Assembly (NCBI GenBank): GCA_028288585.1
Contig: JAQBNL010000084.1
Coordinates: 1 to 64,000, forward strand
DNA length: 64,000 bases
Reading direction: 5' to 3'
Source: Chitinophagaceae bacterium
Lineage (GTDB): Bacteria; Bacteroidota; Bacteroidia; Chitinophagales; Chitinophagaceae
In this document: positions 1 to 64,000 of the stretch, piece after piece
How the letters are laid out: each line of letters opens with the position of its first letter
Position numbering within the stretch: the stretch's first letter is position 1
Translations under genes and position numbers: made by a program
Notes under the pieces: generated by a model
Told to the model about the DNA's origin: nothing
The model's input: the letters and a program-made list of their open reading frames with translations, nothing else
The model's database searches: none

Positions 1-9
1 ATGCCGTAT

Positions 10-29
10 AAGTGAGTGACACAACGATG
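10..29 (+). repeat. 20-bp dispersed repeat, copy 1
   Basis: A 20-base sequence beginning AAGTGAGTGACACAACGATG is found here and again, base for base, at 4874-4893. Both copies lie on the same strand, 60-120 bases upstream of a gene start. Just after this copy, GATGATGCC (26-34) faces GGCATCAT (76-83), which could pair as a long hairpin. The function is unknown; it looks like a member of a dispersed intergenic repeat family. Confidence 0.6.
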
Positions 30-129
30 ATGCCATGAAATACAAACGCCGGCTCAATAATTAAAACAAAGTAAGGGCATCATTGTTTAATTTTGCTTTT
101 TATAAAAGTTTTTAACAAATAATTGAACG

Positions 130-1239
130 ATGACGCAGGAAGATATTTTAAAAGCGCTTGGTAATGTGCAGGAACCTGATCTTGGGAAAGACCTTGTGAC
201 GCTGAATATGGTGAAGGATATTGTTATTAATGAAAATAATGTTTCGTTCACCGTGGTGCTCACTACGCCTGCCTGCCCGATGAAAGACCTGATAAAAAAT
301 GCATGTGAGAATGCTGTAAAAATATTAGTGAATAAAGAGGCGCTTGTTACGGTGAATTTTACATCCAACACCACTACCATTCGTAAAGACAATAAAAATA
401 TTTTAAGCGGTGTGAAAAATATTATTGCTGTTGTAAGCGGAAAAGGGGGTGTAGGTAAAAGTACTGTGGCAAGTAATCTTGCATTGGCTTTGGCAGACAG
501 CGGTGCAAAAGTTGGGTTAATGGATGCAGATATTTATGGGCCGAGTGTGCATATAATGTTTGGTGTTCGTGGTGAAAGACCATTGATGAAAGAAGGAGAG
601 GGCGGTAAGGGATTAATAGTTCCGTTGGAACGTTATGGAATTAAATTAATGAGCATTGGTTTGCTGGTAGATGAAAAGCAGGCCGTTGTTTGGCGTGGGC
701 CAATGGTAAGCAGCGCTATCCGGCAATTTGTTACTGATGTGGATTGGGGTGAGCTGGATTATTTAGTGATTGATATGCCACCAGGCACGGGTGACATTCA
801 TTTAACCATCGTGCAAACCGTTCCGGTAACAGGTGTAATCGTTGTTACTACTCCGCAATTGGTAGCGCTGGCTGATGCTAAAAAAGGAATTGCTATGTTT
901 AACCAGGCGCAGCTAAAAGTGCCTGTGATAGGGCTTGTAGAGAACATGAGCTATTTTACCCCGGCAGAATTGCCTGACAATAAATATTACATCTTTGGAA
1001 AAGAAGGCGGCAAAAAGCTGGCGGATGAATATGATATTCCTTTTTTGGGAGAAATACCATTGGTGCAAAGTATTCGTGAAGGCGGCGACTCCGGCGTTCC
1101 TGTTATGATGAGTGATGATCTGATTAGTAAACAGGCTTTTATTGATTTTGCTGCAAATGCAACAAGAGGAATTGCGATGCGTAATGCCGAGATGCCCGCA
1201 ACAGAAGTTAGCGAAGTACTGGAAGTGAGCGGCAGTTGA
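130..1239 (+). CDS. mrp: Mrp/ApbC-family iron-sulfur cluster carrier ATPase
   Basis: A cytosolic P-loop NTPase that, in this family, binds and transfers Fe-S clusters to apo-proteins. The N-terminal ~85 residues form a DUF59/MIP18-like domain. The ATPase domain follows, with a deviant Walker A SGKGGVGKST (residues 103-112), DADIYGPS (132-139) and the downstream IDMPPGTGD. At the place where many Mrp proteins carry a CxxC pair, this one reads ENMSYFTPAELPDNKYYIFG, a variant I recall from other Bacteroidota; cluster binding by cysteines is therefore not obvious. The length of 369 aa is normal. It is transcribed alone, convergent with the next gene 5 bases away. Confidence 0.93.
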   Translation: MTQEDILKALGNVQEPDLGKDLVTLNMVKDIVINENNVSFTVVLTTPACPMKDLIKNACENAVKILVNKEALVTVNFTSNTTTIRKDNKNILSGVKNIIAVVSGKGGVGKSTVASNLALALADSGAKVGLMDADIYGPSVHIMFGVRGERPLMKEGEGGKGLIVPLERYGIKLMSIGLLVDEKQAVVWRGPMVSSAIRQFVTDVDWGELDYLVIDMPPGTGDIHLTIVQTVPVTGVIVVTTPQLVALADAKKGIAMFNQAQLKVPVIGLVENMSYFTPAELPDNKYYIFGKEGGKKLADEYDIPFLGEIPLVQSIREGGDSGVPVMMSDDLISKQAFIDFAANATRGIAMRNAEMPATEVSEVLEVSGS

Positions 1240-1244
1240 TTCTG

Positions 1245-1667
1245 CTACTTTTTTAAATACAACCTTTTCTTCTTATAATTAATTTTAGCCTTATACTTTA
1301 TTAAAATATCTGCGCCGATAACACCATTGCAAGGCTCGGTTATTCCTTTTTTTGCCAGGGATTCATTTATATGCTGAAAATCTGTTGCATACAGATCGAA
1401 TGATGATATCTTAAAATCGTTGATCTTAAAAATATCTACCTGTTTATGGAATATCTGCATCTGTGATGTTCCAACACCGCCACCCAACTCTTCAATAGAT
1501 GCAAACTCCAGCAAATTGTCTTTTGCGAAACCAATATCAATAACGGTATTACTTGCACCGGTATCAACAAGAAAACAGGCTTTAATATCATCTATAGTTA
1601 CTTCAACTTCCAAATGTCCAATCACATTTAGCTTAATTGGAATTACTGTGTAATTTCTTTTCCTCAT
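1245..1667 (-). CDS. Retropepsin-like clan AA aspartic protease
   Basis: A small single-domain protein (140 aa) with the aspartic protease signature FLVDTGASNTVI; the catalytic Asp is residue 35. A second hydrophobic-hydrophobic-Gly element (NGVIGADIL) sits near the C-terminus, as in retropepsin-like folds, which act as homodimers. There is no signal peptide, so it should be cytoplasmic. Substrate unknown. The assignment to the fold rests on the DTGA motif and length; proteolytic activity is inferred. Confidence 0.75.
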   Translation of the reverse strand: MRKRNYTVIPIKLNVIGHLEVEVTIDDIKACFLVDTGASNTVIDIGFAKDNLLEFASIEELGGGVGTSQMQIFHKQVDIFKINDFKISSFDLYATDFQHINESLAKKGITEPCNGVIGADILIKYKAKINYKKKRLYLKK

Positions 1668-1744
1668 AATGGAAAAATATCATTTTATGGAGAATAAATT
1701 TTATTTTTTTCTAAGCCAAATTCATAATTACCATTCAGCAACTT

Positions 1745-1769
1745 AATATCACCGCTTATGGGTGATATT
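1745..1769. other. 9-bp inverted repeat (hairpin) upstream of 1947 gene
   Basis: AATATCACC and GGTGATATT form a perfect 9-bp stem around a 7-base loop. No T-run follows, so it is not a convincing terminator. It lies between the two divergent genes at 1667 and 1947 and could be an operator or transcript structure. Confidence 0.4.
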
Positions 1770-1813
1770 GTTCAATAATCTATATAATAGGTGCATAAGC
1801 AACCATTGCGATA

Positions 1814-1821
1814 TACCTTTG
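1814..1821 (+). promoter_or_regulatory. Probable -7 promoter element
   Basis: TACCTTTG matches the Bacteroidota -7 consensus TAnnTTTG. I see no clear TTG box 19 bases upstream. If used, the transcript for the small gene at 1947 would have a leader of about 120 bases, in which I see no RNA element. Confidence 0.35.
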
Positions 1822-1946
1822 CAACGCAATTCAAAAGATGATCATCCTTCACTGAAAATATCGTAGAGTAACGATAAACAGTAGCTACCAGAGTAATTTA
1901 TGGTAAGCCCGAACTGCGAATTTTTCTAAAATTTAAATTTGATTTT

Positions 1947-2159
1947 ATGACCAGTAAAGTAATGCCTTCAATAATACATATTGAAGAAGAAAGTTTAAAA
2001 CAACTTGTAACAGAGGTAAAAGAAACTATAGCAACCAATATTAATGAGCAATCATCCAAATTAAAAAATAAAAAATTTGGTATAGCAGATATGTGGAATT
2101 CTCAAAGAAATCTTCGTACTGCCATTTCGATGAGAAGACACTACCCTAAAGCTTTTTAG
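1947..2159 (+). CDS. Small hypothetical protein (70 aa)
   Basis: No recognised domain. The N-terminal half is a predicted amphipathic helix rich in Glu, Lys and Thr. The C-terminal half is basic and ends KFGIADMWNSQRNLRTAISM plus RRHYPKAF. The 'DLWN/MWN-xQR' tail recurs, as I recall, in small Bacteroidota proteins of unknown function, but no role is known. It has a TAnnTTTG element about 125 bases upstream, which supports expression. Confidence 0.5.
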   Translation: MTSKVMPSIIHIEEESLKQLVTEVKETIATNINEQSSKLKNKKFGIADMWNSQRNLRTAISMRRHYPKAF

Positions 2160-2228
2160 GATAGCTGGGGTATAACAGTAAAGCCATGTTATTAAAGAAT
2201 GATATATTGCAAAAAATCGTTCTTAAGC

Positions 2229-2690
2229 ATGGCTTTTCTTATTGATAAATATCTGCCGGCATACACTTACAATGAATATCATGAGAGATTAATAAATGCT
2301 TCGGCTGAGGATTGCTTTGTTGTAACCAGGAACCTTGATATGAGTAAATCCTTTATCACAAAGGCTCTTATGAAGCTGAGAGGATTGCCAACAAAAGACC
2401 TGAGGCTACAGGGATTTATCAAAAATATTTGCTTTACCTATCTGGATGAAGATCCCTTTAAAGAATTTGTGATAGATGCATCTCAACATAACACAAAGAT
2501 CATCTGGAACTTTTATTTTAAAAAGGTTAAAGAAAATAAAACTCTTGTAAGCACAGAAACAAGAATTAGATGCTTAACAAAAAGAAGTAATTTTTTATTT
2601 TCTCTTTATTGGTTTTTTGTAAAACCGTTCAGCGGAATAATAAGACTTGAAATGCTGCGGTTAATTAAGAAAAAGGCAGAAAAAAACTGA
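2229..2690 (+). CDS. SRPBCC-like (DUF2867-type) hypothetical protein
   Basis: About 153 aa from the internal ATG chosen here; an upstream in-frame ATG at 2199 would add 10 residues. The pattern of a short leader, 'YHERLINASAEDCFVVTRNLDMS', then a basic helix ending LRGLP resembles proteins annotated DUF2867 or SRPBCC, where a helix-grip fold binds a hydrophobic ligand. The second half has beta-strand-like stretches (KIIWNFYFKK, STETRIRCL) and a C-terminal hydrophobic-basic helix. Ligand unknown. Its 3' end overlaps the end of ribD by 26 bases (convergent). Confidence 0.55.
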   Translation: MAFLIDKYLPAYTYNEYHERLINASAEDCFVVTRNLDMSKSFITKALMKLRGLPTKDLRLQGFIKNICFTYLDEDPFKEFVIDASQHNTKIIWNFYFKKVKENKTLVSTETRIRCLTKRSNFLFSLYWFFVKPFSGIIRLEMLRLIKKKAEKN

Positions 2691-3702
2691 TGGTGTCATT
2701 AAAATATATTTCCTGTTTTTGAGGAATCGCATTTTTTAGTTGCGGCGCACTAACCCCATTTTCAATTATCAATTCTTCATTTCGTATTATTCTTGCTTCA
2801 TCCCACAAACCTGCGTCAATAAAGGATTGCAATAATTTTGCACCGCCTTCCACGATGACACTCTGAATAGAGAGTTGGTATAATGCTTTTAATATTGGTT
2901 GTAAAAAGTTTTCTTCTTCAATCTGGTAAAAAATAAGATTTCCATCTTCTTTATGTTTTAGTTTGTTGAAGATAATTGTCTTAACCTCTTTATTAAATAT
3001 TTTTAAATGAGAAGGCAAACGAAGATTCATATCTGTTACCAGGCGAATTGGATTATTTCCATTCCATAATCTTGTAGTCAGCGATGGGTCATCATTCAAA
3101 GCTGTTTTGGTTCCAATCAGAATTGCCGCTTCTTCACTTCTCCATTTATGCACCAAACGGTTGGTATATTCATTGCTTATCAGAACTCTTTCAGTATCAC
3201 CTCCAATTTTACCATTTGCACTTTCTGCCCATTTTAAAATTATATAGGACCGTTGTTTTTGATGAAAAATAAAGAAGCGTTTATTTAGTTCTTTGCATTC
3301 GTTTTCTAAAACGCCTGTGATCACTTCAATTCCTGCCTCGTGTAATTTTTTGATCCCCTTACCATCCACTTCTTTATAAATATCCTTACAACCTATTACA
3401 ACTTTAGGAATTTTATTTTTTATGATAAGATCTGTACAGGGCGGGGTTTTTCCAAAGTGCGAACAGGGCTCAAGAGAAACATATAATGTGCTTTTATCAA
3501 TAAGATGCTTGTGATCTTCCTTTATACTGTTGATACAGTTAACTTCTGCATGAGGCTCCCCGAATTTTTGATGATAACCTTCTCCAATGATCTTTTCATG
3601 ATAAACTAAAACTGCACCCACCATTGGGTTTGGTGCAACATTGCCTGCCCCAAGTTTTGCCAGTTCAAGGCAACGGTACATGTATAATTCATCTTTATCC
3701 AA
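2665..3702 (-). CDS. ribD: RibD bifunctional pyrimidine deaminase/reductase (riboflavin synthesis)
   Basis: Catalyses two successive riboflavin-pathway steps: deamination of diaminohydroxyphosphoribosylaminopyrimidine and NADPH reduction of the ribose. The N-terminal deaminase domain has the zinc motif HAE (51-53) with CSHFGKTPPC (80-89). The C-terminal reductase domain starts near residue 150 and includes the VEGGAKLLQSF element. 345 aa is close to the usual ~360. The start could instead be Met8 (MYRCLELA). A TACTTTTG element on this strand (3707-3714) lies almost on the start codon, so the transcript may be leaderless or begin at the later Met. No FMN riboswitch is visible upstream. Confidence 0.93.
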   Translation of the reverse strand: MDKDELYMYRCLELAKLGAGNVAPNPMVGAVLVYHEKIIGEGYHQKFGEPHAEVNCINSIKEDHKHLIDKSTLYVSLEPCSHFGKTPPCTDLIIKNKIPKVVIGCKDIYKEVDGKGIKKLHEAGIEVITGVLENECKELNKRFFIFHQKQRSYIILKWAESANGKIGGDTERVLISNEYTNRLVHKWRSEEAAILIGTKTALNDDPSLTTRLWNGNNPIRLVTDMNLRLPSHLKIFNKEVKTIIFNKLKHKEDGNLIFYQIEEENFLQPILKALYQLSIQSVIVEGGAKLLQSFIDAGLWDEARIIRNEELIIENGVSAPQLKNAIPQKQEIYFNDTISFFLPFS

Positions 3703-3755
3703 CTCTCAAAAGTAACAAAAGCAAAAAATAGTAAGTTTACTTAAAGAACAGCTTC

Positions 3756-4850
3756 ATGAAAATTTCAGATATCACCGCACATCTTGAGACAATTGCCCCT
3801 GTTCACTTCCAGGAAAGCTATGATAATGCCGGGCTTATTGCAGGTGATCCATCTGCTGAATGCACAGGAGTTATAATTTCACTTGATGCAATTGAAGCCG
3901 TAATAGAGGAAGCTATCAACAAAAAATGTAACCTGGTTATAGCACATCATCCTATTATTTTCAGAGGATTAAAAAAACTTAACGGGAAGAATTACGTTGA
4001 AAGAACAATTATTAAAGCAATAAAAAATGATATTGCCATTTATGCTATTCATACCAATCTTGATAACATAAAAAAAGGAGTAAATAATAAAATTGCTGAA
4101 AAGATAGGACTGCAAAATTTGCAGATGTTACTACCTAAAGAAAATATGCTAAAAAAACTGATCACATTTGCCCCCGTAGATAAAGCAGAAGATGTAAGAA
4201 AAGCATTATTTGCAGCAGGTGGCGGTGAGTTAGGGAAATACAGTGAATGCAGTTTTAATACTGAAGGAACCGGAACTTTTAAACCGCTGGAAGGAGCAGA
4301 CCCCTTTGTGGGAGAAATAGGTAAACGGCATGAAGAAAAAGAATTAAAAATAGAAGTGATCTTCCCCGGTTACCTGGAGCAAAAAATTATCAGGGCAATG
4401 ATTGATGCTCATCCTTATGAAGAAGTGGCTTATGATATTATCTCTTTGGGAAATTACCTTTCAGATGTGGGCAGCGGACTAATTGGAGAGTTGGGGGAAG
4501 AAGCGGATGAAACAGAATTTCTGGAAAGAATTAAATCTGCTTTTGGGCTTAAAGTGATAAAGCATACCTCATTATCAGGTAAAAAAGTAAAGAAAGTGGC
4601 TGTTTGCGGGGGGGCAGGAAGCTTTTTAATCCCGGTTGCCTTATCAAATAAAGCTGACGTTTACATTACTTCTGATATAAAATACCATGAATTCTTTGAT
4701 GCAGAGGCGATGGTTTTGCTGGATATTGGGCATTACGAGAGCGAACAGTTCACGATTGACCTTTTGTATGATATTTTAAGGGAAAAATACACTAACTTTG
4801 CCGTCCGAAAAACGGGGGTAAATACCAACCCTGTTAACTACTTTCTTTAA
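3756..4850 (+). CDS. Nif3-like dinuclear metal center protein
   Basis: A member of the NIF3/YbgI family, which forms toroidal hexamers with a dimetal site; the exact reaction is not settled. Metal ligands are seen in AHHPIIF (His64, His65), HTNLD (His99, Asp103) and the C-terminal DIGHYESEQF (His/Glu). At 364 aa it is the long form: residues ~130-230 make an inserted domain between the two halves, as in other Bacteroidota and Firmicutes members. The next gene is the C4 zinc-ribbon protein, a frequent Nif3 neighbour in this phylum. Confidence 0.9.
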   Translation: MKISDITAHLETIAPVHFQESYDNAGLIAGDPSAECTGVIISLDAIEAVIEEAINKKCNLVIAHHPIIFRGLKKLNGKNYVERTIIKAIKNDIAIYAIHTNLDNIKKGVNNKIAEKIGLQNLQMLLPKENMLKKLITFAPVDKAEDVRKALFAAGGGELGKYSECSFNTEGTGTFKPLEGADPFVGEIGKRHEEKELKIEVIFPGYLEQKIIRAMIDAHPYEEVAYDIISLGNYLSDVGSGLIGELGEEADETEFLERIKSAFGLKVIKHTSLSGKKVKKVAVCGGAGSFLIPVALSNKADVYITSDIKYHEFFDAEAMVLLDIGHYESEQFTIDLLYDILREKYTNFAVRKTGVNTNPVNYFL

Positions 4851-4873
4851 GCTGAATTGAAAATAAAAGGTAG

Positions 4874-4893
4874 AAGTGAGTGACACAACGATG
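4874..4893 (+). repeat. 20-bp dispersed repeat, copy 2
   Basis: Identical to positions 10-29 over 20 bases and in the same orientation. It lies in the 96-base gap between the Nif3-like gene and the zinc-ribbon gene. Confidence 0.6.
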
Positions 4894-4946
4894 CTTAATA
4901 GTAGTGCAAAAGCTAAGTACAAAAAAATAAAACACATAATAAAAAA

Positions 4947-5702
4947 ATGGCTACAGTAAAAGATTACTCGGTTGAAGAAAAATTATCATCGGTAGTAAAG
5001 CTTCAAAAAGTTGACAGCAAGCTTGATAACCTGCAGGTTTTAAAAGGTGAGTTACCAATTGAGGTTAGTGACCTTGAAGATGAAATTGAAGGTTTACATG
5101 CCCGCCAAAACCGTATTGAAGAAGAGATAAACGGAATGCAGCAATTTATTGAGCAAAAGAAGACCACAATAAAAGACGCAGGAGACCTGATAAAAAAGTA
5201 TGAGAAGCAAAGTGATAACGTAAAAAATAACCGTGAATTTGAGGCTATCAATAAGGAAATGGAAATGCAGACCTTAGAGGTAAAGCTTGCAGAGAAACAC
5301 ATTAAAGATGCTACTGAAGAAATAGCTGAAAAAGCAAAACAACTTGAAGTGGCAAAGAAAGCAGTTTCAACAAAAGAAGCTAATTTAAAAGGCAAGAAAG
5401 GTGAGCTTGAAAAGATAATTGCAGAAACCGATAAGGAAGAAAAACATTATAATAAGCTGGCTAAAGCAGCAAGAGAAACTGTAGATGAAAGATTATTGCT
5501 TAGTTATGACCGCATCCGTAAAAATTATCGTAACGGTCTTGCCGTTGTACCTGTAGAAAGAGATGCATGCGGCGGTTGTTTTAATGCGATCCCTCCTCAA
5601 AAGCAAAGTGAGATAAAGCAGCGTAAAAAAATTATTGTTTGTGAAAACTGCGGAAGGATCTTGGTGGATGATGATCTGGCAAATGCAGTGGAAGTAAAAT
5701 AA
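4947..5702 (+). CDS. Coiled-coil C4-type zinc-ribbon protein
   Basis: 251 aa. Residues ~10-180 are a long, highly charged coiled coil. The C-terminus has a C4 zinc ribbon, CGGC (from ~209) and CENCGRIL (from ~231), as in the zf-RING_7 family. The fold suggests a nucleic-acid or ribosome-associated factor, but function is unknown. It follows the Nif3-like gene in the same direction and is followed by a strong hairpin terminator. Confidence 0.88.
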   Translation: MATVKDYSVEEKLSSVVKLQKVDSKLDNLQVLKGELPIEVSDLEDEIEGLHARQNRIEEEINGMQQFIEQKKTTIKDAGDLIKKYEKQSDNVKNNREFEAINKEMEMQTLEVKLAEKHIKDATEEIAEKAKQLEVAKKAVSTKEANLKGKKGELEKIIAETDKEEKHYNKLAKAARETVDERLLLSYDRIRKNYRNGLAVVPVERDACGGCFNAIPPQKQSEIKQRKKIIVCENCGRILVDDDLANAVEVK

Positions 5703-5728
5703 GTTATACGTTATAAGTAATAAGTAAG
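5702..5728. repeat. Short tandem-like AT repeat (ATAAGTAATAAGTAAG)
   Basis: The stretch after the stop codon contains TTATACGTTATAAGTAATAAGTAAG. A related run occurs at 62203-62235. Such short degenerate tandem words are common in intergenic DNA of this phylum. Confidence 0.4.
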
Positions 5729-5750
5729 GGCGCTTTTAAGCGCCTTTTTT
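5729..5750 (+). terminator. Rho-independent terminator after zinc-ribbon gene
   Basis: GGCGCTT and AAGCGCC form a tight stem and are followed by six T on the + strand. It ends the Nif3-like/zinc-ribbon unit before recN. Confidence 0.8.
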
Positions 5751-5768
5751 ATTGTAATTTGCCCTTGT

Positions 5769-7421
5769 ATGCTTCAACAGCTATCTATACAGAATTACGC
5801 CATCATTACAGAGATAGAAATTAATTTTTCTGATAAGCTGAATATTATAACAGGCGAAACCGGTGCCGGTAAAAGTATTCTTATGGGTGCTCTCAGCCTT
5901 ATTCTTGGCGAAAGAGCTGATACTACTGTTCTGCTAAATAAAGAAAAGAAATGCTTTATTGAAGGAACTTTTAAGACCTCGCATTCATTGGTTAAAGAAT
6001 ATTTAAAAACAAACGATTTTGATGCCGATGATGAAATTGTAATAAGAAGGGAAATTGCTCCCAATGGGAAATCGAGGGCTTTTATAAATGATACGCCTGT
6101 TAATCTAAACCAGTTAAAAGAATTGTCTTCGCTGCTTGTTGACCTGCACCAGCAATTTGATACACTTGAATTAGGCGACAACGATTTTCAAAGAGAGGTT
6201 ATAGATGCATTGGCAAATCATTCCAATGACTTGGCTCAATACCAGTCCCTCTACAAAAAATATTTAACTGAGAAAAAGCAACTGCAAGAATGGAAGCAAC
6301 AGCAATTAGCAGCGAATAAAGAACTGGATTATCACAAATTCTTATTTAATGAGCTTGATGAAGCCGGGTTTAAAGAAAATGAGCTTGAAGAAATTGATGC
6401 GGATTTAAAAGTAATGAGCAATGCTGAAAACATTAAGGCAACGCTTACTAAAGTTTATTTTGAATTGCAGGAAAGCGAGCAGCCGGTTGTTCAGCAAATA
6501 AAATCTTTGAATAACCAATTACAAACGCTTTCCAATTTTCATAATGATATCACTTCTTTGATTGAAAGATTGCATTCCGCACAAATAGAGTTACAGGATA
6601 TTGCCGATGAGATTGACCGTTTAAACAATTCAGTTAAATATGATGCCGGGAAAATAAATATGCTGAATGAAAGACTGGCATTGGGTTACAGGCTTTTGAA
6701 AAAGCACAATGTACAAACCACCGCCGAGTTATTGGCAGTTAGAAATGAGCTGCAGCAAAAATTAGACATCGTCTTAAACCTGGAAGAGAATATTACTAAA
6801 AAAGAAAAAGAAGTAAACGACCTGCATCAGCAGGCTCAAAAAATTGCGGAGAAAATTTCTGCCAACAGGCAAAAACAAATAAAGCCTTTCGAAGAAAAAG
6901 TAAATAAGCTTTTAGCACAGGTTGGTATGCCTAATGCAAAAATAAAAGTACAGGTAAAAGCTACTGAACTAAATATTTTTGGCCAGGATGCTATTGAATT
7001 TTTATTCGATGCCAACAAAAGCAACCGTTTTGAGCCTTTGCGTAAAGTAGTCAGCGGGGGAGAGTTAAGCCGCTTAATGCTAAGTATTAAATCCCTGGTT
7101 GCAAAAAGTATCCAGCTGCCTACTTTGATCTTTGATGAGATAGATACAGGCATCAGCGGCGAAGCAGCAAGACAGGTTGGTATTATTATGAAAGATCTTT
7201 CCTATGCCCACCAGGTGATTGCCATAACACACCAGCCGCAAATTGCAGCAAAAGCATCATCACATTATTTTGTTTATAAAGAAATTAAAGCAGATAAGAT
7301 TGTTACTTCCATCAAACTGCTTAACCAGGATGAAAGAATAACTGCAATCGCCACCATGCTTAGTGGCGAAAGACCTACCGCTGCCGCTTTTGAAAATGCA
7401 AGAGAGATGATAGGTAATTAA
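5769..7421 (+). CDS. recN: DNA repair protein RecN
   Basis: An SMC-like ATPase that acts at double-strand breaks. Walker A is ITGETGAGKS (27-36). A long coiled coil fills ~150-400. The ABC signature VSGGELSRLML and Walker B TLIFDEIDTGISG are near the C-terminus, followed by the D/H-loop region AITHQPQIAA. 550 aa is full length. It stands alone between a terminator and a repeat-rich gap. Confidence 0.96.
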   Translation: MLQQLSIQNYAIITEIEINFSDKLNIITGETGAGKSILMGALSLILGERADTTVLLNKEKKCFIEGTFKTSHSLVKEYLKTNDFDADDEIVIRREIAPNGKSRAFINDTPVNLNQLKELSSLLVDLHQQFDTLELGDNDFQREVIDALANHSNDLAQYQSLYKKYLTEKKQLQEWKQQQLAANKELDYHKFLFNELDEAGFKENELEEIDADLKVMSNAENIKATLTKVYFELQESEQPVVQQIKSLNNQLQTLSNFHNDITSLIERLHSAQIELQDIADEIDRLNNSVKYDAGKINMLNERLALGYRLLKKHNVQTTAELLAVRNELQQKLDIVLNLEENITKKEKEVNDLHQQAQKIAEKISANRQKQIKPFEEKVNKLLAQVGMPNAKIKVQVKATELNIFGQDAIEFLFDANKSNRFEPLRKVVSGGELSRLMLSIKSLVAKSIQLPTLIFDEIDTGISGEAARQVGIIMKDLSYAHQVIAITHQPQIAAKASSHYFVYKEIKADKIVTSIKLLNQDERITAIATMLSGERPTAAAFENAREMIGN

Positions 7422-7423
7422 TA

Positions 7424-7462
7424 CCTCTTTGCGCCCTTTGCGAAATCTTAGCGTTCTTTGCG
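7424..7462. repeat. Intergenic CTTTGCG word repeat
   Basis: CTTTGCG occurs three times in 39 bases, separated by GCC and AAATCTTAGCGTT. A reverse-complement relative (CGCTAAGG...GGCGCTAAG) is at 51056-51094. It looks like a dispersed repeat family, not a gene. Confidence 0.5.
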
Positions 7463-7495
7463 ATACTAAAAGCAAAAGCAGTAACGCTAAGAAAA

Positions 7496-7714
7496 ATGGT
7501 ACTTCTAAAAAAAATTCTCATATTATTTTTAACCGCAGCCCTTATGGTGGCAGCATATTTCATTCATGAGTTTTTGAAGAAGAAGATAAACCCAAGAAAA
7601 TCATTTGGTCATTTTATCATATTTATCATTGCTAACCTCCTTGTCGTCTTCGTACTAATATTTCTCCTGAGCTTCATTCTCTTCCAATACAAAGATTTTT
7701 TCTTTAAGGGTTAA
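7496..7714 (+). CDS. Small two-helix membrane protein, hypothetical
   Basis: 72 aa with two hydrophobic segments (residues ~6-24 and ~38-62) separated by a lysine-rich loop (KKKINPRKS). No family recognised. The start follows the CTTTGCG repeat directly, and the stop runs into the next repeat at 7714. Confidence 0.55.
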   Translation: MVLLKKILILFLTAALMVAAYFIHEFLKKKINPRKSFGHFIIFIIANLLVVFVLIFLLSFILFQYKDFFFKG

Positions 7715-7750
7715 CCTCACCTAACCCTCTCCAAAGGAGAGGGAACTGAA
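7714..7750. repeat. CCCTCTCC...GGAGAGGG hairpin repeat, copy 1
   Basis: CCCTCTCC-AAA-GGAGAGGG is a perfect 8-bp hairpin (7725-7743), flanked by CTCACCTAA and AACTG. A close relative in the opposite flank context lies at 37477-37513. It may serve as a weak terminator as well. The rest of the gap to 7843 holds only a degenerate GTACATCGTAC-type repeat near 7805-7835. Confidence 0.55.
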
Positions 7751-7843
7751 ACTTTTTTCTCTAAAGCCTAAGAGTATTATTTTTACTGCAACAAATTTTT
7801 CTTAGATCGTACATCGTACTTCATACATCGTAAATATCAAACC

Positions 7844-8656
7844 ATGTCTTACAACTTACTAAAAGGGAAAAAAGGGATCATCTTCGGCGCACTCGACGAA
7901 AAATCAATTGCCTGGAAAACAGCGCTGGCCTGCCATGCAGAAGATGCAGAAATTCTTTTAACCAATGCGCCAATCGCAATGCGTATGGGAGAAATAAATA
8001 AACTTGCCGAACAAATAAATGCCCCGATAGTTCCCTGTGATGTAAGCAGCAATGATGATATGACGAACCTGCTCACCAAAGCAAAAGAGCATTTTGGCGG
8101 AGGAGTAGATTTTATTTTGCATTCCATAGGAATGAGTTTAAATCTTAGAAAAGGAAAACATTATACAGAAATTGATTATGGCTTCAACCAAAAAACGCTT
8201 GATATTTCTGCTACCAGCCTTCACCGGTTGCTTGCTACTGCTATGAAGCTGGATGCCATCAATGAATGGGGCAGCGTGGTTGCGCTCACGTATATTGCGG
8301 CGCAGCGTGTGTTTCCTGATTACAATGAAATGGCCGATGCCAAGGCTTTGCTCGAAAGTGTTGCCCGCAGTTTCGGTTATCATTATGCCCTAAAAAAACA
8401 TGTAAGGGTAAACACTGTTTCGCAGTCGCCCACACGTACTACGGCGGGTAGCGGTGTAAAAGGCTTTGAGGGTTTTATCACCTATGCAGAAAAGATGAGC
8501 CCGCTGGGTAATGCGTCTGCCGAAGATTGCGCCAACTATTGCGTTACGTTGTTCAGCGACCTTACCCGTATGGTTACCATGCAAAATCTTTTTCATGATG
8601 GGGGATTTTCCTACACTGGTGTTACTCAAAGTGTGATTGAGCAAATGGAGAAATAA
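7844..8656 (+). CDS. fabI: Enoyl-[acyl-carrier-protein] reductase FabI
   Basis: NAD(P)H-dependent reduction of enoyl-ACP in fatty-acid elongation. It is a Rossmann-fold SDR: the N-terminal GIIFGALDEKSIAW cofactor loop and the active-site pattern Y-x6-K (DYNEMADAKALLE), then VSQSPTRTTAGSGV, match FabI. 270 aa is usual. The flanking genes are unrelated, so it is probably monocistronic. Confidence 0.95.
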   Translation: MSYNLLKGKKGIIFGALDEKSIAWKTALACHAEDAEILLTNAPIAMRMGEINKLAEQINAPIVPCDVSSNDDMTNLLTKAKEHFGGGVDFILHSIGMSLNLRKGKHYTEIDYGFNQKTLDISATSLHRLLATAMKLDAINEWGSVVALTYIAAQRVFPDYNEMADAKALLESVARSFGYHYALKKHVRVNTVSQSPTRTTAGSGVKGFEGFITYAEKMSPLGNASAEDCANYCVTLFSDLTRMVTMQNLFHDGGFSYTGVTQSVIEQMEK

Positions 8657-8677
8657 GTTCATCGAGCCGGGAGCTGT

Positions 8678-8715
8678 CACCCTGAGAAGTTTACCCTGAG
8701 CATAGTCGAAGGGAA
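8678..8715. repeat. CCCTGAGC...TCGAAGGG palindromic repeat
   Basis: CACCCTGAGAAG followed by ACCCTGAGCATAGTCGAAGGG. The second part is the widespread imperfect palindrome seen between genes in many bacteria. It lies 22 bases after fabI and may stabilise or end its transcript. Confidence 0.6.
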
Positions 8716-8766
8716 GGGTAGTTGGGGCTGTGTTCATCTGTTCATCTGTTCATTGTTCAACATCAG

Positions 8767-8845
8767 TTCCCGCTATCCATTACAAATCCGGCACAGGAGC
8801 CATGCACAAAAGCTTCACCGTGTTTTACATTTCTATCGGGTAGCC
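8767..8845. repeat. Degenerate dispersed intergenic repeat, copy 1
   Basis: Shares an interrupted skeleton with 39526-39610: CGCTATCCATTACAAATCCGGCACA here against GGGCTATCACTGCAAGTCCGGCACA there. In both, AAGCTT, then TTCACCG and TTCTATC, follow in the same order. It fills most of the gap before the gene at 8875. Confidence 0.45.
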
Positions 8846-8874
8846 CGTGAATAGAAGAATATACATTAACAAAT

Positions 8875-9420
8875 GTGAAATGTTTTTTATTTTTAGAGAT
8901 GTTTATTTTCTTAATCTTATATGTCAATTGGATTACCTCTATTTTAGGGATTATAATTAGTTTGATTACTATATTTAAAATTATCCCTTCAATAAGGAAG
9001 TATTTACGACAGAGAAAGTATACAAATGCATCTTATAAACTTATTGAGAACGAAAGAAGACAACTTGAGATTCAGCCTAATTTTGTTATTCAACAATCGC
9101 CAATAAAAAAAATTATAAAATTTTATAATTTAGGCTCTAAAGCTTTTAAATTAATTTTTATTACTGTAAATTTTAAAAGCGCCGTAAAATTAGCACCAGA
9201 TAAAGCTGAGGCGAACAAAAACGAAGTTGTGAATTTATTTTTAGGGGATGAATTTGATTCTTTGAAAGATAATTCATTTGAACTCTCCATTGGCTATGCT
9301 GATATAGATGGCAGAAGGTATCAACAAATATATTCTAGGGACGGAATTAATGAAAAGGTTTCACCACCACAGTTATTAGTAGATCGATGGAAGTCAGCTC
9401 CAGCCCTAAAGTCGGAATAG
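8875..9420 (+). CDS. Hypothetical membrane-anchored protein
   Basis: 181 aa from a GTG start; an ATG eight codons later (8899) is an alternative. Residues ~10-45 are one or two hydrophobic helices, then a basic patch (RKYLRQRKY) and a soluble domain of ~135 aa with a beta-rich pattern. No family recognised. It is AT-rich and paired tail-to-tail with the gene at 9422, as in a small accessory islet between fabI and the next core genes. Confidence 0.5.
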   Translation: MKCFLFLEMFIFLILYVNWITSILGIIISLITIFKIIPSIRKYLRQRKYTNASYKLIENERRQLEIQPNFVIQQSPIKKIIKFYNLGSKAFKLIFITVNFKSAVKLAPDKAEANKNEVVNLFLGDEFDSLKDNSFELSIGYADIDGRRYQQIYSRDGINEKVSPPQLLVDRWKSAPALKSE

Positions 9421-9421
9421 G

Positions 9422-9751
9422 TTATTTAATTACCCCCCTTTTCATTACCCCAATTTTATTAAACTCAACCATTTTTGTAAACTCTTTATTACATAAAATC
9501 ACTTCAGAATTACTCAAATGTTTTTTTATAATATCTACTGATAATTCGGGACTTGTCTCAAAAGAATTGTTTCTATCAATAACTACAAATATTTCAGGCT
9601 CTGTAAAAAAATCGCTAATAAATTTGAATACTTTATCATCTTCAAAGTCTTTATCTACTCCACAATAAACCCAATCATTATCACCAAAGGTTTCCCAATT
9701 CATTTTGGTAATATTATGATGAGAAGCTATAAATATGATTTTTGAGTCCAT
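9422..9751 (-). CDS. Hypothetical protein (109 aa)
   Basis: A small soluble protein with an alternating strand/helix pattern: SKIIFIASHH, IFVVIDRNN and SEVILCNKEF look like three beta-strands. This might be part of a Rossmann-like or nuclease-like fold, but no motif is decisive. It ends one base after the stop of the convergent upstream gene. Confidence 0.45.
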   Translation of the reverse strand: MDSKIIFIASHHNITKMNWETFGDNDWVYCGVDKDFEDDKVFKFISDFFTEPEIFVVIDRNNSFETSPELSVDIIKKHLSNSEVILCNKEFTKMVEFNKIGVMKRGVIK

Positions 9752-9827
9752 AATTTTCTCTTATAAAGATATAAGGAAACTGGTTAGAACGAATTTGCTA
9801 TTCATAGTTCTCTATCTTGCTTCGCAT

Positions 9828-9848
9828 AAAAAACCGCTCATAAAGCGG
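9828..9848 (-). terminator. Terminator after Asn-rich secreted protein gene
   Basis: CCGCT and AGCGG form a stem with a short loop. On the minus strand the hairpin is followed by six T. It lies just past the stop of the minus-strand gene at 9876-10322. Confidence 0.7.
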
Positions 9849-9875
9849 CTTTTAAATTATCCTATTGGTTACTTT

Positions 9876-10322
9876 TTATCTCCTATAGTTACCATTGTTG
9901 TTATTATAATCATTATTCCTGTCGTTATAAACATTACGGTTATTGTTCTGCGCATACATGCTGTTAAGCTGTTGTGCTTTTTCAGCCTGCAGTTGTGCAA
10001 TAGCACGTTCTTTCTGGCGACGGTTTAATGACCTGTTATAACTTATTTGTTGAATCCTGTAATCATACTGCTGGGTTATCCTTTGTATCTGGATGTTTCT
10101 TTGAGAGTTATAATTGTTATTCTGATAACCATTATTGTTATTGTATCTCTTATCAGATCTATCATCCCTGTCATGGTCATTATCATAACCTTTTTGATTG
10201 TTATTTGAATTCCATGTAGTGTTCACATTTTTATTTCTATCGTCCGCATCGTGGCGGTTTGTTTGTGCAAATGCTGATGTGAAAACCGCAGTGCAAAACA
10301 ACATTGTAATAATCTTTTTCAT
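9876..10322 (-). CDS. Secreted Asn/Gln-rich low-complexity protein
   Basis: 148 aa with a clear signal peptide (MKKIITMLFCTAVFTSAFAQ). The mature part has an Asn/Asp/Arg-rich repeat region, then a central helical stretch (~75-120: IQRITQQYDYRIQQISYN, RRQKERAIAQLQAEK) and a second Asn-rich tail. The central part resembles periplasmic helical 'Spy-like' segments only loosely. Function unknown. Confidence 0.7.
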   Translation of the reverse strand: MKKIITMLFCTAVFTSAFAQTNRHDADDRNKNVNTTWNSNNNQKGYDNDHDRDDRSDKRYNNNNGYQNNNYNSQRNIQIQRITQQYDYRIQQISYNRSLNRRQKERAIAQLQAEKAQQLNSMYAQNNNRNVYNDRNNDYNNNNGNYRR

Positions 10323-10516
10323 GATTGTAAATTTTTTAGTGAGATAGATAAGACGGGGGATCTTCTGTAATGTTTATACATGATATGTTAATAAGAAAAA
10401 AGCAGGGAAAAAGAGTTTATTAAGCGTTACATAACTTTTAACAACTTTCAATTAAGCGTTTATTATAGTATGCTGTCCTATTACGGATTTTATTATTAAA
10501 TCTTAAAAATTAAATT

Positions 10517-10636
10517 ATGAACAACAGTATCATAACACTTACCAAAGCAGAATTGATCGGGACAATACTTATTGCAGCATGGATAATAGCATCTGTATTT
10601 GTTCCTCTTCCAGCAGTAAGTTCACTTGGGTATTAA
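10517..10636 (+). CDS. 39-aa single-helix membrane peptide
   Basis: ATG at 10517, stop TAA at 10634. The product has a short polar N-terminus (MNNSIITLTKAE), a ~22-residue hydrophobic helix (LIGTILIAAWIIASVFVPL) and ends SSLGY. It lies in an otherwise empty 376-base gap and is followed by a perfect hairpin, which together favour a real small gene. No family recognised. Confidence 0.4.
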   Translation: MNNSIITLTKAELIGTILIAAWIIASVFVPLPAVSSLGY

Positions 10637-10639
10637 TTT

Positions 10640-10658
10640 TTATTCTTCGAAAGAATAA
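10640..10658 (+). other. Perfect 8-bp hairpin after small ORF
   Basis: TTATTCTT-CGA-AAGAATAA. No T-run follows, so it is at most a weak terminator; it may also mark the leader of the E1 gene that starts at 10700. Confidence 0.4.
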
Positions 10659-10699
10659 GCGGTTAAAACTTCCAGTTTTCTTTCCATAATTTCGCTACC

Positions 10700-12766
10700 A
10701 TGATTGGTTCGGAAATTCTTTTAAAAGCTTACCGCTTAATGTGTACAGCCAAGGCAATGGCAGACACTTACGAAGCTAACAGACAGGTATGCAAATACGT
10801 TCATTCAACTTCCCGTGGGCATGAGGCAATTCAGTTGGCAACAGCATTCAACCTGTTGCCCTGCGACTGGGTTAGCCCATATTACCGGGATGAAAGCATG
10901 TTATTAGGTTTGGGCTTTACTCCTTATGAATTAATGTTACAGCTCCTGGCTAAAGGCGATGATATTTTTACCGGTGGCCGTGAATATTATTCTCACCCCA
11001 ATTATAAAGGCAAAGACAAGCCGCAGATAATTCATCAAAGCAGTGCAACTGGTATGCAGGCAATTCCTACAACAGGTATTGCACAGGGCATCCAGTTTTT
11101 AGAGAATACAGATTCTCCCCTTTATTGTAATGGAGAAGATGGCGAACCGCCTGTTGTAGTTTGCTCACTCGGCGATGCAAGCATTACGGAAGGAGAAGTG
11201 AGTGAGGCTTTCCAGTTTGCCGTTTTAAAGCAATTACCTATAATTTATTTGGTGCAGGATAATAACTGGGGCATCAGTGTAACGGCAGAAGAAGCAAGAA
11301 CAATGAATGCATCCCAGTTTGCAAAAGGCTTTAAAGGTTTACAGCGCTTAAGCATTGATGGCAGCGATTTCATACAGAGCTATGAGGTGATGTATAATGT
11401 TATAAAAGAAGTAAGAGACCATCGCAAACCTTTCTTGGTTCATGCAAGAGTCCCGTTGCTTGGTCATCATACCAGCGGTGTAAGAAAAGAATTTTACAGA
11501 ACACAGGAAGACCTGGATAAACATTTTATTGATGACCCCAATCCAAAGCTTCGCAAAAAATTGATTGATATTGGTATTTCAGAGAATGAATTAAAGCAGA
11601 TTGAAGACGAAACAAGAGAAGAAGTAGCGCAGCAATTTCAACAGGCTGCGAATGCGGCCGAACCTGATCCATCAAAAGTTTCAGAACACGTTTTTGTTCC
11701 AACTCCTGTAACTGAGGAAAAAGGTGAACGTACTCCTGCAGGCAGGGATAAAATTGTAATGGTGGATGCGGCATTATTTGCTATAAGAGAAATAATGGAA
11801 GAATTTCCTGAAGTAGTGTTATACGGTCAGGATGTAGGACGCAGGTTGGGCGGTGTTTTTAGAGAAACCGCAACATTGGGAGAACAATTTGGAGATGAAC
11901 GTGTTTTTAATACTGCCATACAGGAAGCATACATTATTGGCTCTACTGTGGGTATGAGTGCAGTAGGTGTAAAGCCCATTGTTGAAGTTCAGTTCGGGGA
12001 TTATGTTTATCCCGGCTTTAATCAATTGGTAACAGAAATATCAAAGAGTTGTTATTTAACCTGCGGAAAATTTCCTGTGCAAACAATTATCCGTATTCCT
12101 GTTGGTGCTTATGGCGGTGGCGGCCCTTATCATAGTGGTTGTGTAGAAACAACATTGCTTTCTATAAAGGGAATTAAAGTTGTTTATCCGGGCAATGCAG
12201 CAGATATGAAAGGATTAATGAAAGCTGCCTTCCTTGATCCCAATCCTGTTGTTATGCTGGAGCATAAAGGATTGTACTGGAGCAAAGTTGCCGGCACCGA
12301 AGAAGCAAAAACAGTTGAGCCTTCAAAAAAGTATATTCTTCCTCTCGGCAAAGCCAATATTGTTTTACATGCAGCAGAAGAAAAAATCTATAATGGCGAA
12401 ACAGCCTGTATTATAACCTATGGAATGGGAGTGTACTGGGCAAAAGCTGCCGCAAAAATTTTCCCGGGGCAAATAGAAGTTGTTGACCTTAGAACTTTAT
12501 TTCCACTTGATGAAGAATTAATTTTTTCTTCTGTAAAAAAACATGGTAAGTGTTTGGTATTAACAGAAGAACAACAAAACAATTCATTTGCAGAAGCGCT
12601 GGCCGGAAGAATATCAAAAGAATGTTTTAAATTTTTGGATGCACCTGTTGAAGTTATCGGCGCTTTAAACTTACCCGCAGTGCCAATGAATATTGGGCTG
12701 GAAAAAGCAATGTTACCTAATCCTGAAAAAGTAAGTGCTGTTTTAAAAACCTTGCTTGATTATTGA
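10700..12766 (+). CDS. Fused E1 alpha/beta 2-oxoacid dehydrogenase (branched-chain type)
   Basis: Thiamine-diphosphate E1 of a 2-oxoacid dehydrogenase complex with alpha and beta subunits in one 688-aa chain. The alpha part (1-~330) has the ThDP motif GDASITEG...QDNNWGISV. The beta part begins near 350 (KIVMVDAALFAIREIMEE) with LYGQDVGRRLGGVFRET and VQFGDYVYPGFNQLV. Similarity of the alpha part to 2-oxoisovalerate E1 suggests branched-chain or broad substrates. No E2/E3 genes adjoin it, so it must share partners encoded elsewhere, possibly with the second fused E1 at 58975. Confidence 0.88.
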   Translation: MIGSEILLKAYRLMCTAKAMADTYEANRQVCKYVHSTSRGHEAIQLATAFNLLPCDWVSPYYRDESMLLGLGFTPYELMLQLLAKGDDIFTGGREYYSHPNYKGKDKPQIIHQSSATGMQAIPTTGIAQGIQFLENTDSPLYCNGEDGEPPVVVCSLGDASITEGEVSEAFQFAVLKQLPIIYLVQDNNWGISVTAEEARTMNASQFAKGFKGLQRLSIDGSDFIQSYEVMYNVIKEVRDHRKPFLVHARVPLLGHHTSGVRKEFYRTQEDLDKHFIDDPNPKLRKKLIDIGISENELKQIEDETREEVAQQFQQAANAAEPDPSKVSEHVFVPTPVTEEKGERTPAGRDKIVMVDAALFAIREIMEEFPEVVLYGQDVGRRLGGVFRETATLGEQFGDERVFNTAIQEAYIIGSTVGMSAVGVKPIVEVQFGDYVYPGFNQLVTEISKSCYLTCGKFPVQTIIRIPVGAYGGGGPYHSGCVETTLLSIKGIKVVYPGNAADMKGLMKAAFLDPNPVVMLEHKGLYWSKVAGTEEAKTVEPSKKYILPLGKANIVLHAAEEKIYNGETACIITYGMGVYWAKAAAKIFPGQIEVVDLRTLFPLDEELIFSSVKKHGKCLVLTEEQQNNSFAEALAGRISKECFKFLDAPVEVIGALNLPAVPMNIGLEKAMLPNPEKVSAVLKTLLDY

Positions 12767-12796
12767 TGGATTTTCGGGGGTTCAGAAAAAATTATT

Positions 12797-13573
12797 ATGG
12801 AAAGCCAGACAAAAAATGAAATAAAATTTTTAGAAGGCCCGCAAAGCCGCTGGTACGATTTTAAATATACTGTGAATGTATTTTTAGAATTTATCAAAGG
12901 CTTCAGGGGACTGCATTTTGTAGGCCCATGTGTTACCATATTTGGCTCAGCACGATTTAAAGAAGGTCATAAATATTATGAACAGGCAAGACAGCTGGCA
13001 GGTGAAATTGCACAGCTCGGATTTACAATAATGACAGGCGGTGGACCGGGAATTATGGAAGCAGCCAACCGGGGCGCAAAAGAAGTAGGTGGCAGAAGCG
13101 TAGGATGCAATATTGTTTTACCAATTGAGCAGCATCCTAACCCCTATCTTGATAAATGGGTAAATATTAAATTTTTCTTTGTTAGAAAAGTATTGCTCGT
13201 AAAATATTCTTATGCATTTGTTGTAATGCCTGGTGGCTTTGGAACGCTGGATGAATTTTTTGAGGCCCTGACCCTGGTTCAAACAAAAAAAATACAGCAG
13301 TTCCCAATAATCATCTTTGATAAGGAATATCACAAAGAACTGCTTGACCATAATGAACGCATGATGAAAGAAGGAACTATCTCCGCCAATGACCCCAGCC
13401 TTTATTTGGTTACTGATTCCATTGAAGAAGCGATTAATTATATAAAAGAAAAAAGTATTGTGGCCTTTAAACTGCAATATGCAAAAGCGCCAAAACCTTT
13501 CTGGGGATTTTTTGAAAAGGGATTAAAAAGCTCCCTTAAATGGCTGCCCGGCGTAACAAAAGTGCGGGAATAA
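12797..13573 (+). CDS. LOG-family (TIGR00730) nucleotide phosphoribohydrolase-like protein
   Basis: 258 aa with the two family hallmarks: GGGPGIMEAANRGA (~77-90) and PGGFGTLDEFFE (~147-158). Family members cleave cytokinin-riboside or purine nucleoside monophosphates, releasing the base. The name 'lysine decarboxylase' used in databases is not supported. It follows the E1 gene by 30 bases and precedes the CHAD gene by 7, so the three may be co-transcribed. Confidence 0.88.
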   Translation: MESQTKNEIKFLEGPQSRWYDFKYTVNVFLEFIKGFRGLHFVGPCVTIFGSARFKEGHKYYEQARQLAGEIAQLGFTIMTGGGPGIMEAANRGAKEVGGRSVGCNIVLPIEQHPNPYLDKWVNIKFFFVRKVLLVKYSYAFVVMPGGFGTLDEFFEALTLVQTKKIQQFPIIIFDKEYHKELLDHNERMMKEGTISANDPSLYLVTDSIEEAINYIKEKSIVAFKLQYAKAPKPFWGFFEKGLKSSLKWLPGVTKVRE

Positions 13574-13580
13574 ATCACTT

Positions 13581-14375
13581 ATGAAGCAAAAGGAAATCAT
13601 ATTTTTTATCAAACGCAGCTTCAAAAAAACAGGAAAATATTTTACTCAAATTATCATTGACTTTGAAATAGAAGCCATACATAAATTTAGAACAGAGATA
13701 AAAAAGTTGCGGGCTTTTCTTCGCTTACTGAATGTACATTCGGAAAAAGAATTAAAAATACCTAAAGAAATAAAAAATTTTTACAGCTGTGCAGGCAACA
13801 TCCGTAATCTCCAGCTACAAATAAAAAATATAAATGATTATCCGGAAAGTTCAGGCAATCCGCTTGCTATCGCCTGTTTAAAATACCTTAACGCTGAAAT
13901 ACAACTCTACAAAGAAGATCCAACCATTTATATTAAAGAAGAAATTTTTGGTAAAGAGGCGAAAGAATTAATTGCTCACTTACCCGGCAATTTTAAAAGT
14001 CGATCAATAAAAATATTTATTCTTAAAAAGCTTAATGAATTGCAGCAGCTTTTGCTTCAATTGGATAACGACGAAGCCTTGCATAACATTCGAAAGATAT
14101 TAAAAGATATTTTATACAATTGGTTTTTAATTAAGCATTACCGCAGATTACTTCCTTCAGCTATTGCTGAGAAAAAGAATATAGAATCGCTTGCTGAAAT
14201 ACTTGGGGATTACTGCGATAAAAAAACGGGAGTGGAACTTTTACAAACCTATTGCAGCGGACTGTTTCAAGGTGAAGAAAATATGTTGCAAAGAATCATT
14301 GAAAAGTGGCAGGAAGAAAAGCTACATTTAAAACAGCAGATATATTATTACATGCGTTTAATTCAATTCACCTAA
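13581..14375 (+). CDS. CHAD-domain protein
   Basis: 264 aa. Two helical halves each begin with the CHAD pattern of a conserved His followed by basic residues: AIHKFRTEIKKLRAFLRLL (~32-50) and ALHNIRKILKDILYNW (~166-181). CHAD domains are all-helical, basic and bind polyphosphate. No CYTH domain is fused. Divergence is high, so polyphosphate binding is inferred. Seven bases downstream of the LOG gene. Confidence 0.75.
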   Translation: MKQKEIIFFIKRSFKKTGKYFTQIIIDFEIEAIHKFRTEIKKLRAFLRLLNVHSEKELKIPKEIKNFYSCAGNIRNLQLQIKNINDYPESSGNPLAIACLKYLNAEIQLYKEDPTIYIKEEIFGKEAKELIAHLPGNFKSRSIKIFILKKLNELQQLLLQLDNDEALHNIRKILKDILYNWFLIKHYRRLLPSAIAEKKNIESLAEILGDYCDKKTGVELLQTYCSGLFQGEENMLQRIIEKWQEEKLHLKQQIYYYMRLIQFT

Positions 14376-14376
14376 T

Positions 14377-15129
14377 TCATAGTCCTGCATAATAATCATA
14401 TCCTCTTTCGTACCAGAAGTCCGCGGGACGTTCATTACTGAAAAATACAGTTCCAATTCTTTTTAAATGTTTTATACCATACTTAACGGGGATGATAAGG
14501 CGTAATGGATATCCCTGGTTCATGGGTAAAGGAGCTCCATTCATTTCATAGCACAAAAGCGTTTGCGGGTGCATCATTGCCGGCATATCGTTTCCTACAT
14601 AATAGCCTTTATCAGGAGTTATCAGCCCAACATAATTCATTTGTGTTTGCGAAGTAAGATTATACTTCTTTGCAAAATCAGAGAACTTTACCCCACCCCA
14701 ATGCGTTACCTGGCTCCACCCTTCAATGCATTTAAAATCAAATACAATTTCTGTTTTAGGTAATGCTTTTATTTCATCAAGGGTAATAAATAAAGTATCG
14801 CCGGGAGATCTTGCAACTTTTAATTTCCATGCTGAAGGATCAAAGCCTGCGCTCATGCCATCGCTGCCATTAACACGTACTTTTTTTACTGCTGCAGAAA
14901 GAGGAAATGTTTTTGCAAGATGATTGTGACTATATAGTTTTGAAAAAATTCCTTCATTATAATTTAAAACTTTTCGAATAGGTTTAGGTGTTCCATTATC
15001 ATCAGGCTGTTTATTGAGCCATTTCCAACCTATTACAGCAACAGCGATCATTACAATAAATACAGAAAAAGAAATGATCGTTTTCTTCTTTAATTGTTTT
15101 TCTGATATCAGTTCTTCTTTAAATGGCAT
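14377..15129 (-). CDS. Membrane-anchored molybdopterin oxidoreductase (sulfite oxidase/MsrP fold)
   Basis: 250 aa. An N-terminal transmembrane anchor (IISFSVFIVMIAVAVIGWKW) carries no twin-arginine motif. The Oxidored_molyb domain follows, with the Mo-coordinating Cys in FDFKCIEGWSQVTHWGG and the C-terminal MNQGYPLRLIIPVKYGIK-type substrate and cofactor loop. In MsrP this fold reduces protein methionine sulfoxide with electrons from a membrane cytochrome; here the cytochrome gene overlaps upstream by 11 bases. Whether the substrate is methionine sulfoxide, sulfite or another S/N-oxide is not decided by sequence. Confidence 0.82.
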   Translation of the reverse strand: MPFKEELISEKQLKKKTIISFSVFIVMIAVAVIGWKWLNKQPDDNGTPKPIRKVLNYNEGIFSKLYSHNHLAKTFPLSAAVKKVRVNGSDGMSAGFDPSAWKLKVARSPGDTLFITLDEIKALPKTEIVFDFKCIEGWSQVTHWGGVKFSDFAKKYNLTSQTQMNYVGLITPDKGYYVGNDMPAMMHPQTLLCYEMNGAPLPMNQGYPLRLIIPVKYGIKHLKRIGTVFFSNERPADFWYERGYDYYAGL

Positions 15130-15835
15130 TTTCAGTTTTATTTATTGTTGGAGAAGCAGTTTCAACAGTACTCCCTTCAGGAGGCGAAGTGGGTACCTCA
15201 AAACCAGTTATCATTCCCCTGAAATTATTCCATCCTGCAAGGAGTACCTGTATAATATGCACAAGAAAAAATAAAGTAAAAAGTATAGTAAGAATAAAAT
15301 GTTCTGCCCTTGCCCATTCATAGCCACCGAGTATGTTGCATAAAAAATTAAATTGAACAGGCTTATAAATAGCAAGCCCTGTTAGCAGTGAGCCAATTCC
15401 CATAAAAATTACGCCTGTATATGCGATTCGTTGCGCAGCATTGTATTTTTTTTGTGGCGGCATTCCTTTTTTTATATGTAGGTCATGAAGAACAACCTGC
15501 CATGATTCTTTCAAAGATCTTTTATTCGGAAAGATCAATCTCCATTCTCCTGAAATAAATAAATACAGTACATACAGAAAACCATTTATAGCAAAGAACC
15601 ACATGAATAAAAAATGCAGGTTCATTCCTTCTGCCAATCTGAAAGGAATGTTCAAAGCCTTATTAAATGAATCGGGGAAAAATTTTAGAACTGTTTTATC
15701 GCTCCAGCCGAGGGTGTAAACATCGTTGGCCCAATAGATCAATAATCCGCTCCAAACCATTACAGCCAATGCAGGAAAATTTATCCAGTGAAACCAACGT
15801 ATGGCAAGCGGATGTTTTTTTATGATCTTCTTCAT
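15119..15835 (-). CDS. Membrane cytochrome b (MsrQ-like electron donor)
   Basis: 238 aa with about five hydrophobic helices: IRWFHWINFPALAVMVWSGL, HFLFMWFFAINGFLYVLYLF, IAYTGVIFMGIGSLLTGLAI and HFILTILFTLFFLVHIIQVL. The His residues on helices 1, 2 and the last two fit a cytochrome b561/formate dehydrogenase-gamma type di-heme protein. It most likely passes quinol electrons to the Mo enzyme encoded immediately downstream with overlapping codons. It is functionally like MsrQ but belongs to a different-looking family. Confidence 0.82.
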   Translation of the reverse strand: MKKIIKKHPLAIRWFHWINFPALAVMVWSGLLIYWANDVYTLGWSDKTVLKFFPDSFNKALNIPFRLAEGMNLHFLFMWFFAINGFLYVLYLFISGEWRLIFPNKRSLKESWQVVLHDLHIKKGMPPQKKYNAAQRIAYTGVIFMGIGSLLTGLAIYKPVQFNFLCNILGGYEWARAEHFILTILFTLFFLVHIIQVLLAGWNNFRGMITGFEVPTSPPEGSTVETASPTINKTENAI

Positions 15836-15891
15836 TGCAGTATTAAAAATACAGGCAATTTCTTAGGAAGCAGTTAGTGTTTATAAAGTTA

Positions 15892-16365
15892 TTATTTGGC
15901 CTTCACAAAATCCAGGGAAGCCGAATTCATACAGTAGCGTAAACCTGTTGGCTTTGGTCCATCATCAAACACATGACCTAAGTGAGCGCCGCAACGGCTG
16001 CAAAGCACTTCTGTTCTTGCCATACCAAAAGAATTATCTGTATGCTCTAAAACATTTTCTTTTTTTATGGGCTGGTAAAAGCTTGGCCATCCTGTTCCGC
16101 TTTCAAATTTTGTAGCAGATGTAAATAATTCCTGCCCGCAGCAAATACATTTGTAAATTCCTTTTTCATGGTTATCCCAGTATTTGCCGCTAAAAGCAGC
16201 TTCAGTACCGGCTTTACGCGTAACGATATATTGTTCGTTGGTTAATTGTTTTTTCCATTCGGCATCTGTTTTTACAACGGGGAAATTTTCCATCTTTTTA
16301 TTTTTTTGGGCACAGCTTGAACCTGCAATAAGGATGCATGTAAGCGCTGTTATAAGAATTTTCAT
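15892..16365 (-). CDS. msrB: Exported methionine-R-sulfoxide reductase MsrB
   Basis: 157 aa with an N-terminal signal/lipoprotein-like leader ([17 protein letters not shown]; Cys19 as possible lipobox Cys). The catalytic domain shows the zinc-binding CICCGQELF and [11 protein letters not shown] pairs and the active site [13 protein letters not shown] with catalytic Cys. Export places protein repair outside the cytoplasm. The Mo-enzyme/cytochrome pair lies 56 bases downstream on the same strand, so the three may form one oxidative-repair unit. Confidence 0.92.
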
Positions 16366-16450
16366 TTATGTGATTTTTATTTAAGTAATTTACGTTGATT
16401 TTTTCTCTTTGGTTTCGCTGATTGGTTAACGATACCTTAAAACAACTATA

Positions 16451-16615
16451 ATGGGAGTTTGGCGGCAAATAGCAGAGTATCTCTATATAAAAAAGAAAGA
16501 CCCTAACCGTCCGCATACCAAATGGATAGGGTATATGCATGGCATTAACCGTATTTCTATAATCTTATTTTTGATTGCGTTGATCATTATAGCGATAAAG
16601 CTTCTCAGGCATTAG
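16451..16615 (+). CDS. 54-aa single-helix membrane protein (DUF6728-like)
   Basis: ATG at 16451, stop TAG at 16613-16615. The product begins MGVWRQIAEYLYIKKKDP, continues with a basic loop and ends in a hydrophobic helix (ISIILFLIALIIIAIKLL). I recall this as a conserved short protein family of Chitinophagaceae and relatives (DUF6728); the memory is not checked. Too short for usual ORF cut-offs. Convergent with lpxB, whose stop is three bases away. Confidence 0.65.
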   Translation: MGVWRQIAEYLYIKKKDPNRPHTKWIGYMHGINRISIILFLIALIIIAIKLLRH

Positions 16616-16617
16616 GA

Positions 16618-17745
16618 TTATACTCGTAATTCACTTACATTATTTATAAGTTCATAAATAATTTTTGCTGCATTTGCAGAAGCATCTCCACCTTGGCTTA
16701 GCAAATTCTTCAGATCTCTATAATCACTTTTTATTTGTTGTTGTCTTACTTCGCTGGTAAGTAATTCATGTAATTCGTGTTTTAGGTTTTCAACTGTAAG
16801 ATTATTTTGAATAAGTTCTTTCACTACTTCCTTGTTCATAATAAGATTTACAAGACTGATGAATTTGAGCTTTATTAATCTTTTTGCTATCTGGTAAGAG
16901 ATCTCACTTCCTTTATAGCATACAACTTCCGGTACTTCAAATAATGCAGTTTCCAATGTGGCAGTACCTGACGTTACCAACGCTGCTTTTGATTGATTTA
17001 ATATAGAATAAGTCTGGTCAGAAACGGTGCTTACATTTTTATAAGGTGCTAAGAACGTATCGTAATATTCATTGGTAATTCCCGGTGCCTTCGCAACAAT
17101 AAATTTATATTCAGGAAAATGCATAGCCGTTTGCAGCATAACAGGCAGCTTTCTTTCTATTTCCTGTTTGCGGCTGCCGGGTAACAAAGCTATGATGTTG
17201 TCAGTTGCCCGTTGCCCGTTGCCCGTTGCCTGTTGGCGGTAGTCTTCTACAACCTTGACCAGCGGATGTCCTACATATTCCACTTCATAATTCCATTTCT
17301 TATAAAACTCTTTTTCGAATGGTAAGATGACGATCATCTTATCAATGTATTTTTTTATCTGTCTCACCCTACTTTCTTTCCATGCCCATACCTGTGGGGA
17401 GATATAAAAAGTAGTTTTGAGTCCTTTTTGCTTCGCCCATTTTGCTATGGGTAAATTAAACCCGGGATAATCAATTAAGATTACAACATCAGGCTGGTAC
17501 TGGGAGATATCCTGCTTGCAGAATTTTAAATTTTTGAATATGGTTGGCAGATTTTTTATCACTTCTGCAAATCCCATGAAGGCAAGATCCCTGTAATGCT
17601 TTACCAGTGTAACTCCAGCGACCTCCATCTTATTGCCACCCCATCCCCTGAAATCAGCTAAGCCATCAAGGTTTTTTATTTCCTTAATAAGATTACTGCC
17701 ATGCAGATCACCGGATGCTTCGCCAGCTATAATGTAATATTTCAT
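16618..17745 (-). CDS. lpxB: Lipid-A-disaccharide synthase LpxB
   Basis: Joins UDP-diacylglucosamine and lipid X to form the lipid A disaccharide at the inner membrane; glycosyltransferase family 19. N-terminal YYIIAGEASGDLHGSNL, then FRGWGGNKMEVAGV and ALLPGSRKQEIERKLPVML are diagnostic. 375 aa. Just before ALLPGSR an extra low-complexity segment (RQQATGNGQRATDN) is encoded by a 7-bp tandem repeat at 17204-17231. Confidence 0.95.
   Translation of the reverse strand: MKYYIIAGEASGDLHGSNLIKEIKNLDGLADFRGWGGNKMEVAGVTLVKHYRDLAFMGFAEVIKNLPTIFKNLKFCKQDISQYQPDVVILIDYPGFNLPIAKWAKQKGLKTTFYISPQVWAWKESRVRQIKKYIDKMIVILPFEKEFYKKWNYEVEYVGHPLVKVVEDYRQQATGNGQRATDNIIALLPGSRKQEIERKLPVMLQTAMHFPEYKFIVAKAPGITNEYYDTFLAPYKNVSTVSDQTYSILNQSKAALVTSGTATLETALFEVPEVVCYKGSEISYQIAKRLIKLKFISLVNLIMNKEVVKELIQNNLTVENLKHELHELLTSEVRQQQIKSDYRDLKNLLSQGGDASANAAKIIYELINNVSELRV
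17204..17231. repeat. Heptanucleotide tandem repeat inside lpxB
   Basis: Four consecutive 7-base units GTTGCCC (the last is GTTGCCT) followed by a decayed GTTGGCG. Three units equal 21 bases and encode seven residues in frame; a gain or loss of one or two units would shift lpxB out of frame. Confidence 0.85.
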
Positions 17746-17845
17746 GACAGGTCTTTAAAAATGCTGCGTAAAGGTATATCGTACAAGCGAGCCCCGCAAT
17801 ATGAAGCGACGATGTTGCCTTAAAGATTTGCAGATGGCTAAAAGC

Positions 17846-18139
17846 TTATAAATATTTAAACAGCATTGCAACTATTGCATAAATGATGGTGAGAACAAAA
17901 ATTCCCTTTGCAGTTTTATCGCGGTTTCCGTTAATGTAAATAGTGAATAGTGCGGCGTTGGCAAATAATGATACGCTGATGAAAACGGTAATAAGATTTG
18001 GATTAAGTCTTATCCACTGGAACATTTCGCTGATGGTAAAGGCACGAAACTTTACAAACTTATATAATAGGAAGCCAAGCGCAGGTGCAATAAAGCCAAG
18101 CACTAATCCGAAAACGAAATTGTCTTTTTTAAATATCAT
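17846..18139 (-). CDS. Small hypothetical membrane protein
   Basis: 97 aa with three hydrophobic segments (~8-27, ~47-67, ~78-95) and a short basic N-terminus. Its start overlaps the end of surE by 11 bases on the same strand, so it is translated from the surE message. No family recognised. The 100-base gap to lpxB shows no feature. Confidence 0.65.
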   Translation of the reverse strand: MIFKKDNFVFGLVLGFIAPALGFLLYKFVKFRAFTISEMFQWIRLNPNLITVFISVSLFANAALFTIYINGNRDKTAKGIFVLTIIYAIVAMLFKYL

Positions 18140-18920
18140 TTATTTTCCAGTTTTTTTCAAGCTCTTTTTTTAATTTATAATTGGTAAGGTCGAACTGTAC
18201 AGGAACAACGCTTACATAATTATTTTGTAATGCCCATACATCGGTATCATCTCCTTTATCAAAATTTACAAATTCGCCGGTAAGCCAATAATACTTTTTT
18301 CCGTGGGGATCGAGGCGCTCATCAAAGTCCTCATCATATTTTGCATAAGCCTGTTTACATATTTTTATGCCCTTCATTTCTTCGAGAGGTACGGCAGGGA
18401 AATTTACATTAAGAAGGAGGTGCTTATCCATTTTTGTTTTTAAGAGGCTCTCTACAATTTTACGGATGTAAAATTTTGCAGCAGTAAAATCTGCTTCCAT
18501 CCTGTAATCGAGTAAAGAAAATCCAATGCTGGGAATGCTTTCTATGCTGGCTTCCATGGCAGCACTCATAGTACCGCTGTAAATTACATTGATGGAATGG
18601 TTGGCGCCATGATTGATTCCGCTTAAACAAATATCAGGTTTGCGGTGGAGTATCTTATCTACTGCGAGCTTTACACAATCAACCGGGGTACCGCTGGTAT
18701 GCCAGGCTTCCACCCCCTCAAACATATCCTCTACCTTATAGAGCCTTAACGGAACGCCAATAGTGATAGCATGCCCCATCCCGCTTTGGGGCTTATCAGG
18801 AGCTACAACAATTATTTCTCCCAATCCTTTTACGGCTTCAACCAGGTTTTTTATTCCCGGCGCCGTTATGCCATCATCATTTGTAATAAGTATGATGGGT
18901 AATGTACTTTCTTCATTCAT
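18129..18920 (-). CDS. surE: 5'/3'-nucleotidase SurE
   Basis: A metal-dependent nucleoside monophosphatase of the survival protein E family. The N-terminal ITNDDGITAPGI supplies the two Asp ligands (15, 16); SGINHGANHS supplies the Asn ligand region; SGTPVDCVKLAV fits. 263 aa is usual. First gene of a two-gene unit with the 97-aa membrane protein; the next gene upstream is 24 bases away on the same strand. Confidence 0.95.
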   Translation of the reverse strand: MNEESTLPIILITNDDGITAPGIKNLVEAVKGLGEIIVVAPDKPQSGMGHAITIGVPLRLYKVEDMFEGVEAWHTSGTPVDCVKLAVDKILHRKPDICLSGINHGANHSINVIYSGTMSAAMEASIESIPSIGFSLLDYRMEADFTAAKFYIRKIVESLLKTKMDKHLLLNVNFPAVPLEEMKGIKICKQAYAKYDEDFDERLDPHGKKYYWLTGEFVNFDKGDDTDVWALQNNYVSVVPVQFDLTNYKLKKELEKNWKINDI

Positions 18921-18944
18921 TCATTTCTCAATTATCTGTTCACA

Positions 18945-19406
18945 CTAATTAAACCATCTTAGTAATGGACGTGCAATGGCTTCTCTGAAGGGCCATGGAA
19001 TTGCAGCTAAGATTAATACAATGGCCAACCCAAAAAAGAGTAAAGTACGTTTATGTTTTGCTGCAGGGGTTGCAGCTTTTTTTACTGACACCCTGCCTAC
19101 ATGAACTAATATTAATGCAATTATCATCAGTAATCCATGTTCCATTGTAAAGAACCTGCTGTTGGCATCTTTCATATTATTACCAAGGTCTTTCAGCCTG
19201 TCGAACCAAGAGTTAGTATAATATAATATCAGGCCTAATAATAACTGGATATCGCAGCTGAGCATAAAAAAGAAATTGCTGCGGCTGTCTGCTGCTGTAT
19301 AATTTCTTTTACTAATTACTCCAGACATAGCTGAAAATACTGTCCATAGGCCAAACAATAAAACAGCCCATCGCAAAAGATTGTGTAGCACTAATACTAT
19401 CTGCAT
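18945..19406 (-). CDS. Hypothetical four-helix membrane protein
   Basis: 153 aa from the internal Met at 19406 (MQIVLVLHNLLRWAVLL). A longer reading to 19541 would run through a strong hairpin, so the shorter start is preferred. Four hydrophobic segments and several conserved-looking His residues (LHNLLRW, EHGLLMI, HVGRV) recall heme- or metal-binding membrane proteins, but no family is assigned. It is 24 bases upstream of surE. Confidence 0.65.
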   Translation of the reverse strand: MQIVLVLHNLLRWAVLLFGLWTVFSAMSGVISKRNYTAADSRSNFFFMLSCDIQLLLGLILYYTNSWFDRLKDLGNNMKDANSRFFTMEHGLLMIIALILVHVGRVSVKKAATPAAKHKRTLLFFGLAIVLILAAIPWPFREAIARPLLRWFN

Positions 19407-19441
19407 AATGATGATTTGTACAAAAATAAGGTACAAAATAT

Positions 19442-19476
19442 AAAAGCCTGAAACCAATAAAGGAGTCAGGCTTTTT
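19442..19476. terminator. Bidirectional hairpin terminator
   Basis: AAAAGCCTGA and TCAGGCTTTT make a perfect 10-bp stem with a 14-base loop, and T-runs are present on both strands. It lies upstream of the 18945 gene and separates the core chromosome from the gene-less stretch next to the accessory element. Confidence 0.7.
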
Positions 19477-19823
19477 GTATACAGAAGCCTTGAGTTATCG
19501 AACTTATCCATAGACGACATTTTGGCAACTGAAACTTTCATAAATAACCATAGAAGAGAGCTTTCTCTATTATAGGATTATCCCCTACTTTCCTTCTAAT
19601 ATCAATAATGCTATAATCTATATGTTGAACAATAAAAACATCTTCTTTAAGAAGCAATTGTTTAGAGACCTATAATTCCCCCTTGTCAATAAAGAATAAA
19701 TTTCAAAATTATTTAAGCAAATAAAAAGTTGTGGAATCTCTTTAGGGGGGACTACAAGGATGTACAAACTAAGACCCCGGAGAAGTTGAAACTGCCTTAC
19801 ATAATGAAAACACATATTTAATT
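19477..19823. other. 347-base stretch without a credible gene
   Basis: I see no RNA gene and no ORF with convincing codon pattern here; a 65-codon minus-strand frame at 19618-19815 lacks any recognisable feature. The stretch contains a sequence at 19772-19797 that resembles the 3' end of the tRNA-Met at 33719 (CGGAGAAGTTGAAACTGCC against CGGGGAGCAGACTTGAACTGCC, same orientation). This may be the left attachment site of the accessory element. Confidence 0.4.
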
Positions 19824-20852
19824 TTACAGACCTAATCGGGCTGCCGAAAATCTATCGTCAAAGAAATTAATCTTGCTGTGTGTAAAAGAAGTAGGTACAT
19901 ATTCAAAAGATGCTGCTCGTTCCAACTCATCACAAAGTTGACGCTGGCCATCTACTCCCAATTTATCCCATAATGCAGGAGCAAAAAATGTATTCTCGGC
20001 GCATGAAATTAATATAGATGAAATAGCCTTTTCTAAGGGCAAAGGGGATAAGTTGTTTAACTCATTAAGGAATAAGACACCTTTTTCATCATCTGGAAAA
20101 CATGCCAGAATTATAATAGTTTGATTATTATCTGGTAGAATCGTTAGCATGATATGGGAATATGGTATACTTGGGTCAAGATGATTATTCATCGGTGTAC
20201 CCTTATAGCTAAAGTATGGGCTTATTTGAGATGAGCAGGCAATAGGAAACTTCTTTGGAAGAACATAAGTAAAATAGTCAAGTCCATCATACTGTTGCGC
20301 ATCTAATAAAGCATCTAATTCGGCTTTCACTACTTCACCTTCAACCACACTTATCTCCGCCCCCGCTATCATAGAAGCCAATACATGCTTTGGGATAATT
20401 TTTGTATATTCCGAATTAGTTTTGTTAGCCTTTAGTTCTTCTTTCTTCCTATGATATGAATGAGCAAATGCCCTATAAGAGTGAAGAAAACAATGTTTGT
20501 CGCTATTATCAAAAGGGAAGTTCTCAATCGGTGAAAAAAGAGTAGTATCATGATAATCGCAAAATCCAAAAAATGTAGATGCTACTCCTTTACCAATTGG
20601 CTTTAGGCTTTTGCAGTAATGAGACTCATCAAATTCAGTTTCAGTAAAAGTGTAAATTACTTTATTTCCATTTACGTCTCCTTCAATAATGGAAAGCCTC
20701 CCATTTCTTTGAATACTGTGAGACTGTTTTATATCTCCTTTACAATTTGCTTTATCATGACAAAAACATTCAGTAATCCTACCAGTCTTTTTGAAATCTG
20801 ATAATGATTTTCGCAGCTCAATTGTTTTCTTTTTTATTTCTTCAGGAGTCAT
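19824..20852 (-). CDS. Hypothetical Cys/His-rich (zinc-binding?) protein
   Basis: 342 aa, family not recognised. The N-terminal third has clustered potential metal ligands: Cys29, Cys31, His32, Cys37 and His45 (ECFCHDKANC...SHSIQ), then Cys80, Cys98 and His101 (GFCDYHD), then Cys121, His124. This looks like a treble-clef or HNH-like zinc site. The rest is mixed alpha/beta without membrane segments. It is the leftmost gene of the accessory element and is transcribed towards the chromosome. I have a vague memory of similar proteins in defence-rich regions, not verified. Confidence 0.6.
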   Translation of the reverse strand: MTPEEIKKKTIELRKSLSDFKKTGRITECFCHDKANCKGDIKQSHSIQRNGRLSIIEGDVNGNKVIYTFTETEFDESHYCKSLKPIGKGVASTFFGFCDYHDTTLFSPIENFPFDNSDKHCFLHSYRAFAHSYHRKKEELKANKTNSEYTKIIPKHVLASMIAGAEISVVEGEVVKAELDALLDAQQYDGLDYFTYVLPKKFPIACSSQISPYFSYKGTPMNNHLDPSIPYSHIMLTILPDNNQTIIILACFPDDEKGVLFLNELNNLSPLPLEKAISSILISCAENTFFAPALWDKLGVDGQRQLCDELERAASFEYVPTSFTHSKINFFDDRFSAARLGL

Positions 20853-20944
20853 TATGCAAAATTCCGATAAAAAATGAACTTCAGAATCAAACTGAGCCTA
20901 ATATTTACCTCTTGAAATAATCAAAAACAATTATCTCTATCAAT

Positions 20945-21397
20945 TTAATATTTTGTCCCGCTTCCATCAAATTGTTCTGTCGTATAAACAGAGGCAAATG
21001 TAGCTGCTGGAGATAATAAGGAGCTATAAATTATAACATTTAGTGTAGTACCTACAACACCACCCTGTATGGAATTAATAACATTGAAAGTATACGAACC
21101 TGAAGTATTGTCCTCTTGCTTAGAGTATAGCTGTAAATCTAACTGCTTAGTATTTATTGGCGCAATTGTAGAAATTGCTAACCTTGCTTTATCGCTTCCT
21201 AAATAAGTTATTGAAAATGAAAAATTTGGGTCTGTACCATTTGTTACTGTTGAACCATTTACTTTAGTCCAAGTTAATGTACCCCCTTTATAGTTGCCGG
21301 AAATATTTTGAATATTTATAGAAGAAGAATCAGAATTACTTTTTGAGCAAGATTGTAATATCATAAATAGCAAGATTCCTTTGAATATTATTTTCAT
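20945..21397 (-). CDS. Small hypothetical lipoprotein
   Basis: 150 aa. The leader MKIIFKGILLFMILQSC ends in a lipobox Cys (17), then a Ser-rich linker and a beta-rich domain (~30-150) of the kind seen in small Bacteroidota surface lipoproteins. No family. Its start overlaps the stop of the upstream gene by four bases, so the two are translationally coupled. Confidence 0.65.
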   Translation of the reverse strand: MKIIFKGILLFMILQSCSKSNSDSSSINIQNISGNYKGGTLTWTKVNGSTVTNGTDPNFSFSITYLGSDKARLAISTIAPINTKQLDLQLYSKQEDNTSGSYTFNVINSIQGGVVGTTLNVIIYSSLLSPAATFASVYTTEQFDGSGTKY

Positions 21398-21777
21398 AAT
21401 AAGGCAGGTTGTTGTTTTTCTAATATATCTAAAGCAACGTCTCTGTCTACCAAAAAGAAACAGTTTACATCATGTTCATTTATTTCTCCATAACCATTAT
21501 GGACGGCTTCCCATGCCGTATGCGCTATATATTCTTTAAGAGAATTGTATTCTGCATTCTCAAATGAAGAAATCCACAACCAACTTTCTACTTCCTCATT
21601 ATAAACGGCGAAATAAAAAGTATTAGAGCTAAATCTTTCTTTACACAAATTGAAGACTACTTCATTTTTAATATGAATACAAAATTCCATTTGGTCAGGG
21701 AAACTTCCTTCATGCCTAAATGTGTCAAAATGTAAGAAGTAATCAATATCGGAAATATCTATTTTTTGATTCTTCAT
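21394..21777 (-). CDS. Hypothetical protein coupled to lipoprotein
   Basis: About 127 aa from the Met at 21777 (MKNQKIDISDIDYFLHFD); an upstream Met at 21810 would add 11 residues. Acidic, soluble, no signal peptide or motif recognised. It is first in a two-gene unit with the lipoprotein and reads divergently from the XRE regulator across the inverted-repeat region at 21830-21933, so it is probably controlled by that regulator. Confidence 0.55.
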   Translation of the reverse strand: MKNQKIDISDIDYFLHFDTFRHEGSFPDQMEFCIHIKNEVVFNLCKERFSSNTFYFAVYNEEVESWLWISSFENAEYNSLKEYIAHTAWEAVHNGYGEINEHDVNCFFLVDRDVALDILEKQQPALL

Positions 21778-21829
21778 TTTAGAAAGCTTTAAACCTGGAT
21801 TAGAATGCAATAACCAAAGGCTTGCCGAT

Positions 21830-21933
21830 GCAAATTTGCTTACTGTATTCTTAGAAATTAGCTCAGATACAATTCGATTCCAAATATAAAACGAAATTAC
21901 TCATAAGGCAAATTTGCTCTAATCTAAGAATAC
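21830..21933. promoter_or_regulatory. Symmetrical operator-like repeats between divergent genes
   Basis: The 10-bp palindrome GCAAATTTGC occurs twice (21830-21839 and 21908-21917). Five or six bases after each copy stands one arm of an exact 11-bp inverted repeat, GTATTCTTAGA (21845-21855) and TCTAAGAATAC (21923-21933). The arrangement lies exactly between the minus-strand gene at 21777 and the XRE gene at 21956, as expected for binding sites of a dimeric HTH regulator. Confidence 0.65.
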
Positions 21934-21955
21934 ACAAAACATTCACTTTGTTCCT

Positions 21956-22183
21956 GTGAAGTATTACAGGGACGAAAAATTCATAAAGCAATTCGGAAAG
22001 CGACTTAAAGAGGTTAGGTTGGCCAAAAGCGTAAGCCAAGAGGAATTAGCAGGACGAACAGGTTTTGAGTTAAGCCAAATAGGAAGAATTGAAAGGGGTA
22101 CTGTAAATACGAGTCTTAGTCACGTAGCTGCAATAGCGAAGGCATTAAAAGTTAAGCCTGCAGAATTATTTTCCTTTGATTAG
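21956..22183 (+). CDS. XRE-family HTH transcriptional regulator
   Basis: 75 aa, essentially only the helix-turn-helix domain: VSQEELAGRTGFELSQIGRI forms helices 2 and 3, and RGTVNTSLSHVAAIAKALKV the last two. The start is GTG. Similar minimal XRE proteins act as dimeric repressors of neighbouring genes, and the repeats at 21830-21933 directly upstream are the likely target. The next gene starts 15 bases downstream. Confidence 0.88.
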   Translation: MKYYRDEKFIKQFGKRLKEVRLAKSVSQEELAGRTGFELSQIGRIERGTVNTSLSHVAAIAKALKVKPAELFSFD

Positions 22184-22198
22184 AAGTATATTTAGACT

Positions 22199-22975
22199 AT
22201 GATAATTAAAGGGATTCCCCTATATATTTTGAAATATTTATCACAACATGAAAATTCCTCAAGAAATTCATTTGGGACAATACATCATCATATACCTGTT
22301 AAATCAAGGGCTGAATTTGACCAAGCTATAAAAGGTTTATATGAAGATGGATACATAGATATTACAACAGAAGGGAACTTTGATATTTATCAAATAAAAG
22401 ATAAGGGGAGAGAGTATATAAGTGAATATGATGACTACGCCATAACAGATGTATTTAATGGAAACTATGATTTTGCTATCCTAAAGTTTTTATATGATAT
22501 GGACGAGCCTGTCCCTACCAATTTTTTTCCTGAATCTATCCTATCTCATGCTCCCCGTGATGGGAAGGGTATGAATGATTCAGTTGCTCTTAGAACTTAT
22601 ATAGATTACCAAAGCTCAATTGATAAGTATGTTAAAGTAATTGACAATAATAAATATCAAATAAATCAACTTGGTATAAAATATTATGACCATTTAGTAG
22701 GTATGGATTCCAAAGAAACCCAAATAGAATTTAAGCCTCTTATACATATTGATAACTCAACACATGATTATTCTACTCATACGGTAGGTAGTGATAACTT
22801 AGTAACCACTCATTCTGAATTAGAAAAAGTCCAACAGTCTACAGGATCAGAGACTATCCAAAAGTTAAATGACATACCCTCATCCAAATCTTCTCTGATT
22901 AAAAAAATAATTATTGGAGTTATAGTGGGACTTTTGGTAATTCTAATAGGTCATTATGTTTTTAATATAGGATAA
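22199..22975 (+). CDS. Hypothetical winged-helix-like, tail-anchored membrane protein
   Basis: 258 aa. Residues ~1-75 read like a winged-helix fold (ILKYLSQHENSSRNSF..., FDQAIKGLYEDGYIDI, YQIKDKGREYI), and a second similar half follows (~88-165: AILKFLYDMDEPVP..., KYQINQLGIKYYDHL). A polar linker leads to one C-terminal membrane helix (LIKKIIIGVIVGLLVILIGHYVF). It could tether a DNA- or protein-binding module to the membrane. Probably co-transcribed with the XRE gene; ends 12 bases from the stop of the convergent operon. Confidence 0.6.
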   Translation: MIIKGIPLYILKYLSQHENSSRNSFGTIHHHIPVKSRAEFDQAIKGLYEDGYIDITTEGNFDIYQIKDKGREYISEYDDYAITDVFNGNYDFAILKFLYDMDEPVPTNFFPESILSHAPRDGKGMNDSVALRTYIDYQSSIDKYVKVIDNNKYQINQLGIKYYDHLVGMDSKETQIEFKPLIHIDNSTHDYSTHTVGSDNLVTTHSELEKVQQSTGSETIQKLNDIPSSKSSLIKKIIIGVIVGLLVILIGHYVFNIG

Positions 22976-22987
22976 ATGATAACCTTT

Positions 22988-24022
22988 TTATTCGGATAAG
23001 TCTATCATAATGTGAAACATTTCCACGTCTTTATCATGAGTAGATTTTGCTATTTTCAAATGTCTTACATCATCAAATTTCATTGATAAGTCTTCAAAAT
23101 CCTTAGATAGGTCAATTTTAAATTTAGCAGGAAAAGAACAAGATGATACATTTGATTTATAATCAGTCCATGTTTTATCAAAATTCTTAGGTGCTCCTTT
23201 GTAATAGATTATCATATAATATCTTTCGAGAGACTTAGCATATTTAAAACATTTGAGAATATGCTTTTGCGTATTACCTTTATTTTTCCCCTTCAGAATT
23301 AATGCTTCAAATAAGGCAATGGTAATATTTCCAGACTGAATAGTTATATCAGTTTCACCTGCACTTTTACCAGTAGGAGAACTGCCAGTACGAGCCTGGT
23401 CATGAATGCTCCATGCCCAAACTTGAAATCTTAATCTTAAAATCGCTAAAAGCAAGTCATTAAATCTGTCCTCATCTGGAATTTTTTTAATCCCATGTAT
23501 TTTATCAACCAACACCTTTGAAGCCTGAACAATCTCATTCAAGATAAACTCGCTTAAAGCTCTTTTATCATTTACAATATCTGGAGTAATTAAAGGAAGG
23601 TATTTAGGCTGTAAACTTCTAAGGTTAATCAAGCTATTTTTCAAGCTTTGAAATAACTTTGTTGTCCCCGAATTATCACTTAAATCTTGAATTACTGGCG
23701 AAATAATTTTTCCAGTATCATTTAGATAGTCTACCGATTTGTTTATATAATCAAAAGCCAATTCATGTAATTCTCTTTCAATGTAAAAATTATAGACTGT
23801 AGGAATAATTTGTTCCTCGTATAAATAAGTTTTTGATAGTTTACTGATAGTAAGGTCAAAGCTTGAAACGTCTTTTACTGAGGCATAATAAATAAGCTTA
23901 TTGCTACTTATAGGCTCAGCAAAGTCTAATAAACCCTGCTTCTGTTCATCACTAAGTCCATTCAGAAAATTATCCCAATCTTGATTAGCGTGATTTAGTA
24001 AAGTCTTATTCATTTGTTTCAA
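22988..24022 (-). CDS. PD-(D/E)xK nuclease-like protein (gene 3 of operon)
   Basis: 344 aa. A helical N-terminal region (~1-200) is followed by a segment of the restriction-endonuclease-like pattern: SAGETDITIQSGNITIALFEALIL, with Glu223, Asp225 and Glu239, then a helix with KHILKCFKYAKSLERYY and a strand MIIYYKG. The third motif reads E-A-L instead of E-x-K, so the catalytic lysine is missing or displaced, and nuclease activity is only a suggestion. Its start overlaps the 946-aa gene by 17 bases, showing translational coupling. No known family name recalled. Confidence 0.65.
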   Translation of the reverse strand: MKQMNKTLLNHANQDWDNFLNGLSDEQKQGLLDFAEPISSNKLIYYASVKDVSSFDLTISKLSKTYLYEEQIIPTVYNFYIERELHELAFDYINKSVDYLNDTGKIISPVIQDLSDNSGTTKLFQSLKNSLINLRSLQPKYLPLITPDIVNDKRALSEFILNEIVQASKVLVDKIHGIKKIPDEDRFNDLLLAILRLRFQVWAWSIHDQARTGSSPTGKSAGETDITIQSGNITIALFEALILKGKNKGNTQKHILKCFKYAKSLERYYMIIYYKGAPKNFDKTWTDYKSNVSSCSFPAKFKIDLSKDFEDLSMKFDDVRHLKIAKSTHDKDVEMFHIMIDLSE

Positions 24023-26846
24023 TGGCTTTTAATGTTTCAGCCTGATAAATATGAAAAGCGTAACGAATATTTTTTGTTTCTTCGGATAAGAGAGTCCTCA
24101 ATATCTTAATCGCTTCATCATAATTTTTGTCATTATAAAGTTTAAATAAAGCAATGAAGAAAGATTTTAAATTTTCTGCCCTTTTGTTTGCAGTTGGATA
24201 AATATCTTTCATTGGAGGAACAGGTACATTACTGAGCTTACTAAAATCTTTTTCTTTAAATGCCAAAAGAAGATTTATTTCTAATAAGAAAATATTATTC
24301 CTTTCATCATTATATTTTACTTTCTGGAAATGCTTTTGAATTCGTTCAATTAGCGGTTTGGCTAACTCCCAATGTTTCTCAGAATCTACCGCCTCAATTA
24401 TAGCATGTTCAAGCTCTGTAGTAGTCGAACTTGTTTTAATAAAATCCTCTATTTTAATATCGCTAATCCTACTTGAAATAAGGTTTTTAAGTTCTTTGGA
24501 GTCCAAAATATTAATTGCTGACAACAGTCTACCTATGTCAAGAGTTTTAGAAAAAAAATCTTCTACAAATTCATTAATACCCTTATGTTTAAACAGATTG
24601 ATACTTCTATAAAGCAAAGAAGTTAAGGGTTGATAATACATATTGTTGCCGAAGACACTAAACCTTTCATTAAAAATATCAATTCGGCTTTCAGATATTT
24701 CATCAATAGAATAGGTTATGGAGTATTTTTTTATTAAGCTTTCTAATTCATCTAATGTTTCTTTTACAGGTAGTCCATCAATCTCATATGTATCTTTCTT
24801 TTGGTTGATAGAAATAAAAGCAAGTAATAATGATTTTACATAATACTTTAATTTTTCAAATTGGTCTTTATTTTGTTCATCATATTTATTGCTATCGGTT
24901 TTAAAATTTAAAGATGTAGAGAAGCTCTGATTAAATTTTTTAAGAAGATTATTTTTTTGAAAATGCAAATACAAATAGCCCCAATCAATAATTTCAAACC
25001 CGAATTCACTCATCCATCTTCTGGCTGATTTTTTATCAGTACCCGATGGATAAACCTGAACAATAATTTCTGTAGCAGTATAATAGTCTACTAAAAAACT
25101 TTCCAATAATAAAATCAATTCTCGTGAAACATCCTTTATAGCCTCTTGTTGTTCATCTGAGATTTCAGTTTTAGATATACGAAGATTTGCAAGTTTCAAA
25201 ATTTCAATACCCACATCAATTAAGGCACAGTTAAGATTCAAATACTCTGTGTGGCTCAAATTTCTTTTTGTAAATCTTTCTTTTAAATAATTAAAAACAT
25301 ATGGGAATAGATAAAAAATCAACCTTGGATTGATTAGAGGTCTTGGGTATGTATAGGTTGATGTAATTCTTTTATTACCTAATTTTTGTAATGTATCATC
25401 ATATCTTTTTCTGATTGAAATATGATGAATAGAGCTATTCCTATCATTGGTATTTAAGCTAAATACTTTGTTCGCAATTTCAAGTAGGATTTTAGGTATA
25501 ATTTCAGCTTGTTCTTTCTCCAGATTATGAACAGAAACAAGTTCTTCTAAAGTCAAATCAAACATCTGAAGCCATAATTCATTTTTTAATTCAAATCCCG
25601 CCTCAAGCCTTCTGTCAATGTTTGATTGCTCAGGTATAAGGACATTGTCAATTTCAATCTTGTCAATTTGCTTAAAAGCAATAGGATTTAATTCTGAATC
25701 TGTTAAAAGGTATGGAATTACTTCAGCAAATTGTTTGGGTATGTCTTGATATAATGTCCATATTAAAAATGGACGTGAAGTATCCCTAAAAATTCTTAAA
25801 ATATCTTGATATGGAGTTGGATAGTTTGCATCATTTTTAATAATCAACCGAAGAAGTAAAAAGCAAAAACTTCTTGTTTTTTGATAATCAAAAGCATCAT
25901 AAATTCTCCATTTATGATAATTGACACTTTCAATAAAATCAAAAGGTGTTTCATAATTAAATTCAATGCTGGGAATTTCTGTTTTAATATCTATATGTTG
26001 ATACGCATTTGCATCAAGCCAAATTTTATTGAATTCTGAACTTGATTTTAATAAGTCGTCTTCAGAGTTCAAAAAAGAAATTGCTGATTCAGAAATCTTA
26101 TCAATGTTTTGTTTGCTTAGATAAGCTCGCAAATTGTCAACCCAAATTTTAGTTCCTCTTATAAGTTTAAAATATTTTCTAAATTCTACTTCCGTGCTTT
26201 CTTCCCCGCCTACAAATAGCCAAAGAGTAGATGCAATCTCGTTTCGCAGATGCCTTATATATTCGTTGTCCTTCCAATAGAAATATCCATTTACAGAATC
26301 ATAACCTATTATATCTCGTTCTTCAAAGAATTTAATACTGAGTAAGGCTGAACCTTTTGTTCTAATTATTTCATTCAGTTTCTCAAGAGAGATAGACAGT
26401 TTGGAGTCGTTAAAACTTTTGTTATAATAAATTTGTAAGCATCTAATTAAATCCTTCTTATCTTCTGGGATTACAATTGGTTTTCCTTCAGTCTCATAAT
26501 GTCCGACTTTCCAAATAAAGTGACGAACTAACTCAGGAAGAACTACTTCGCCTGCAATTATTCTAATCCAATTAATTTTCTCAAAATCATCAAAGGTGAG
26601 ACTGGTTGTATTCGCTTGGTTATATTCCTCAATAGTTTTAAGAAAGGTGTCTTTATCTCTTGTAACGAAATTTAGATTTAAAATTATGTGAGAGATAACA
26701 AAGGCAAGATTAAATTTAAGATTCTCAGACTTTATATTAGTATCATTATAATTATTATAAGAATTTTTATCACTTGCTAAATATCTTAATCTTTCACTAA
26801 GAGATTTTAATTGTTCTTCAATATTATGTGAACTTGGGAATTGCAT
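24006..26846 (-). CDS. Large helical protein of unknown function (gene 2 of operon)
   Basis: 946 aa, soluble, low in Gly and Pro, almost entirely helical by eye. No Walker A, no nuclease motif and no membrane segment was found. The C-terminal ~120 residues (LLLAFKEKDFSKL..., FFIALFKLYNDKNYDEAIKI, AFHIYQAETLKAIE) look like TPR-type helical hairpins. Such size and shape fit a scaffold or sensor between the two nuclease-like partners encoded on either side: 26 bases downstream of the HNH gene and overlapping the next by 17. I do not recognise a family. Confidence 0.65.
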   Translation of the reverse strand: MQFPSSHNIEEQLKSLSERLRYLASDKNSYNNYNDTNIKSENLKFNLAFVISHIILNLNFVTRDKDTFLKTIEEYNQANTTSLTFDDFEKINWIRIIAGEVVLPELVRHFIWKVGHYETEGKPIVIPEDKKDLIRCLQIYYNKSFNDSKLSISLEKLNEIIRTKGSALLSIKFFEERDIIGYDSVNGYFYWKDNEYIRHLRNEIASTLWLFVGGEESTEVEFRKYFKLIRGTKIWVDNLRAYLSKQNIDKISESAISFLNSEDDLLKSSSEFNKIWLDANAYQHIDIKTEIPSIEFNYETPFDFIESVNYHKWRIYDAFDYQKTRSFCFLLLRLIIKNDANYPTPYQDILRIFRDTSRPFLIWTLYQDIPKQFAEVIPYLLTDSELNPIAFKQIDKIEIDNVLIPEQSNIDRRLEAGFELKNELWLQMFDLTLEELVSVHNLEKEQAEIIPKILLEIANKVFSLNTNDRNSSIHHISIRKRYDDTLQKLGNKRITSTYTYPRPLINPRLIFYLFPYVFNYLKERFTKRNLSHTEYLNLNCALIDVGIEILKLANLRISKTEISDEQQEAIKDVSRELILLLESFLVDYYTATEIIVQVYPSGTDKKSARRWMSEFGFEIIDWGYLYLHFQKNNLLKKFNQSFSTSLNFKTDSNKYDEQNKDQFEKLKYYVKSLLLAFISINQKKDTYEIDGLPVKETLDELESLIKKYSITYSIDEISESRIDIFNERFSVFGNNMYYQPLTSLLYRSINLFKHKGINEFVEDFFSKTLDIGRLLSAINILDSKELKNLISSRISDIKIEDFIKTSSTTTELEHAIIEAVDSEKHWELAKPLIERIQKHFQKVKYNDERNNIFLLEINLLLAFKEKDFSKLSNVPVPPMKDIYPTANKRAENLKSFFIALFKLYNDKNYDEAIKILRTLLSEETKNIRYAFHIYQAETLKAIETNE

Positions 26847-26872
26847 TTATTAAATATCTTAATTTTTAGAAG

Positions 26873-27904
26873 TTACTTTATAACCATGTTTTTCCACAAG
26901 CTATGTGAAGCGAAGCGCCATTTCTTTTGTGTCACATAATCCCAGTTATATAGATGTTCTATATTTAAATGTGAAGACCCCTCTTTATTTTGACACAGGA
27001 TTGCTTCTATATTCTCATAAATTTCCAAGCCGGGATAACTTAACCCAGGTAAAGCTATTGCGAATTGTTTCTTAACCCCGTTAACAAAAAGATTAAAGAT
27101 TACAAGAAAACATTGCAACTCTTTAGGGCTATTTACTATGTTTAATCCAGTAAATTTCTCAGGAAAATCATTCTTAAGCCAAAAGACTTTCGGAAGAATT
27201 GGCTTTTCGGGGTTTAAGATTTGCTCCCGTATTTTGTAAAGGTTACGATTGATTAAAAAGCCATGACCGAATTTTTGAAAAGCATATAAATAAGCAATTT
27301 TTAAAAGAGCAATTTCCCCATAACGTTCATTGGACTTAGGATGAATATCCATATTAAAATTAAGTTTCCAATTTATGCCTGCATCAAACATATCATGTCC
27401 CTCCAAAAATGGGTCATATGCCTTATAAGTATAGGTTTTATTTGCAAAAAATCTCTCTCTATGTATTGGACTTGAGTTTTCCCCATCAACGTTAATCTTA
27501 ACCCTTCCATCCTCCTCGACAGACATATCTGCTGCCACCCTACTTCCATCATTATTAAGGGTAACTCTTATTTTTGAATTAGGAGTATTATTAAAAAAAT
27601 TCCACTCTTTTAATTGCAAAAGCAAATGGTTGTCTATTTTATACCCAGCTTTTGAATTACAATCTCTACAGGTTAAAATACCTTGTTTCCCTCCAAGCGA
27701 AAAAGGAGGATTGTGGTCGAATGTTAAGGGGTTGGAAGAGGTTTTGTTAAGAGTATCTTTTGTAAATAGATTAAAGCACAATGGACATATATAACCTTCC
27801 TTAAAATCGGGCTCGAATTTTAAGCTTGGATTCTCTTTTACCCATGAAAGATTTTGAGAATAAACATCATATAATTTCAGCTTTCTTTTTTGGTCTTTAG
27901 TCAT
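26873..27904 (-). CDS. HNH-endonuclease-domain protein (gene 1 of operon)
   Basis: 343 aa. Residues 40-90 form an HNH/treble-clef domain: CPLC (40-43), the DHNPP core (Asp63, His64, Asn65) after FD, and CRDCNSKAG (79-86). The C-terminal ~250 residues are an unrecognised alpha/beta region with PGLSYPGLEIYENIEAI. First gene of a three-gene minus-strand operon. HNH activity on DNA is a family-based expectation; the target and the role of the large C-terminal part are unknown. Confidence 0.75.
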   Translation of the reverse strand: MTKDQKRKLKLYDVYSQNLSWVKENPSLKFEPDFKEGYICPLCFNLFTKDTLNKTSSNPLTFDHNPPFSLGGKQGILTCRDCNSKAGYKIDNHLLLQLKEWNFFNNTPNSKIRVTLNNDGSRVAADMSVEEDGRVKINVDGENSSPIHRERFFANKTYTYKAYDPFLEGHDMFDAGINWKLNFNMDIHPKSNERYGEIALLKIAYLYAFQKFGHGFLINRNLYKIREQILNPEKPILPKVFWLKNDFPEKFTGLNIVNSPKELQCFLVIFNLFVNGVKKQFAIALPGLSYPGLEIYENIEAILCQNKEGSSHLNIEHLYNWDYVTQKKWRFASHSLWKNMVIK

Positions 27905-28080
27905 TATTTCTCATAGGTTGTTAGTAATATTTGAATGTAAGATAAAATAATCACACCTGTATATGTGAAATATGTAGCACTAAAAAAAGATGGTGTAAAT
28001 AACAACGTACTTCCTCGAACAAAATTTATGTAGACTTTAGAATAAAAATTATTATTTTGTTGACACCAAAATTAGCAACT

Positions 28081-28509
28081 ATGAATTTCAACTTATTTTT
28101 AGGAGAACAAGTTATTATAAGTTCAGATAATAATACTATTACCTTAACTAATATGAGAATAAGAAAGGAATTAAGGTCGTGGGGTAATAGTTTCAATCAA
28201 AGTATACTACTTCAACATATTACCTCATGTGAAGTAAAACACAAATCGAATCCTATATTTCTTATTTTGTCAGCTATATCTATTTTAGCTTCTGTTTACT
28301 ATTACAGCCAACCGTATGGTGAAAGCCAAGGGCAAATTCCTTTACTATTTGCTGCTGCATTTGCTTTAATTTATTTTCTTGATAGGCGTAGCTACATAGT
28401 CATAGGATCACCTTCAACAAAAATGTATATAAAAGTTTCTGGAGGTCGAACATCATCGTTAGACTTTATTTCAAGTGTTGAAGCAGCAATTGTAGATTTG
28501 AAAAAATAA
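28081..28509 (+). CDS. PH-like membrane protein, hypothetical
   Basis: 142 aa from ATG at 28081; an upstream TTG at 28057 is less likely. N-terminal ~60 residues form strands with a basic loop (VIISSDNNTITLTNMRIRKE, SILLQHITSCEVKHKS), then two close membrane helices (IFLILSAISILASVYYY, LLFAAAFALIYFL) and a C-terminal domain with one amphipathic helix. This is the layout of DUF6232/bacterial-PH small membrane proteins. Divergent from the HNH operon; function unknown. Confidence 0.6.
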   Translation: MNFNLFLGEQVIISSDNNTITLTNMRIRKELRSWGNSFNQSILLQHITSCEVKHKSNPIFLILSAISILASVYYYSQPYGESQGQIPLLFAAAFALIYFLDRRSYIVIGSPSTKMYIKVSGGRTSSLDFISSVEAAIVDLKK

Positions 28510-28659
28510 ATAATTTATATTTCTGCACAGGTATGAAAGAAAAATTAAAAGTTGCCTTAAGTTTCGTTATAAAAGGCGAGCTATACTAATTCTAATTCAG
28601 ATAAGTTTAATAGGCGAAATATTGGACGTATTTTTCAATTTAGAAACATTAAAATAACC

Positions 28660-29646
28660 ATGGAAGATATAAGCAAATGCTTGATTACAGGGTTGCCGAT
28701 TAAGAGCTATAAAAAATGTGAAGAAAAGAATCATGGACACAATCCATTTCTGCAGTATAAAGTAGATATAAACTCAAAGGAATACTTTTTTGGGTTTTGC
28801 CTCAATTGCCTTAATGAAACTATCAAGTTTATAGAAGCGAATAAGAAACTCCTTTTTGCTTTGCTACTTAATGGGAAGGAGATTCCAAAAGAGGAAGACA
28901 GCCAAAGCATTTTCGAGAAGCATACATATTTATTACATAAACAAGATTTAGAAAAATTCATTAAGAATAATTCAGTCCTAACTTCTCCGAGCGATAAATT
29001 AGATAATCTATTCTTATCCCTTTCTTCACTACCTAAATATGAGGGTGAAAAAGTTTCTATAAACAATGATATTAACAAAGAAGAATTTTACTTAAAATAT
29101 TACTTTAAGAATAAAGAAGAGCTTGTTTTTTATATAAATACTTTGAATACATCCAAACTATTAGAATTTGAATTTATTAATGACACACCCGTAGCTTTTA
29201 AAGTCACATATGATGGGCTTTTAAAGTCTATCTCTATGCAAGAAGAAGGGATATACGGAAATAGATGTTTTGTGGCTATGTCTTTCGATTCCGATGATGA
29301 GTTTATCTTTAATGAAGTTATTGAGCCAGTTTGTGAAATGTATAATTTCAAGGCTATACGAGTTGATAGGCTGCATCCAGGTACAGAACAAACAATCAAT
29401 GATTTGATTATTGCAGAATTGAAAAAGGCAAAGTTTATTATTGCTGATTTTACAAAAAATAAAAGCGGTGTCTATTTTGAAGCTGGCTATGCATTAGGGA
29501 AAAGTAAGCAAGTTATTTACACTTGTTCAAAAGAACATTTTCAAAACCTACACTTTGACGTAAATCATTTTCCTGTTCTTATTTATGAAACAAAAGAGCA
29601 ACTCAAGGAAATGCTGAAGAATAAAATTGAAGCATACATACTATAG
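28660..29646 (+). CDS. Zinc-finger plus TIR/deoxyribosyltransferase-like domain protein
   Basis: 328 aa. N-terminus: four cysteines (7, 20, 47, 50; GFCLNCLNE) fit a zinc site. The middle is an unrecognised helical linker. The C-terminal domain from residue 201 begins NRCFVAMSFD and contains FIIADFTKNKSGVYFEAGYA with Asp263 and candidate catalytic Glu274. This pattern is shared by nucleoside 2-deoxyribosyltransferase-like and TIR-like proteins; in bacterial defence such domains degrade or modify nucleotides such as NAD+. Activity is inferred. The 3' end overlaps the convergent polymerase-like gene by six bases. Confidence 0.7.
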   Translation: MEDISKCLITGLPIKSYKKCEEKNHGHNPFLQYKVDINSKEYFFGFCLNCLNETIKFIEANKKLLFALLLNGKEIPKEEDSQSIFEKHTYLLHKQDLEKFIKNNSVLTSPSDKLDNLFLSLSSLPKYEGEKVSINNDINKEEFYLKYYFKNKEELVFYINTLNTSKLLEFEFINDTPVAFKVTYDGLLKSISMQEEGIYGNRCFVAMSFDSDDEFIFNEVIEPVCEMYNFKAIRVDRLHPGTEQTINDLIIAELKKAKFIIADFTKNKSGVYFEAGYALGKSKQVIYTCSKEHFQNLHFDVNHFPVLIYETKEQLKEMLKNKIEAYIL

Positions 29647-31167
29647 ATGATTATAGTTAGAAGGTTTTAATTCGTTATATGAAAGACTAAGTGAGGATTT
29701 CTTACTTGATTCAGAAGAACGCAAATATTCAATTTTCAATGTAGGTTTGTAGCCAATATAATATTCTAATTCATTTTTCATTATCGCTTCAATAAGACCT
29801 TCATTTCCCACAGTTGTAATAATGCTATCATGAATTGTAAATAATGGTATCTCAGAATTTATTTCTGTGATTTTTTTGCAAATAATATCTATCATTAAAA
29901 AACTTTCAATTCTCTGTAAAATAATAGGTAGATAATTATACTGAACCGATTTTATGGTTGTATAAAGCTCATAAGGCGTGGAAAAATGTACTTTAAAGGT
30001 TTGGCAAGGGCTATAAAATATGCCCGCTTGAGGCTTTATAAATAGGATAGTTAGTACCTCTTTTTTTACCTTTTCTCGGGAATCAAATTTTTTAGGATAG
30101 ATTGACTGAAAGTGTAGTTGAATATATTCATAGAAAGTCCCTGCTACTACTTGGGAAATGTAATTATTTACGTCAGAATCAATAGGGGCATAGTTTTCCA
30201 GAGAACTTACTAAAGTAATGATATTGTTATATTCTTCCTTTCTTCTTATATCATTATATATTTCTTTATTTAAATACTTTAAATTTAAATTTTCGCCAAG
30301 TGAATCAGCATTACTCCAAAACTCTTTTTTGAAAAAGGCAATACTAAGATATGGTTGGCTATTTTTTAAGTCTATACTTACTAACTGTTCTCCATCATAG
30401 GTAAGAAAATTTCTCAACTCCCTTTTTATGTTCGTTATCGGATTATAAAATCTATGATTATCCCCTACAAATTTATAATAGTGATTTCCTTCATTTAAAG
30501 AATAGACTTTCTGTTGGAAGTCTATAGCTGTGTCTTTAGCATTGAGTATGGGTTTTAATTTGTATTTAATTGCTTCGTCATTCTTTATATCTTGTATTTT
30601 GCTATCTGTGTAATTATCAATCCAAAGACAAGCCCCCTTTGCATCAATGTGCAATTTATTATCATCCCACCATTTGGTTAAATAACCATAGCCCCAAGTG
30701 CTTTTTTTTGATTCTTGTTTCCTTCTTTCTCTATCTCTTTGAATTGCTCGCTTAAATTGAAAGTTATCAAGAAGCACTTGTTTTAATCCTGTACCTGAAT
30801 ACTTATACTTAAACCTAAAGCCTTTGCACTTTTCTCCGAGTATAAAATAATTATCCGTCTCTATAACGCCTGCTTTTAGAAGAAAATTAAGATATTTAGA
30901 ATGGTCATGAAGTATCTTGTTTAGATTCCTACTCGATATTTCAGCATAGTCTGTGTCTTTATCGTTCATTTCTTTACGTTGAGCAATTCTTGCTTTAATA
31001 ATGTAATCACATACAAATAGCAGCTTGTGCCTTTTCAAATTATTGCCTTTGAATGCAAAGCTGTTCTTCAGAATAACTTCGTCAATGTTAAGATTTGCAG
31101 GTATTAAGAAATTGATGTTACTAAGCGGTCTATTTTTTTTCATTTTAAATAACCATGCAAATAACAT
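29641..31167 (-). CDS. Polymerase-palm-like protein of the element (possible family A-type)
   Basis: 508 aa, not assigned to a named family. Three spaced motifs recall the family A/T7-like polymerase palm: motif A LVSIDLKNSQPYLS (Asp266), a fingers-like basic helix REKVKKEVLTILF (364-376) and motif C PLFTIHDSIITT (His446, Asp447). An N-terminal region (~30-130) looks like a helical DNA-binding part, with a basic stretch RDRERRKQESKK at ~144-155. The start could be Met9. A self-encoded polymerase or primase would fit a mobile element. Neither exonuclease domain nor helicase is adjacent. Confidence 0.6.
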   Translation of the reverse strand: MLFAWLFKMKKNRPLSNINFLIPANLNIDEVILKNSFAFKGNNLKRHKLLFVCDYIIKARIAQRKEMNDKDTDYAEISSRNLNKILHDHSKYLNFLLKAGVIETDNYFILGEKCKGFRFKYKYSGTGLKQVLLDNFQFKRAIQRDRERRKQESKKSTWGYGYLTKWWDDNKLHIDAKGACLWIDNYTDSKIQDIKNDEAIKYKLKPILNAKDTAIDFQQKVYSLNEGNHYYKFVGDNHRFYNPITNIKRELRNFLTYDGEQLVSIDLKNSQPYLSIAFFKKEFWSNADSLGENLNLKYLNKEIYNDIRRKEEYNNIITLVSSLENYAPIDSDVNNYISQVVAGTFYEYIQLHFQSIYPKKFDSREKVKKEVLTILFIKPQAGIFYSPCQTFKVHFSTPYELYTTIKSVQYNYLPIILQRIESFLMIDIICKKITEINSEIPLFTIHDSIITTVGNEGLIEAIMKNELEYYIGYKPTLKIEYLRSSESSKKSSLSLSYNELKPSNYNHL

Positions 31168-31228
31168 ACCATTATATCAAACTATGTAATATTTATTTAC
31201 AAATCAATGAAAAATAGATTAAACAATA

Positions 31229-31280
31229 TTTGGTAAATTCATTATTTTGTCTTATCTTTATAGGATAATCAAAATTGATT
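31229..31280 (+). promoter_or_regulatory. Promoter and palindromic operator of the HTH gene
   Basis: TTTG (31229-31232) and TATCTTTA (31253-31260) are 20 bases apart, close to the Bacteroidota TTTG-N19-TAnnTTTG pattern. Directly downstream, AATCAA-AA-TTGATT (31267-31280) is a palindrome with perfect 6-bp arms, placed where a repressor would block transcription. Likely autoregulation by the gene at 31298. Confidence 0.5.
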
Positions 31281-31297
31281 ACCTGTAATAATTAAAA

Positions 31298-31996
31298 ATG
31301 GTTAGAGAAAAAGGAGTGGTAGCTAAGAAGAAGATTAAGACATACGATGGTCTGAGACAAAAATATTTTGGTATACGGGACTTAGGCAAGTTAGATGAGT
31401 CCGCAGTAAGGCAGCTACATTATTGGCTTGATGAAAAAATAGTTTCTGGCAATGACACAAAGGGTTGGCAGAAATTTGATTTTTATACTTTCCTGTGGAT
31501 TTTAATAGTTCGTGAGTTTAAAGTATTGGGTCTTGATAATAATGTATTGATAAAATGCTCGAAGGGCTTATTTGATGGAAAGAATCAGCCCATTAAAGAA
31601 TTTGAAAATGCAATATTGACTTGCTTAAAAGATAGGAAAGGACTATTGTTCCTCCTAAATAAATACGGTGATTTTGAGTTTATTGAAAATATTAAGGATG
31701 TACCTAATAGCCCAAAAGCAAGACCGTATATGACTTTTGTTGTAATAGATATTACTTTGATTTTACTTCAATTTTTAAGTGTCAAAGATTTCTATGGATA
31801 TATAAAGGAGCATGGACTACTGAAAGAAAGAGAGATACAAGTTTTAAATGTCCTTCATGAGCATACAAATGCGATGGTGACAGTTAAATTTTTAAAAGAC
31901 CAAGTAACCATCACTGATAAGACAGATAGTATCGAGCAATTTTTGGGTTTAATATTACACCAAGGAAACTATAAAACAATAGATATACAGATATAA
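31298..31996 (+). CDS. MerR-like HTH protein of the element
   Basis: 232 aa. Near the N-terminus KYFGIRDLGKLDESAVRQLHYW matches a MerR-like/winged-helix DNA-binding pattern, preceded by a Lys-rich tail (VVAKKKIKT). The remainder is helical and without known motif. It lies upstream of the recombinase on the same strand and has a palindrome over its own promoter, suggesting control of element excision or its own expression. Family not identified beyond HTH. Confidence 0.6.
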   Translation: MVREKGVVAKKKIKTYDGLRQKYFGIRDLGKLDESAVRQLHYWLDEKIVSGNDTKGWQKFDFYTFLWILIVREFKVLGLDNNVLIKCSKGLFDGKNQPIKEFENAILTCLKDRKGLLFLLNKYGDFEFIENIKDVPNSPKARPYMTFVVIDITLILLQFLSVKDFYGYIKEHGLLKEREIQVLNVLHEHTNAMVTVKFLKDQVTITDKTDSIEQFLGLILHQGNYKTIDIQI

Positions 31997-32006
31997 AAGA
32001 TGAGCG

Positions 32007-32174
32007 ATGAAAAAACTTACACTACTTCAATTAAAACAATTTAGCGGCTTTGAAAATATTGATGATAAGATTGCATTATACATTATTGAATCTTTATTTC
32101 AATTTTCTGTAATTGCCTTTAACTTCTTTCACCTAAATAATTCAAAGCAAAGTGGAGAATATAGATATAATTAA
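32007..32174 (+). CDS. 55-aa small protein overlapping recombinase start
   Basis: ATG at 32007 to TAA at 32172; starts MKKLTLLQLKQFSGFENIDD, then a helix (KIALYIIESLFQFSVIAFNF). It ends 22 bases inside the recombinase gene in another frame, which suggests translational coupling, and begins 10 bases after the HTH gene stop. Intact and evenly composed, but short; no family known. Confidence 0.45.
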   Translation: MKKLTLLQLKQFSGFENIDDKIALYIIESLFQFSVIAFNFFHLNNSKQSGEYRYN

Positions 32175-33759
32175 GAGCCTACTTATAAAAGATATTATAG
32201 TAGAAGATACAGCAGGTAAAAATGTTGTTATATATACGAGGGTTTCATCTAAAGAACAGGCAGATAATAACGGCAGTTTAGAATCACAGAAGATGTATTG
32301 TGAAAAGTTAGCTGCCAGCAGTAATTACGCTATAGTAGAATACTTTGGCGGTACTTATGAATCTGCACAAAAAGATGAACGTAATGAGTTTGTAAAGATG
32401 TTGAACTTTATAAAATCATCACCCAAAAAAATCCATTACATAATAGTTTATTCACTTGACAGATTTTCACGTACTGGCCCTAACGCTATATTTCTTTCTT
32501 CAGAGCTTAGAAAAACAAACGTACATATACAGTCATGCCTACAAAATATTGATACCAAAACTTCAAGTGGAGTTTTACAACAGAGCATACATTTTATATT
32601 TAGTAATTATGAGAATGAGCTAAGAAAAGAAAAATGTGTTGCAGGTATGAAGGAAAAATTGAAGAAGGGTTTTTGGTTTGGTAAAGCCCCTTTAGGTTAT
32701 GAATTTTCTCCTAATCGTGGAGAACAAAAGATAATTATTAATCCAATCGGTAACATAGTAAGACAAGCTTTTTTACTTAAAGCAGAACAAGGATTAACCA
32801 ATAAAGAAATATCTGAAAGAAGCAAAGCTTTAGGATATGAGATAAAGGAAAAGAGGTTTACAGACATCTTTAGAAATCCTTTTTATTGTGGTTATATTCA
32901 TAATAATATATTAGGGGGAGAGATTGTTTTAGGCAATCATGAAGCACTTATATCGGAAGAAATTTTTCTTAAAGTGAATAATATCATTTCAAAATATCCT
33001 ACCAATTTTACGCAAAGGAAGACCGATGAACATTTACCATTAAAGAGGTTTATCAAATGTGAAAACTGCGGAACAACATGGGTAGGGTATTTAGTAACTA
33101 AGAAAAATGCCTACTATTATAAGTGTAATAAAAAGGGTTGTTTGTGCAACAGAAATGCCTCTAAAATGCACGATAAGTTTCAAGACTACATTTCCTCCTT
33201 TTCAATAAATGAATCCTTTATTGAGCCCCTAAAGCTTCAGTTGTCATATACTTTTTCATCTATGAATCAAGGTAGCGAAAAAGAGAAACTATCATTAGAA
33301 AATAAGTTAAAAGAAGTGGGGCAAAAAATAGATAAGGTAGAAGAAAGATTTGCTTTGGGTGAAATTGACGATAAAGAAGTTTATAATAAGATACGGAGTA
33401 AGTTCTTAGAGGATTACAATCAAATTGAAGGTATGATTAGAAGGGTGGATATTAAATTATCGAACCCTGAAAACTTTATAAATTATTCTGTTAAGCTTTC
33501 TTCAAAACTTAATACCATGTGGAGTTGTAGCAACTTTGATATGAAACAAAAACTTCAAAGACTTATGTTTCCAGAGGGTGTGACTTACGATTTCAAAAAT
33601 GACAGTTATCGAACCTGCAAAGTAAATTCTGTTTTTACTGTAATTGCAGGACAGGCAAGGCTTTTAGAAGAACAAAAAAGCGGATTATCACCTTACTATG
33701 ATGAAAAATCCGCTTCGGTATCGGGGAGCAGACTTGAACTGCCGACCTTCGGGTTATGA
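32152..33759 (+). CDS. Large serine recombinase (site-specific integrase)
   Basis: 535 aa from a GTG start. Resolvase domain: VIYTRVSSKEQADNN with the nucleophile Ser32, and YSLDRFSRTGPNA. Recombinase domain: FWFGKAPLGYEF. Zinc ribbon: CENCGTTW...CNKKGCLC. A coiled coil follows (LSLENKLKEVGQKIDKVEER). The last ~13 codons (ending SRLELPTFGL) are antisense to the tRNA-Met gene, so the gene terminates inside its presumed target site. It should integrate and excise the element. The natural C-terminus before integration would differ, since the tail is donated by the chromosome or the attachment site. Confidence 0.93.
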   Translation: MENIDIIKSLLIKDIIVEDTAGKNVVIYTRVSSKEQADNNGSLESQKMYCEKLAASSNYAIVEYFGGTYESAQKDERNEFVKMLNFIKSSPKKIHYIIVYSLDRFSRTGPNAIFLSSELRKTNVHIQSCLQNIDTKTSSGVLQQSIHFIFSNYENELRKEKCVAGMKEKLKKGFWFGKAPLGYEFSPNRGEQKIIINPIGNIVRQAFLLKAEQGLTNKEISERSKALGYEIKEKRFTDIFRNPFYCGYIHNNILGGEIVLGNHEALISEEIFLKVNNIISKYPTNFTQRKTDEHLPLKRFIKCENCGTTWVGYLVTKKNAYYYKCNKKGCLCNRNASKMHDKFQDYISSFSINESFIEPLKLQLSYTFSSMNQGSEKEKLSLENKLKEVGQKIDKVEERFALGEIDDKEVYNKIRSKFLEDYNQIEGMIRRVDIKLSNPENFINYSVKLSSKLNTMWSCSNFDMKQKLQRLMFPEGVTYDFKNDSYRTCKVNSVFTVIAGQARLLEEQKSGLSPYYDEKSASVSGSRLELPTFGL

Positions 33760-33792
33760 ATCCGATGCTCTAACCAGCTGAGCTACCCCGAC
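33719..33792 (-). tRNA. tRNA-Met (anticodon CAT)
   Basis: On the minus strand a full cloverleaf can be drawn: acceptor GTCGGGG/CCCCGAT (first pair G-T), D arm GCTC...GAGC, anticodon loop TTCATAA with CAT, T arm GGCAG-TTCAAGT-CTGCT. CCA is not encoded. One anticodon-stem pair (31-39) is A-C. Elongator or initiator type cannot be decided firmly; the A-T/G-T ended acceptor and D arm fit an elongator. Its 3' half is the integration site of the element. Confidence 0.93.
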
Positions 33793-33827
33793 ATTTTGGG
33801 CGGCAAAGATAATGTATTGAGTGTAGC

Positions 33828-35054
33828 TTACAAAGCTGTTTGCTGATGTGTTTGCTGGCTGATTATTTTTCCCGGGTATTCCTCTAAGGCTTTTTCCAAA
33901 CAATCCATCGCTGCATTAATTGAATCTACATTAAGAACATAGGCTAATCTTACTTCATTTTTTCCTAAGCCACCAGTTCCGTAAAAGCCACTTGCGGGAG
34001 CAAGCATTACTGTTTTATTGTTGTAAGAAAAATTTTCTAATAACCACTGGCAAAAAACATCGGCATCATCGACAGGCAATCTTGCCATCGCATAAAACGC
34101 ACCACCGGGATTTGGACAAAACACACCTGGAATATCATTTAATCTTTTTACAATTGTATCTCTTCTTAACTGGTATTCCTTTTTTGTTTTTTCAAAATAA
34201 TTTGCCGGAAGGTCAACCGCAGCTTCGCCTAATATTTGAGCGAATCCGGGAGGACTTAACCTTGCCTGTGCAAACTTCATTACAGATTGTAATACATCTT
34301 TATTTTTTGTAACCAATGCACCGATTCTCCCTCCACAGGCGCTGTATCTTTTGCTTATCGTATCCATCAATACTACATTATCATCAACGCCTGTTAAATG
34401 CATGGCACTGAAGTGTTCTCCCTCATAACAAAATTCACGGTAAGCTTCGTCAGCAAATAAATATAAATTATGCTTTATAATAATTTCTTTAAGGGTTTCC
34501 ATTTCCTCTTTGCTGTACAAATAACCTGTTGGGTTATTAGGATTGCAGATAACAATTGCTTTGGTTTTTGAAGTAATTGCTTTTTCAAAATCTTCTATTG
34601 GGGGTAATGCAAAACCAGTTTCTATTTTTGAAGTTATAGGTTTTACAATTACACCAGCAGCTACTGCAAATCCATTGTAGTTTGCATAAAAAGGTTCAGG
34701 AATTATTACTTCATCTCCGGCATCAAGGCAACTCATAAAACCAAATAGAATAGCTTCACTTCCTCCTGTAGTAATTATAATTTGATTAATATCTACATGT
34801 ATACCAACCCTGTTATAATACTCAACCAGTTTTTTCCTATAGCTTTCATTGCCTGCACTGTGGCTGTATTCCAGTACTTTAAAATCTGAATGCCTTACCG
34901 CATCAAGTATTTGCGGTGGTGTTTCAATATCGGGCTGCCCAATATTTAAGTGAAAAACTTTGATGCCTCTTTTTTTTGCAGCTTCGGCATAGGGCACTAA
35001 TTTCCTGATAGGAGATGGCGGCATTAATTTGCCACGTTTGCTTACAGATAACAT
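33828..35054 (-). CDS. Class I/II PLP-dependent aminotransferase (aspartate-type)
   Basis: 408 aa from the Met at 35054 (MLSVSKRGKLMPPSPIRKL); the longer frame to 35162 adds an unlikely hydrophobic leader. Fold type I: LNIGQPDIETPP near the N-terminus, CNPNNPTGYLYS, ADEAYREFCYEG, and the PLP lysine in MDTISKRYSACGGRIG. The closest type is aspartate or aromatic aminotransferase AspC-like; the substrate is not fixed by sequence. Confidence 0.88.
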   Translation of the reverse strand: MLSVSKRGKLMPPSPIRKLVPYAEAAKKRGIKVFHLNIGQPDIETPPQILDAVRHSDFKVLEYSHSAGNESYRKKLVEYYNRVGIHVDINQIIITTGGSEAILFGFMSCLDAGDEVIIPEPFYANYNGFAVAAGVIVKPITSKIETGFALPPIEDFEKAITSKTKAIVICNPNNPTGYLYSKEEMETLKEIIIKHNLYLFADEAYREFCYEGEHFSAMHLTGVDDNVVLMDTISKRYSACGGRIGALVTKNKDVLQSVMKFAQARLSPPGFAQILGEAAVDLPANYFEKTKKEYQLRRDTIVKRLNDIPGVFCPNPGGAFYAMARLPVDDADVFCQWLLENFSYNNKTVMLAPASGFYGTGGLGKNEVRLAYVLNVDSINAAMDCLEKALEEYPGKIISQQTHQQTAL

Positions 35055-35283
35055 AGAACAAATATACGGAAACACAAAAAAGTATAATTCAAATTTGATA
35101 TTTATGACTATAAATTGGGGAAAAATTTGCCATATCAAAGAGTATAAAAAAATCACTGTCAATTAATTTTTACTCTGGCAGGGTTGTTGGTAAAACATAT
35201 TATATTATAGGCTTTTTGTAAAACTATTTTATTTTGAAGCCTGGATAAAAAGCTATTATTTTTTAACAACAAAACAAACATGT

Positions 35284-35514
35284 ATGAAAAGTTTAAAAAA
35301 AATTTCTACAAGCCTAAAAACTTTTACAGCATTTGTAATGCTATGCTTTATGCAAACAATTGCATTTGCACAGGATAAAAAAGTTGATGTAGATATTACT
35401 ACCAATAAAGGAGGGGGAAACTGGTATGCACAACCCTGGGTTTGGATAGTTGGCGGTGCTGTGTTTTTATTATTGCTGGTAGCACTTATGCGTGGCAACA
35501 GCAACAAAGATTAA
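35284..35514 (+). CDS. Small exported membrane protein, hypothetical
   Basis: 76 aa. A signal-peptide-like N-terminus (TFTAFVMLCFMQTIAFAQ), a short Gly-rich linker (TTNKGGGNWYAQP) and one C-terminal helix (WVWIVGGAVFLLLLVALM) with a charged end. No family named. It has its own terminator at 35539. The 229-base gap before it, shared with the divergent aminotransferase, shows no clear element. Confidence 0.65.
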   Translation: MKSLKKISTSLKTFTAFVMLCFMQTIAFAQDKKVDVDITTNKGGGNWYAQPWVWIVGGAVFLLLLVALMRGNSNKD

Positions 35515-35538
35515 TTTGTAAATTACTAATTGAATAAT

Positions 35539-35567
35539 ATAGCTGCTTTTATAGGCGGCTATTTTTG
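35539..35567 (+). terminator. Terminator after small membrane protein
   Basis: ATAGCTGC pairs with GCGGCTAT (one G-T wobble) around an 8-base loop and is followed by TTTTT. Confidence 0.65.
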
Positions 35568-35578
35568 TGGAATAGAAA

Positions 35579-35944
35579 TTAATTTTTTAATGCTAACTGG
35601 TTGTTCACTTTTGCAAGAAGGTCATTTACATCAAATGGTTTTGCAATAAAATCATTGGCGCCATAATCAGCAATAGTTGCGGCTGCACTGGGATGCGCAG
35701 AGAACATAATGATAGGAATGTGTTTGGTATCTTCCTGGGATTTTAATTGCTTACAAATTGTTCTCCCGTCATTACCGGAGATAAGAACATCTAATAAAAT
35801 CAGTTCAGGTTTAAAAGTTTCAACTTTTTCAAAAGTATTTTCCCACTTAGCTGTTACCTCTACTTCAAACCCTTTCATAGTAAGTAATATTTCCATTACT
35901 ACTAAAATATCCAGGTCATCATCTACAACTAAAATTTTAGCCAT
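35579..35944 (-). CDS. Single-domain response regulator (CheY-like receiver)
   Basis: 121 aa, receiver domain only. Acidic pocket VVDDDLDIL (Asp8-10), phospho-acceptor Asp52 in LILLDVLISGNDG, switch Ser in IIMFSAHPS and conserved Lys in FIAKPFD. No output domain, so it signals by protein interaction. No histidine kinase gene is adjacent. Confidence 0.92.
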   Translation of the reverse strand: MAKILVVDDDLDILVVMEILLTMKGFEVEVTAKWENTFEKVETFKPELILLDVLISGNDGRTICKQLKSQEDTKHIPIIMFSAHPSAAATIADYGANDFIAKPFDVNDLLAKVNNQLALKN

Positions 35945-36096
35945 AACTTTTTGTTTTCAGATAGATCCATTGTAAAAGTAAAGTTTGTTTGGATTGTTTC
36001 TTCATTTTCTATCCAAAATTTCTTAATACAATAAACGTTGGTTCACAGCATTTATTTTCTTCATGAAATGGAAGATAAGTTAATTGCTCTTAAAAA

Positions 36097-37332
36097 TTAT
36101 TTCTGAATTTTCTTTTTTAAATTCTCATCAATTGCTTCTAAAAATTCTTCTGTATATAAGTAATGGTCACCATGTGTTACTTTATTTCCATGAACTGCAA
36201 CGGCAAGGTCCTTGGTCATCTTCCCGCTTTCAACAGTTTCTATACAAACCTTTTCCAGTGCATTACAAAAAGCAATCAAAGGCTGGTTGTTATCCAGCTT
36301 GCCACGAAATGCCAAACCTCTTGTCCATGCAAAAATAGAAGCGATAGGATTTGTTGATGTTGGCTTGCCTGCCTGGTGCTCCCTGTAGTGGCGGGTTACA
36401 GTACCGTGTGCCGCTTCTGCTTCCATCGTTTTTCCATCAGGGGTTACTAATACAGAAGTCATCAAACCTAGAGAACCAAATCCCTGAGCAACCGTATCAC
36501 TCTGCACATCACCATCATAATTTTTACATGCCCATACAAAATTGCCATTCCATTTTAATGCACTTGCCACCATATCATCTATCAGGCGATGCTCATAAAC
36601 AATTCCGGCAGCATCAAAATCTTTTTTAAATTCGTTTTCAAATATCTCCTGGAAAATATCTTTAAATCTTCCATCATATTTTTTAAGAATAGTGTTTTTT
36701 GTTGAAAGATATAATGGCCATTTTTTGCTCAATGCCATATTAAAACAGCTTCTTGCAAAACCCATAATACTTTCGTCAGTGTTATACATGCTTAGTGCGA
36801 CCCCATCACCTTTAAAATTATATACTTCAAAAATTTGTGGCTCGCCACCGCCTTCAGGAGTGAAGGTCATAGTAAGTTTTCCTTTGCCTTTTATTACAGT
36901 GTCGGTTGCACGGTACTGGTCACCAAAAGCATGACGGCCAACGATTATAGGGGCTGTCCAATTAGTTACCAGCCTGGGTACATTCTGCATAACAATGGGC
37001 TCACGAAATACTGTGCCATCTAAAATATTGCGGATAGTACCATTGGGGCTCTTCCACATTTGTTTCAAATTAAATTCCTTTACTCTTGCCTCATCGGGAG
37101 TGATAGTGGCACATTTGATTCCCACGCCATATTCTTTAATTGCATTTGCAGCATCTATTGTTACTTGGTCATTGGTTTCATCACGGTATTCAATGCCGAG
37201 ATCAAAATATTTTATATCAACCTCTACATAAGGAAGTACCAGTTTTTCTTTAATGAATTTCCAGATGATCCTTGTCATTTCATCTCCATCTAATTCCACT
37301 ACGGGGTTTGCCACTTTAATTTTTTCAGCCAT
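36097..37332 (-). CDS. icd: NADP-dependent isocitrate dehydrogenase
   Basis: 411 aa of the dimeric, eukaryote-like NADP-IDH family. N-terminal [18 protein letters not shown], substrate-binding [18 protein letters not shown], metal/substrate [20 protein letters not shown] and the NADP-site [17 protein letters not shown] are all present. It makes 2-oxoglutarate and NADPH in the TCA cycle and feeds the SucAB complex encoded 5 kb away. A CAAAGATA (reverse TATCTTTG) promoter -7 box lies at 37350-37357. Confidence 0.96.
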
Positions 37333-37349
37333 TATATTTTTAATTTTTG

Positions 37350-37357
37350 CAAAGATA
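37350..37357 (-). promoter_or_regulatory. -7 promoter box of icd
   Basis: TATCTTTG on the minus strand, 18 bases upstream of the start codon; matches TAnnTTTG. No good TTG box is seen at the usual distance. Confidence 0.4.
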
Positions 37358-37360
37358 AGT

Positions 37361-37400
37361 TCTGAACCATGATTTGGGAAGATTTAATTGATTAAAAAGG
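37361..37400. repeat. CTGAACC-ATGATTTGGGA repeat family, copy 1
   Basis: TCTGAACCATGATTTGGGAA followed by GATTTAATTGATTAAAAGGAT. Related copies are at 52571-52606 (reverse orientation) and 62567-62664. Upstream of icd. Confidence 0.55.
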
Positions 37401-37476
37401 ATTTTATTAATGCTTAATTATTTGTCATTTGCTGATTGGTAAAATACAATCGATGAATTAAAAATAAAATGTTTGG

Positions 37477-37513
37477 CCTCCCTCTCTGAAGGAGAGGGAA
37501 CGAGGGTGAGGAG
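37477..37513. repeat. CCCTCTC...GAGAGGG hairpin repeat, copy 2
   Basis: CCCTCTC-TGAAG-GAGAGGG followed by AACGAGGGTGAGGAG; related to 7714-7750. Confidence 0.55.
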
Positions 37514-37514
37514 C

Positions 37515-37549
37515 AAAAAAAATCCTCTCCGTTTCCGGAAAGGATTTTA
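37515..37549 (-). terminator. Terminator of the RRM protein gene
   Basis: AAAATCCT-TCCG pairs with CGGA-AGGATTTT with one internal mismatch. The minus strand then has a run of eight T. Confidence 0.7.
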
Positions 37550-37570
37550 TATAAATGATGTGAGTGATTA

Positions 37571-38056
37571 TTAATAATCTTTATTATATCCGCCGCCGCC
37601 GCCGCTTCTGCCGCCGCCGCTGTTTCCACCACCACCATACCCACCGCCGCTGCTTCTGCCGCCGCCACCGCCATAACCGCCGCCGCTTCTACCGCCGCCG
37701 CCGCCATAACCGCCGCCGCCGCTTCTACCGCCGCCGCCATAACCGCCGCCGCTTCTACCGCCACCACCACCGTATCCACCGCCGCCACTCTTTTTGTAGC
37801 CGCCTTCGCCTTCAGGACGAGGTTGTGATTCGTTAACGATAAGTTTGCGACCTTGTACTTCGCTTTCGTTTAATGCTGCGATAGCTGCTTTCGCTGCTTC
37901 TTCGTCTTCCATTTCAACAAAACCAAAGCCTTTGCTTCTACCGGTGTTTTTTTCTTTAAGAATTTTTGCACTTGTAACAGTACCATACTGTGTAAATAAG
38001 TTGCTTAAATCGTCGTCGGTCATTTGCCAACTGAGATTTCCTACGTAAATGTTCAT
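37571..38056 (-). CDS. Glycine-rich RRM RNA-binding protein
   Basis: 161 aa. One RNA recognition motif at residues 1-~80, with RNP2 IYVGNL (2-7) and RNP1 KGFGFVEM (~44-51). The C-terminal ~75 residues are Gly/Tyr/Arg/Ser repeats of RSGGGYGGGG type, encoded by a GC-rich codon run that creates false antisense Arg-rich frames. This is the single-RRM cold-shock-like family common in Bacteroidota and cyanobacteria. The gene has a leader of 100 bases or more (38057-~38180); regulation through that leader is plausible. Confidence 0.93.
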   Translation of the reverse strand: MNIYVGNLSWQMTDDDLSNLFTQYGTVTSAKILKEKNTGRSKGFGFVEMEDEEAAKAAIAALNESEVQGRKLIVNESQPRPEGEGGYKKSGGGGYGGGGGRSGGGYGGGGRSGGGGYGGGGGRSGGGYGGGGGRSSGGGYGGGGNSGGGRSGGGGGYNKDY

Positions 38057-38245
38057 TGTAAAACTTTTTTAAATTAAATAAAAACAATTAATGAATTAAG
38101 GGGCTACAATGAACTGAAGACACTTGGAAAGGAACGTCAGCCAAAAAGAAACTCACTAAATCCATTAATGCAACATTAAAGATATACAGATTTATCGCAA
38201 TTCATGGAAAAAAGGTGGTTTATTTTAAAAGTGTATTATTAACAT
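38057..38245 (-). promoter_or_regulatory. Upstream region / probable long 5' leader of the RRM gene
   Basis: The minus-strand transcript would include a purine/pyrimidine-mixed leader. The candidate -7 box TATCTTTA lies at about 38176-38183. Cold-shock-type RRM genes often have long regulatory leaders. No defined RNA motif recognised. Confidence 0.35.
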
Positions 38246-38280
38246 AAAAAACCCTCCTAAAACTGTTAGAAGGGTTTTAA
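38246..38280 (-). terminator. Terminator of the rpsF-rpsR-rplI operon
   Basis: ACCCTCCTAA and TTAGAAGGGT form an interrupted stem (AACCCT/AGGGTT core). The minus strand continues with TTTTTT. Confidence 0.75.
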
Positions 38281-38298
38281 AAAATCTTATTAAGAATG

Positions 38299-38745
38299 TT
38301 ACTCTGCTGCTACTTCAAAATCCACATCAATTTCCTGTCCTTTACCGAAATCAATTTTAGCTTTATAGCTGCCTAATTCTTTTACATCATCTATAATAGT
38401 AATGCGCCTGCGGTCAATTTCATAACCTTTTTGCTCTTTAATTGCACGTGCAATCTGAACCGAGGTTACTCTGCCGAAAATCTTATTGGTAGTACCGGTT
38501 TTAGCACCAATTTTTACCGGGCCATTTTGTAAAACGCTTATCACGCTGTTTAATTCTGCAAGAAGTTTTTCTTCTTTCTTAGCCAACTGCTTTTGCTTCT
38601 CTTCTAACTGTTTGCGGTTAGATGGACTGGCTTCTATAGCGAGTTTGGAAGGAATTAAGTAATTGCGTGCATAACCATTCTTTACACTCACCAGCTCATT
38701 GGCACCGCCTAAATTATTTACATCCTGTATTAATATTACCTGCAT
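38299..38745 (-). CDS. rplI: 50S ribosomal protein bL9
   Basis: 148 aa; N-terminal MQVILIQDVNNLGGANELV and GYARNYLIPSKLA are diagnostic, with the long connecting helix (KQLEEKQKQLAKKEEKL) and the C-terminal domain. Third gene of the operon. A complete AAGGAGG Shine-Dalgarno lies five bases before the start, which is rare in this phylum. Confidence 0.97.
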   Translation of the reverse strand: MQVILIQDVNNLGGANELVSVKNGYARNYLIPSKLAIEASPSNRKQLEEKQKQLAKKEEKLLAELNSVISVLQNGPVKIGAKTGTTNKIFGRVTSVQIARAIKEQKGYEIDRRRITIIDDVKELGSYKAKIDFGKGQEIDVDFEVAAE

Positions 38746-38750
38746 AGTTA

Positions 38751-38757
38751 CCTCCTT
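38751..38757 (-). promoter_or_regulatory. Strong Shine-Dalgarno site of rplI
   Basis: Minus strand AAGGAGG, spaced TAACT from the ATG, overlapping the stop codon of rpsR. Confidence 0.75.
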
Positions 38758-39022
38758 ATTTTAGTAAATCAGTTACATACGGCAATATTGCCATTTGGCG
38801 GGCTTTTTTTACTGCATCACCCACTTTACGCTGAAACTTTAAAGAGTTACCCGTAAGGCGGCGTGGCAATAATTTACCCTGCTCATTTAAAAATTTCTTC
38901 AAAAAATCCCCGTCTTTATAATCGATGTACTTAATGCCCATCTTTTTAAAACGGCAATATTTTTTTGGTCTTTTTTCAGCCTTAATTGCTGTGAGATATT
39001 TTATCTCGTTTGGTTTTGCCAT
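38756..39022 (-). CDS. rpsR: 30S ribosomal protein bS18
   Basis: 88 aa from the Met at 39022 ([20 protein letters not shown]); the longer open frame to 39136 is only an extension into rps[21 protein letters not shown] and the basic C-terminus identify bS18. Start is one base past the rpsF stop, with a GGAGG six bases upstream. Confidence 0.96.
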
Positions 39023-39023
39023 G

Positions 39024-39377
39024 TTATGCCTCCGCTTTTTCAGTTCCTGAACGTACACCACTTTTCCTTTTTGCATTGTACTCGACGGCGTATTTATCGA
39101 GTGCAGTGAACATGTGACGGAGGACTGATTCGTCACGCAGAAGCTGTGTTTTCAGCTTCTCATTGAAGTCGGATGGCGCTGTATATTCCATAACCCAGTA
39201 TAAACCAGTGGTTTTTTTCTGGATAGGATACGCCAGTGATTTTAGTCCCCATGGGTTTTCGTGCAATACTTCACCGCCGTTATCAGTAACGAGGGAAGCA
39301 AATTTTTTCTGAGCAGAACGGTAGTCCTCTTCAGAAAGCACAGGAGTAAAAATCACCATCAATTCGTAATTCTGCAT
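39024..39377 (-). CDS. rpsF: 30S ribosomal protein bS6
   Basis: 117 aa; [37 protein letters not shown] and [11 protein letters not shown] are bS6 hallmarks; Lys/Glu-rich tail. First gene of the operon, with a -7 promoter box TACCTTTG at 39421-39428. Confidence 0.97.
39029..39033 (-). promoter_or_regulatory. Shine-Dalgarno site of rpsR
   Basis: Minus strand GGAGG, six bases upstream of the rpsR start and inside the end of rpsF. Confidence 0.65.
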
Positions 39378-39420
39378 TTACCTTGTTTTTTGTGAATAAA
39401 TAATTTTTTTAATCGGGCAG

Positions 39421-39428
39421 CAAAGGTA
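39421..39428 (-). promoter_or_regulatory. -7 promoter box of the rpsF operon
   Basis: CAAAGGTA on the plus strand reads TACCTTTG on the minus strand, 43 bases before the start codon. No convincing TTG box is seen. Confidence 0.45.
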
Positions 39429-39525
39429 AGGGTTTAATTGGGATTTTGGTAACCTGGAACGGAAGTATTTCAGCCGTAAATGCTAATATTTTGTGGCTGT
39501 GAACTATATTGCTCCGTTCAGCTTC

Positions 39526-39610
39526 AATTCGGGCTATCACTGCAAGTCCGGCACAAAGCTTAACCTCAAACCTTCACCGGGCTTTCCGTTCTATCCCGCA
39601 GCTTTTGAAC
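39526..39610. repeat. Degenerate dispersed intergenic repeat, copy 2
   Basis: Shares the order GGCTATC, CAAGTCCGGCACA, AAGCTT, TTCACCG, TTCTATC with 8767-8845. Together with the following repeats it fills the 428-base gap between rpsF and the peptidase gene; no gene is seen there. Confidence 0.45.
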
Positions 39611-39645
39611 AAATAAAATATCTCAGCAATGAAAATAATCTTATT

Positions 39646-39795
39646 TGTACAACAGTTCCATAGGAATGCAATATCAGTAGGAAAAAATAAGCCGGTTAAT
39701 TTAGTTCCGTAGGAACGATATATTTCGCCCCTTATGGGGCTTTAACGTGGATTGTTCATCTTCTATTAACATAACGCCCTATGGGGCGAATTAAG
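39646..39795. repeat. TTCCGTAGGAACG and CGCCC(C)TATGGGGCG repeat cluster
   Basis: Two copies of TTCC(A/G)TAGGAA (near 39655 and 39704) and two of the palindrome GCCCTATGGGGC-type (near 39728 and 39774). These words are hallmark small intergenic palindromes of Bacteroidota genomes. Confidence 0.6.
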
Positions 39796-39805
39796 TTAGA
39801 GTTTA

Positions 39806-41527
39806 TTAGAATAACCTATACACCGGATACCTCAAATGTGCCGGTTCATAATATGGCGAGTTCTTATAAATAAAATTTAACTGCGCTGATGCATCATTGG
39901 CAAACTTGCTATCTGATAGTTTTTTGGCTTCCAGTTTTTGTTTCAGTTGGAGATTATTTTTTAAAACTTCTGCCGCAATATCTTCCCATCTGTAATCACT
40001 ATAACCCTCTTTTTGCTGGAGGATTGCATCAAAAAAATTCCATGCAAAAAAACTGTCATCACCTGTCGGCTCCAGCATTTCAACAATATACCTGTTGGCA
40101 GCCTGGCTCATTGGGATAACATAATCCCCTTTTAAAAATTTTATTTTTTGTGTTGAAGAGGAAACTTTTACATCTGTATTTCTATGGTGCTTTTCATATG
40201 CTCTTGGCGAAGCTTTATAATCATCAATATGATACGCTTCCACTTCAATTGAACTATCATTTTTTAATTGATACATCTTAACCTTATTGAGTTTCAATAA
40301 ATCAATTATTGCCCACCACCCCTGCGGAATTATGTAAGCTTCTGGTTTAGTAACAAAATTTTTAGAAGAGAATACATTGTAAAACTTAACCTGTTTTGTA
40401 AAAGGCTTGTTGCGGTTATAATACATTCTTTGCAATGCTGTTGCATCACTGGTTTTAAAAGCCTGCTCATATCCTTTAAAATTTATCATCGAATATTTTG
40501 AAGAATCTACCTGCCATGATAACGGAAAACTTTTCTCTTTCTGAATATCATTCATTGCTTTTTTTCTAACTGTAATTAATTCAGCTGCGTGAATGCTTGA
40601 CTGCTCAATAAATGTTTCCATTAATGCATATGTTGATTTAACCCTGTCTGCAAAAGGTTTCAGCATATGCGTTTCCGGCATAAAAGCCATGGTTTGAAAC
40701 AAGGTGGCATAGCCTGATGAATATCTTGGAGGATCATAAAATTGCACCATGCCGCTATCAGGAGATGACCTTTCAAAATCAACATAAGGCGTCATTTCCC
40801 AACCTTTTTTTGTCATGCTTTTAAATAATTCAGGTTCAAACTTTTCTTTTAGCCAATGGCCAAGATCTGCGTCCAGCTTATCATATTGCGTAGTAAGCAA
40901 CGTCATTGTATATTGATAATCTGCACCATCGCTAACATGATTATCGATTTGGATATCCGGATTTAAATAATGAAATATCTGCGTAAAACTTCTTGCATTT
41001 TTGCTGTCATCTTTTGTAAAATCTCTGTTCAAATCAAGGTTTTGTGCATTGCCTCTAAAGCCATATTCTAATGGCCCATTTTGGTTCGCTCTTGAAAAAC
41101 TATTCCTGTTTAAACTGCCGCCAATATTATAAACAGGAATGAAAGCCAGTGCCACATTATCAGGCAGTTTTATTTTATTATTTGCAATATCTCTCACCAG
41201 CATCATGCTTGCATCAATTCCATCAGGCTCTCCGGGATGAATGCCATTATTGATAAGAATAACAATTTTGTTTTGTTTGTGCCAAACTTCAGGGTCAAAC
41301 TTTCCAGCATTGCTTACCAAAACCAAATGCAAGGGATATCCTGCATCAGTTGGTCCCATTTTTTTTACCAATATTTTAGCGGAAGACTTATCTAAATTTT
41401 TATAAAATTCAATTGCCTGAAAGTACGTTGCAGTTTCTTTACCATTGCTATTTTCAAAAGGTGTTTGTTGCGAAAAAACTGAACCTGAGATGAATGAAAA
41501 TACAAGGAAGCAAAAAATAATTTTCAT
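39806..41527 (-). CDS. Exported M14-family zinc carboxypeptidase-like protein
   Basis: 573 aa with signal peptide (IIFCFLVFSFISGSVFSQQ). The zinc site is in NNGIHPGEPDGIDA (His and Glu, HxxE), followed by LNLDRDFTKDD-like Arg/Asn substrate residues (NLDRDFTK) and the third ligand His in QIDNHVSDGADYQY. The C-terminal ~220 residues form an accessory domain. Extracytoplasmic peptide processing or scavenging is inferred. Followed by the repeat cluster at 39646. Confidence 0.85.
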   Translation of the reverse strand: MKIIFCFLVFSFISGSVFSQQTPFENSNGKETATYFQAIEFYKNLDKSSAKILVKKMGPTDAGYPLHLVLVSNAGKFDPEVWHKQNKIVILINNGIHPGEPDGIDASMMLVRDIANNKIKLPDNVALAFIPVYNIGGSLNRNSFSRANQNGPLEYGFRGNAQNLDLNRDFTKDDSKNARSFTQIFHYLNPDIQIDNHVSDGADYQYTMTLLTTQYDKLDADLGHWLKEKFEPELFKSMTKKGWEMTPYVDFERSSPDSGMVQFYDPPRYSSGYATLFQTMAFMPETHMLKPFADRVKSTYALMETFIEQSSIHAAELITVRKKAMNDIQKEKSFPLSWQVDSSKYSMINFKGYEQAFKTSDATALQRMYYNRNKPFTKQVKFYNVFSSKNFVTKPEAYIIPQGWWAIIDLLKLNKVKMYQLKNDSSIEVEAYHIDDYKASPRAYEKHHRNTDVKVSSSTQKIKFLKGDYVIPMSQAANRYIVEMLEPTGDDSFFAWNFFDAILQQKEGYSDYRWEDIAAEVLKNNLQLKQKLEAKKLSDSKFANDASAQLNFIYKNSPYYEPAHLRYPVYRLF

Positions 41528-41571
41528 AATGAATTAATATTATTTGGTAAAATTGGTAAATTATTTTTTGC

Positions 41572-41695
41572 CCCGACTTTCAGGTCGGGGATAATTAGTA
41601 ATGCGATTTAGGCTTTAGCCAAAATAAATAAAATTAGGCTAAAGCCAATCAATTTATTCTATAGTTCTCCGCCCTAAAGGACGGAGCTAATTATT
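41572..41695. repeat. Hairpin repeats CCCCGAC...GTCGGGG / TTAGGCTTTAGCC / CCGCCC-TAAAGGACGG
   Basis: Three adjacent imperfect palindromes: CCCCGAC-TTTCAG-GTCGGGG; ATTTAGGCTTTAGCC with its partner TTAGGCTAAAGCC; and CTCCGCCCTAAAGGACGGAG. This is a composite intergenic repeat seen in many Flavobacteriia/Chitinophagia genomes. No gene in the 258-base gap. Confidence 0.6.
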
Positions 41696-41733
41696 CTTTT
41701 AATTTCTTTTACAAAGTTTCAAACATTGTCTAA

Positions 41734-41764
41734 TAAAAAAAGCGTCTCTTTTCAGAAACGCTTT
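41734..41764 (-). terminator. Terminator of rpsT
   Basis: AGCGT and ACGCT flank a 12-base loop; the minus strand ends with seven T. Confidence 0.7.
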
Positions 41765-41785
41765 CAATAATCTTTTTTTACAGAT

Positions 41786-42043
41786 CTATTTTGCCAGTGT
41801 ATTTACGCCTTTTGTAAGCTTACGTTTTAAGTTAGCTGCTTTATTTTTATGGATAATACCACGCTTTGCCAATTTATCAATCATTGATGCAACAGCAGGT
41901 AGTTTTTCTGATGCGCCTTCTTTTGTATCAAGTACTTTCAGATCACGAATTGCATTACGGGTTGTTTTACCATAATAGCGGTTACGCTCTCTGCGCTTTG
42001 TTGATTGTCTTACATCCTTTTTGGTAGCTGCGTGATTAGCCAT
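41786..42043 (-). CDS. rpsT: 30S ribosomal protein bS20
   Basis: 85 aa; basic helical protein starting MANHAATKKDVRQSTKRRER, with KLAKRGIIHKNKAANLKRKL. Monocistronic, with a TATCTTTG box at 42065-42072 and a terminator. Confidence 0.96.
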   Translation of the reverse strand: MANHAATKKDVRQSTKRRERNRYYGKTTRNAIRDLKVLDTKEGASEKLPAVASMIDKLAKRGIIHKNKAANLKRKLTKGVNTLAK

Positions 42044-42064
42044 GAAATTTTAATTTTTGGTCGG

Positions 42065-42072
42065 CAAAGATA
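42065..42072 (-). promoter_or_regulatory. -7 promoter box of rpsT
   Basis: CAAAGATA on the plus strand (TATCTTTG on the minus strand), 22 bases upstream of the start codon. Confidence 0.45.
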
Positions 42073-42177
42073 GGGATTTGTAACAATAAAAAGTACTCTG
42101 TTATCAATCTTTTTAATAGGATTTAGCTTTTAATAGCCAATTTTAATGTAACGAAAAACCGATATTTGCACATATTT

Positions 42178-44958
42178 ATGAAAGATTTCTCATACATCAC
42201 AAATTCCCACCCGGCTTATATAGAAAATCTTTATGAAGATTATGTAAAAAACCCGGAAACGATTGACCCTGATATGCGTAAATTTTTTGAAGGGTTTGAT
42301 TTTGCTGTTAATTCAGGAATAACAAATATTAAAGGAAGTAATGGAACAGCTTTAGCAGAAACAGTTGCAGCAAAAAGCGAAGTTTCTCCTGGGGATGCTT
42401 CAATAAGCTGGAAAAAAGAATTAGGCGTATACCGGATGATACTTGGGTATCGCAATAAAGGTCACCTGGTTGCAAAAACAAACCCGATCCGCCAGCGCAA
42501 AGATCGCGGGGCTAACCTTGATCCTGCTTTTTTTGGTTTTACAGAAGAAGACATGGATAAAAATTTTCAGGCAGGCAATCTTATTGGATTAGGAACTACA
42601 ACACTTCGTAACATTATTGCACACCTTCAAAAATGCTATGCTGATCATGTAGGTATTGAATTTAAATACATAAGTGATCAGAAAAAAATTGATTGGCTAA
42701 CAAATGAAATGGAAAAGAATTTTTCACAACCTGTTTCATTGGAAAAAAAGAAAAGGATTTTAGAAAAACTGAACCAGGGTGTGATGTTTGAAAAATTCCT
42801 TCACACAAAATATATAGGGCAAAAAAGATTTTCGCTTGAAGGCGGCGAAACTACAATAGCTGCACTGGATGCCATAATCAATACTGCTGCCGACTCCGAC
42901 GTACAGGAAATGGTAATTGGTATGGCTCACCGGGGAAGGTTGAATATCCTCGCAAATATCATGGGTAAAACCTATGAGCAAATCTTCAGTGAATTTGAGG
43001 GAACGGCGCAACTTGATCAAACCATGGGAAGCGGCGATGTAAAATATCATATGGGATTTGGAAGTGAAGTAACCACAACCAACGGTAAATCTATCCATTT
43101 GAAGTTAATGCCGAATCCATCACACCTGGAAGCAGTAGATCCTGTGGTAGTAGGATTTGCAAGAGCAAAAGCTGATGTGCTGTATGACAGCCAATTTGAT
43201 AAAATTCTGCCACTATTAATTCACGGTGATGCCTCACTGGCGGGAGAAGGTGTTGTGTATGAAGTTTTACAGATGAGCGCTTTGAAAGGTTACGATACAG
43301 GTGGCACCATTCATTTTGTTATCAACAACCAGATAGGTTTCACAACAGATTTTGATGATGCAAGAAGTTCTGACTATTGCACATCGCTGGCTGCTGCTAT
43401 ACATGCTCCTGTGTTGCATGTAAATGGTGATGATCCGGAGGCGGTGGTAAAATGCGTTGAAATGGCAACACACTACAGGCAGGAGTTCAATGCAGATATT
43501 TTTATTGACATGGTTTGTTATCGCCGTCACGGACACAATGAAGGTGATGATCCTAAATTTACTCAACCGCATTTGTATGCACTTATAGACAAGCATCCTA
43601 ATCCGAGAGAAGTATATGTAAACTATTTGCTGGAACATGGCGAGTCCGACGCCCAGGAATTAGCCAGGGAAATGGAAAAAAAATTCTGGAGCGATTTACA
43701 GGAACGGCTTGATGAAGTAAAACAAAATCCGTTGCCTTATACTTACCAGCAGCCTGAAATATGGTGGAGAAATTTGCGTAAGGCAACGCAGGGAGATTTT
43801 GAGCAATCGCCGGTAACAGCTATCAGTACAGATAGTTTTAAAAAAGTATTTGATGCAATGATGAAATGGCCGGATGGCTTTAAGCCGTTGCGAAAAGTGG
43901 AAAAAATTATCCAGGATAAAATAAAGTTATTTGATGCTGAGCAAAAAGCAGATTGGGCAACAGGTGAGCTTATGGCTTATGGAAGTCTGTTGCTGAATGG
44001 GAATGATGTACGCATGAGCGGACAGGATGTACAGCGGGGCACTTTTTCGCATCGTCATGCAGTTTTAAGAGATGATACTAATGATAAAGCATATAACAGG
44101 CTGAGCAATATCCCGGATGCAAAGGGTAAATTCAGAATTTATAATTCACTGTTAAGTGAATTTGGGGTATTAGGCTTTGAATATGGATATGGATTGGCAA
44201 ATCCTAATGCCCTGGTATTATGGGAAGCACAATTCGGTGATTTTGGTAATGAGGCGCAAACGATTATTGATCAATTTATTTCATCCGGTGAGCAAAAATG
44301 GAATCGGATGAATGGCCTGGTAATGCTCTTGCCGCATGGTTATGAAGGGCAGGGGCCGGAGCACAGCAGCGGACGGATGGAACGCTTTTTACAAATGTGT
44401 GCAGAGCTCAATATGATAATTGCAAACATTACAACCTCTGCAAATTATTTTCATGCAATGCGCAGGCAACTGGCCTGGCCATTCAGAAAACCTTTAATTA
44501 TTTTTTCGCCAAAAGCAAACTTAAGACACCCCGGGAGTTTCAGTCATATTGATGAGTTTACATCCGGAGGATTTAAAGAATTGATCGATGATAATTTTGT
44601 GAAGGATCCATCAGCAATTAAAAAAGTTTTATTCTGCAGCGGCAAAATTTATTTTGATCTTGCTGAAAAACAACAAAAAGAAAACAGGCAGGATATTGCT
44701 ATCATCAGGATGGAGCAAATTTATCCGTTACCAATAAAACAACTGGAAGAATTGTATAAAAAATACAGTAAAGCAATTTGGTTTTGGGTACAGGAAGAAC
44801 CGTTGAATATGGGAGCAGCCTCATTCTTATTAATGAATTTAAAAATCATTAATTATGGTGTGATAGGGCGGCAGCCAAGCGCTTCTACTGCTACGGGGTA
44901 TGCAAAAGTGCATGCACAGGAACAGGCAGAAATAATTGAAACAGCATTTAGTGTTTAG
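42178..44958 (+). CDS. sucA: 2-oxoglutarate dehydrogenase E1 component
   Basis: 926 aa from ATG at 42178; a TTG four codons earlier is less likely. The ThDP enzyme decarboxylates 2-oxoglutarate and succinylates the E2 lipoyl arm. N-terminal SYITNSHPAYIENLYEDY is the E2-binding element. GMAHRGRLNILANIMGK, GDASLAGEGVVYEVLQMSA with INNQIGFTT (ThDP site), YRRHGHNEGDDPKFTQP and the C-terminal VQEEPLNMGAA are typical. sucB follows 38 bases downstream. Confidence 0.97.
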   Translation: MKDFSYITNSHPAYIENLYEDYVKNPETIDPDMRKFFEGFDFAVNSGITNIKGSNGTALAETVAAKSEVSPGDASISWKKELGVYRMILGYRNKGHLVAKTNPIRQRKDRGANLDPAFFGFTEEDMDKNFQAGNLIGLGTTTLRNIIAHLQKCYADHVGIEFKYISDQKKIDWLTNEMEKNFSQPVSLEKKKRILEKLNQGVMFEKFLHTKYIGQKRFSLEGGETTIAALDAIINTAADSDVQEMVIGMAHRGRLNILANIMGKTYEQIFSEFEGTAQLDQTMGSGDVKYHMGFGSEVTTTNGKSIHLKLMPNPSHLEAVDPVVVGFARAKADVLYDSQFDKILPLLIHGDASLAGEGVVYEVLQMSALKGYDTGGTIHFVINNQIGFTTDFDDARSSDYCTSLAAAIHAPVLHVNGDDPEAVVKCVEMATHYRQEFNADIFIDMVCYRRHGHNEGDDPKFTQPHLYALIDKHPNPREVYVNYLLEHGESDAQELAREMEKKFWSDLQERLDEVKQNPLPYTYQQPEIWWRNLRKATQGDFEQSPVTAISTDSFKKVFDAMMKWPDGFKPLRKVEKIIQDKIKLFDAEQKADWATGELMAYGSLLLNGNDVRMSGQDVQRGTFSHRHAVLRDDTNDKAYNRLSNIPDAKGKFRIYNSLLSEFGVLGFEYGYGLANPNALVLWEAQFGDFGNEAQTIIDQFISSGEQKWNRMNGLVMLLPHGYEGQGPEHSSGRMERFLQMCAELNMIIANITTSANYFHAMRRQLAWPFRKPLIIFSPKANLRHPGSFSHIDEFTSGGFKELIDDNFVKDPSAIKKVLFCSGKIYFDLAEKQQKENRQDIAIIRMEQIYPLPIKQLEELYKKYSKAIWFWVQEEPLNMGAASFLLMNLKIINYGVIGRQPSASTATGYAKVHAQEQAEIIETAFSV

Positions 44959-44996
44959 TAAACATTTATCTTAGTTACGTATTTTAAAATGTAATC

Positions 44997-46235
44997 ATGG
45001 CGATAGAAATTAAAGTTCCTTCAATTGGTGAAAGTATAACGGAAGTAACACTGGTAAAATGGATAAAACAAAATGGTGATTATGTTGAAAGAGATGAAGT
45101 GATAGCAGAACTGGAAAGTGAAAAAGCCACGTTCGAAATCAATGCACAGCAAGCCGGTATTTTAACCACCATTGCCAAAGAAGGGGATACATTAAAAATT
45201 GGTGACGTCGCCTGCACAATAGATGACACAGCTGCACGGCCGGAAAAAGCAGAACCAAAGCCGGAAGAAAAAAAGGAGAAAATAAAAAAAGCTGAATCAC
45301 CAAAAGCTGAAGAATCGAAAGAGCCTGTTCAAAATAAAGAAGAGAAAACGGATGTAAAAGCAACGCCAGTTGCCGCGGCAATTTTAGCAGATAAAAAAGT
45401 AGACGTAAAAAATATTACACCATCCGGCTCTAACGGAAGGATATTAAAGCATGATGTACTGGATGCATTATCCAATCCTGGCAGAAGCATTGGCCAGCCT
45501 ATGTTTAGCAGGGATGATAAGCCTGAGAAGATGAGCAATCTCCGCAAAACAATAAGCCGTAGATTGGTAGAGGCTAAGAATACAACGGCAATGCTCACCA
45601 CTTTTAATGAAGTGGATATGAGCGCCATAATGGAGCTGCGAACTAAGTATAAAGAGGTCTTTAAAAAGCAACACGAAGTAAATCTTGGCTTCATGAGCTT
45701 TTTTACAAAAGCTGTTTGCTTTGGTGTACAGGAATGGCCTACTGTAAATGCAATGATTGATGGCGAAAATATTGTGCACCATAATTATTGTGATATTTCC
45801 ATAGCAGTTTCTGCACCTAAAGGTTTGGTAGTGCCTGTAATAAGAAATGCCGAAAGCCTTAGCATGGCTGAAATTGAAAAGAAAGTTGTTGAGCTGGCAA
45901 CCAAGGCAAAAGAAAATAAACTCACTATTGAAGAAATGACGGGAGGAACTTTTACTATAACTAATGGGGGAGTGTTTGGCTCACTGATGAGCACACCAAT
46001 AATAAATATCCCGCAGTCTGCTATTTTAGGGATGCATAAAATACAGGAAAGACCGGTTGCCATTAATGGCCAGGTGGTAATTAAACCTATGATGTATGTG
46101 GCATTAAGTTACGATCACAGGATAATTGATGGCCGTGAGTCAGTGAGTTTTTTAGTAAGAGTAAAAGAAATGCTTGAAAATCCTGAGCAGTTACTTTTTG
46201 GAAAGGATCCCATGAAAGCCTTATTAGAGATCTGA
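44997..46235 (+). CDS. sucB: Dihydrolipoamide succinyltransferase (E2)
   Basis: 412 aa. Lipoyl domain 1-75 with the lipoylated Lys43 in [11 protein letters not shown]; a Lys/Glu/Pro-rich linker (~80-120); peripheral-subunit-binding domain (~135-165, [17 protein letters not shown]); catalytic domain with [16 protein letters not shown] near the C-terminus. Works with SucA and a lipoamide dehydrogenase encoded elsewhere. Its stop codon overlaps the start of the next gene. Confidence 0.97.
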
Positions 46236-47404
46236 TGCGATTTCTATCTTACCTAAATTCAGCTGTTACTATTTTACGATCCTATAATGGCAATGAACCA
46301 TTCCACCTTTATGTAAAAAAATATTTTACTGCCAACAAAAAGTATGGTTCAAGAGACAGGAAACAGATTACTTCTCTTTGCTACAATTATTTTCGTTTAG
46401 GAAATGCTGTTAAAAATATTCCCATTGAAGAAAGGATTGTGCTTGCAACATTTTTATGTGAAACCTCCTCATCCGAATTTTTAAAAGCTGTAAAGCCTGA
46501 ATGGAATAATTTGAGCGAACGATCTATTGAAGAAAAACTTTCTTTTCTTTCAACACAGTTTTCTATTCAAAATATATTTCCCTATAAAGAAGAATTAAGT
46601 GAAGAAATTGATGCAGAAAAATTCAACGCATCATTTCTAATTCAACCTGACCTTTTCTTAAGAGTGCGACCAGGCAATAATAAAAGAGTAATGGGAAAAC
46701 TGGCAGGAGCAGGGATATCGTACAAATTAGTAAATGAAGATTGTATTGTGCTTCCCAATTCATCAAAGATAAATGATGTAATAGAGTTGGATAAAGAAGC
46801 AGTTGTGCAGGATTATAATTCACAGAATATAGCGGGGTTTATTCAACTAAAAGCTAAGAACAATAAACAACCCACTGTTTGGGATTGCTGTGCTGCAAGT
46901 GGTGGAAAATCAATTTTGGCCTATGACATTAATCCAAATATTGAGTTAACTGTAAGCGATAAGAGAGAATCTATTCTTGAAAATTTGAAAAAACGTTTTG
47001 CTGTTGCGGGAATAAAAAAATATCATCCTTTTATAGCAGATATTACTGCCGGCAACTGGCAACAGCAAACAAAAAAATTTGATCTCATTATTTGTGATGC
47101 TCCCTGCACCGGCTCAGGAACATGGTCACGAACTCCCGAACAATTATTTTATTTTAAAAAAGATATGATTGAAAAATATTCGGTTCTGCAAAAAAAGATA
47201 ATAGAAAATATTATTCCGCATATAAAACCCGGTGGCCAGCTTTTATACATTACATGCTCAGTATTTAAAAAAGAAAATGAAGATGTTGTAAAATATGTCC
47301 AGGAAAAATTAAACCTGAAACTGAAAAAAATGGAAATATTAAAAGGCTATGAAATAAAAGCCGATACTATGTTTGCTGCATTGCTTACTGCGCCATTATC
47401 CTGA
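46235..47404 (+). CDS. RsmB/NOL1-NOP2-type rRNA m5C methyltransferase
   Basis: 389 aa. The C-terminal ~200 residues are the SAM-dependent MTase: WDCCAASGGKSILAYDI (motif I), FDLIICDAPCTGSGTWSRTP with the catalytic PC, and YITCSVFKKENEDVV with the second Cys (TCS). The N-terminus is divergent NusB-like. Probably methylates a cytosine of 16S rRNA. Starts within the sucB stop codon (TGATG), so translation is coupled. Its 3' end overlaps the convergent subtilase by 20 bases. Confidence 0.88.
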   Translation: MRFLSYLNSAVTILRSYNGNEPFHLYVKKYFTANKKYGSRDRKQITSLCYNYFRLGNAVKNIPIEERIVLATFLCETSSSEFLKAVKPEWNNLSERSIEEKLSFLSTQFSIQNIFPYKEELSEEIDAEKFNASFLIQPDLFLRVRPGNNKRVMGKLAGAGISYKLVNEDCIVLPNSSKINDVIELDKEAVVQDYNSQNIAGFIQLKAKNNKQPTVWDCCAASGGKSILAYDINPNIELTVSDKRESILENLKKRFAVAGIKKYHPFIADITAGNWQQQTKKFDLIICDAPCTGSGTWSRTPEQLFYFKKDMIEKYSVLQKKIIENIIPHIKPGGQLLYITCSVFKKENEDVVKYVQEKLNLKLKKMEILKGYEIKADTMFAALLTAPLS

Positions 47405-49082
47405 TGCTCCTCTTTTCCAAAACATTGCTATAGCGTAATGTATAAATTCCCTTAGCCAGCGGTTGCAAATTATTAAAAGAAATAAATTGAGCCTGTCCCT
47501 GCTGTGTGGTAACCTGTTTGGTTACATATAATTTTCCATCGGCGCCATATAATTTAAAGGTTGATATTCCTGAATATTGGGGTCTTATCAATAGTGTAAA
47601 ATTTCCCATGAAGGGATTTGGATATACTTTTATCCAATCATTGGCTAAAATAGTATTAGCCTGCAGTAAAATCCTTTGTTGAAAAAGATTGTCGTATGCC
47701 TTATGAAAATTTGGAATGCCATAGCCAATGCGGTCATCAGGCGTTGTATAAATACTGCTGCTGCGTTTCACCGCTTCAATTATCTGCATGTTTGTGAACT
47801 CCGGAAATGCCTGCCACAAGCATGTGATAAGGCCCGCTAAATTTGGGCATGCAAGCGAAGTTCCGTTACCAAAATTTGGCAGATTGTTTAATCCTGCATA
47901 AGCTGTGCCCTGGCCAACAGAAGCCACAGTTGGCTTTATCCTTCCATCACTGGAAGGCCCAAAACCACTAAACGTTGCAACTACTCCCGAAGCATTTACG
48001 GCTCCCACACTTACAATACTGTCTGCATCAGCAGGTGTAGAAATGTAGTGCCATGGGTTATTGCCATCATTGCCTGCAGCCACTACGGATATGATTCCCT
48101 TTCTTGCGGCCATAGTATTTGCTTTTGCTATAATAGTCACCTTTCCATTCATATCTGCATAAGTATGATTGAAAATAGGATTGGTAAAAGTTGTATAACC
48201 TAATGAAGTTGAAAAAACATCAACGCCAATACTATCTGCCCGTTCGGCGGCAGCAGCCCAGTTCTGTTCTTCTATAGGATACTCTGATGAAACATCTTCT
48301 GTTCTGTATAAATAAAATTTTGCCTTGGGGCAACTGCCAACTAATTGGCCCGGGGAGTTACCGGCAATTATTGAAAAACAATACATGCCATGCGGATCAT
48401 CTTCAGTTACGCTTATTTCGTTTTTTACATAATCATACGTTTCCACTATTTGATTATTATTTCTTACGCTGTCAAAAGCAGTTACGGTTAAATAATTTCT
48501 GTAACCTGCATCAAACATTGCCATCAGCATTCCTTCTCCTTTAAAGCCATTATTATGTAAAAATTCTCCTTCATGAATATGTATCTGCGCAAATGAATTT
48601 CCATAATTAAAAACATCAGCGGCTGTTTGTACTACCCCGGTTACAGTGGTGGCCTGGGAAATTTCTTCATTAAATTTATTTCGTGTCGGGATGTTTTCCC
48701 TGTTTCCCTGCTGCGTTCTCATTACAGGATTAGAAGAGATAACAAATGGGAAATTATTGATTTTTGCCAGCGCTGCAGCATCAGTGGTTTGTATGCAAAC
48801 TTCATTCAACCACTTTGATTTATTAAGAATGGTAACGCTGCCTGCCAATTGCACACTATCAATATACCGGGGCGTTATGGGAAGATCGGTAGAATCAATA
48901 GAGATATGTTGTCTTACTCTTCTTTGAATCGATCTGGGAGATAAATACTGCGAAGGGTTATTGATGCTGTAAGGCGTTCCGGCCTTGTCCTTAAACCGTA
49001 TAATATATTTTGAGAATTGTGCTTTAGAATCTTTTGAAAAAAATAAAGTGCCAATAAAAATGAGGAGTAAAATTTTCTTCAT
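47385..49082 (-). CDS. Secreted S8 subtilisin-like protease with T9SS sorting domain
   Basis: 565 aa: signal peptide (ILLLIFIGTLFFSKDSKAQ), an N-terminal prodomain (~20-150), then the peptidase with Asp in MAMFDAGYRN, His in DDPHGMYCFSIIAG and Ser in NGTSLACPNLAGLI. The last ~85 residues (VYPNPFMGNFTLLI ... LAKGIYTLRYS ... KRSIRIMAQ) form a type-A T9SS C-terminal sorting domain, so the enzyme should reach the surface or medium. Full length, no disruption. Confidence 0.9.
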   Translation of the reverse strand: MKKILLLIFIGTLFFSKDSKAQFSKYIIRFKDKAGTPYSINNPSQYLSPRSIQRRVRQHISIDSTDLPITPRYIDSVQLAGSVTILNKSKWLNEVCIQTTDAAALAKINNFPFVISSNPVMRTQQGNRENIPTRNKFNEEISQATTVTGVVQTAADVFNYGNSFAQIHIHEGEFLHNNGFKGEGMLMAMFDAGYRNYLTVTAFDSVRNNNQIVETYDYVKNEISVTEDDPHGMYCFSIIAGNSPGQLVGSCPKAKFYLYRTEDVSSEYPIEEQNWAAAAERADSIGVDVFSTSLGYTTFTNPIFNHTYADMNGKVTIIAKANTMAARKGIISVVAAGNDGNNPWHYISTPADADSIVSVGAVNASGVVATFSGFGPSSDGRIKPTVASVGQGTAYAGLNNLPNFGNGTSLACPNLAGLITCLWQAFPEFTNMQIIEAVKRSSSIYTTPDDRIGYGIPNFHKAYDNLFQQRILLQANTILANDWIKVYPNPFMGNFTLLIRPQYSGISTFKLYGADGKLYVTKQVTTQQGQAQFISFNNLQPLAKGIYTLRYSNVLEKRSIRIMAQ

Positions 49083-49145
49083 ACCAGGATTTGTGTAACA
49101 AACAATTACTATACTTCAAATTTAAAGATTCTGATTAGAGTGACC

Positions 49146-49883
49146 TTAATTATAACCGGTTATTGTAAGCTTTACACCATAGCCACTATAAAATGCCAGC
49201 CGTCCGGGTTGAGCTCCCTGGAATTCCCAATGCAAAAATTCTTTGTATACAAGGCCAATACCTTTTGCATATTTTTCAACGCTATAATTTTTTTCAGCAT
49301 ACTGGGTGCCGGGTAACTTTGGATCCTGGCCTAAAAATTCATCTCTTTGGTTAACCTTAATCGTAGTAAATAAAAATCCGTTTACAGTGAGAGGAATATT
49401 TACACTATCGTATTTATAATCCCAATCATCTAAATATTTTGTAGTGGAGTTTAAAGAATAAGTATCAATGAAAGTATTTCCCTTCCAGCTATAGCCGTCT
49501 TGTATAGGCAATTTTAATTTTTGAAAACGTAAATTATTTTCAACAAATTCTATTGTGGTTGTGGTTGGTATCGCCATAAAAACATTGCTGGCCGTCCACG
49601 CCTGGGTTGCATTTTGCCGCATGTAGCGTACTATTCTAAAAGCCGCCCGTCCGAGGTTATCTGCCAACTGGGTCTCTACCGAATCTTTAACCTGGTATTT
49701 TATAACAGTATCTTTTTGACCAAAATTTATATATACTGTTGAATCTAAATTATAGCTAATGTATTTGCCTACCTGCAATGGAAAATAATCACTTAGTGAA
49801 GCGGTTGTATAAAGTTCGTTTTGTTTGTTACAGGCAGTTAGTACAGTAATTAACAGCAAGGCAAAACCAAAGTATTTCTTCAT
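49146..49883 (-). CDS. Hypothetical lipoprotein
   Basis: 245 aa from Met4 of the open frame (MKKYFGFALLLITVLTAC), with lipobox LTAC and then NKQNELY. The mature protein is beta-rich with Tyr/Thr-rich strands (SYNLDSTVYINFG, TTTTIEFVENNLRF). No family recognised; likely outer membrane or periplasmic. Located 25 bases before mnmA on the same strand but probably independent. Confidence 0.7.
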   Translation of the reverse strand: MKKYFGFALLLITVLTACNKQNELYTTASLSDYFPLQVGKYISYNLDSTVYINFGQKDTVIKYQVKDSVETQLADNLGRAAFRIVRYMRQNATQAWTASNVFMAIPTTTTIEFVENNLRFQKLKLPIQDGYSWKGNTFIDTYSLNSTTKYLDDWDYKYDSVNIPLTVNGFLFTTIKVNQRDEFLGQDPKLPGTQYAEKNYSVEKYAKGIGLVYKEFLHWEFQGAQPGRLAFYSGYGVKLTITGYN

Positions 49884-49916
49884 AGAATTCAATTAGGGGC
49901 TATGTTAAAGATGCAA

Positions 49917-51029
49917 TTAAAAGCCAAAAGGCTGCTCCGTTCTTTGGATTATACCGCCGCCAATTACATCATCTCCTTCATAAAAAACTGCACTTTGGCC
50001 GGGAGCAATGCCCTTTACATCTTCATAAAAACGAACATTTATACCTTTTTCGTATGTATGCAGGGTTGATAAAGCCCCTTTATCTTTATACCTGATCTTG
50101 GTTATCACGTCCATTCCATCTGTAATGCCATCATATTTTATCCAGTTAATACCGGAAACCTTCATTTCATTTTTATTAAGATCATCTTCTCCTCCCAAAA
50201 CAATGGTATTGCTTTCGGGGATAATTTCGGTTACAAATGCAGGTTTGCCCAGCGCAATATCCAGGCCTTTTCTTTGCCCGATAGTATAAAAAGGATAGCC
50301 TTTGTGGTTGCCTAATATCTTACCACTTTTATCAACAAAATATCCGCCTTCTACTTTTTCTTCAAGCCCTTCTACTTTTCTTTTTAAGAAACCGCGGTAG
50401 TCATTATCGGGCACAAAACAGATCTCGTAGCTCTCACTTTTTTTAGCCAATTCCGGATAGCCAAAATCATGTGCCATTTGCCTGATGGCAGATTTACGAT
50501 AAGTACCCAGCGGTAATAATGTTCTGCTCAACAGATCCTGTTGCAGGCCCCACAGCACATAGCTTTGGTCTTTGGTTTCATCAATTCCTTTTCTTATAAA
50601 ATATCTCCCGTTTGTATGCTGATGAATTTGTGCATAGTGGCCCGTTGCAATAAAATCACAACCCAGTGCATCGGCTCTTTTTAATAAAGCCCGCCACTTG
50701 ATATGCGTGTTGCACATTACACATGGGTTAGGCGTGCGGCCCGCCATATATTCTTCTACAAAATTGTCAATAACAAAATCACCAAACTCATCTCTTATAT
50801 CCAAAATAAAATGGGGAAAGCCATGTTGTACTGCGGCAGCACGGGCATCATTAAAACTATCCAGGTTACAGCAACCGGTTTCTTTTTTTGATGTGCCGCC
50901 ACTGGTTGCGTAATCCCATGTTTTCATGGTAATGCCAATTACCTCATACCCTTCGTGATGCAGCATAAGTGCTGCAACAGTACTGTCGATACCGCCGCTC
51001 ATTGCCATTAAAACTTTTCCTTTACTCAT
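49917..51029 (-). CDS. mnmA: tRNA-specific 2-thiouridylase MnmA
   Basis: 370 aa. Adds sulfur to U34 of tRNA for Lys, Glu and Gln. PP-loop MSGGIDSTVAALML, catalytic Cys in NPCVMCN and the second in YEICFVPD, and DQSYVLWGL identify it. The 2-thiolation acts with a persulfide relay not encoded here. A near-perfect Bacteroidota promoter lies at 51044-51074. Confidence 0.96.
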   Translation of the reverse strand: MSKGKVLMAMSGGIDSTVAALMLHHEGYEVIGITMKTWDYATSGGTSKKETGCCNLDSFNDARAAAVQHGFPHFILDIRDEFGDFVIDNFVEEYMAGRTPNPCVMCNTHIKWRALLKRADALGCDFIATGHYAQIHQHTNGRYFIRKGIDETKDQSYVLWGLQQDLLSRTLLPLGTYRKSAIRQMAHDFGYPELAKKSESYEICFVPDNDYRGFLKRKVEGLEEKVEGGYFVDKSGKILGNHKGYPFYTIGQRKGLDIALGKPAFVTEIIPESNTIVLGGEDDLNKNEMKVSGINWIKYDGITDGMDVITKIRYKDKGALSTLHTYEKGINVRFYEDVKGIAPGQSAVFYEGDDVIGGGIIQRTEQPFGF

Positions 51030-51043
51030 AAAAATTTAATCTG

Positions 51044-51074
51044 CAAAGATAAGCTAATGCCGCTAAGGCACAAA
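51044..51074 (-). promoter_or_regulatory. Promoter of mnmA (TTTG-N19-TATCTTTG)
   Basis: On the minus strand TTTG (51071-51074), 19 bases, then TATCTTTG (51044-51051), 15 bases before the start codon. It is the best match to the Bacteroidota -33/-7 consensus seen in this window. The -33 box lies within a CGCTAAGG repeat (51056-51094). Confidence 0.7.
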
Positions 51075-51094
51075 GGCGCTAAGTAACACTAAGG
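51056..51094. repeat. CGCTAAGG...GGCGCTAAG intergenic repeat
   Basis: GCCGCTAAGGCACAAAGGCGCTAAG followed by TAACACTAAGG; related in the opposite sense to 7424-7462. It overlaps the -33 box of mnmA. Confidence 0.5.
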
Positions 51095-51151
51095 ATGCTG
51101 CATATTTTCTTTATGAATCTTCCTGCCTTAGTGCTTTTGTGGCAAAAAAAA

Positions 51152-52489
51152 CTATAACTTATCTTTTGCTATCCAGCCTTCGATGTTATCCTTGTCCCTT
51201 ATAAAATAAAAATCTTTAAATGCAGCCAGGATATTTATTTTATCACCTGCCACTAACATTTTTTTAGGCAGCCCTTCATAACCAGGTGTTGAAAGAAGTG
51301 CAAGTGTTTTTTTTATTGATATGCGTTTTATAGGCTTATTTACTGAAGTAATGGCAGCGCCTGCAACAAATCCTTTTTTACCATCCGGTAAAATAACCCG
51401 GTAAAAATTTCCTGTACCGGCTTCCGGTCGCAGTAATGTATTTTCTTCAAGCGTTATAAAATTGGTAGTAACCATCTGATCGAAAAAAAGCTTAACATTT
51501 TTTCCACTCCGCATCCATGTATTTAAAATATTTGGAGACACAGATAATTTTGCAGGCTCCCTGTAATCATTCTTTACAAAATATAAGGGATCGATTGCAA
51601 CGTTATTGTTCGTATAAATTCCAAAATGTAAATGCGATACTGTAAATTTTGCATTACCTGTATTCCCTGTCAATCCAAGAACATCGCCTGTTTTTACACG
51701 CTGGCCTTCTTTGGCAATTTGCGAATCAAGATGAGCATAATACAAACTGTAAGAAGCATTATCAGGCCGCATAAAAATTACCTTTCCTCCCAATGCATTT
51801 TCATTTACTCTCGTTATAATACCGTTTACCGATGCTACTGCCTGTGAACATTTGGGAGCAAGGATATCAATACCCTCATGTTTTCTTTCGCCATTATCCC
51901 TGCCGGTACCAAACAGGCTTATTATACTGCTTTTTACATTTTGCTGAATTGGAAATGAAAGAGAAGGACCAGCTGTTATAGTAAAAGTATATTCTCCCTT
52001 TTTTAATAATTCAGGTTGAATTCGTACAATAAAAGTTGTGTCTTCATTTACAGAATATTCTAAAGAAAAATTAGTTGTATCTGCTGCTGATATAAACTTA
52101 GGTGTTCTATTTTCCGAGGCAGGATAAGGTTGCCACAGGTCAACATACATTGCAAAATTCTCTACAGTTTTTTTTGTTATAAAGATTTTTAATTTTTGCC
52201 CACGCCTTGCTTTAAAACGCAATCCAATTCCATTGGCACGGTCATCAGCAAAATAGCCTGTTTCGCTGTAGGGTAAAGAGATGTCTAAAGGATTACTAAG
52301 CGTTATAGCTGCTGCTTTTAGCCATGCCTCGCCTAATGCGGTTTCTTTTAAACCGGCATCTTTTATTTTCTTTTCGTATTCCTGGTGCGGCGTTTTTTTG
52401 CCGAATATTCCCGGCCCGGGAGAAGAGCAGGCATAGAGTAATAAAGAAAGTAAACAGAGAAAAAAGAAAGAGGAATTTTTATTTTGCAT
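51152..52489 (-). CDS. M23-family peptidoglycan endopeptidase lipoprotein
   Basis: 445 aa from Met at 52489. Leader with lipobox LLLYACSS. The metallopeptidase domain (~215-310) has HEGIDILAPKCSQAVAS (H..D zinc ligands), YYAHLDSQIAKEGQRV and HLHFGIY. The C-terminal ~60 residues are SH3-like (GWIAKDKL). The N-terminal ~190 residues are a beta-rich domain. Likely remodels the cell wall at the outer membrane. Activity inferred from the intact H-x-H and HxxxD motifs. Confidence 0.88.
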   Translation of the reverse strand: MQNKNSSFFFLCLLSLLLYACSSPGPGIFGKKTPHQEYEKKIKDAGLKETALGEAWLKAAAITLSNPLDISLPYSETGYFADDRANGIGLRFKARRGQKLKIFITKKTVENFAMYVDLWQPYPASENRTPKFISAADTTNFSLEYSVNEDTTFIVRIQPELLKKGEYTFTITAGPSLSFPIQQNVKSSIISLFGTGRDNGERKHEGIDILAPKCSQAVASVNGIITRVNENALGGKVIFMRPDNASYSLYYAHLDSQIAKEGQRVKTGDVLGLTGNTGNAKFTVSHLHFGIYTNNNVAIDPLYFVKNDYREPAKLSVSPNILNTWMRSGKNVKLFFDQMVTTNFITLEENTLLRPEAGTGNFYRVILPDGKKGFVAGAAITSVNKPIKRISIKKTLALLSTPGYEGLPKKMLVAGDKINILAAFKDFYFIRDKDNIEGWIAKDKL

Positions 52490-52570
52490 AGGAATCAATT
52501 AGTCAAATTTACATCAGCTATTCAAAATGAAATCTTAATAAACAGTTTGATCTTCTATTTGCTTTCCCAT

Positions 52571-52606
52571 TAATCCTTTAATCCCGTAAATCCCAGTTCA
52601 GACAGA
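52571..52606. repeat. CTGAACC-type repeat family, copy 2 (reverse)
   Basis: The reverse complement reads TGTCTGAACTGGGATTTACG followed by GGATTAAAGGATTA, matching 37361-37400 and 62567-62664. Located just upstream of thyA. Confidence 0.55.
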
Positions 52607-52623
52607 ATTATTATCTTGCATCC

Positions 52624-53418
52624 ATGCAGCAATATCTTCACCTATTAGAACATATTTTAAAGAATGGGACTGATAAAAGTGACAGGACCGGCACAGGAAC
52701 ACGAAGTGTTTTTGGCTATCAAATGCGTTTTGATCTTGCTGAAGAGTTTCCTTTAGTCACCACAAAAAAATTGCATCTTAAAAGTATTATTTACGAACTG
52801 CTTTGGTTCTTAAAAGGAGATACCAACATACAATATTTAAAAGAACATGGTGTGAGAATATGGGATGAATGGGCAGATGAGAATGGCGACCTTGGCCCTG
52901 TTTACGGAAAGCAGTGGCGTAGTTGGGAAGGTGCAAATGGAAAAGTTGTTGATCAAATATCAGAACTGATTCACCAAATAAAAACAAATCCGGATAGTCG
53001 CAGGCTAATTGTAAGCGCATGGAATGTTGCAGAGCTTCCGGAAATGAAATTGATGCCGTGTCATTGCCTGTTTCAATTCTATGTTGCCAATGGTAAATTA
53101 AGTTGCCAGCTTTATCAACGAAGTGCAGATGTATTTCTTGGAGTTCCATTTAATATTGCTTCCTATGCTTTACTTACTATAATGATAGCACAGGTTTGTG
53201 ATTTGGAAGTGGGAGAATTTATTCATTCATTTGGCGATGTGCATTTATACAGCAACCATTTTGAGCAGGCAGAGTTGCAATTAACAAGAACACCTTTTGC
53301 ATTGCCACAAATGAAGATAAATCCTTCAGTAAAAAATATATTTGATTTTAAGTTTGAGGATTTTGAATTGTTGAATTATGAAAGTCATCCACCGATAAAA
53401 GCCCCTGTGGCTGTTTAA
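52624..53418 (+). CDS. thyA: Thymidylate synthase
   Basis: 264 aa. Converts dUMP to dTMP with methylene-tetrahydrofolate. [16 protein letters not shown], catalytic Cys in [31 protein letters not shown] and DVHLYSNH are all present. Followed three bases later by folA, whose enzyme recycles the dihydrofolate produced. Confidence 0.97.
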
Positions 53419-53420
53419 TT

Positions 53421-53915
53421 ATGGTTATATCACATCTTGTTGCAGCTTCAGAAAATAATGTTATCGGTAAGAATAACCAGTTGCCATGGAATTTGCCAAA
53501 CGATTTTAAATTTTTTAAAAATAAAACCTGGGGAATGCCGGTTGTTATGGGGCGTAAGACCTATGAGTCAATGGAAAAAGAGTTGAAAGGAAGAATAAAT
53601 ATTGTTGTTACCACAAATAAAGAATGGAAAAGAGAAAATGTAATTGTCGTTTCTTCAATAGAAGAAGGAATTAATAAAGCAGAAGAAACAGATTGTAAGG
53701 AAATTTTTATTATTGGTGGAGGAGAGATATTTAAACAATCGATGGACATAGCAAACCGCCTCTATATAACCCGGGTGCATGCTACAGTTGATGGGGATAC
53801 TTTTTATCCTTCTATTGATAAGAGTAAATGGAAATTAATCTCTGAAGATCCGCATCCGGCGGATGAAAAACACCAGTTTGCATATACCTTTCAGCTTTGG
53901 GAAAAAAACAGTTAA
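53421..53915 (+). CDS. folA: Dihydrofolate reductase
   Basis: 164 aa. NADPH-dependent reduction of dihydrofolate. N-terminal AASENNVIGKNNQLPWNLP, VVMGRKTYESM and IIGGGEIFKQSM are conserved; the catalytic acidic residue is in the PNDFKFFKNKT region. Coupled with thyA in an operon, and overlaps the next gene by one base. Confidence 0.96.
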   Translation: MVISHLVAASENNVIGKNNQLPWNLPNDFKFFKNKTWGMPVVMGRKTYESMEKELKGRINIVVTTNKEWKRENVIVVSSIEEGINKAEETDCKEIFIIGGGEIFKQSMDIANRLYITRVHATVDGDTFYPSIDKSKWKLISEDPHPADEKHQFAYTFQLWEKNS

Positions 53916-54712
53916 TGTATACCCGCTTTCAATTAGCTAAAAAATATCTTCATTATTATTTAACTGCTTCTAATGGCAAAGGCCACGGCGTTCATTCTCC
54001 TTTTGTTTTTGATTTTATAAAAAACGTTTTAAATGATAAAAAGGATGATGACTCTTATGATTCCATTGAAAAATTAAGAGAAGAATTATTGCATGACAAA
54101 AGAATTATCGAAGTGGAAGATTATGGTGCGGGCTCTGCAGTAATGCCTCTCAACAAAAGAGTGATAAAAGACATTGCAGATTCTTCTCTAAAGACAAAAA
54201 AATTTGCACAGTTATTATTCAGGATAGCTCAATACTATAAATCGCAAACTATTGTTGAGTTAGGTACGTCCTTAGGTATTACAACTCTTTATCTTGGGGC
54301 TGCCAATAAAACTTCAGAAGTATTTACGCTGGAAGGCTCTAAAAATGTGGCAGCCGTTGCACAATCTAATTTTCAGAAACCGGGCTTGCAAAATATAAAA
54401 TTATTGCAGGGAAACTTTGATGATACATTGCCTGCTCTTTTATCGCAGATTCAAAAGGTTGATCTTGCTTTTGTAGATGGAAACCACAGGAAGCTCCCAA
54501 CTCTCAATTACTTTGATCAACTAATCAACAAATCAACCGAATCAACTATTTTAATTTTTGACGATATTCACTGGAGCGCCGAAATGGAAGCCGCATGGAA
54601 ACAAATTCAGCAACATCCTGCCGTAACATTAACTATCGATCTTTTCTTTATTGGTCTTGTGTTTTTTAGAAAAGATTTTAAGGCAAAGCAACATTTTGTT
54701 ATCAGGTTTTAA
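53915..54712 (+). CDS. SAM-dependent O-methyltransferase-like protein
   Basis: 265 aa from ATG at 53915, which overlaps the folA stop. An N-terminal helical part (FQLAKKYLHYYLTASNGK) is followed by a class I MTase: VELGTSLGITTLYLGAA (motif I), VDLAFVDGNHRKLPTLNYF (D at motif IV) and STILIFDDIHWSAEM. This resembles class I O-methyltransferases of unknown substrate. Likely part of the thyA-folA operon. Confidence 0.82.
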   Translation: MYTRFQLAKKYLHYYLTASNGKGHGVHSPFVFDFIKNVLNDKKDDDSYDSIEKLREELLHDKRIIEVEDYGAGSAVMPLNKRVIKDIADSSLKTKKFAQLLFRIAQYYKSQTIVELGTSLGITTLYLGAANKTSEVFTLEGSKNVAAVAQSNFQKPGLQNIKLLQGNFDDTLPALLSQIQKVDLAFVDGNHRKLPTLNYFDQLINKSTESTILIFDDIHWSAEMEAAWKQIQQHPAVTLTIDLFFIGLVFFRKDFKAKQHFVIRF

Positions 54713-54745
54713 ATTTTCAATATCTTACGGCCATATTTGTATGCT

Positions 54746-55870
54746 ATGATAATCGGTGTTTTAAAAGAACCATCACCTGAAACAAGAGTCTCCTTATTGC
54801 CTGAGCATTTAGCTACGCTTAAAAAATGGAATGTTGATGCGGTTGTTGAAACCAATGCAGGAATAACTGCCTTTGTCACAAATGAAAAGTACACTGAGGC
54901 AGGCGCAAAGGTTGTAAGCCGCGAAGAAGTTTTACAAACGGCAGACATAATTTTATCCATTAATATTTTTCCTGAAGCCCAAACTTCTAACCTAAAATCA
55001 AAGGTTCTTCTTGGTAATTACCAGGCGTTGTTTAATGCAGCTCTTATAAAAGACTGGAGTGATAAGGGGATTACAGTGTTCAGCATTGATATGATACCAA
55101 GAACAACCAGGGCACAAAGTATGGATGTACTAAGCAGCCAGGCAAATATTGCAGGGTATAAAGCGGTATTGCTTGCTGCTAATTTATTTCCGAAATATTT
55201 TCCAATGTTCATGACTGCTGCCGGGAGTATTCCGCCTGCAAAAATTTTAATATTAGGAGCAGGTGTGGCAGGTTTGCAGGCAATTGCAACGGCCAAAAGA
55301 TTAGGAGCTGTTGTAGAAGTATTTGATACAAGGCCTGCCGTTAAAGAAGAAGTGATGAGTCTTGGGGCAAAGTTTGTAGAAGTAGAAGGTGCCGCTGATG
55401 CAAGCAAGGCCGGTGGATATGCGGTTGAGCAATCAGAGGAATTTTTACAAAAACAAAAAGCAAAAATTGCAGAGAGTGTTGCCAAGGCTGATATTGTAAT
55501 TACCACAGCGCAGATACCGGGTAAGAAAGCGCCTGTATTAATTACAACCCAAATGATGGAGAACATGAAAAATGGTTCGGTAATAGTTGATCTGGCAGCT
55601 TCTACAGGCGGTAATACAGAGCTTACAAAAAACGCAGAAAATTTTTCTCACAATGGAGTAACTATTGTTGGTAATTCTAATTTGCCATCGACTATGCCTT
55701 TTGATGCCAGTAAATTATATGGAAAGAATATTTTAAACTTTTTACAATTGATAATTGATAAAGAAGGAAAAATAAATTTGAATTTTGAAGATGACCTGGT
55801 GAAAGGCACCTGTATTGCTCATGATGGTAAAATAATCAATGAAAGGGTTCAAAGTCTGGTAGCCTCCTAA
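54746..55870 (+). CDS. pntAA: NAD(P) transhydrogenase alpha-1 subunit
   Basis: 374 aa from ATG at 54746 (MIIGVLKEPSPETRVSLL); an upstream TTG is less likely. NAD-binding dI domain of the proton-translocating transhydrogenase; GAGVAGLQAIATAKRLGAVV is the Rossmann motif, and AAGSIPPAKILILG and TAQIPGKKAPVLIT fit. In the split-gene form the membrane part is encoded by the next gene. Separated from it by a repeat-containing gap. Confidence 0.94.
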   Translation: MIIGVLKEPSPETRVSLLPEHLATLKKWNVDAVVETNAGITAFVTNEKYTEAGAKVVSREEVLQTADIILSINIFPEAQTSNLKSKVLLGNYQALFNAALIKDWSDKGITVFSIDMIPRTTRAQSMDVLSSQANIAGYKAVLLAANLFPKYFPMFMTAAGSIPPAKILILGAGVAGLQAIATAKRLGAVVEVFDTRPAVKEEVMSLGAKFVEVEGAADASKAGGYAVEQSEEFLQKQKAKIAESVAKADIVITTAQIPGKKAPVLITTQMMENMKNGSVIVDLAASTGGNTELTKNAENFSHNGVTIVGNSNLPSTMPFDASKLYGKNILNFLQLIIDKEGKINLNFEDDLVKGTCIAHDGKIINERVQSLVAS

Positions 55871-55893
55871 ATCCCCCGGAGGGGGACTTTGAA
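55868..55893. repeat. Palindromic CCCCCGGAGGGGG repeat
   Basis: AATCCCCCGGAGGGGGACTTTG directly after the pntAA stop codon (which it overlaps). A related word at 55974-56012 carries GGGATTTGGAGGGGCATTAG. Confidence 0.5.
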
Positions 55894-55973
55894 AGGCAAT
55901 AATACTTTGAAGTTTTTTATAGAAACAATAATGTTGAATAAAATAATGCATCTTAAATTATTTAAAAAGCTTC

Positions 55974-56012
55974 GGAAATCCCGATAAACCGGGATTTGGA
56001 GGGGCATTAGAG
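55974..56012. repeat. AAATCCC...GGGATTT inverted repeat with GGAGGGG tail
   Basis: AAATCCCGATAAACCGGGATTT is a hairpin with perfect 7-bp arms, then GGAGGGGCATTAGAGGAGGC. It lies between the two transhydrogenase alpha genes. Confidence 0.5.
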
Positions 56013-56024
56013 GAGGCTTAATTT

Positions 56025-56339
56025 ATGCAAAACGTTCTTCAATGGATAACTAATAATCAGCAGATAATATACATTGTTATACTGATGATATTTGTTGGGA
56101 TAGAAGTGATAGGCAGGGTGCCAAGTGTATTGCATACACCACTTATGAGCGGGGCCAATGCCATTCATGGTGTAGTTATTATCGGTGCTATTATCGTTAT
56201 GGGCAAAGCGGAAGGAGATAATTATTTAGCATTAATACTGGGTTTTCTTGCAGTGATATTGGGAACATTAAATGTTGTAGGCGGGTTTGTGGTTACCGAC
56301 CGTATGCTGGAAATGTTTAAAGCAAAAAAGAAGAAATAA
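56025..56339 (+). CDS. pntAB: NAD(P) transhydrogenase alpha-2 subunit (membrane)
   Basis: 104 aa with three hydrophobic helices (IIYIVILMIFVGIEVIGRV, GANAIHGVVIIGAIIVMG, ALILGFLAVILGTLNVVGGF) and a Lys-rich C-terminal tail. It supplies part of the proton channel. Ends one base before the start of pntB. Confidence 0.92.
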   Translation: MQNVLQWITNNQQIIYIVILMIFVGIEVIGRVPSVLHTPLMSGANAIHGVVIIGAIIVMGKAEGDNYLALILGFLAVILGTLNVVGGFVVTDRMLEMFKAKKKK

Positions 56340-56340
56340 T

Positions 56341-57771
56341 ATGGGATTGAATCTGTTGACGATATGCTACCTGGTTGCTTCGGTAACTTTTATTTTAGGC
56401 CTTAAGATGTTGTCTAATCCTGTTTCTGCAAGAAGAGGAAATTTAATTGCAGCAGCAGGAATGCTGGTTGCAATTATCGGAACAATATTCCTATATCGCA
56501 ATACCGAAACAGGTGAGCATCTTCATAATTACGCATGGATATTTGGAGGGCTGGCGATTGGCGGAATTATAGGTACAATGGCTGCACGCAAAGTGAAAAT
56601 GACGGCCATGCCGGAGATGGTGAGTTTGTTTAATGGAATGGGCGGCGCATGTGCTGCATTGATTTCGTTGGTGGAGTTCAATCATCTTTCCAAAGAACTT
56701 TCTCTTAATAACAGCAGTGAATTTGTAAGTAGTATTCAACCCACAGTATTAATTATCGTGTTAGGACTTATCATTGGCTCTGTATCTTTTGCAGGCAGTA
56801 TGATAGCATGGGGAAAATTAAACGGCAAGGTGAAAGACTTTAGTTTCACCGGTCAGAATATTCTTAATCTTATAATTTTAGCTGTTGCGCTTGGCGCCGG
56901 GGCATATCTTGTAATTCATCCTGCACATAGTTTTTTGTTATATGGAATTCTCGCCTTGGCATTGATGTACGGGGTATTGTTTGTAATGCCGATCGGTGGC
57001 GCTGATATGCCGGTGGTGATCTCTCTTTTAAATTCTTTTACAGGAGTTGCCGCTGCATGCGGTGGATTTTTGTATGACAATAAAGTAATGCTTACCGGTG
57101 GAATTTTAGTTGGAGCTGCGGGAACATTGCTTACTATTTTAATGTGCAAGGCAATGAACAGGAGTCTTATAAATGTATTGGTTGGCTCATTCGGCGGAAG
57201 CAGTTCTTCTGCAGCAACTACCGGCGGAAAAGACCAGGGGCATTACAAAGAAATTTCTTTGAACGATGCTGCAACAATAATGAGCTATGCAAATAAAGTA
57301 ATGATAGTTCCCGGCTACGGGTTGGCTGTAGCCCAGGCGCAACATGCCTGTCATGAGCTTGAAAAAGTTTTAACTGAAAAAGGAGTTGAAGTAAATTATG
57401 CTATTCACCCCGTGGCAGGAAGAATGCCGGGACATATGAATGTATTGCTTGCAGAGGCTGATGTGAGTTATGAAAAACTGGAAGAAATGGAACAGGCCAA
57501 TGAGGAATTTAAAACTACGGATGTTGTTTTGATATTGGGAGCAAATGATGTGGTAAATCCTGCTGCTAAAAATGATCCTGCTTCTCCCATATATGGCATG
57601 CCTATTTTAGAAGTGGAATTAGCAAAGAATATAATAGTGAATAAGCGAAGCATGAAACCCGGTTATGCCGGGATAGAAAACGATCTTTTCTTCCAGCCAA
57701 AAACATCTATGTTATTTGGTGATGCAAAAAAAGTTTTGCAGGACCTGTTGGCTGAGATAAAGAATGTGTAA
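56341..57771 (+). CDS. pntB: NAD(P) transhydrogenase beta subunit
   Basis: 476 aa from ATG at 56341. The first ~285 residues hold about nine membrane helices; the last ~185 form the NADP-binding dIII domain (VMIVPGYGLAVAQAQHACHE, HPVAGRMPGHMNVLLAEADV, LILGANDVVNPAAKNDPASP). Drives NADPH formation from NADH with the proton gradient. Completes the complex with pntAA and pntAB. Confidence 0.96.
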   Translation: MGLNLLTICYLVASVTFILGLKMLSNPVSARRGNLIAAAGMLVAIIGTIFLYRNTETGEHLHNYAWIFGGLAIGGIIGTMAARKVKMTAMPEMVSLFNGMGGACAALISLVEFNHLSKELSLNNSSEFVSSIQPTVLIIVLGLIIGSVSFAGSMIAWGKLNGKVKDFSFTGQNILNLIILAVALGAGAYLVIHPAHSFLLYGILALALMYGVLFVMPIGGADMPVVISLLNSFTGVAAACGGFLYDNKVMLTGGILVGAAGTLLTILMCKAMNRSLINVLVGSFGGSSSSAATTGGKDQGHYKEISLNDAATIMSYANKVMIVPGYGLAVAQAQHACHELEKVLTEKGVEVNYAIHPVAGRMPGHMNVLLAEADVSYEKLEEMEQANEEFKTTDVVLILGANDVVNPAAKNDPASPIYGMPILEVELAKNIIVNKRSMKPGYAGIENDLFFQPKTSMLFGDAKKVLQDLLAEIKNV

Positions 57772-57777
57772 ATAAAA

Positions 57778-57800
57778 AACCCTTCCGGTTTGGAAGGGTT
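57778..57800 (-). terminator. Terminator of the DUF1573 genes
   Basis: AACCCTTCC-GGTTT-GGAAGGGTT is a perfect 9-bp stem; the minus strand continues with six T. It also separates the convergent pntB. Confidence 0.8.
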
Positions 57801-57821
57801 ATATAATTAAAAGCTTTTATC

Positions 57822-58367
57822 TTATTTCTTTACTACACTTTTTTCTACAACCTTCTTACCTTTTTTTGTTTTTACTTTAGAAGTACCGGCATCTGTTTTA
57901 GTTTCTGTTTTTACTTTGTCATCTTTCACTTTTACAGTTGTAATCTCGTCAGTTTTTTTATTTGTAGCTGCCCATGTATCATAAGCGGCTGGCTCTAAAA
58001 CCTCACCTGCAAGATTTATCTGCTTTATTTCATCAACACCGGCAAACTTTACGGTTAGTGTTTTATGGATTCCGCCAAGGGCAACTGCATTGTAAGTTGC
58101 TTTAATATAACCTGTTTTACCCGGCGCTATCGGCGCTTTTGTATAATCTGAAATAGTACAGCCACATGTTGGGTTAGCCTGTTCAATAATTAAAGGCTCT
58201 GTTCCAATATTAGTTACGATAAAGGTTGCAGTGGCAGGAACGCTTTGTTTTATTTTCCCAAAGTCATACGTGTCTGTGCTTAATTTAGCTACATCAGCTG
58301 CTTTTTTCTGCGCAAAAACTGCAGTGGCAAAAGTAAAAGCCATCAAAGAGAATAATAATTTTTTCAT
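57822..58367 (-). CDS. DUF1573 periplasmic protein
   Basis: 181 aa with signal peptide (MKKLLFSLMAFTFATAVFAQ). The DUF1573 Ig-like domain (~30-125) has YDFGKIKQSVPATATFIVTN, TEPLIIEQANPTCGCTISDY with the paired Cys (CGC), and PIAPGKTGYIKATYN. The C-terminus is a Lys/Thr-rich tail. Function unknown; these proteins are very common in Bacteroidota cell envelopes. Co-directional with a paralogue 27 bases upstream. Confidence 0.85.
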   Translation of the reverse strand: MKKLLFSLMAFTFATAVFAQKKAADVAKLSTDTYDFGKIKQSVPATATFIVTNIGTEPLIIEQANPTCGCTISDYTKAPIAPGKTGYIKATYNAVALGGIHKTLTVKFAGVDEIKQINLAGEVLEPAAYDTWAATNKKTDEITTVKVKDDKVKTETKTDAGTSKVKTKKGKKVVEKSVVKK

Positions 58368-58394
58368 TTTAAGAGGAGTTTTATAGTTTATTTA

Positions 58395-58862
58395 TTATTG
58401 ATTTTTTAAAAAGCCTAATCCGGAATTTTCAGGGGCAGATGTTGTTGGTGTTTTCCAAACCTCGCCCTTTATAGTGACTTGTTTATTTTGTGTTCCGTTG
58501 TATGTGATGGTAATAAATTTTGTAAAAGGTCCGTCATTGGCAGCATTATACCCCACATTTATTTTAGCAGTTGCTCCTGCAGGCACGGGCTCTTTACTCC
58601 ACTCCGGTGTTGTACAACCGCAGCTTGCCTGTACATTATCTAAAACCAGGGGCGTTGTGCCCGTATTGGTAAATGTAAAAACATGGGTTACAGGTTTGCC
58701 CTGCGGAATTTTGCCAAAATCATATTCAGTTTCTTTTAAAGAAATTACTTCAGGAATTGTTGAAGTTGTTTTATCTTCCTTAAAGGGAACAGTAACATTT
58801 GTTTGTGCACCCGCAACATAAGTGAAGGCCAGGGCGCAAATAAGAGTGAATATTTTTTTCAT
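58395..58862 (-). CDS. DUF1573 periplasmic protein (paralogue)
   Basis: 155 aa with signal peptide (KIFTLICALAFTYVAGAQ) and the same domain: YDFGKIPQGKPVTHVFTFTN, LVLDNVQASCGCTTPEW and PVPAGATAKINVGYNAA. The Lys/Thr tail of the neighbour is absent. First of the pair; a promoter lies at 58883-58915. Confidence 0.85.
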   Translation of the reverse strand: MKKIFTLICALAFTYVAGAQTNVTVPFKEDKTTSTIPEVISLKETEYDFGKIPQGKPVTHVFTFTNTGTTPLVLDNVQASCGCTTPEWSKEPVPAGATAKINVGYNAANDGPFTKFITITYNGTQNKQVTIKGEVWKTPTTSAPENSGLGFLKNQ

Positions 58863-58882
58863 TACCTGATAAATACGAATTT

Positions 58883-58915
58883 CAAAGATACAAAAACGAA
58901 TTTAATGACTTCAAA
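58883..58915 (-). promoter_or_regulatory. Promoter of the DUF1573 pair
   Basis: On the minus strand TTTG (58912-58915) and TATCTTTG (58883-58890) are separated by 21 bases, close to the -33/-7 consensus. Confidence 0.55.
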
Positions 58916-58961
58916 TTGTGGACAGGTTACCAGATTTTTAACAATCATCACCCATAATTAA

Positions 58962-58969
58962 TATTTTTG
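58962..58969 (+). promoter_or_regulatory. -7 promoter box of the second fused E1
   Basis: TATTTTTG lies only five bases before the ATG at 58975, which would give an almost leaderless transcript. Confidence 0.35.
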
Positions 58970-58974
58970 CCACT

Positions 58975-61344
58975 ATGGAGATAGTTGATACCACTAAAGC
59001 TTCACTGGAAAAATTATCATTTGATAAGTTCCGGGAAGAAGTGCTGAAGGATTATAAAGTGGTTTGTGAGAGCCGTGAAGCCAGCCTGCTGGGCAGGAAG
59101 GAGGTGTTAACCGGTAAGGCAAAATTTGGCATTTTTGGCGATGGAAAAGAAGTTGCGCAGGCAGCAATGGCAAAATTTTTTAAGCCCGGCGATTTTCGGG
59201 CTGGTTATTACCGCGACCAGACATTTATGTTTGCCTCCGGGCTCTCCACTATCGAGCAATTCTTTTCGCAATTATATTCTGATCCTGATGTAAACCATGA
59301 TCCCTTTAGTGCAGGCCGCCAAATGAATTCACACTTTGCCACTAAGTTTGTTGATGATGAAGGGGAGTGGCTCGACCTGGCGAACAAAAAAAATGTATCG
59401 GCTGATATTGCACCTACTGCGGGGCAAATGCCAAGAGCATTGGGACTGGCTTTTGCATCAAAATTATTCAGGAACGAAAAAACTTTCAGGGAGTTTAAAA
59501 ATTTAAGTGATAATGGAAATGAGATTTGTTTTTGCACCATTGGTGATGCCTCCACTTCTGAAGGGCACTTTTGGGAAACAATAAATGCAGCGGGAGTGCT
59601 CCAGGTGCCGTTGGCTGTTTTTGTATGGGATGATGGCTATGGCATTTCTGTTCCTAAAAAATATCAAACCACAAAAGAATCTATTTCAAAAGCTTTAAAA
59701 GGCTTTCAAAAAGAAGAAAATACCAATGGCATAAATATTTACAAGCTAAAAGGATGGGATTATGCAGGTATGTGCGAAGTGCTGGAAAGTGCGATTAAAG
59801 AAATGCGCCAAACCCATATTCCTGCATTGTTTCATGTAGAGGAGATAACGCAGCCCCAGGGGCATTCAACTTCCGGCAGCCATGAGCGGTATAAAGAGCA
59901 GGAGCGTTTGGAGTGGGAGAAAAAGTGGGATTGCATAAAACAAATGAAAGAATGGATACTTGCCAATGCTCTTGCTGAAGAAAGTGAATTAGAGGATATA
60001 GAAATTGAAGCAAAAAGATTTGTAAGAGAAAGTAAAAAAAATGCATGGGAAAAATATATTGCTCCCATTAAGGAACAGGTTGTTAAAACAATTGAGTTGA
60101 TAAATGCTTCCGGCGCCAAAAATGCTGAACTTAAAAAGGTGGTTGATGAGTTATCAACTAACAGGGAACCGCAAAGAAGGGATGTGATGAAAACATTGGC
60201 AACTGCTATTGAACTCACTGCTGACAGCTCACAACTCAAAGCTTATTATTCACAACTCACCATTGAAAACGCACAACTCTTCAATAGCCATCTTTACAAC
60301 GAAGGAGCAAAATCAGCCGTAAAAATTACAGAGATAAAACCTTATTATAAAAATGATGCACCCACGGTAAATGGATATGAAGTGCTCAATAAATATTTTG
60401 ATGAGCTGTTTGCTGCCAATAAAAAAGTAATTGCCTTTGGCGAAGATCTTGGTTTTATCGGCGACGTTAACCAGGGCTTCAGCGGGTTGCAGAGGAAATA
60501 TGGCGACAAGAGAATTTTTGATACAGGAATAAGAGAGCTTACCATTATGGGGCAGGGGATAGGACTGGCTTTACGGGGATTGCGCCCTATTGCAGAAATA
60601 CAATATGTTGATTATTTATTGTACGCTTTACAACCATTGAGCGATGATGTTGCCACCACTCATTTCAGAACAAAGGGCCAGCAAAGTGTGCCGCTTATTG
60701 TTCGCACAAGAGGGCACCGGCTCGAAGGTATTTGGCACAGCGGCTCACCCATGGGGATGGCAATAAATGCATTGCGTGGAATGTATGTTTGTGTGCCGCG
60801 TAACATGGTGCAGGCCGTTGGTATGTACAATACTTTATTACAGGGAAATGATCCTGCAATAATTATTGAATGCCTTAATGGCTATCGCTTAAAAGAAAAG
60901 CTCCCGTCTAATTTAATTGCCTATACAGTGCCTTTGGGTGTGCCTGAAATTATAAGAGAAGGAACAGATATTACGATGGTTACTTATGGTTCCACTGCAA
61001 GAATTATTCAGGAGGCAGCAGAAAGTTTAGAGCGGTTAAGGATCAGTTGCGAAATTATTGACGTACAAACTTTATTGCCTTTTGATATTCATCACAAAAT
61101 TCTTGAGTCATTAAAGAAAACAAACCGCATTGTATTTATTGATGAAGATGTACCGGGCGGCGCTGCAGCATATATGTTTAATAAAGTAATGGAAGAGCAG
61201 GGCGGTTATAAATATCTTGATGTATCTCCAAGAACAATAACGGCACAGGCTCACCGGCCTTCTTATGGTACCGATGGCGATTATTTCAGCAAACCCAATG
61301 TAGAAGATATTGTGAGAGTTGCAAAAGAAATGATGGCAGAGTAG
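58975..61344 (+). CDS. Fused E1 alpha/beta 2-oxoacid dehydrogenase (second copy)
   Basis: 789 aa. Alpha part (1-~400): GDASTSEGHFWETINAAGV with the second ThDP motif written as WDDGYGISVP where the 688-aa paralogue has DNNWGISV. Beta part from ~455 (KVIAFGEDLGFIGDVNQGF, EIQYVDYLLYALQPLSDDVA, PAIIIECLNGYRLKEKLP). The linker (~405-445) contains three SQL/AQL units spaced seven residues apart. Substrate likely pyruvate, branched-chain or both; not decided. No E2 or E3 adjoins. Confidence 0.87.
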   Translation: MEIVDTTKASLEKLSFDKFREEVLKDYKVVCESREASLLGRKEVLTGKAKFGIFGDGKEVAQAAMAKFFKPGDFRAGYYRDQTFMFASGLSTIEQFFSQLYSDPDVNHDPFSAGRQMNSHFATKFVDDEGEWLDLANKKNVSADIAPTAGQMPRALGLAFASKLFRNEKTFREFKNLSDNGNEICFCTIGDASTSEGHFWETINAAGVLQVPLAVFVWDDGYGISVPKKYQTTKESISKALKGFQKEENTNGINIYKLKGWDYAGMCEVLESAIKEMRQTHIPALFHVEEITQPQGHSTSGSHERYKEQERLEWEKKWDCIKQMKEWILANALAEESELEDIEIEAKRFVRESKKNAWEKYIAPIKEQVVKTIELINASGAKNAELKKVVDELSTNREPQRRDVMKTLATAIELTADSSQLKAYYSQLTIENAQLFNSHLYNEGAKSAVKITEIKPYYKNDAPTVNGYEVLNKYFDELFAANKKVIAFGEDLGFIGDVNQGFSGLQRKYGDKRIFDTGIRELTIMGQGIGLALRGLRPIAEIQYVDYLLYALQPLSDDVATTHFRTKGQQSVPLIVRTRGHRLEGIWHSGSPMGMAINALRGMYVCVPRNMVQAVGMYNTLLQGNDPAIIIECLNGYRLKEKLPSNLIAYTVPLGVPEIIREGTDITMVTYGSTARIIQEAAESLERLRISCEIIDVQTLLPFDIHHKILESLKKTNRIVFIDEDVPGGAAAYMFNKVMEEQGGYKYLDVSPRTITAQAHRPSYGTDGDYFSKPNVEDIVRVAKEMMAE

Positions 61345-61406
61345 GCCCCTCTAATCCTGAAGCTTCTGGACTTGCTTATTACTTCAAGAAAATTTATTTA
61401 AAACGA

Positions 61407-62198
61407 ATGAATCTTACACTTTATCAAATCGACGCATTCACTAACGATCTTTTTAAAGGGAATCCTGCAGCGGTTGTTCCTTTGGATTATTGGATAGATG
61501 AAGAGCTTATGCAGCATATCGCAATGGAAAATAATCTTGCAGAAACAGCATTTATTTGCCCGGGTATGACGGAAGAAGTAGATTTTGATATCCGCTGGTT
61601 TACTCCTGTTTCTGAAATAGATCTTTGTGGTCATGCTACATTAGCTTCTGCTTATGTACTGTTTAATATCATGAATTTTCATAAAGAAGAAATTATCTTG
61701 AGTTGTAAAAGCGGTATTTTAAAAGTGAAAAAAGATGGCGATGTTATCTGGATGGACTTTCCATCATGGAAGCCCGAAAGGTTTAATGATTATCCTTCTG
61801 AATTACAGGAGGCGTTGGGCGGTGTTGAAATCGTTGGCGTTTATAAACACAGGGACCTGTTAGTTGAATTGATGAATGAAGATGCTGTAAAAAAATGTAT
61901 TCCTGATTTTGGGTTAATAAATAAAACGGGTTATAAAATTATTATTACTGCTCCCGGAAAAGAAGTGGATTTTGTTTCGAGATTTTTTGCGCCAACGGTG
62001 GGTGTTAATGAAGACCCGGTTACAGGTTCTGCTCATTCGCAACTCATTCCTTTCTGGTCAGATAAACTGGGGAAACAAAAATTATCTGCTCATCAATTAT
62101 CTCAACGCGGTGGCCTACTTAGGTGTGAGCAAAATGGAGACAGGGTAATGATGGGGGGCAATTGTGTTTTTTATATGAAAGGAGAAATAACAATTTAA
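61407..62198 (+). CDS. PhzF-family isomerase/epimerase-like protein
   Basis: 263 aa. DAFTNDLFKGNPAAVVPLD, ENNLAETAFIC with the catalytic Glu45-type residue, FTPVSEIDLCGHATLASAYV and EDPVTGSAHSQLIPFW are the family motifs; the fold is a diaminopimelate epimerase-like tandem barrel. The substrate of stand-alone PhzF proteins is usually unknown; no phenazine genes are near. Confidence 0.9.
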   Translation: MNLTLYQIDAFTNDLFKGNPAAVVPLDYWIDEELMQHIAMENNLAETAFICPGMTEEVDFDIRWFTPVSEIDLCGHATLASAYVLFNIMNFHKEEIILSCKSGILKVKKDGDVIWMDFPSWKPERFNDYPSELQEALGGVEIVGVYKHRDLLVELMNEDAVKKCIPDFGLINKTGYKIIITAPGKEVDFVSRFFAPTVGVNEDPVTGSAHSQLIPFWSDKLGKQKLSAHQLSQRGGLLRCEQNGDRVMMGGNCVFYMKGEITI

Positions 62199-62202
62199 CA
62201 AA

Positions 62203-62235
62203 AGGCGATAAGCGATAAGCAGGTAATAAGTAAGA
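62203..62235. repeat. AT-rich tandem word repeat (GCGATAAGC / AATAAGTAAG)
   Basis: GCGATAAGCGATAAGC followed by AGGTAATAAGTAAG; similar to 5702-5728. Directly after the PhzF-like gene. Confidence 0.45.
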
Positions 62236-62274
62236 ACATAAAGCCGCTGTAATTTTGCCTATTATAATATTAAT

Positions 62275-62565
62275 ATGCTTACATCTTCTGAAAAAAAATT
62301 TATAAGAGACTGGGAAATTCAAAAAGAAGGCCCTAAATGGAAATATTACCTGCAATACATTGTTGCCTGGAGCACTGTTTTATTTCTCTCACTTTTCTTT
62401 TTACTAAAACTTATAATGGCTGACAGGAGTATGGGCGGCTGGACAAGCTTTTACATTGTTGCTCCATTGTCTGTTGTATTGGCTGCATTGATAACACATC
62501 TGGTTTATAAAACCAATGAAAAAAAATTGCAACGAATTTCACAAAAGGAAGAACATCTGAATTAA
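62275..62565 (+). CDS. Small hypothetical membrane protein
   Basis: 96 aa: a charged N-terminus, two membrane helices (YIVAWSTVLFLSLFFLLKLI, FYIVAPLSVVLAALITHLVY) and a Lys-rich C-terminus. No family recognised. A standalone gene between a repeat and the inverted repeat that flanks ypdA. Confidence 0.6.
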   Translation: MLTSSEKKFIRDWEIQKEGPKWKYYLQYIVAWSTVLFLSLFFLLKLIMADRSMGGWTSFYIVAPLSVVLAALITHLVYKTNEKKLQRISQKEEHLN

Positions 62566-62566
62566 T

Positions 62567-62664
62567 TGCCTGAACCAAGATTTGGGAAGATGTATAATCC
62601 CAATAATCTTTTAATCCCCGCCTGAATGGCTCAGTCGGGCAGGCCATAAATCATGGTTCAGACA
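62567..62664. repeat. Inverted repeat TGCCTGAACCAAGATTT / AAATCATGGTTCAGACA
   Basis: 17-bp arms with two mismatches (62567-62583 and 62648-62664), the third member of the CTGAACC family. The interior holds AATCTTTTAATCCCCGCCTGAATGGC. The right arm overlaps the last four codons of the ypdA-like gene, so the repeat supplied part of that C-terminus. Confidence 0.7.
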
Positions 62665-63631
62665 ATTTCTTTTTTATATCCTCAATAATTCTTTCAGCAT
62701 GCTCTCTTGAATTTTCAATGAACAGCCTGTGTGTGTTCATACCGCCACAGATAACGCCGGCCAGGTAGATGCCTTTTACATTGGTCTCATACGTTTCATC
62801 ACTATAAGTTGGTTTACAAACAGCATCATCCGAAAGGTCAATTCCCAACTTTCGTAAAAAAGAAAGATTAGGCTGATAGCCCGTCATCGCAAGCACCCAG
62901 TCATTTTCAACAGTAATCAAACCTTCGGGAGTGTTTATATCAACTTCGCTTTCTCTTATCTCTGCAACAGTTGAATTAAAATATGCTTTTATGGAACCTT
63001 CCTTAATCCTGTTCTCAATATCAGGCTTCACCCAGTATTTTACACGGTCACTTATTTTATCATTTCGTATCACCATCGTAACCCCGGCACCTTTTCTCCA
63101 TGTTTCCAAAGCTGCATCTACAGCGGAGTTGGCAGCCCCAACAACCAGCACCTTTTGGAAAGCATAAAAATGCGGATCATTATAATAATGTTTTACTTTC
63201 TTTAGTTCTTCGCCTTTTACATTTAGTAAATAAGGAATATCATAAAAGCCTGTACAGACAATTATATTTTTTGCAATGTATTGTTGCTTTGTAGTTGTAA
63301 CTGCAAAATGCTTATTAGCATTTTTTACATCAATCACTTCTTCAAATAACTTAACATTAAGTCCGCCGGAAATTGCAACTCTCCTGTAATATTCAAGCCC
63401 TTCATTTCTTGTAGGCTTTGCATTGTTACTGACAAAGGGAATGCCTCCAATCTCCAATCTTTCGCTTGTGCTGAAGAACGTCATGTTAACCGGGTAGTTG
63501 TATAAAGAATTTACCAGCGTTCCTTTTTCAATTATTAAATAATTAAGTCCTGCTTTCCTTGCTTCCAGTCCGCATGCAAGGCCAATGGGGCCTCCGCCGA
63601 TGATAATGATGTCATACAATTGTTCACTCAT
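62651..63631 (-). CDS. ypdA: YpdA-family NAD(P)H-dependent FAD oxidoreductase (putative bacillithiol disulfide reductase)
   Basis: 326 aa. FAD-binding Rossmann motif IIIIGGGPIGLACGLEARKA near the N-terminus; second nucleotide site VVGAANSAVDAALETWRKGA; PVNMTFFSTSERLEIGGIPF and LAGVICGGMNTHRLFIENSR near the ends fit YpdA. Lacks the CxxC of thioredoxin reductases in the expected place. YpdA reduces bacillithiol disulfide in Firmicutes; use of bacillithiol by this organism is inferred. Well separated from its neighbours. Confidence 0.85.
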   Translation of the reverse strand: MSEQLYDIIIIGGGPIGLACGLEARKAGLNYLIIEKGTLVNSLYNYPVNMTFFSTSERLEIGGIPFVSNNAKPTRNEGLEYYRRVAISGGLNVKLFEEVIDVKNANKHFAVTTTKQQYIAKNIIVCTGFYDIPYLLNVKGEELKKVKHYYNDPHFYAFQKVLVVGAANSAVDAALETWRKGAGVTMVIRNDKISDRVKYWVKPDIENRIKEGSIKAYFNSTVAEIRESEVDINTPEGLITVENDWVLAMTGYQPNLSFLRKLGIDLSDDAVCKPTYSDETYETNVKGIYLAGVICGGMNTHRLFIENSREHAERIIEDIKKKLSEP

Positions 63632-63871
63632 TCAGTGAAGATATTTATATTTTTTTTTTGTGAAGTAAGCAATAGACATAGTAAATGAAGCGCTCAGGTT
63701 TTAACTCCATCTTTAAAAACCGGGAAATACTCATTGTAAAGGATTACACAATGTGTGAATGATGTAACTTATTTATTTAATCTTGTAACACTCTCACCAA
63801 TTTGTCAAGATACTTTTGTGTGATAATTCCCCTTAAACTCAAATCAGGAATTCCTTTTTTAAAATCCACTT

Positions 63872-64000
63872 ATGAAAAACAAATTTTCCCCTACAGGAAA
63901 TATTCCTGTGCAAGCATATTGCAACTATTCAAAAATTTTCAACAACAAATGGTTTATATTTTTACTGATGGTAATTTTTGCTACCGGATGTAAAAAAGAT
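63872..64000 (+). CDS. Lipoprotein, 5' part only (cut by window end)
   Basis: 43 codons are visible, starting MKNKFSPTGNIPVQAYCNYS and with a hydrophobic stretch WFIFLLMVIFATGCKKD containing a lipobox (ATGC). Long N-terminal leader before the lipobox. The mature part is not in the window and cannot be named. A TACTTTTG word at 63811-63818 is a possible -7 box; the 240-base gap upstream shows nothing else. Confidence 0.55.
   Translation, partial: MKNKFSPTGNIPVQAYCNYSKIFNNKWFIFLLMVIFATGCKKD

What the first reader, a model, noticed from the sequence alone, without database searches (positions are those of the whole stretch)
22988..27904. Three-gene HNH / 946-aa helical / PD-(D/E)xK-like operon: candidate undescribed defence system
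Three minus-strand genes are tightly packed (26-base gap, then a 17-base overlap), so they act together. The first has an HNH zinc/nuclease domain (Cys40, Cys43, Asp63-His64-Asn65, Cys79, Cys82). The last has a degenerate PD-(D/E)xK pattern (Glu223, Asp225, Glu239, with E-A-L replacing E-x-K). Between them lies a 946-aa helical protein with no Walker motif and TPR-like end helices. The operon sits in an AT-rich integrative element with HTH regulators and a TIR/NDT-like protein. I cannot match it to any defence system I know (not Septu, Gabija, Hachiman, Zorya, Lamassu or three-component ABC systems). One nuclease, a large sensor-like scaffold and a possible second nuclease-fold partner is a plausible abortive-infection or DNA-degradation layout. 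This is inference; only the motifs are seen.
Basis: partly seen in the sequence, partly recalled or inferred. Interest (0 to 1): 0.8.

Follow-up and report, generated by a model that had tools for sequence, protein, structure and literature searches.

The report
Split solenoid-nuclease, likely phage-defence protein
Two of the three flagged genes are one large helical protein with a cutting-enzyme-like domain, split in two here; that domain also ends proteins of known or suspected bacterial defence systems, so this is probably an undescribed anti-virus protein, while the third gene (an HNH nuclease) looks like a separate neighbour.

Summary
The three minus-strand ORFs and motifs are real, but 'three-gene system' needs revision. 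(1) The 946- and 344-aa proteins are parts of one protein: in 7 distinct Bacteroidota loci one 1343-1361-aa ORF covers both; 3 further loci hold broken or incomplete copies. The window's split lies inside that ORF, with an 8-nt start/stop overlap. (2) The last ~170 residues model as PD-(D/E)XK-like, with D225, E239, H254, K257 and H337 in 17 of 17 rows; Lys is never at E+2, K257 may replace it. (3) The module also ends a Lamassu LmuA, three Roco proteins and ~1250-aa proteobacterial proteins, one beside an OLD ATPase. (4) The HNH protein is no conserved partner: 0 of 11 HNH-relative loci and 0 of 10 fusion loci hold the other. Best explanation: a solenoid sensor without NTPase plus nuclease effector, probably abortive-infection defence, on a serine-recombinase element at tRNA-Met. 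Function was not tested.

The parts
24006..26846 (-). 946-aa all-helical (solenoid-like) protein, equivalent to the N-terminal ~1000 residues of a ~1350-aa single protein in relatives
   Evidence: AlphaFold model all helices, pLDDT 62; Foldseek finds only generic helical-repeat proteins with low TM-scores
22988..24013 (-). 341-aa protein from ATG (344 aa from TTG at 24022): TPR-like N-terminal part plus C-terminal PD-(D/E)XK-like module
   Evidence: match to the C-terminal end of the single-ORF relatives
22991..23509 (-). nuclease-like module: GExD (E223, D225), E239, H254xxK257xxxY261, H329, H337 (numbering from TTG)
   Evidence: 17-row alignment; recovered by a profile from which its row was removed, 1.8e-46
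24006..24013 (-). 8-nt stop/start overlap (ATGAATAA) between the two genes; point where the protein that is single elsewhere is split
26873..27904 (-). 343-aa HNH (HNH_5-like) protein, 26 nt upstream of the solenoid gene; perhaps co-transcribed, not a conserved partner
32152..33759 (+). large serine recombinase of the carrying element; its 3' end runs into tRNA-Met
33717..33792 (-). tRNA-Met; similarity to two congeneric genomes stops at 33718, taken as the right border of the element

Best explanation
The 946-aa and 344-aa genes encode the two pieces of one sensor-effector protein: a long alpha-solenoid without an NTPase, then a TPR-like linker and a C-terminal nuclease of PD-(D/E)XK type. 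Likely working: the solenoid holds the nuclease off; binding of an unknown trigger (a phage protein or DNA structure) frees or clusters the nuclease, which cuts DNA or RNA and stops phage growth, probably by abortive infection. Shown: the gene pair equals one protein elsewhere; the fold arrangement in a model; the invariant acidic/Lys/His signature; the module's sharing with a Lamassu LmuA, Roco proteins and an OLD-linked protein. Inferred: catalytic activity, the lysine's move to the next helix, sensing by the solenoid, defence role. The HNH gene is probably an independent nuclease gene of the same mobile element.
For: Single ORFs of 1343-1361 aa match the 946-aa protein (20-25% identity, E 1e-17 to 5e-10) and then the 344-aa protein (24-36%, E 2e-38 to 5e-25) in 7 distinct loci. 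Module: G222, D225, E239, H254, K257, Y261, F281, Y288, H337 in 17 of 17 rows. Profiles with one row removed recover each of the 6 rows so tested (1.8e-46 to 2.2e-24 with Z fixed at 4000). Model of the 341-aa protein: helices, then alpha-beta-beta-beta-alpha-beta; Foldseek's first row is the restriction enzyme OkrAI (E 0.019, prob 0.90), with Kpn2I, DrdV and BamHI lower. Module in a protein matching LmuA (2e-53) beside a LmuB (3.8e-152). Defence-type genes near the fusion in 6 of the 8 loci where some neighbours were scanned: Septu PtuA/PtuB in L022, PDC-M62A/B in L036 and a partial PDC-M54A match in L044, AbiEi and ApeA in L041, AbiEi/AbiEii in L046 and ABC-3C CTD12 in L048.
Against: No function has been tested. 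The Lys of E-x-K is missing in all 17 rows. The model is middling (pLDDT 70, pTM 0.51), Foldseek gave no match at E <= 0.001, and unrelated folds sit among its rows. The PADLOC LmuA match covers residues 28-492 of 561, so only part of the module (405-560). Only chosen neighbours were scanned and no random-gene control was run, so the defence association is not quantified; in 2 of the 8 loci (L004, only a weak KwaB match; L047, one gene scanned) no clear defence gene was seen, and the neighbours of L037 and L042 were not scanned. The window's copy is distant from the rest and its split may be a defect or an assembly error.
Confidence: 0.62

Rival explanations
1. A real three-gene defence system: the HNH protein acts with the solenoid and the REase-like protein as a second nuclease.
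For: 26-nt gap, same strand. HNH proteins of other families lie near the fusion in 4 of 10 loci: 8 nt upstream in Yeosuana (L041), two genes upstream in G248 (L022), about 5.5 kb upstream in Lacibacter (L046), and a convergent HNH of a PDC-M62-type pair in L036. PF01844 finds no HNH in the window's genome at E <= 0.001, though that model misses HNH_5 proteins such as this one.
Against: The window's HNH family itself: 0 of 11 relative loci have a solenoid/module relative, 0 of 10 fusion loci have a relative of this HNH. The HNH genes near fusions are of different families, and in the other 6 of 10 fusion loci none was seen among the neighbours looked at. The best relative (L058) and L059 have no evident partner.
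Confidence: 0.2
2. The REase-like module is inactive and serves as a docking or DNA-binding part; toxicity, if any, comes from partners (HNH, LmuB, OLD, Roco).
For: No Lys at E+2 in any of 17 rows. A review says that the C-terminal domains of LmuA possibly dock to the other components while effectors are N-terminal (PMC10586767, passages), and the module is C-terminal in L038.
Against: The candidate catalytic residues are constant through very different contexts, as expected of an active site; no common partner was seen beside the single-ORF relatives.
Confidence: 0.17
3. The window's pair is a broken copy: a frame change (in nature or in the assembly) split one gene, and the pieces do nothing. 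(Not exclusive of the best explanation for the family.)
For: The 7 intact relatives are single ORFs; the two frames are offset by one register with no residues missing by the alignments; broken copies exist in L037 and L046.
Against: No homopolymer at the joint, an ATG placed in an overlap typical of coupled genes, both frames otherwise open and with coding-type base composition.
Confidence: 0.25
4. Not defence but upkeep or control of the mobile element (addiction, exclusion of rival elements).
For: Carried by a recombinase element here and by plasmids elsewhere.
Against: Shared module with a Lamassu LmuA and neighbourhoods with several unrelated defence genes.
Confidence: 0.1

Closest known systems
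Lamassu (LmuA/LmuB/LmuC; ABC-3C, DdmABC)
   Same: A protein matching LmuA in L038 ends in the same nuclease-like module (37.6% over 141 aa); PD-(D/E)XK and other REase-type effectors are known in Lamassu (PMC10586767, passages)
   Different: No LmuB or other ATPase found with the window pair; the sensor is a 946-aa solenoid; no PADLOC Lamassu hit to the window pair
Bacterial Roco proteins (LRR-Roc-COR) with a C-terminal nuclease-like module
   Same: Same C-terminal module (L039, L063, L070)
   Different: GTPase switch and LRRs in place of a bare solenoid
PD-(D/E)XK superfamily (nearest solved folds OkrAI, Kpn2I, DrdV, BamHI)
   Same: Core topology in the model; D225 and E239 at or in its strands
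   Different: E-x-K lysine absent; invariant HxxK in the next helix and two conserved C-terminal His (17 and 16 of 17)
Septu, Gabija, PDC-M62 and other ATPase-nuclease pairs
   Same: Nuclease effector plus large partner; Septu and PDC-M62 lie next to fusion relatives
   Different: No ATPase with the window pair, no family match
REase effectors of NTP-dependent conflict systems (Kaur et al. 2020, PMC7159879; section 11 and passages seen)
   Same: REase-fold effectors swapped between systems; the paper mentions a previously unreported REase clade
   Different: Could not be compared: no sequence of that clade was at hand, so identity with it is not excluded

Membership tests
PD-(D/E)XK nuclease superfamily | alpha-beta-beta-beta-alpha-beta core | tested here: met
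   Model of 341-aa protein: H182-199, E202-204, E223-227, E230-239, H245-257, E264-271; moderate confidence, pLDDT 70; no Foldseek match at E <= 0.001
PD-(D/E)XK nuclease superfamily | D...(D/E)-x-K catalytic motif | tested here: inconclusive
   D225 and E239 17 of 17; Lys at E+2 in 0 of 17; K257 17 of 17 might replace it
PD-(D/E)XK nuclease superfamily | metal-dependent nuclease activity | not testable with these tools
   needs biochemistry
Lamassu | LmuB SMC-like ATPase in the operon | tested here: not met
   No PADLOC LmuB hit among the 10 window proteins scanned; no Walker A in the 946-aa protein; no blastp match (E <= 1) of L038 LmuB to ORFs in the first 45 kb of the window
Lamassu | LmuA effector | tested here: inconclusive
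   The 344-aa protein shares the C-terminal module with a protein matching LmuA but has no PADLOC LmuA hit itself
Lamassu | LmuC middle component | tested here: inconclusive
   Only a weak hit of the convergent 258-aa gene at 22199-22975 to LmuC (0.0023)
Septu / Gabija / STAND (Avs-like) systems | ATPase/NTPase component | tested here: not met
   No PADLOC or Pfam hit for the pair and no Walker-A pattern in the 946-aa protein
HNH nuclease (first protein) | paired Cys plus D-H motif | tested here: met
   C40, C43, D63-H64, C79, C82, N83; HNH_5 6.6e-6, just under the curated cut-off
   0 of 11 HNH-relative loci and 0 of 10 fusion loci hold the other member; of the 11, two lie on contigs under 4 kb, one matches over 119 residues only, and L060/L061 are near-copies

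The most novel reading that the evidence does not exclude
A so far unnamed kind of NTPase-less immune receptor: a bare alpha-solenoid that senses infection, carrying at its C-terminus a REase-fold nuclease clade with its own signature (GExD - E - HxxKx(3,4)Y - H - H) that bacteria trade between solenoid proteins, Lamassu, OLD-linked proteins and Roco GTPases. The sensing part varies while the killing part is kept.
Probability: 0.45. Interest if true: 0.72.

Novelty: new variant of a known kind. Interest (0 to 1): 0.55.

Why it matters
If true, a single, easily cloned protein (or pair) would be a complete sensor-plus-nuclease defence unit without any ATPase or GTPase, and the shared nuclease module would link Lamassu, Roco and OLD-associated systems through one effector. 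The Roco cases would give a concrete, testable output for bacterial relatives of the human LRRK2 family. The invariant residues give direct point-mutant tests.

Tried and rejected
Family libraries: Pfam, PADLOC, NCBIfam and PHROGs gave nothing convincing for the 946- and 344-aa proteins (best for the 344-aa protein NCBIfam WD_0964 at 17.8 bits against a cut-off of 100). The single-ORF relatives that were scanned were blank or insignificant too: Pfam for L022 and L041, PADLOC for L022, NCBIfam for L041, L022, L048, L036. Solved-structure sequence searches gave nothing useful (best E 0.076). The 50 VIA-align rows shown for the 341-aa model are helical-repeat proteins aligned within model residues 1-140, so the nuclease part was hardly tested there. 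Three viral-contig scans (HNH, 946-aa, module alignment) found no relative, and the phage collection had none of the 946-aa protein or the L041 fusion; the scan patterns were few, so this is weak. Close DNA of the Salmonella relative is absent from the E. coli collection by megablast; no protein search is offered there.

Rejected: the GxxxxGKS string in the 344-aa protein as a Walker A (it lies in the loop before GExD, where many relatives have S-x-x-G-K); four weak hits (G749, G816, G751, G620) that match only the helical part were not counted as relatives; weak blast rows (946-aa protein against an L016 ORF, E 0.56; 344-aa protein against an L011 carboxylase ORF, E 0.054; L041 fusion against the L058 HNH protein, E 0.007) were taken as chance. 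Repeats of 33500-34100 inside 10000-33000: one 13-mer outside the tRNA, likely chance, so the left border of the element stays open. Rfam shows only the tRNA in 18000-36000; promoter counts are at the chance level and no terminator was found in 22700-28300.

Literature: searches listed no paper that I recognised as describing this protein family; the library holds only open-licence papers. PMC7159879: section 11 and passages; PMC10586767 and PMC13092281: passages only; all others only as search listing. PMC13092281 reports 14 PD-(D/E)XK proteins found in E. coli; I could not compare them with this module.

Full report
Observation. The three ORFs exist at the stated places: HNH protein 26873-27904, 946-aa protein 24006-26846, 344-aa protein 22988-24022, all on the minus strand. 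The gap is 26 nt. The overlap is 17 nt if the third gene starts at TTG, but an ATG at 24013 overlaps the preceding stop by 8 nt (ATGAATAA) and is the likelier start. The listed residues are in place. The longest ORF in 200 shuffles of the stretch is 124 aa, so the ORFs are not chance. Of the three, Pfam and PHROGs recognise only the HNH domain; PADLOC and NCBIfam give nothing significant.

Two of the three genes are one protein elsewhere. A search of 195 genomes of the window's family with the 946-aa protein gave two matches besides itself, both in open frames of about 1350 aa. Those ORFs (1343 aa) match the 946-aa protein over residues 216-958 and then the 344-aa protein over residues 1003-1336. 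Further searches with the 344-aa part (5 of 395 genomes of the phylum sample, its own included, with an alignment: 10 of 395 genomes of the class sample, its own included, of which 6 cover the nuclease part and 4 hit only the helical part and were set aside) and one scan of the named genome collection (9 loci, 3 of them the same as earlier ones) brought the set to 10 distinct loci. Seven hold one intact ORF of 1343-1361 aa: L004 (nearly identical to L005/L045, counted once), L022, L036 (= L043), L041 Yeosuana marina, L044 Marinifilum MAG, L047 Bacteroidales MAG, L048 Flavobacterium sasangense. L046 Lacibacter and L037 are broken into pieces, and L042 is cut by a contig end and masked stretches. 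Among themselves the seven are 33-58% identical; the window pair is 20-25% (946 aa) and 24-36% (344 aa) identical to them. By the alignments the window's split falls inside this ORF with no residues lost. Whether it is a natural, coupled split or a frame defect (natural or from assembly) cannot be told from one sequence. There is no homopolymer at the joint.

The C-terminal module. AlphaFold with 10 related rows gives for the 341-aa protein a helical part (residues 1-172) and then helix-strand-strand-strand-helix-strand-helix-strand-strand (pLDDT 70.2, pTM 0.51). Foldseek has no match at E <= 0.001; its first row is the restriction enzyme OkrAI (E 0.019, probability 0.90), and Kpn2I, Bax1, DrdV and BamHI stand further down among unrelated rows. 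A second look lists helical-repeat proteins for the N-terminal part (NprR, Z 10.0, rmsd 3.3, 112 aligned), which the tool warns can be common at such Z for helical repeats. In an alignment of 17 modules, G222, D225, E239, H254, K257, Y261, F281, Y288 and H337 are in 17 of 17, E223, Q209 and H329 in 16, D189, R211, S215, A240, Y273 and K323 in 15 (numbering from TTG; the rows include one from a broken gene and one from a frame without a start). Lysine is never at E+2; K257 in the next helix is the natural candidate to replace it (inference). Profiles with one row removed still find it in each of 6 rows tried (E 1.8e-46 to 2.2e-24, Z fixed at 4000). In a scan of 729 ORFs from loci fetched up, the 19 hits at E <= 1e-3 are all proteins already known to carry the module.

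Where else the module occurs. (a) L038: at the end (residues 405-560) of a 561-aa protein that matches PADLOC LmuA (2e-53, residues 28-492), overlapping by one base a 705-aa LmuB (3.8e-152): a Lamassu-type operon. (b) Roco proteins with LRR, Roc, COR-A and COR-B: L039, Photobacterium toruni L063 and Spirosoma linguale L070, the last 81% identical to L039. (c) Large proteins of about 1250-1270 aa in Burkholderia pyrrocinia (83 nt after an OLD-type ATPase, PADLOC Old 1.5e-84), Salmonella Senftenberg and Edwardsiella ictaluri, which have no Pfam or PADLOC match and only marginal similarity to the window's solenoid family (hmmsearch 1.4e-3 Salmonella, 8e-4 Edwardsiella, 0.12 Burkholderia, in a set of 8 targets). 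(d) Shorter proteins: L024 514 aa, Acinetobacter 218 aa beside insertion sequences, and a 177-aa frame in Chryseobacterium (L023/L049). In the tree the window groups with the solenoid fusions (93/85) apart from the Lamassu, Roco and Burkholderia rows; this branch is below the tool's starred level and several end branches are long.

Neighbourhoods. Near the fusions: Septu PtuA (3.6e-216) and PtuB (1.5e-115) in L022; PDC-M62A (2.1e-108) and PDC-M62B (5.3e-80) plus a type II methyltransferase in L036; AbiEi and ApeA on either side in L041; a partial PDC-M54A match in L044 (2.2e-10); AbiEi/AbiEii in L046; ABC-3C CTD12 with Mrr, and DUF2326, in L048. In L004 only a weak KwaB match (8e-4) and in L047 nothing (one neighbour scanned, Pfam only). 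So 6 of the 8 loci with some neighbours scanned; L037 and L042 were not scanned. Only chosen neighbours were scanned and no random-gene control was run.

The HNH gene. Relatives of the window's HNH protein were found in 5 of 195 family genomes and 7 of 395 phylum genomes, its own included each time, and on two plasmids. In 11 loci other than the window none carries a convincing relative of the 946/344 pair or of the fusions; two of these loci are under 4 kb, one (L062) matches over 119 residues only, and L060/L061 are near-copies. None of the 10 fusion loci carries a relative of this HNH at E <= 0.1. The best relative (44% identity, L058) has no evident partner and lies by what reads by eye as a photolyase gene; in L060 and L061 it follows a large gene by 14 nt, in L060 shown to be of Eco57I type. 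HNH proteins of other families do lie near fusions in L041 (8 nt upstream), L022 (two genes upstream), L046 (about 5.5 kb) and L036 (convergent, part of a PDC-M62 pair), so help from assorted HNH nucleases is not excluded.

The carrier. Compared with 16-kb stretches of two congeneric genomes, similarity runs through the aminotransferase and tRNA-Met and stops at 33718, the 3' end of the tRNA gene. A serine recombinase (Pfam Resolvase 1.1e-25) sits just inside. The 342-aa gene at 19824-20852 had no match in the 4 related genomes searched, without a positive control. The left border was not found.

Mechanism (inference except where stated). The solenoid has no Walker-A pattern, so any switch is more likely binding than NTP hydrolysis. 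The likeliest working is a solenoid that senses an infection product and releases or clusters the C-terminal nuclease, leading to nucleic-acid damage and abortive infection. Its use in a LmuA, beside an OLD ATPase and behind Roco GTPases fits an effector that different sensors can drive. A review (PMC10586767, passages) describes LmuA effectors as diverse, REase-type domains among them, and mostly N-terminal with C-terminal docking domains; the last is a point against reading a C-terminal module as the effector, and the fixed acidic, Lys and His residues are the answer to it.

Novelty. No family model or paper found here describes the solenoid-nuclease protein (paper searches). One paper mentions an unreported REase clade among effectors of NTP-dependent systems (PMC7159879 section 11), and identity with it is open. 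I rate it a new variant of a known kind (modular sensor-effector defence proteins).

Noticed in passing
L039 7639-10455; L063 5673-8411; L070 3721-6498: Roco proteins (LRR-Roc-COR) in Bacteroidota and Photobacterium end in the same nuclease-like module: a possible nuclease output for bacterial relatives of the LRRK2 family.
   Followed up: partly
L063 1770-13392: The Photobacterium toruni Roco gene lies inside a type I-F CRISPR-associated, Tn7-like transposon gene block, between the TniB-family and TniQ genes.
   Followed up: no
L038 7489-11947: Lamassu-type operon (LmuB plus LmuA) whose LmuA carries the module at its C-terminal end, not at the N-terminus where a review places the effector.
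   Followed up: partly
L041 4431-6179; L022 4950-6701: A 582/583-aa protein (67% identical) without convincing family match precedes the fusion gene in two loci; possible partner in that branch.
   Followed up: no
L011, L013, L058-L061: Relatives of the window's HNH protein have Asp (TLEDxPP) in place of the motif His that the window copy keeps (TFDHNPP).
   Followed up: no
window 29641-31167: 508-aa protein without family match; motifs read by eye (SIDLKNSQPYLS, FTIHDSI) recall motifs A and C of family-A DNA polymerases (recalled, not tested); one distant relative on a Hymenobacter plasmid (26%).
   Followed up: partly
window 28660-29646: 328-aa TIR/NDT-like protein (PADLOC TIR effector 1.3e-12; phrog_16139 1.1e-26) on the strand opposite to the HNH gene: possibly a second defence gene of the element.
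   Followed up: no
window 22199-22975: Convergent 258-aa protein with weak winged-helix-type and LmuC hits and a C-terminal hydrophobic stretch, ending 12 nt from the 344-aa gene's end.
   Followed up: no
window 32152-33792: The serine recombinase ORF ends 43 nt inside the tRNA-Met gene on the other strand, next to the element's right border.
   Followed up: partly
L022 12220-14254; L048 7639-12807: Two fusion genes from different genomes sit beside the same flanking genes (three shared, 51-94% identical), suggesting a shared integration hotspot.
   Followed up: no
window 19824-20852: 342-aa Cys/His-containing protein without family match; no match in the four related genomes searched.
   Followed up: no
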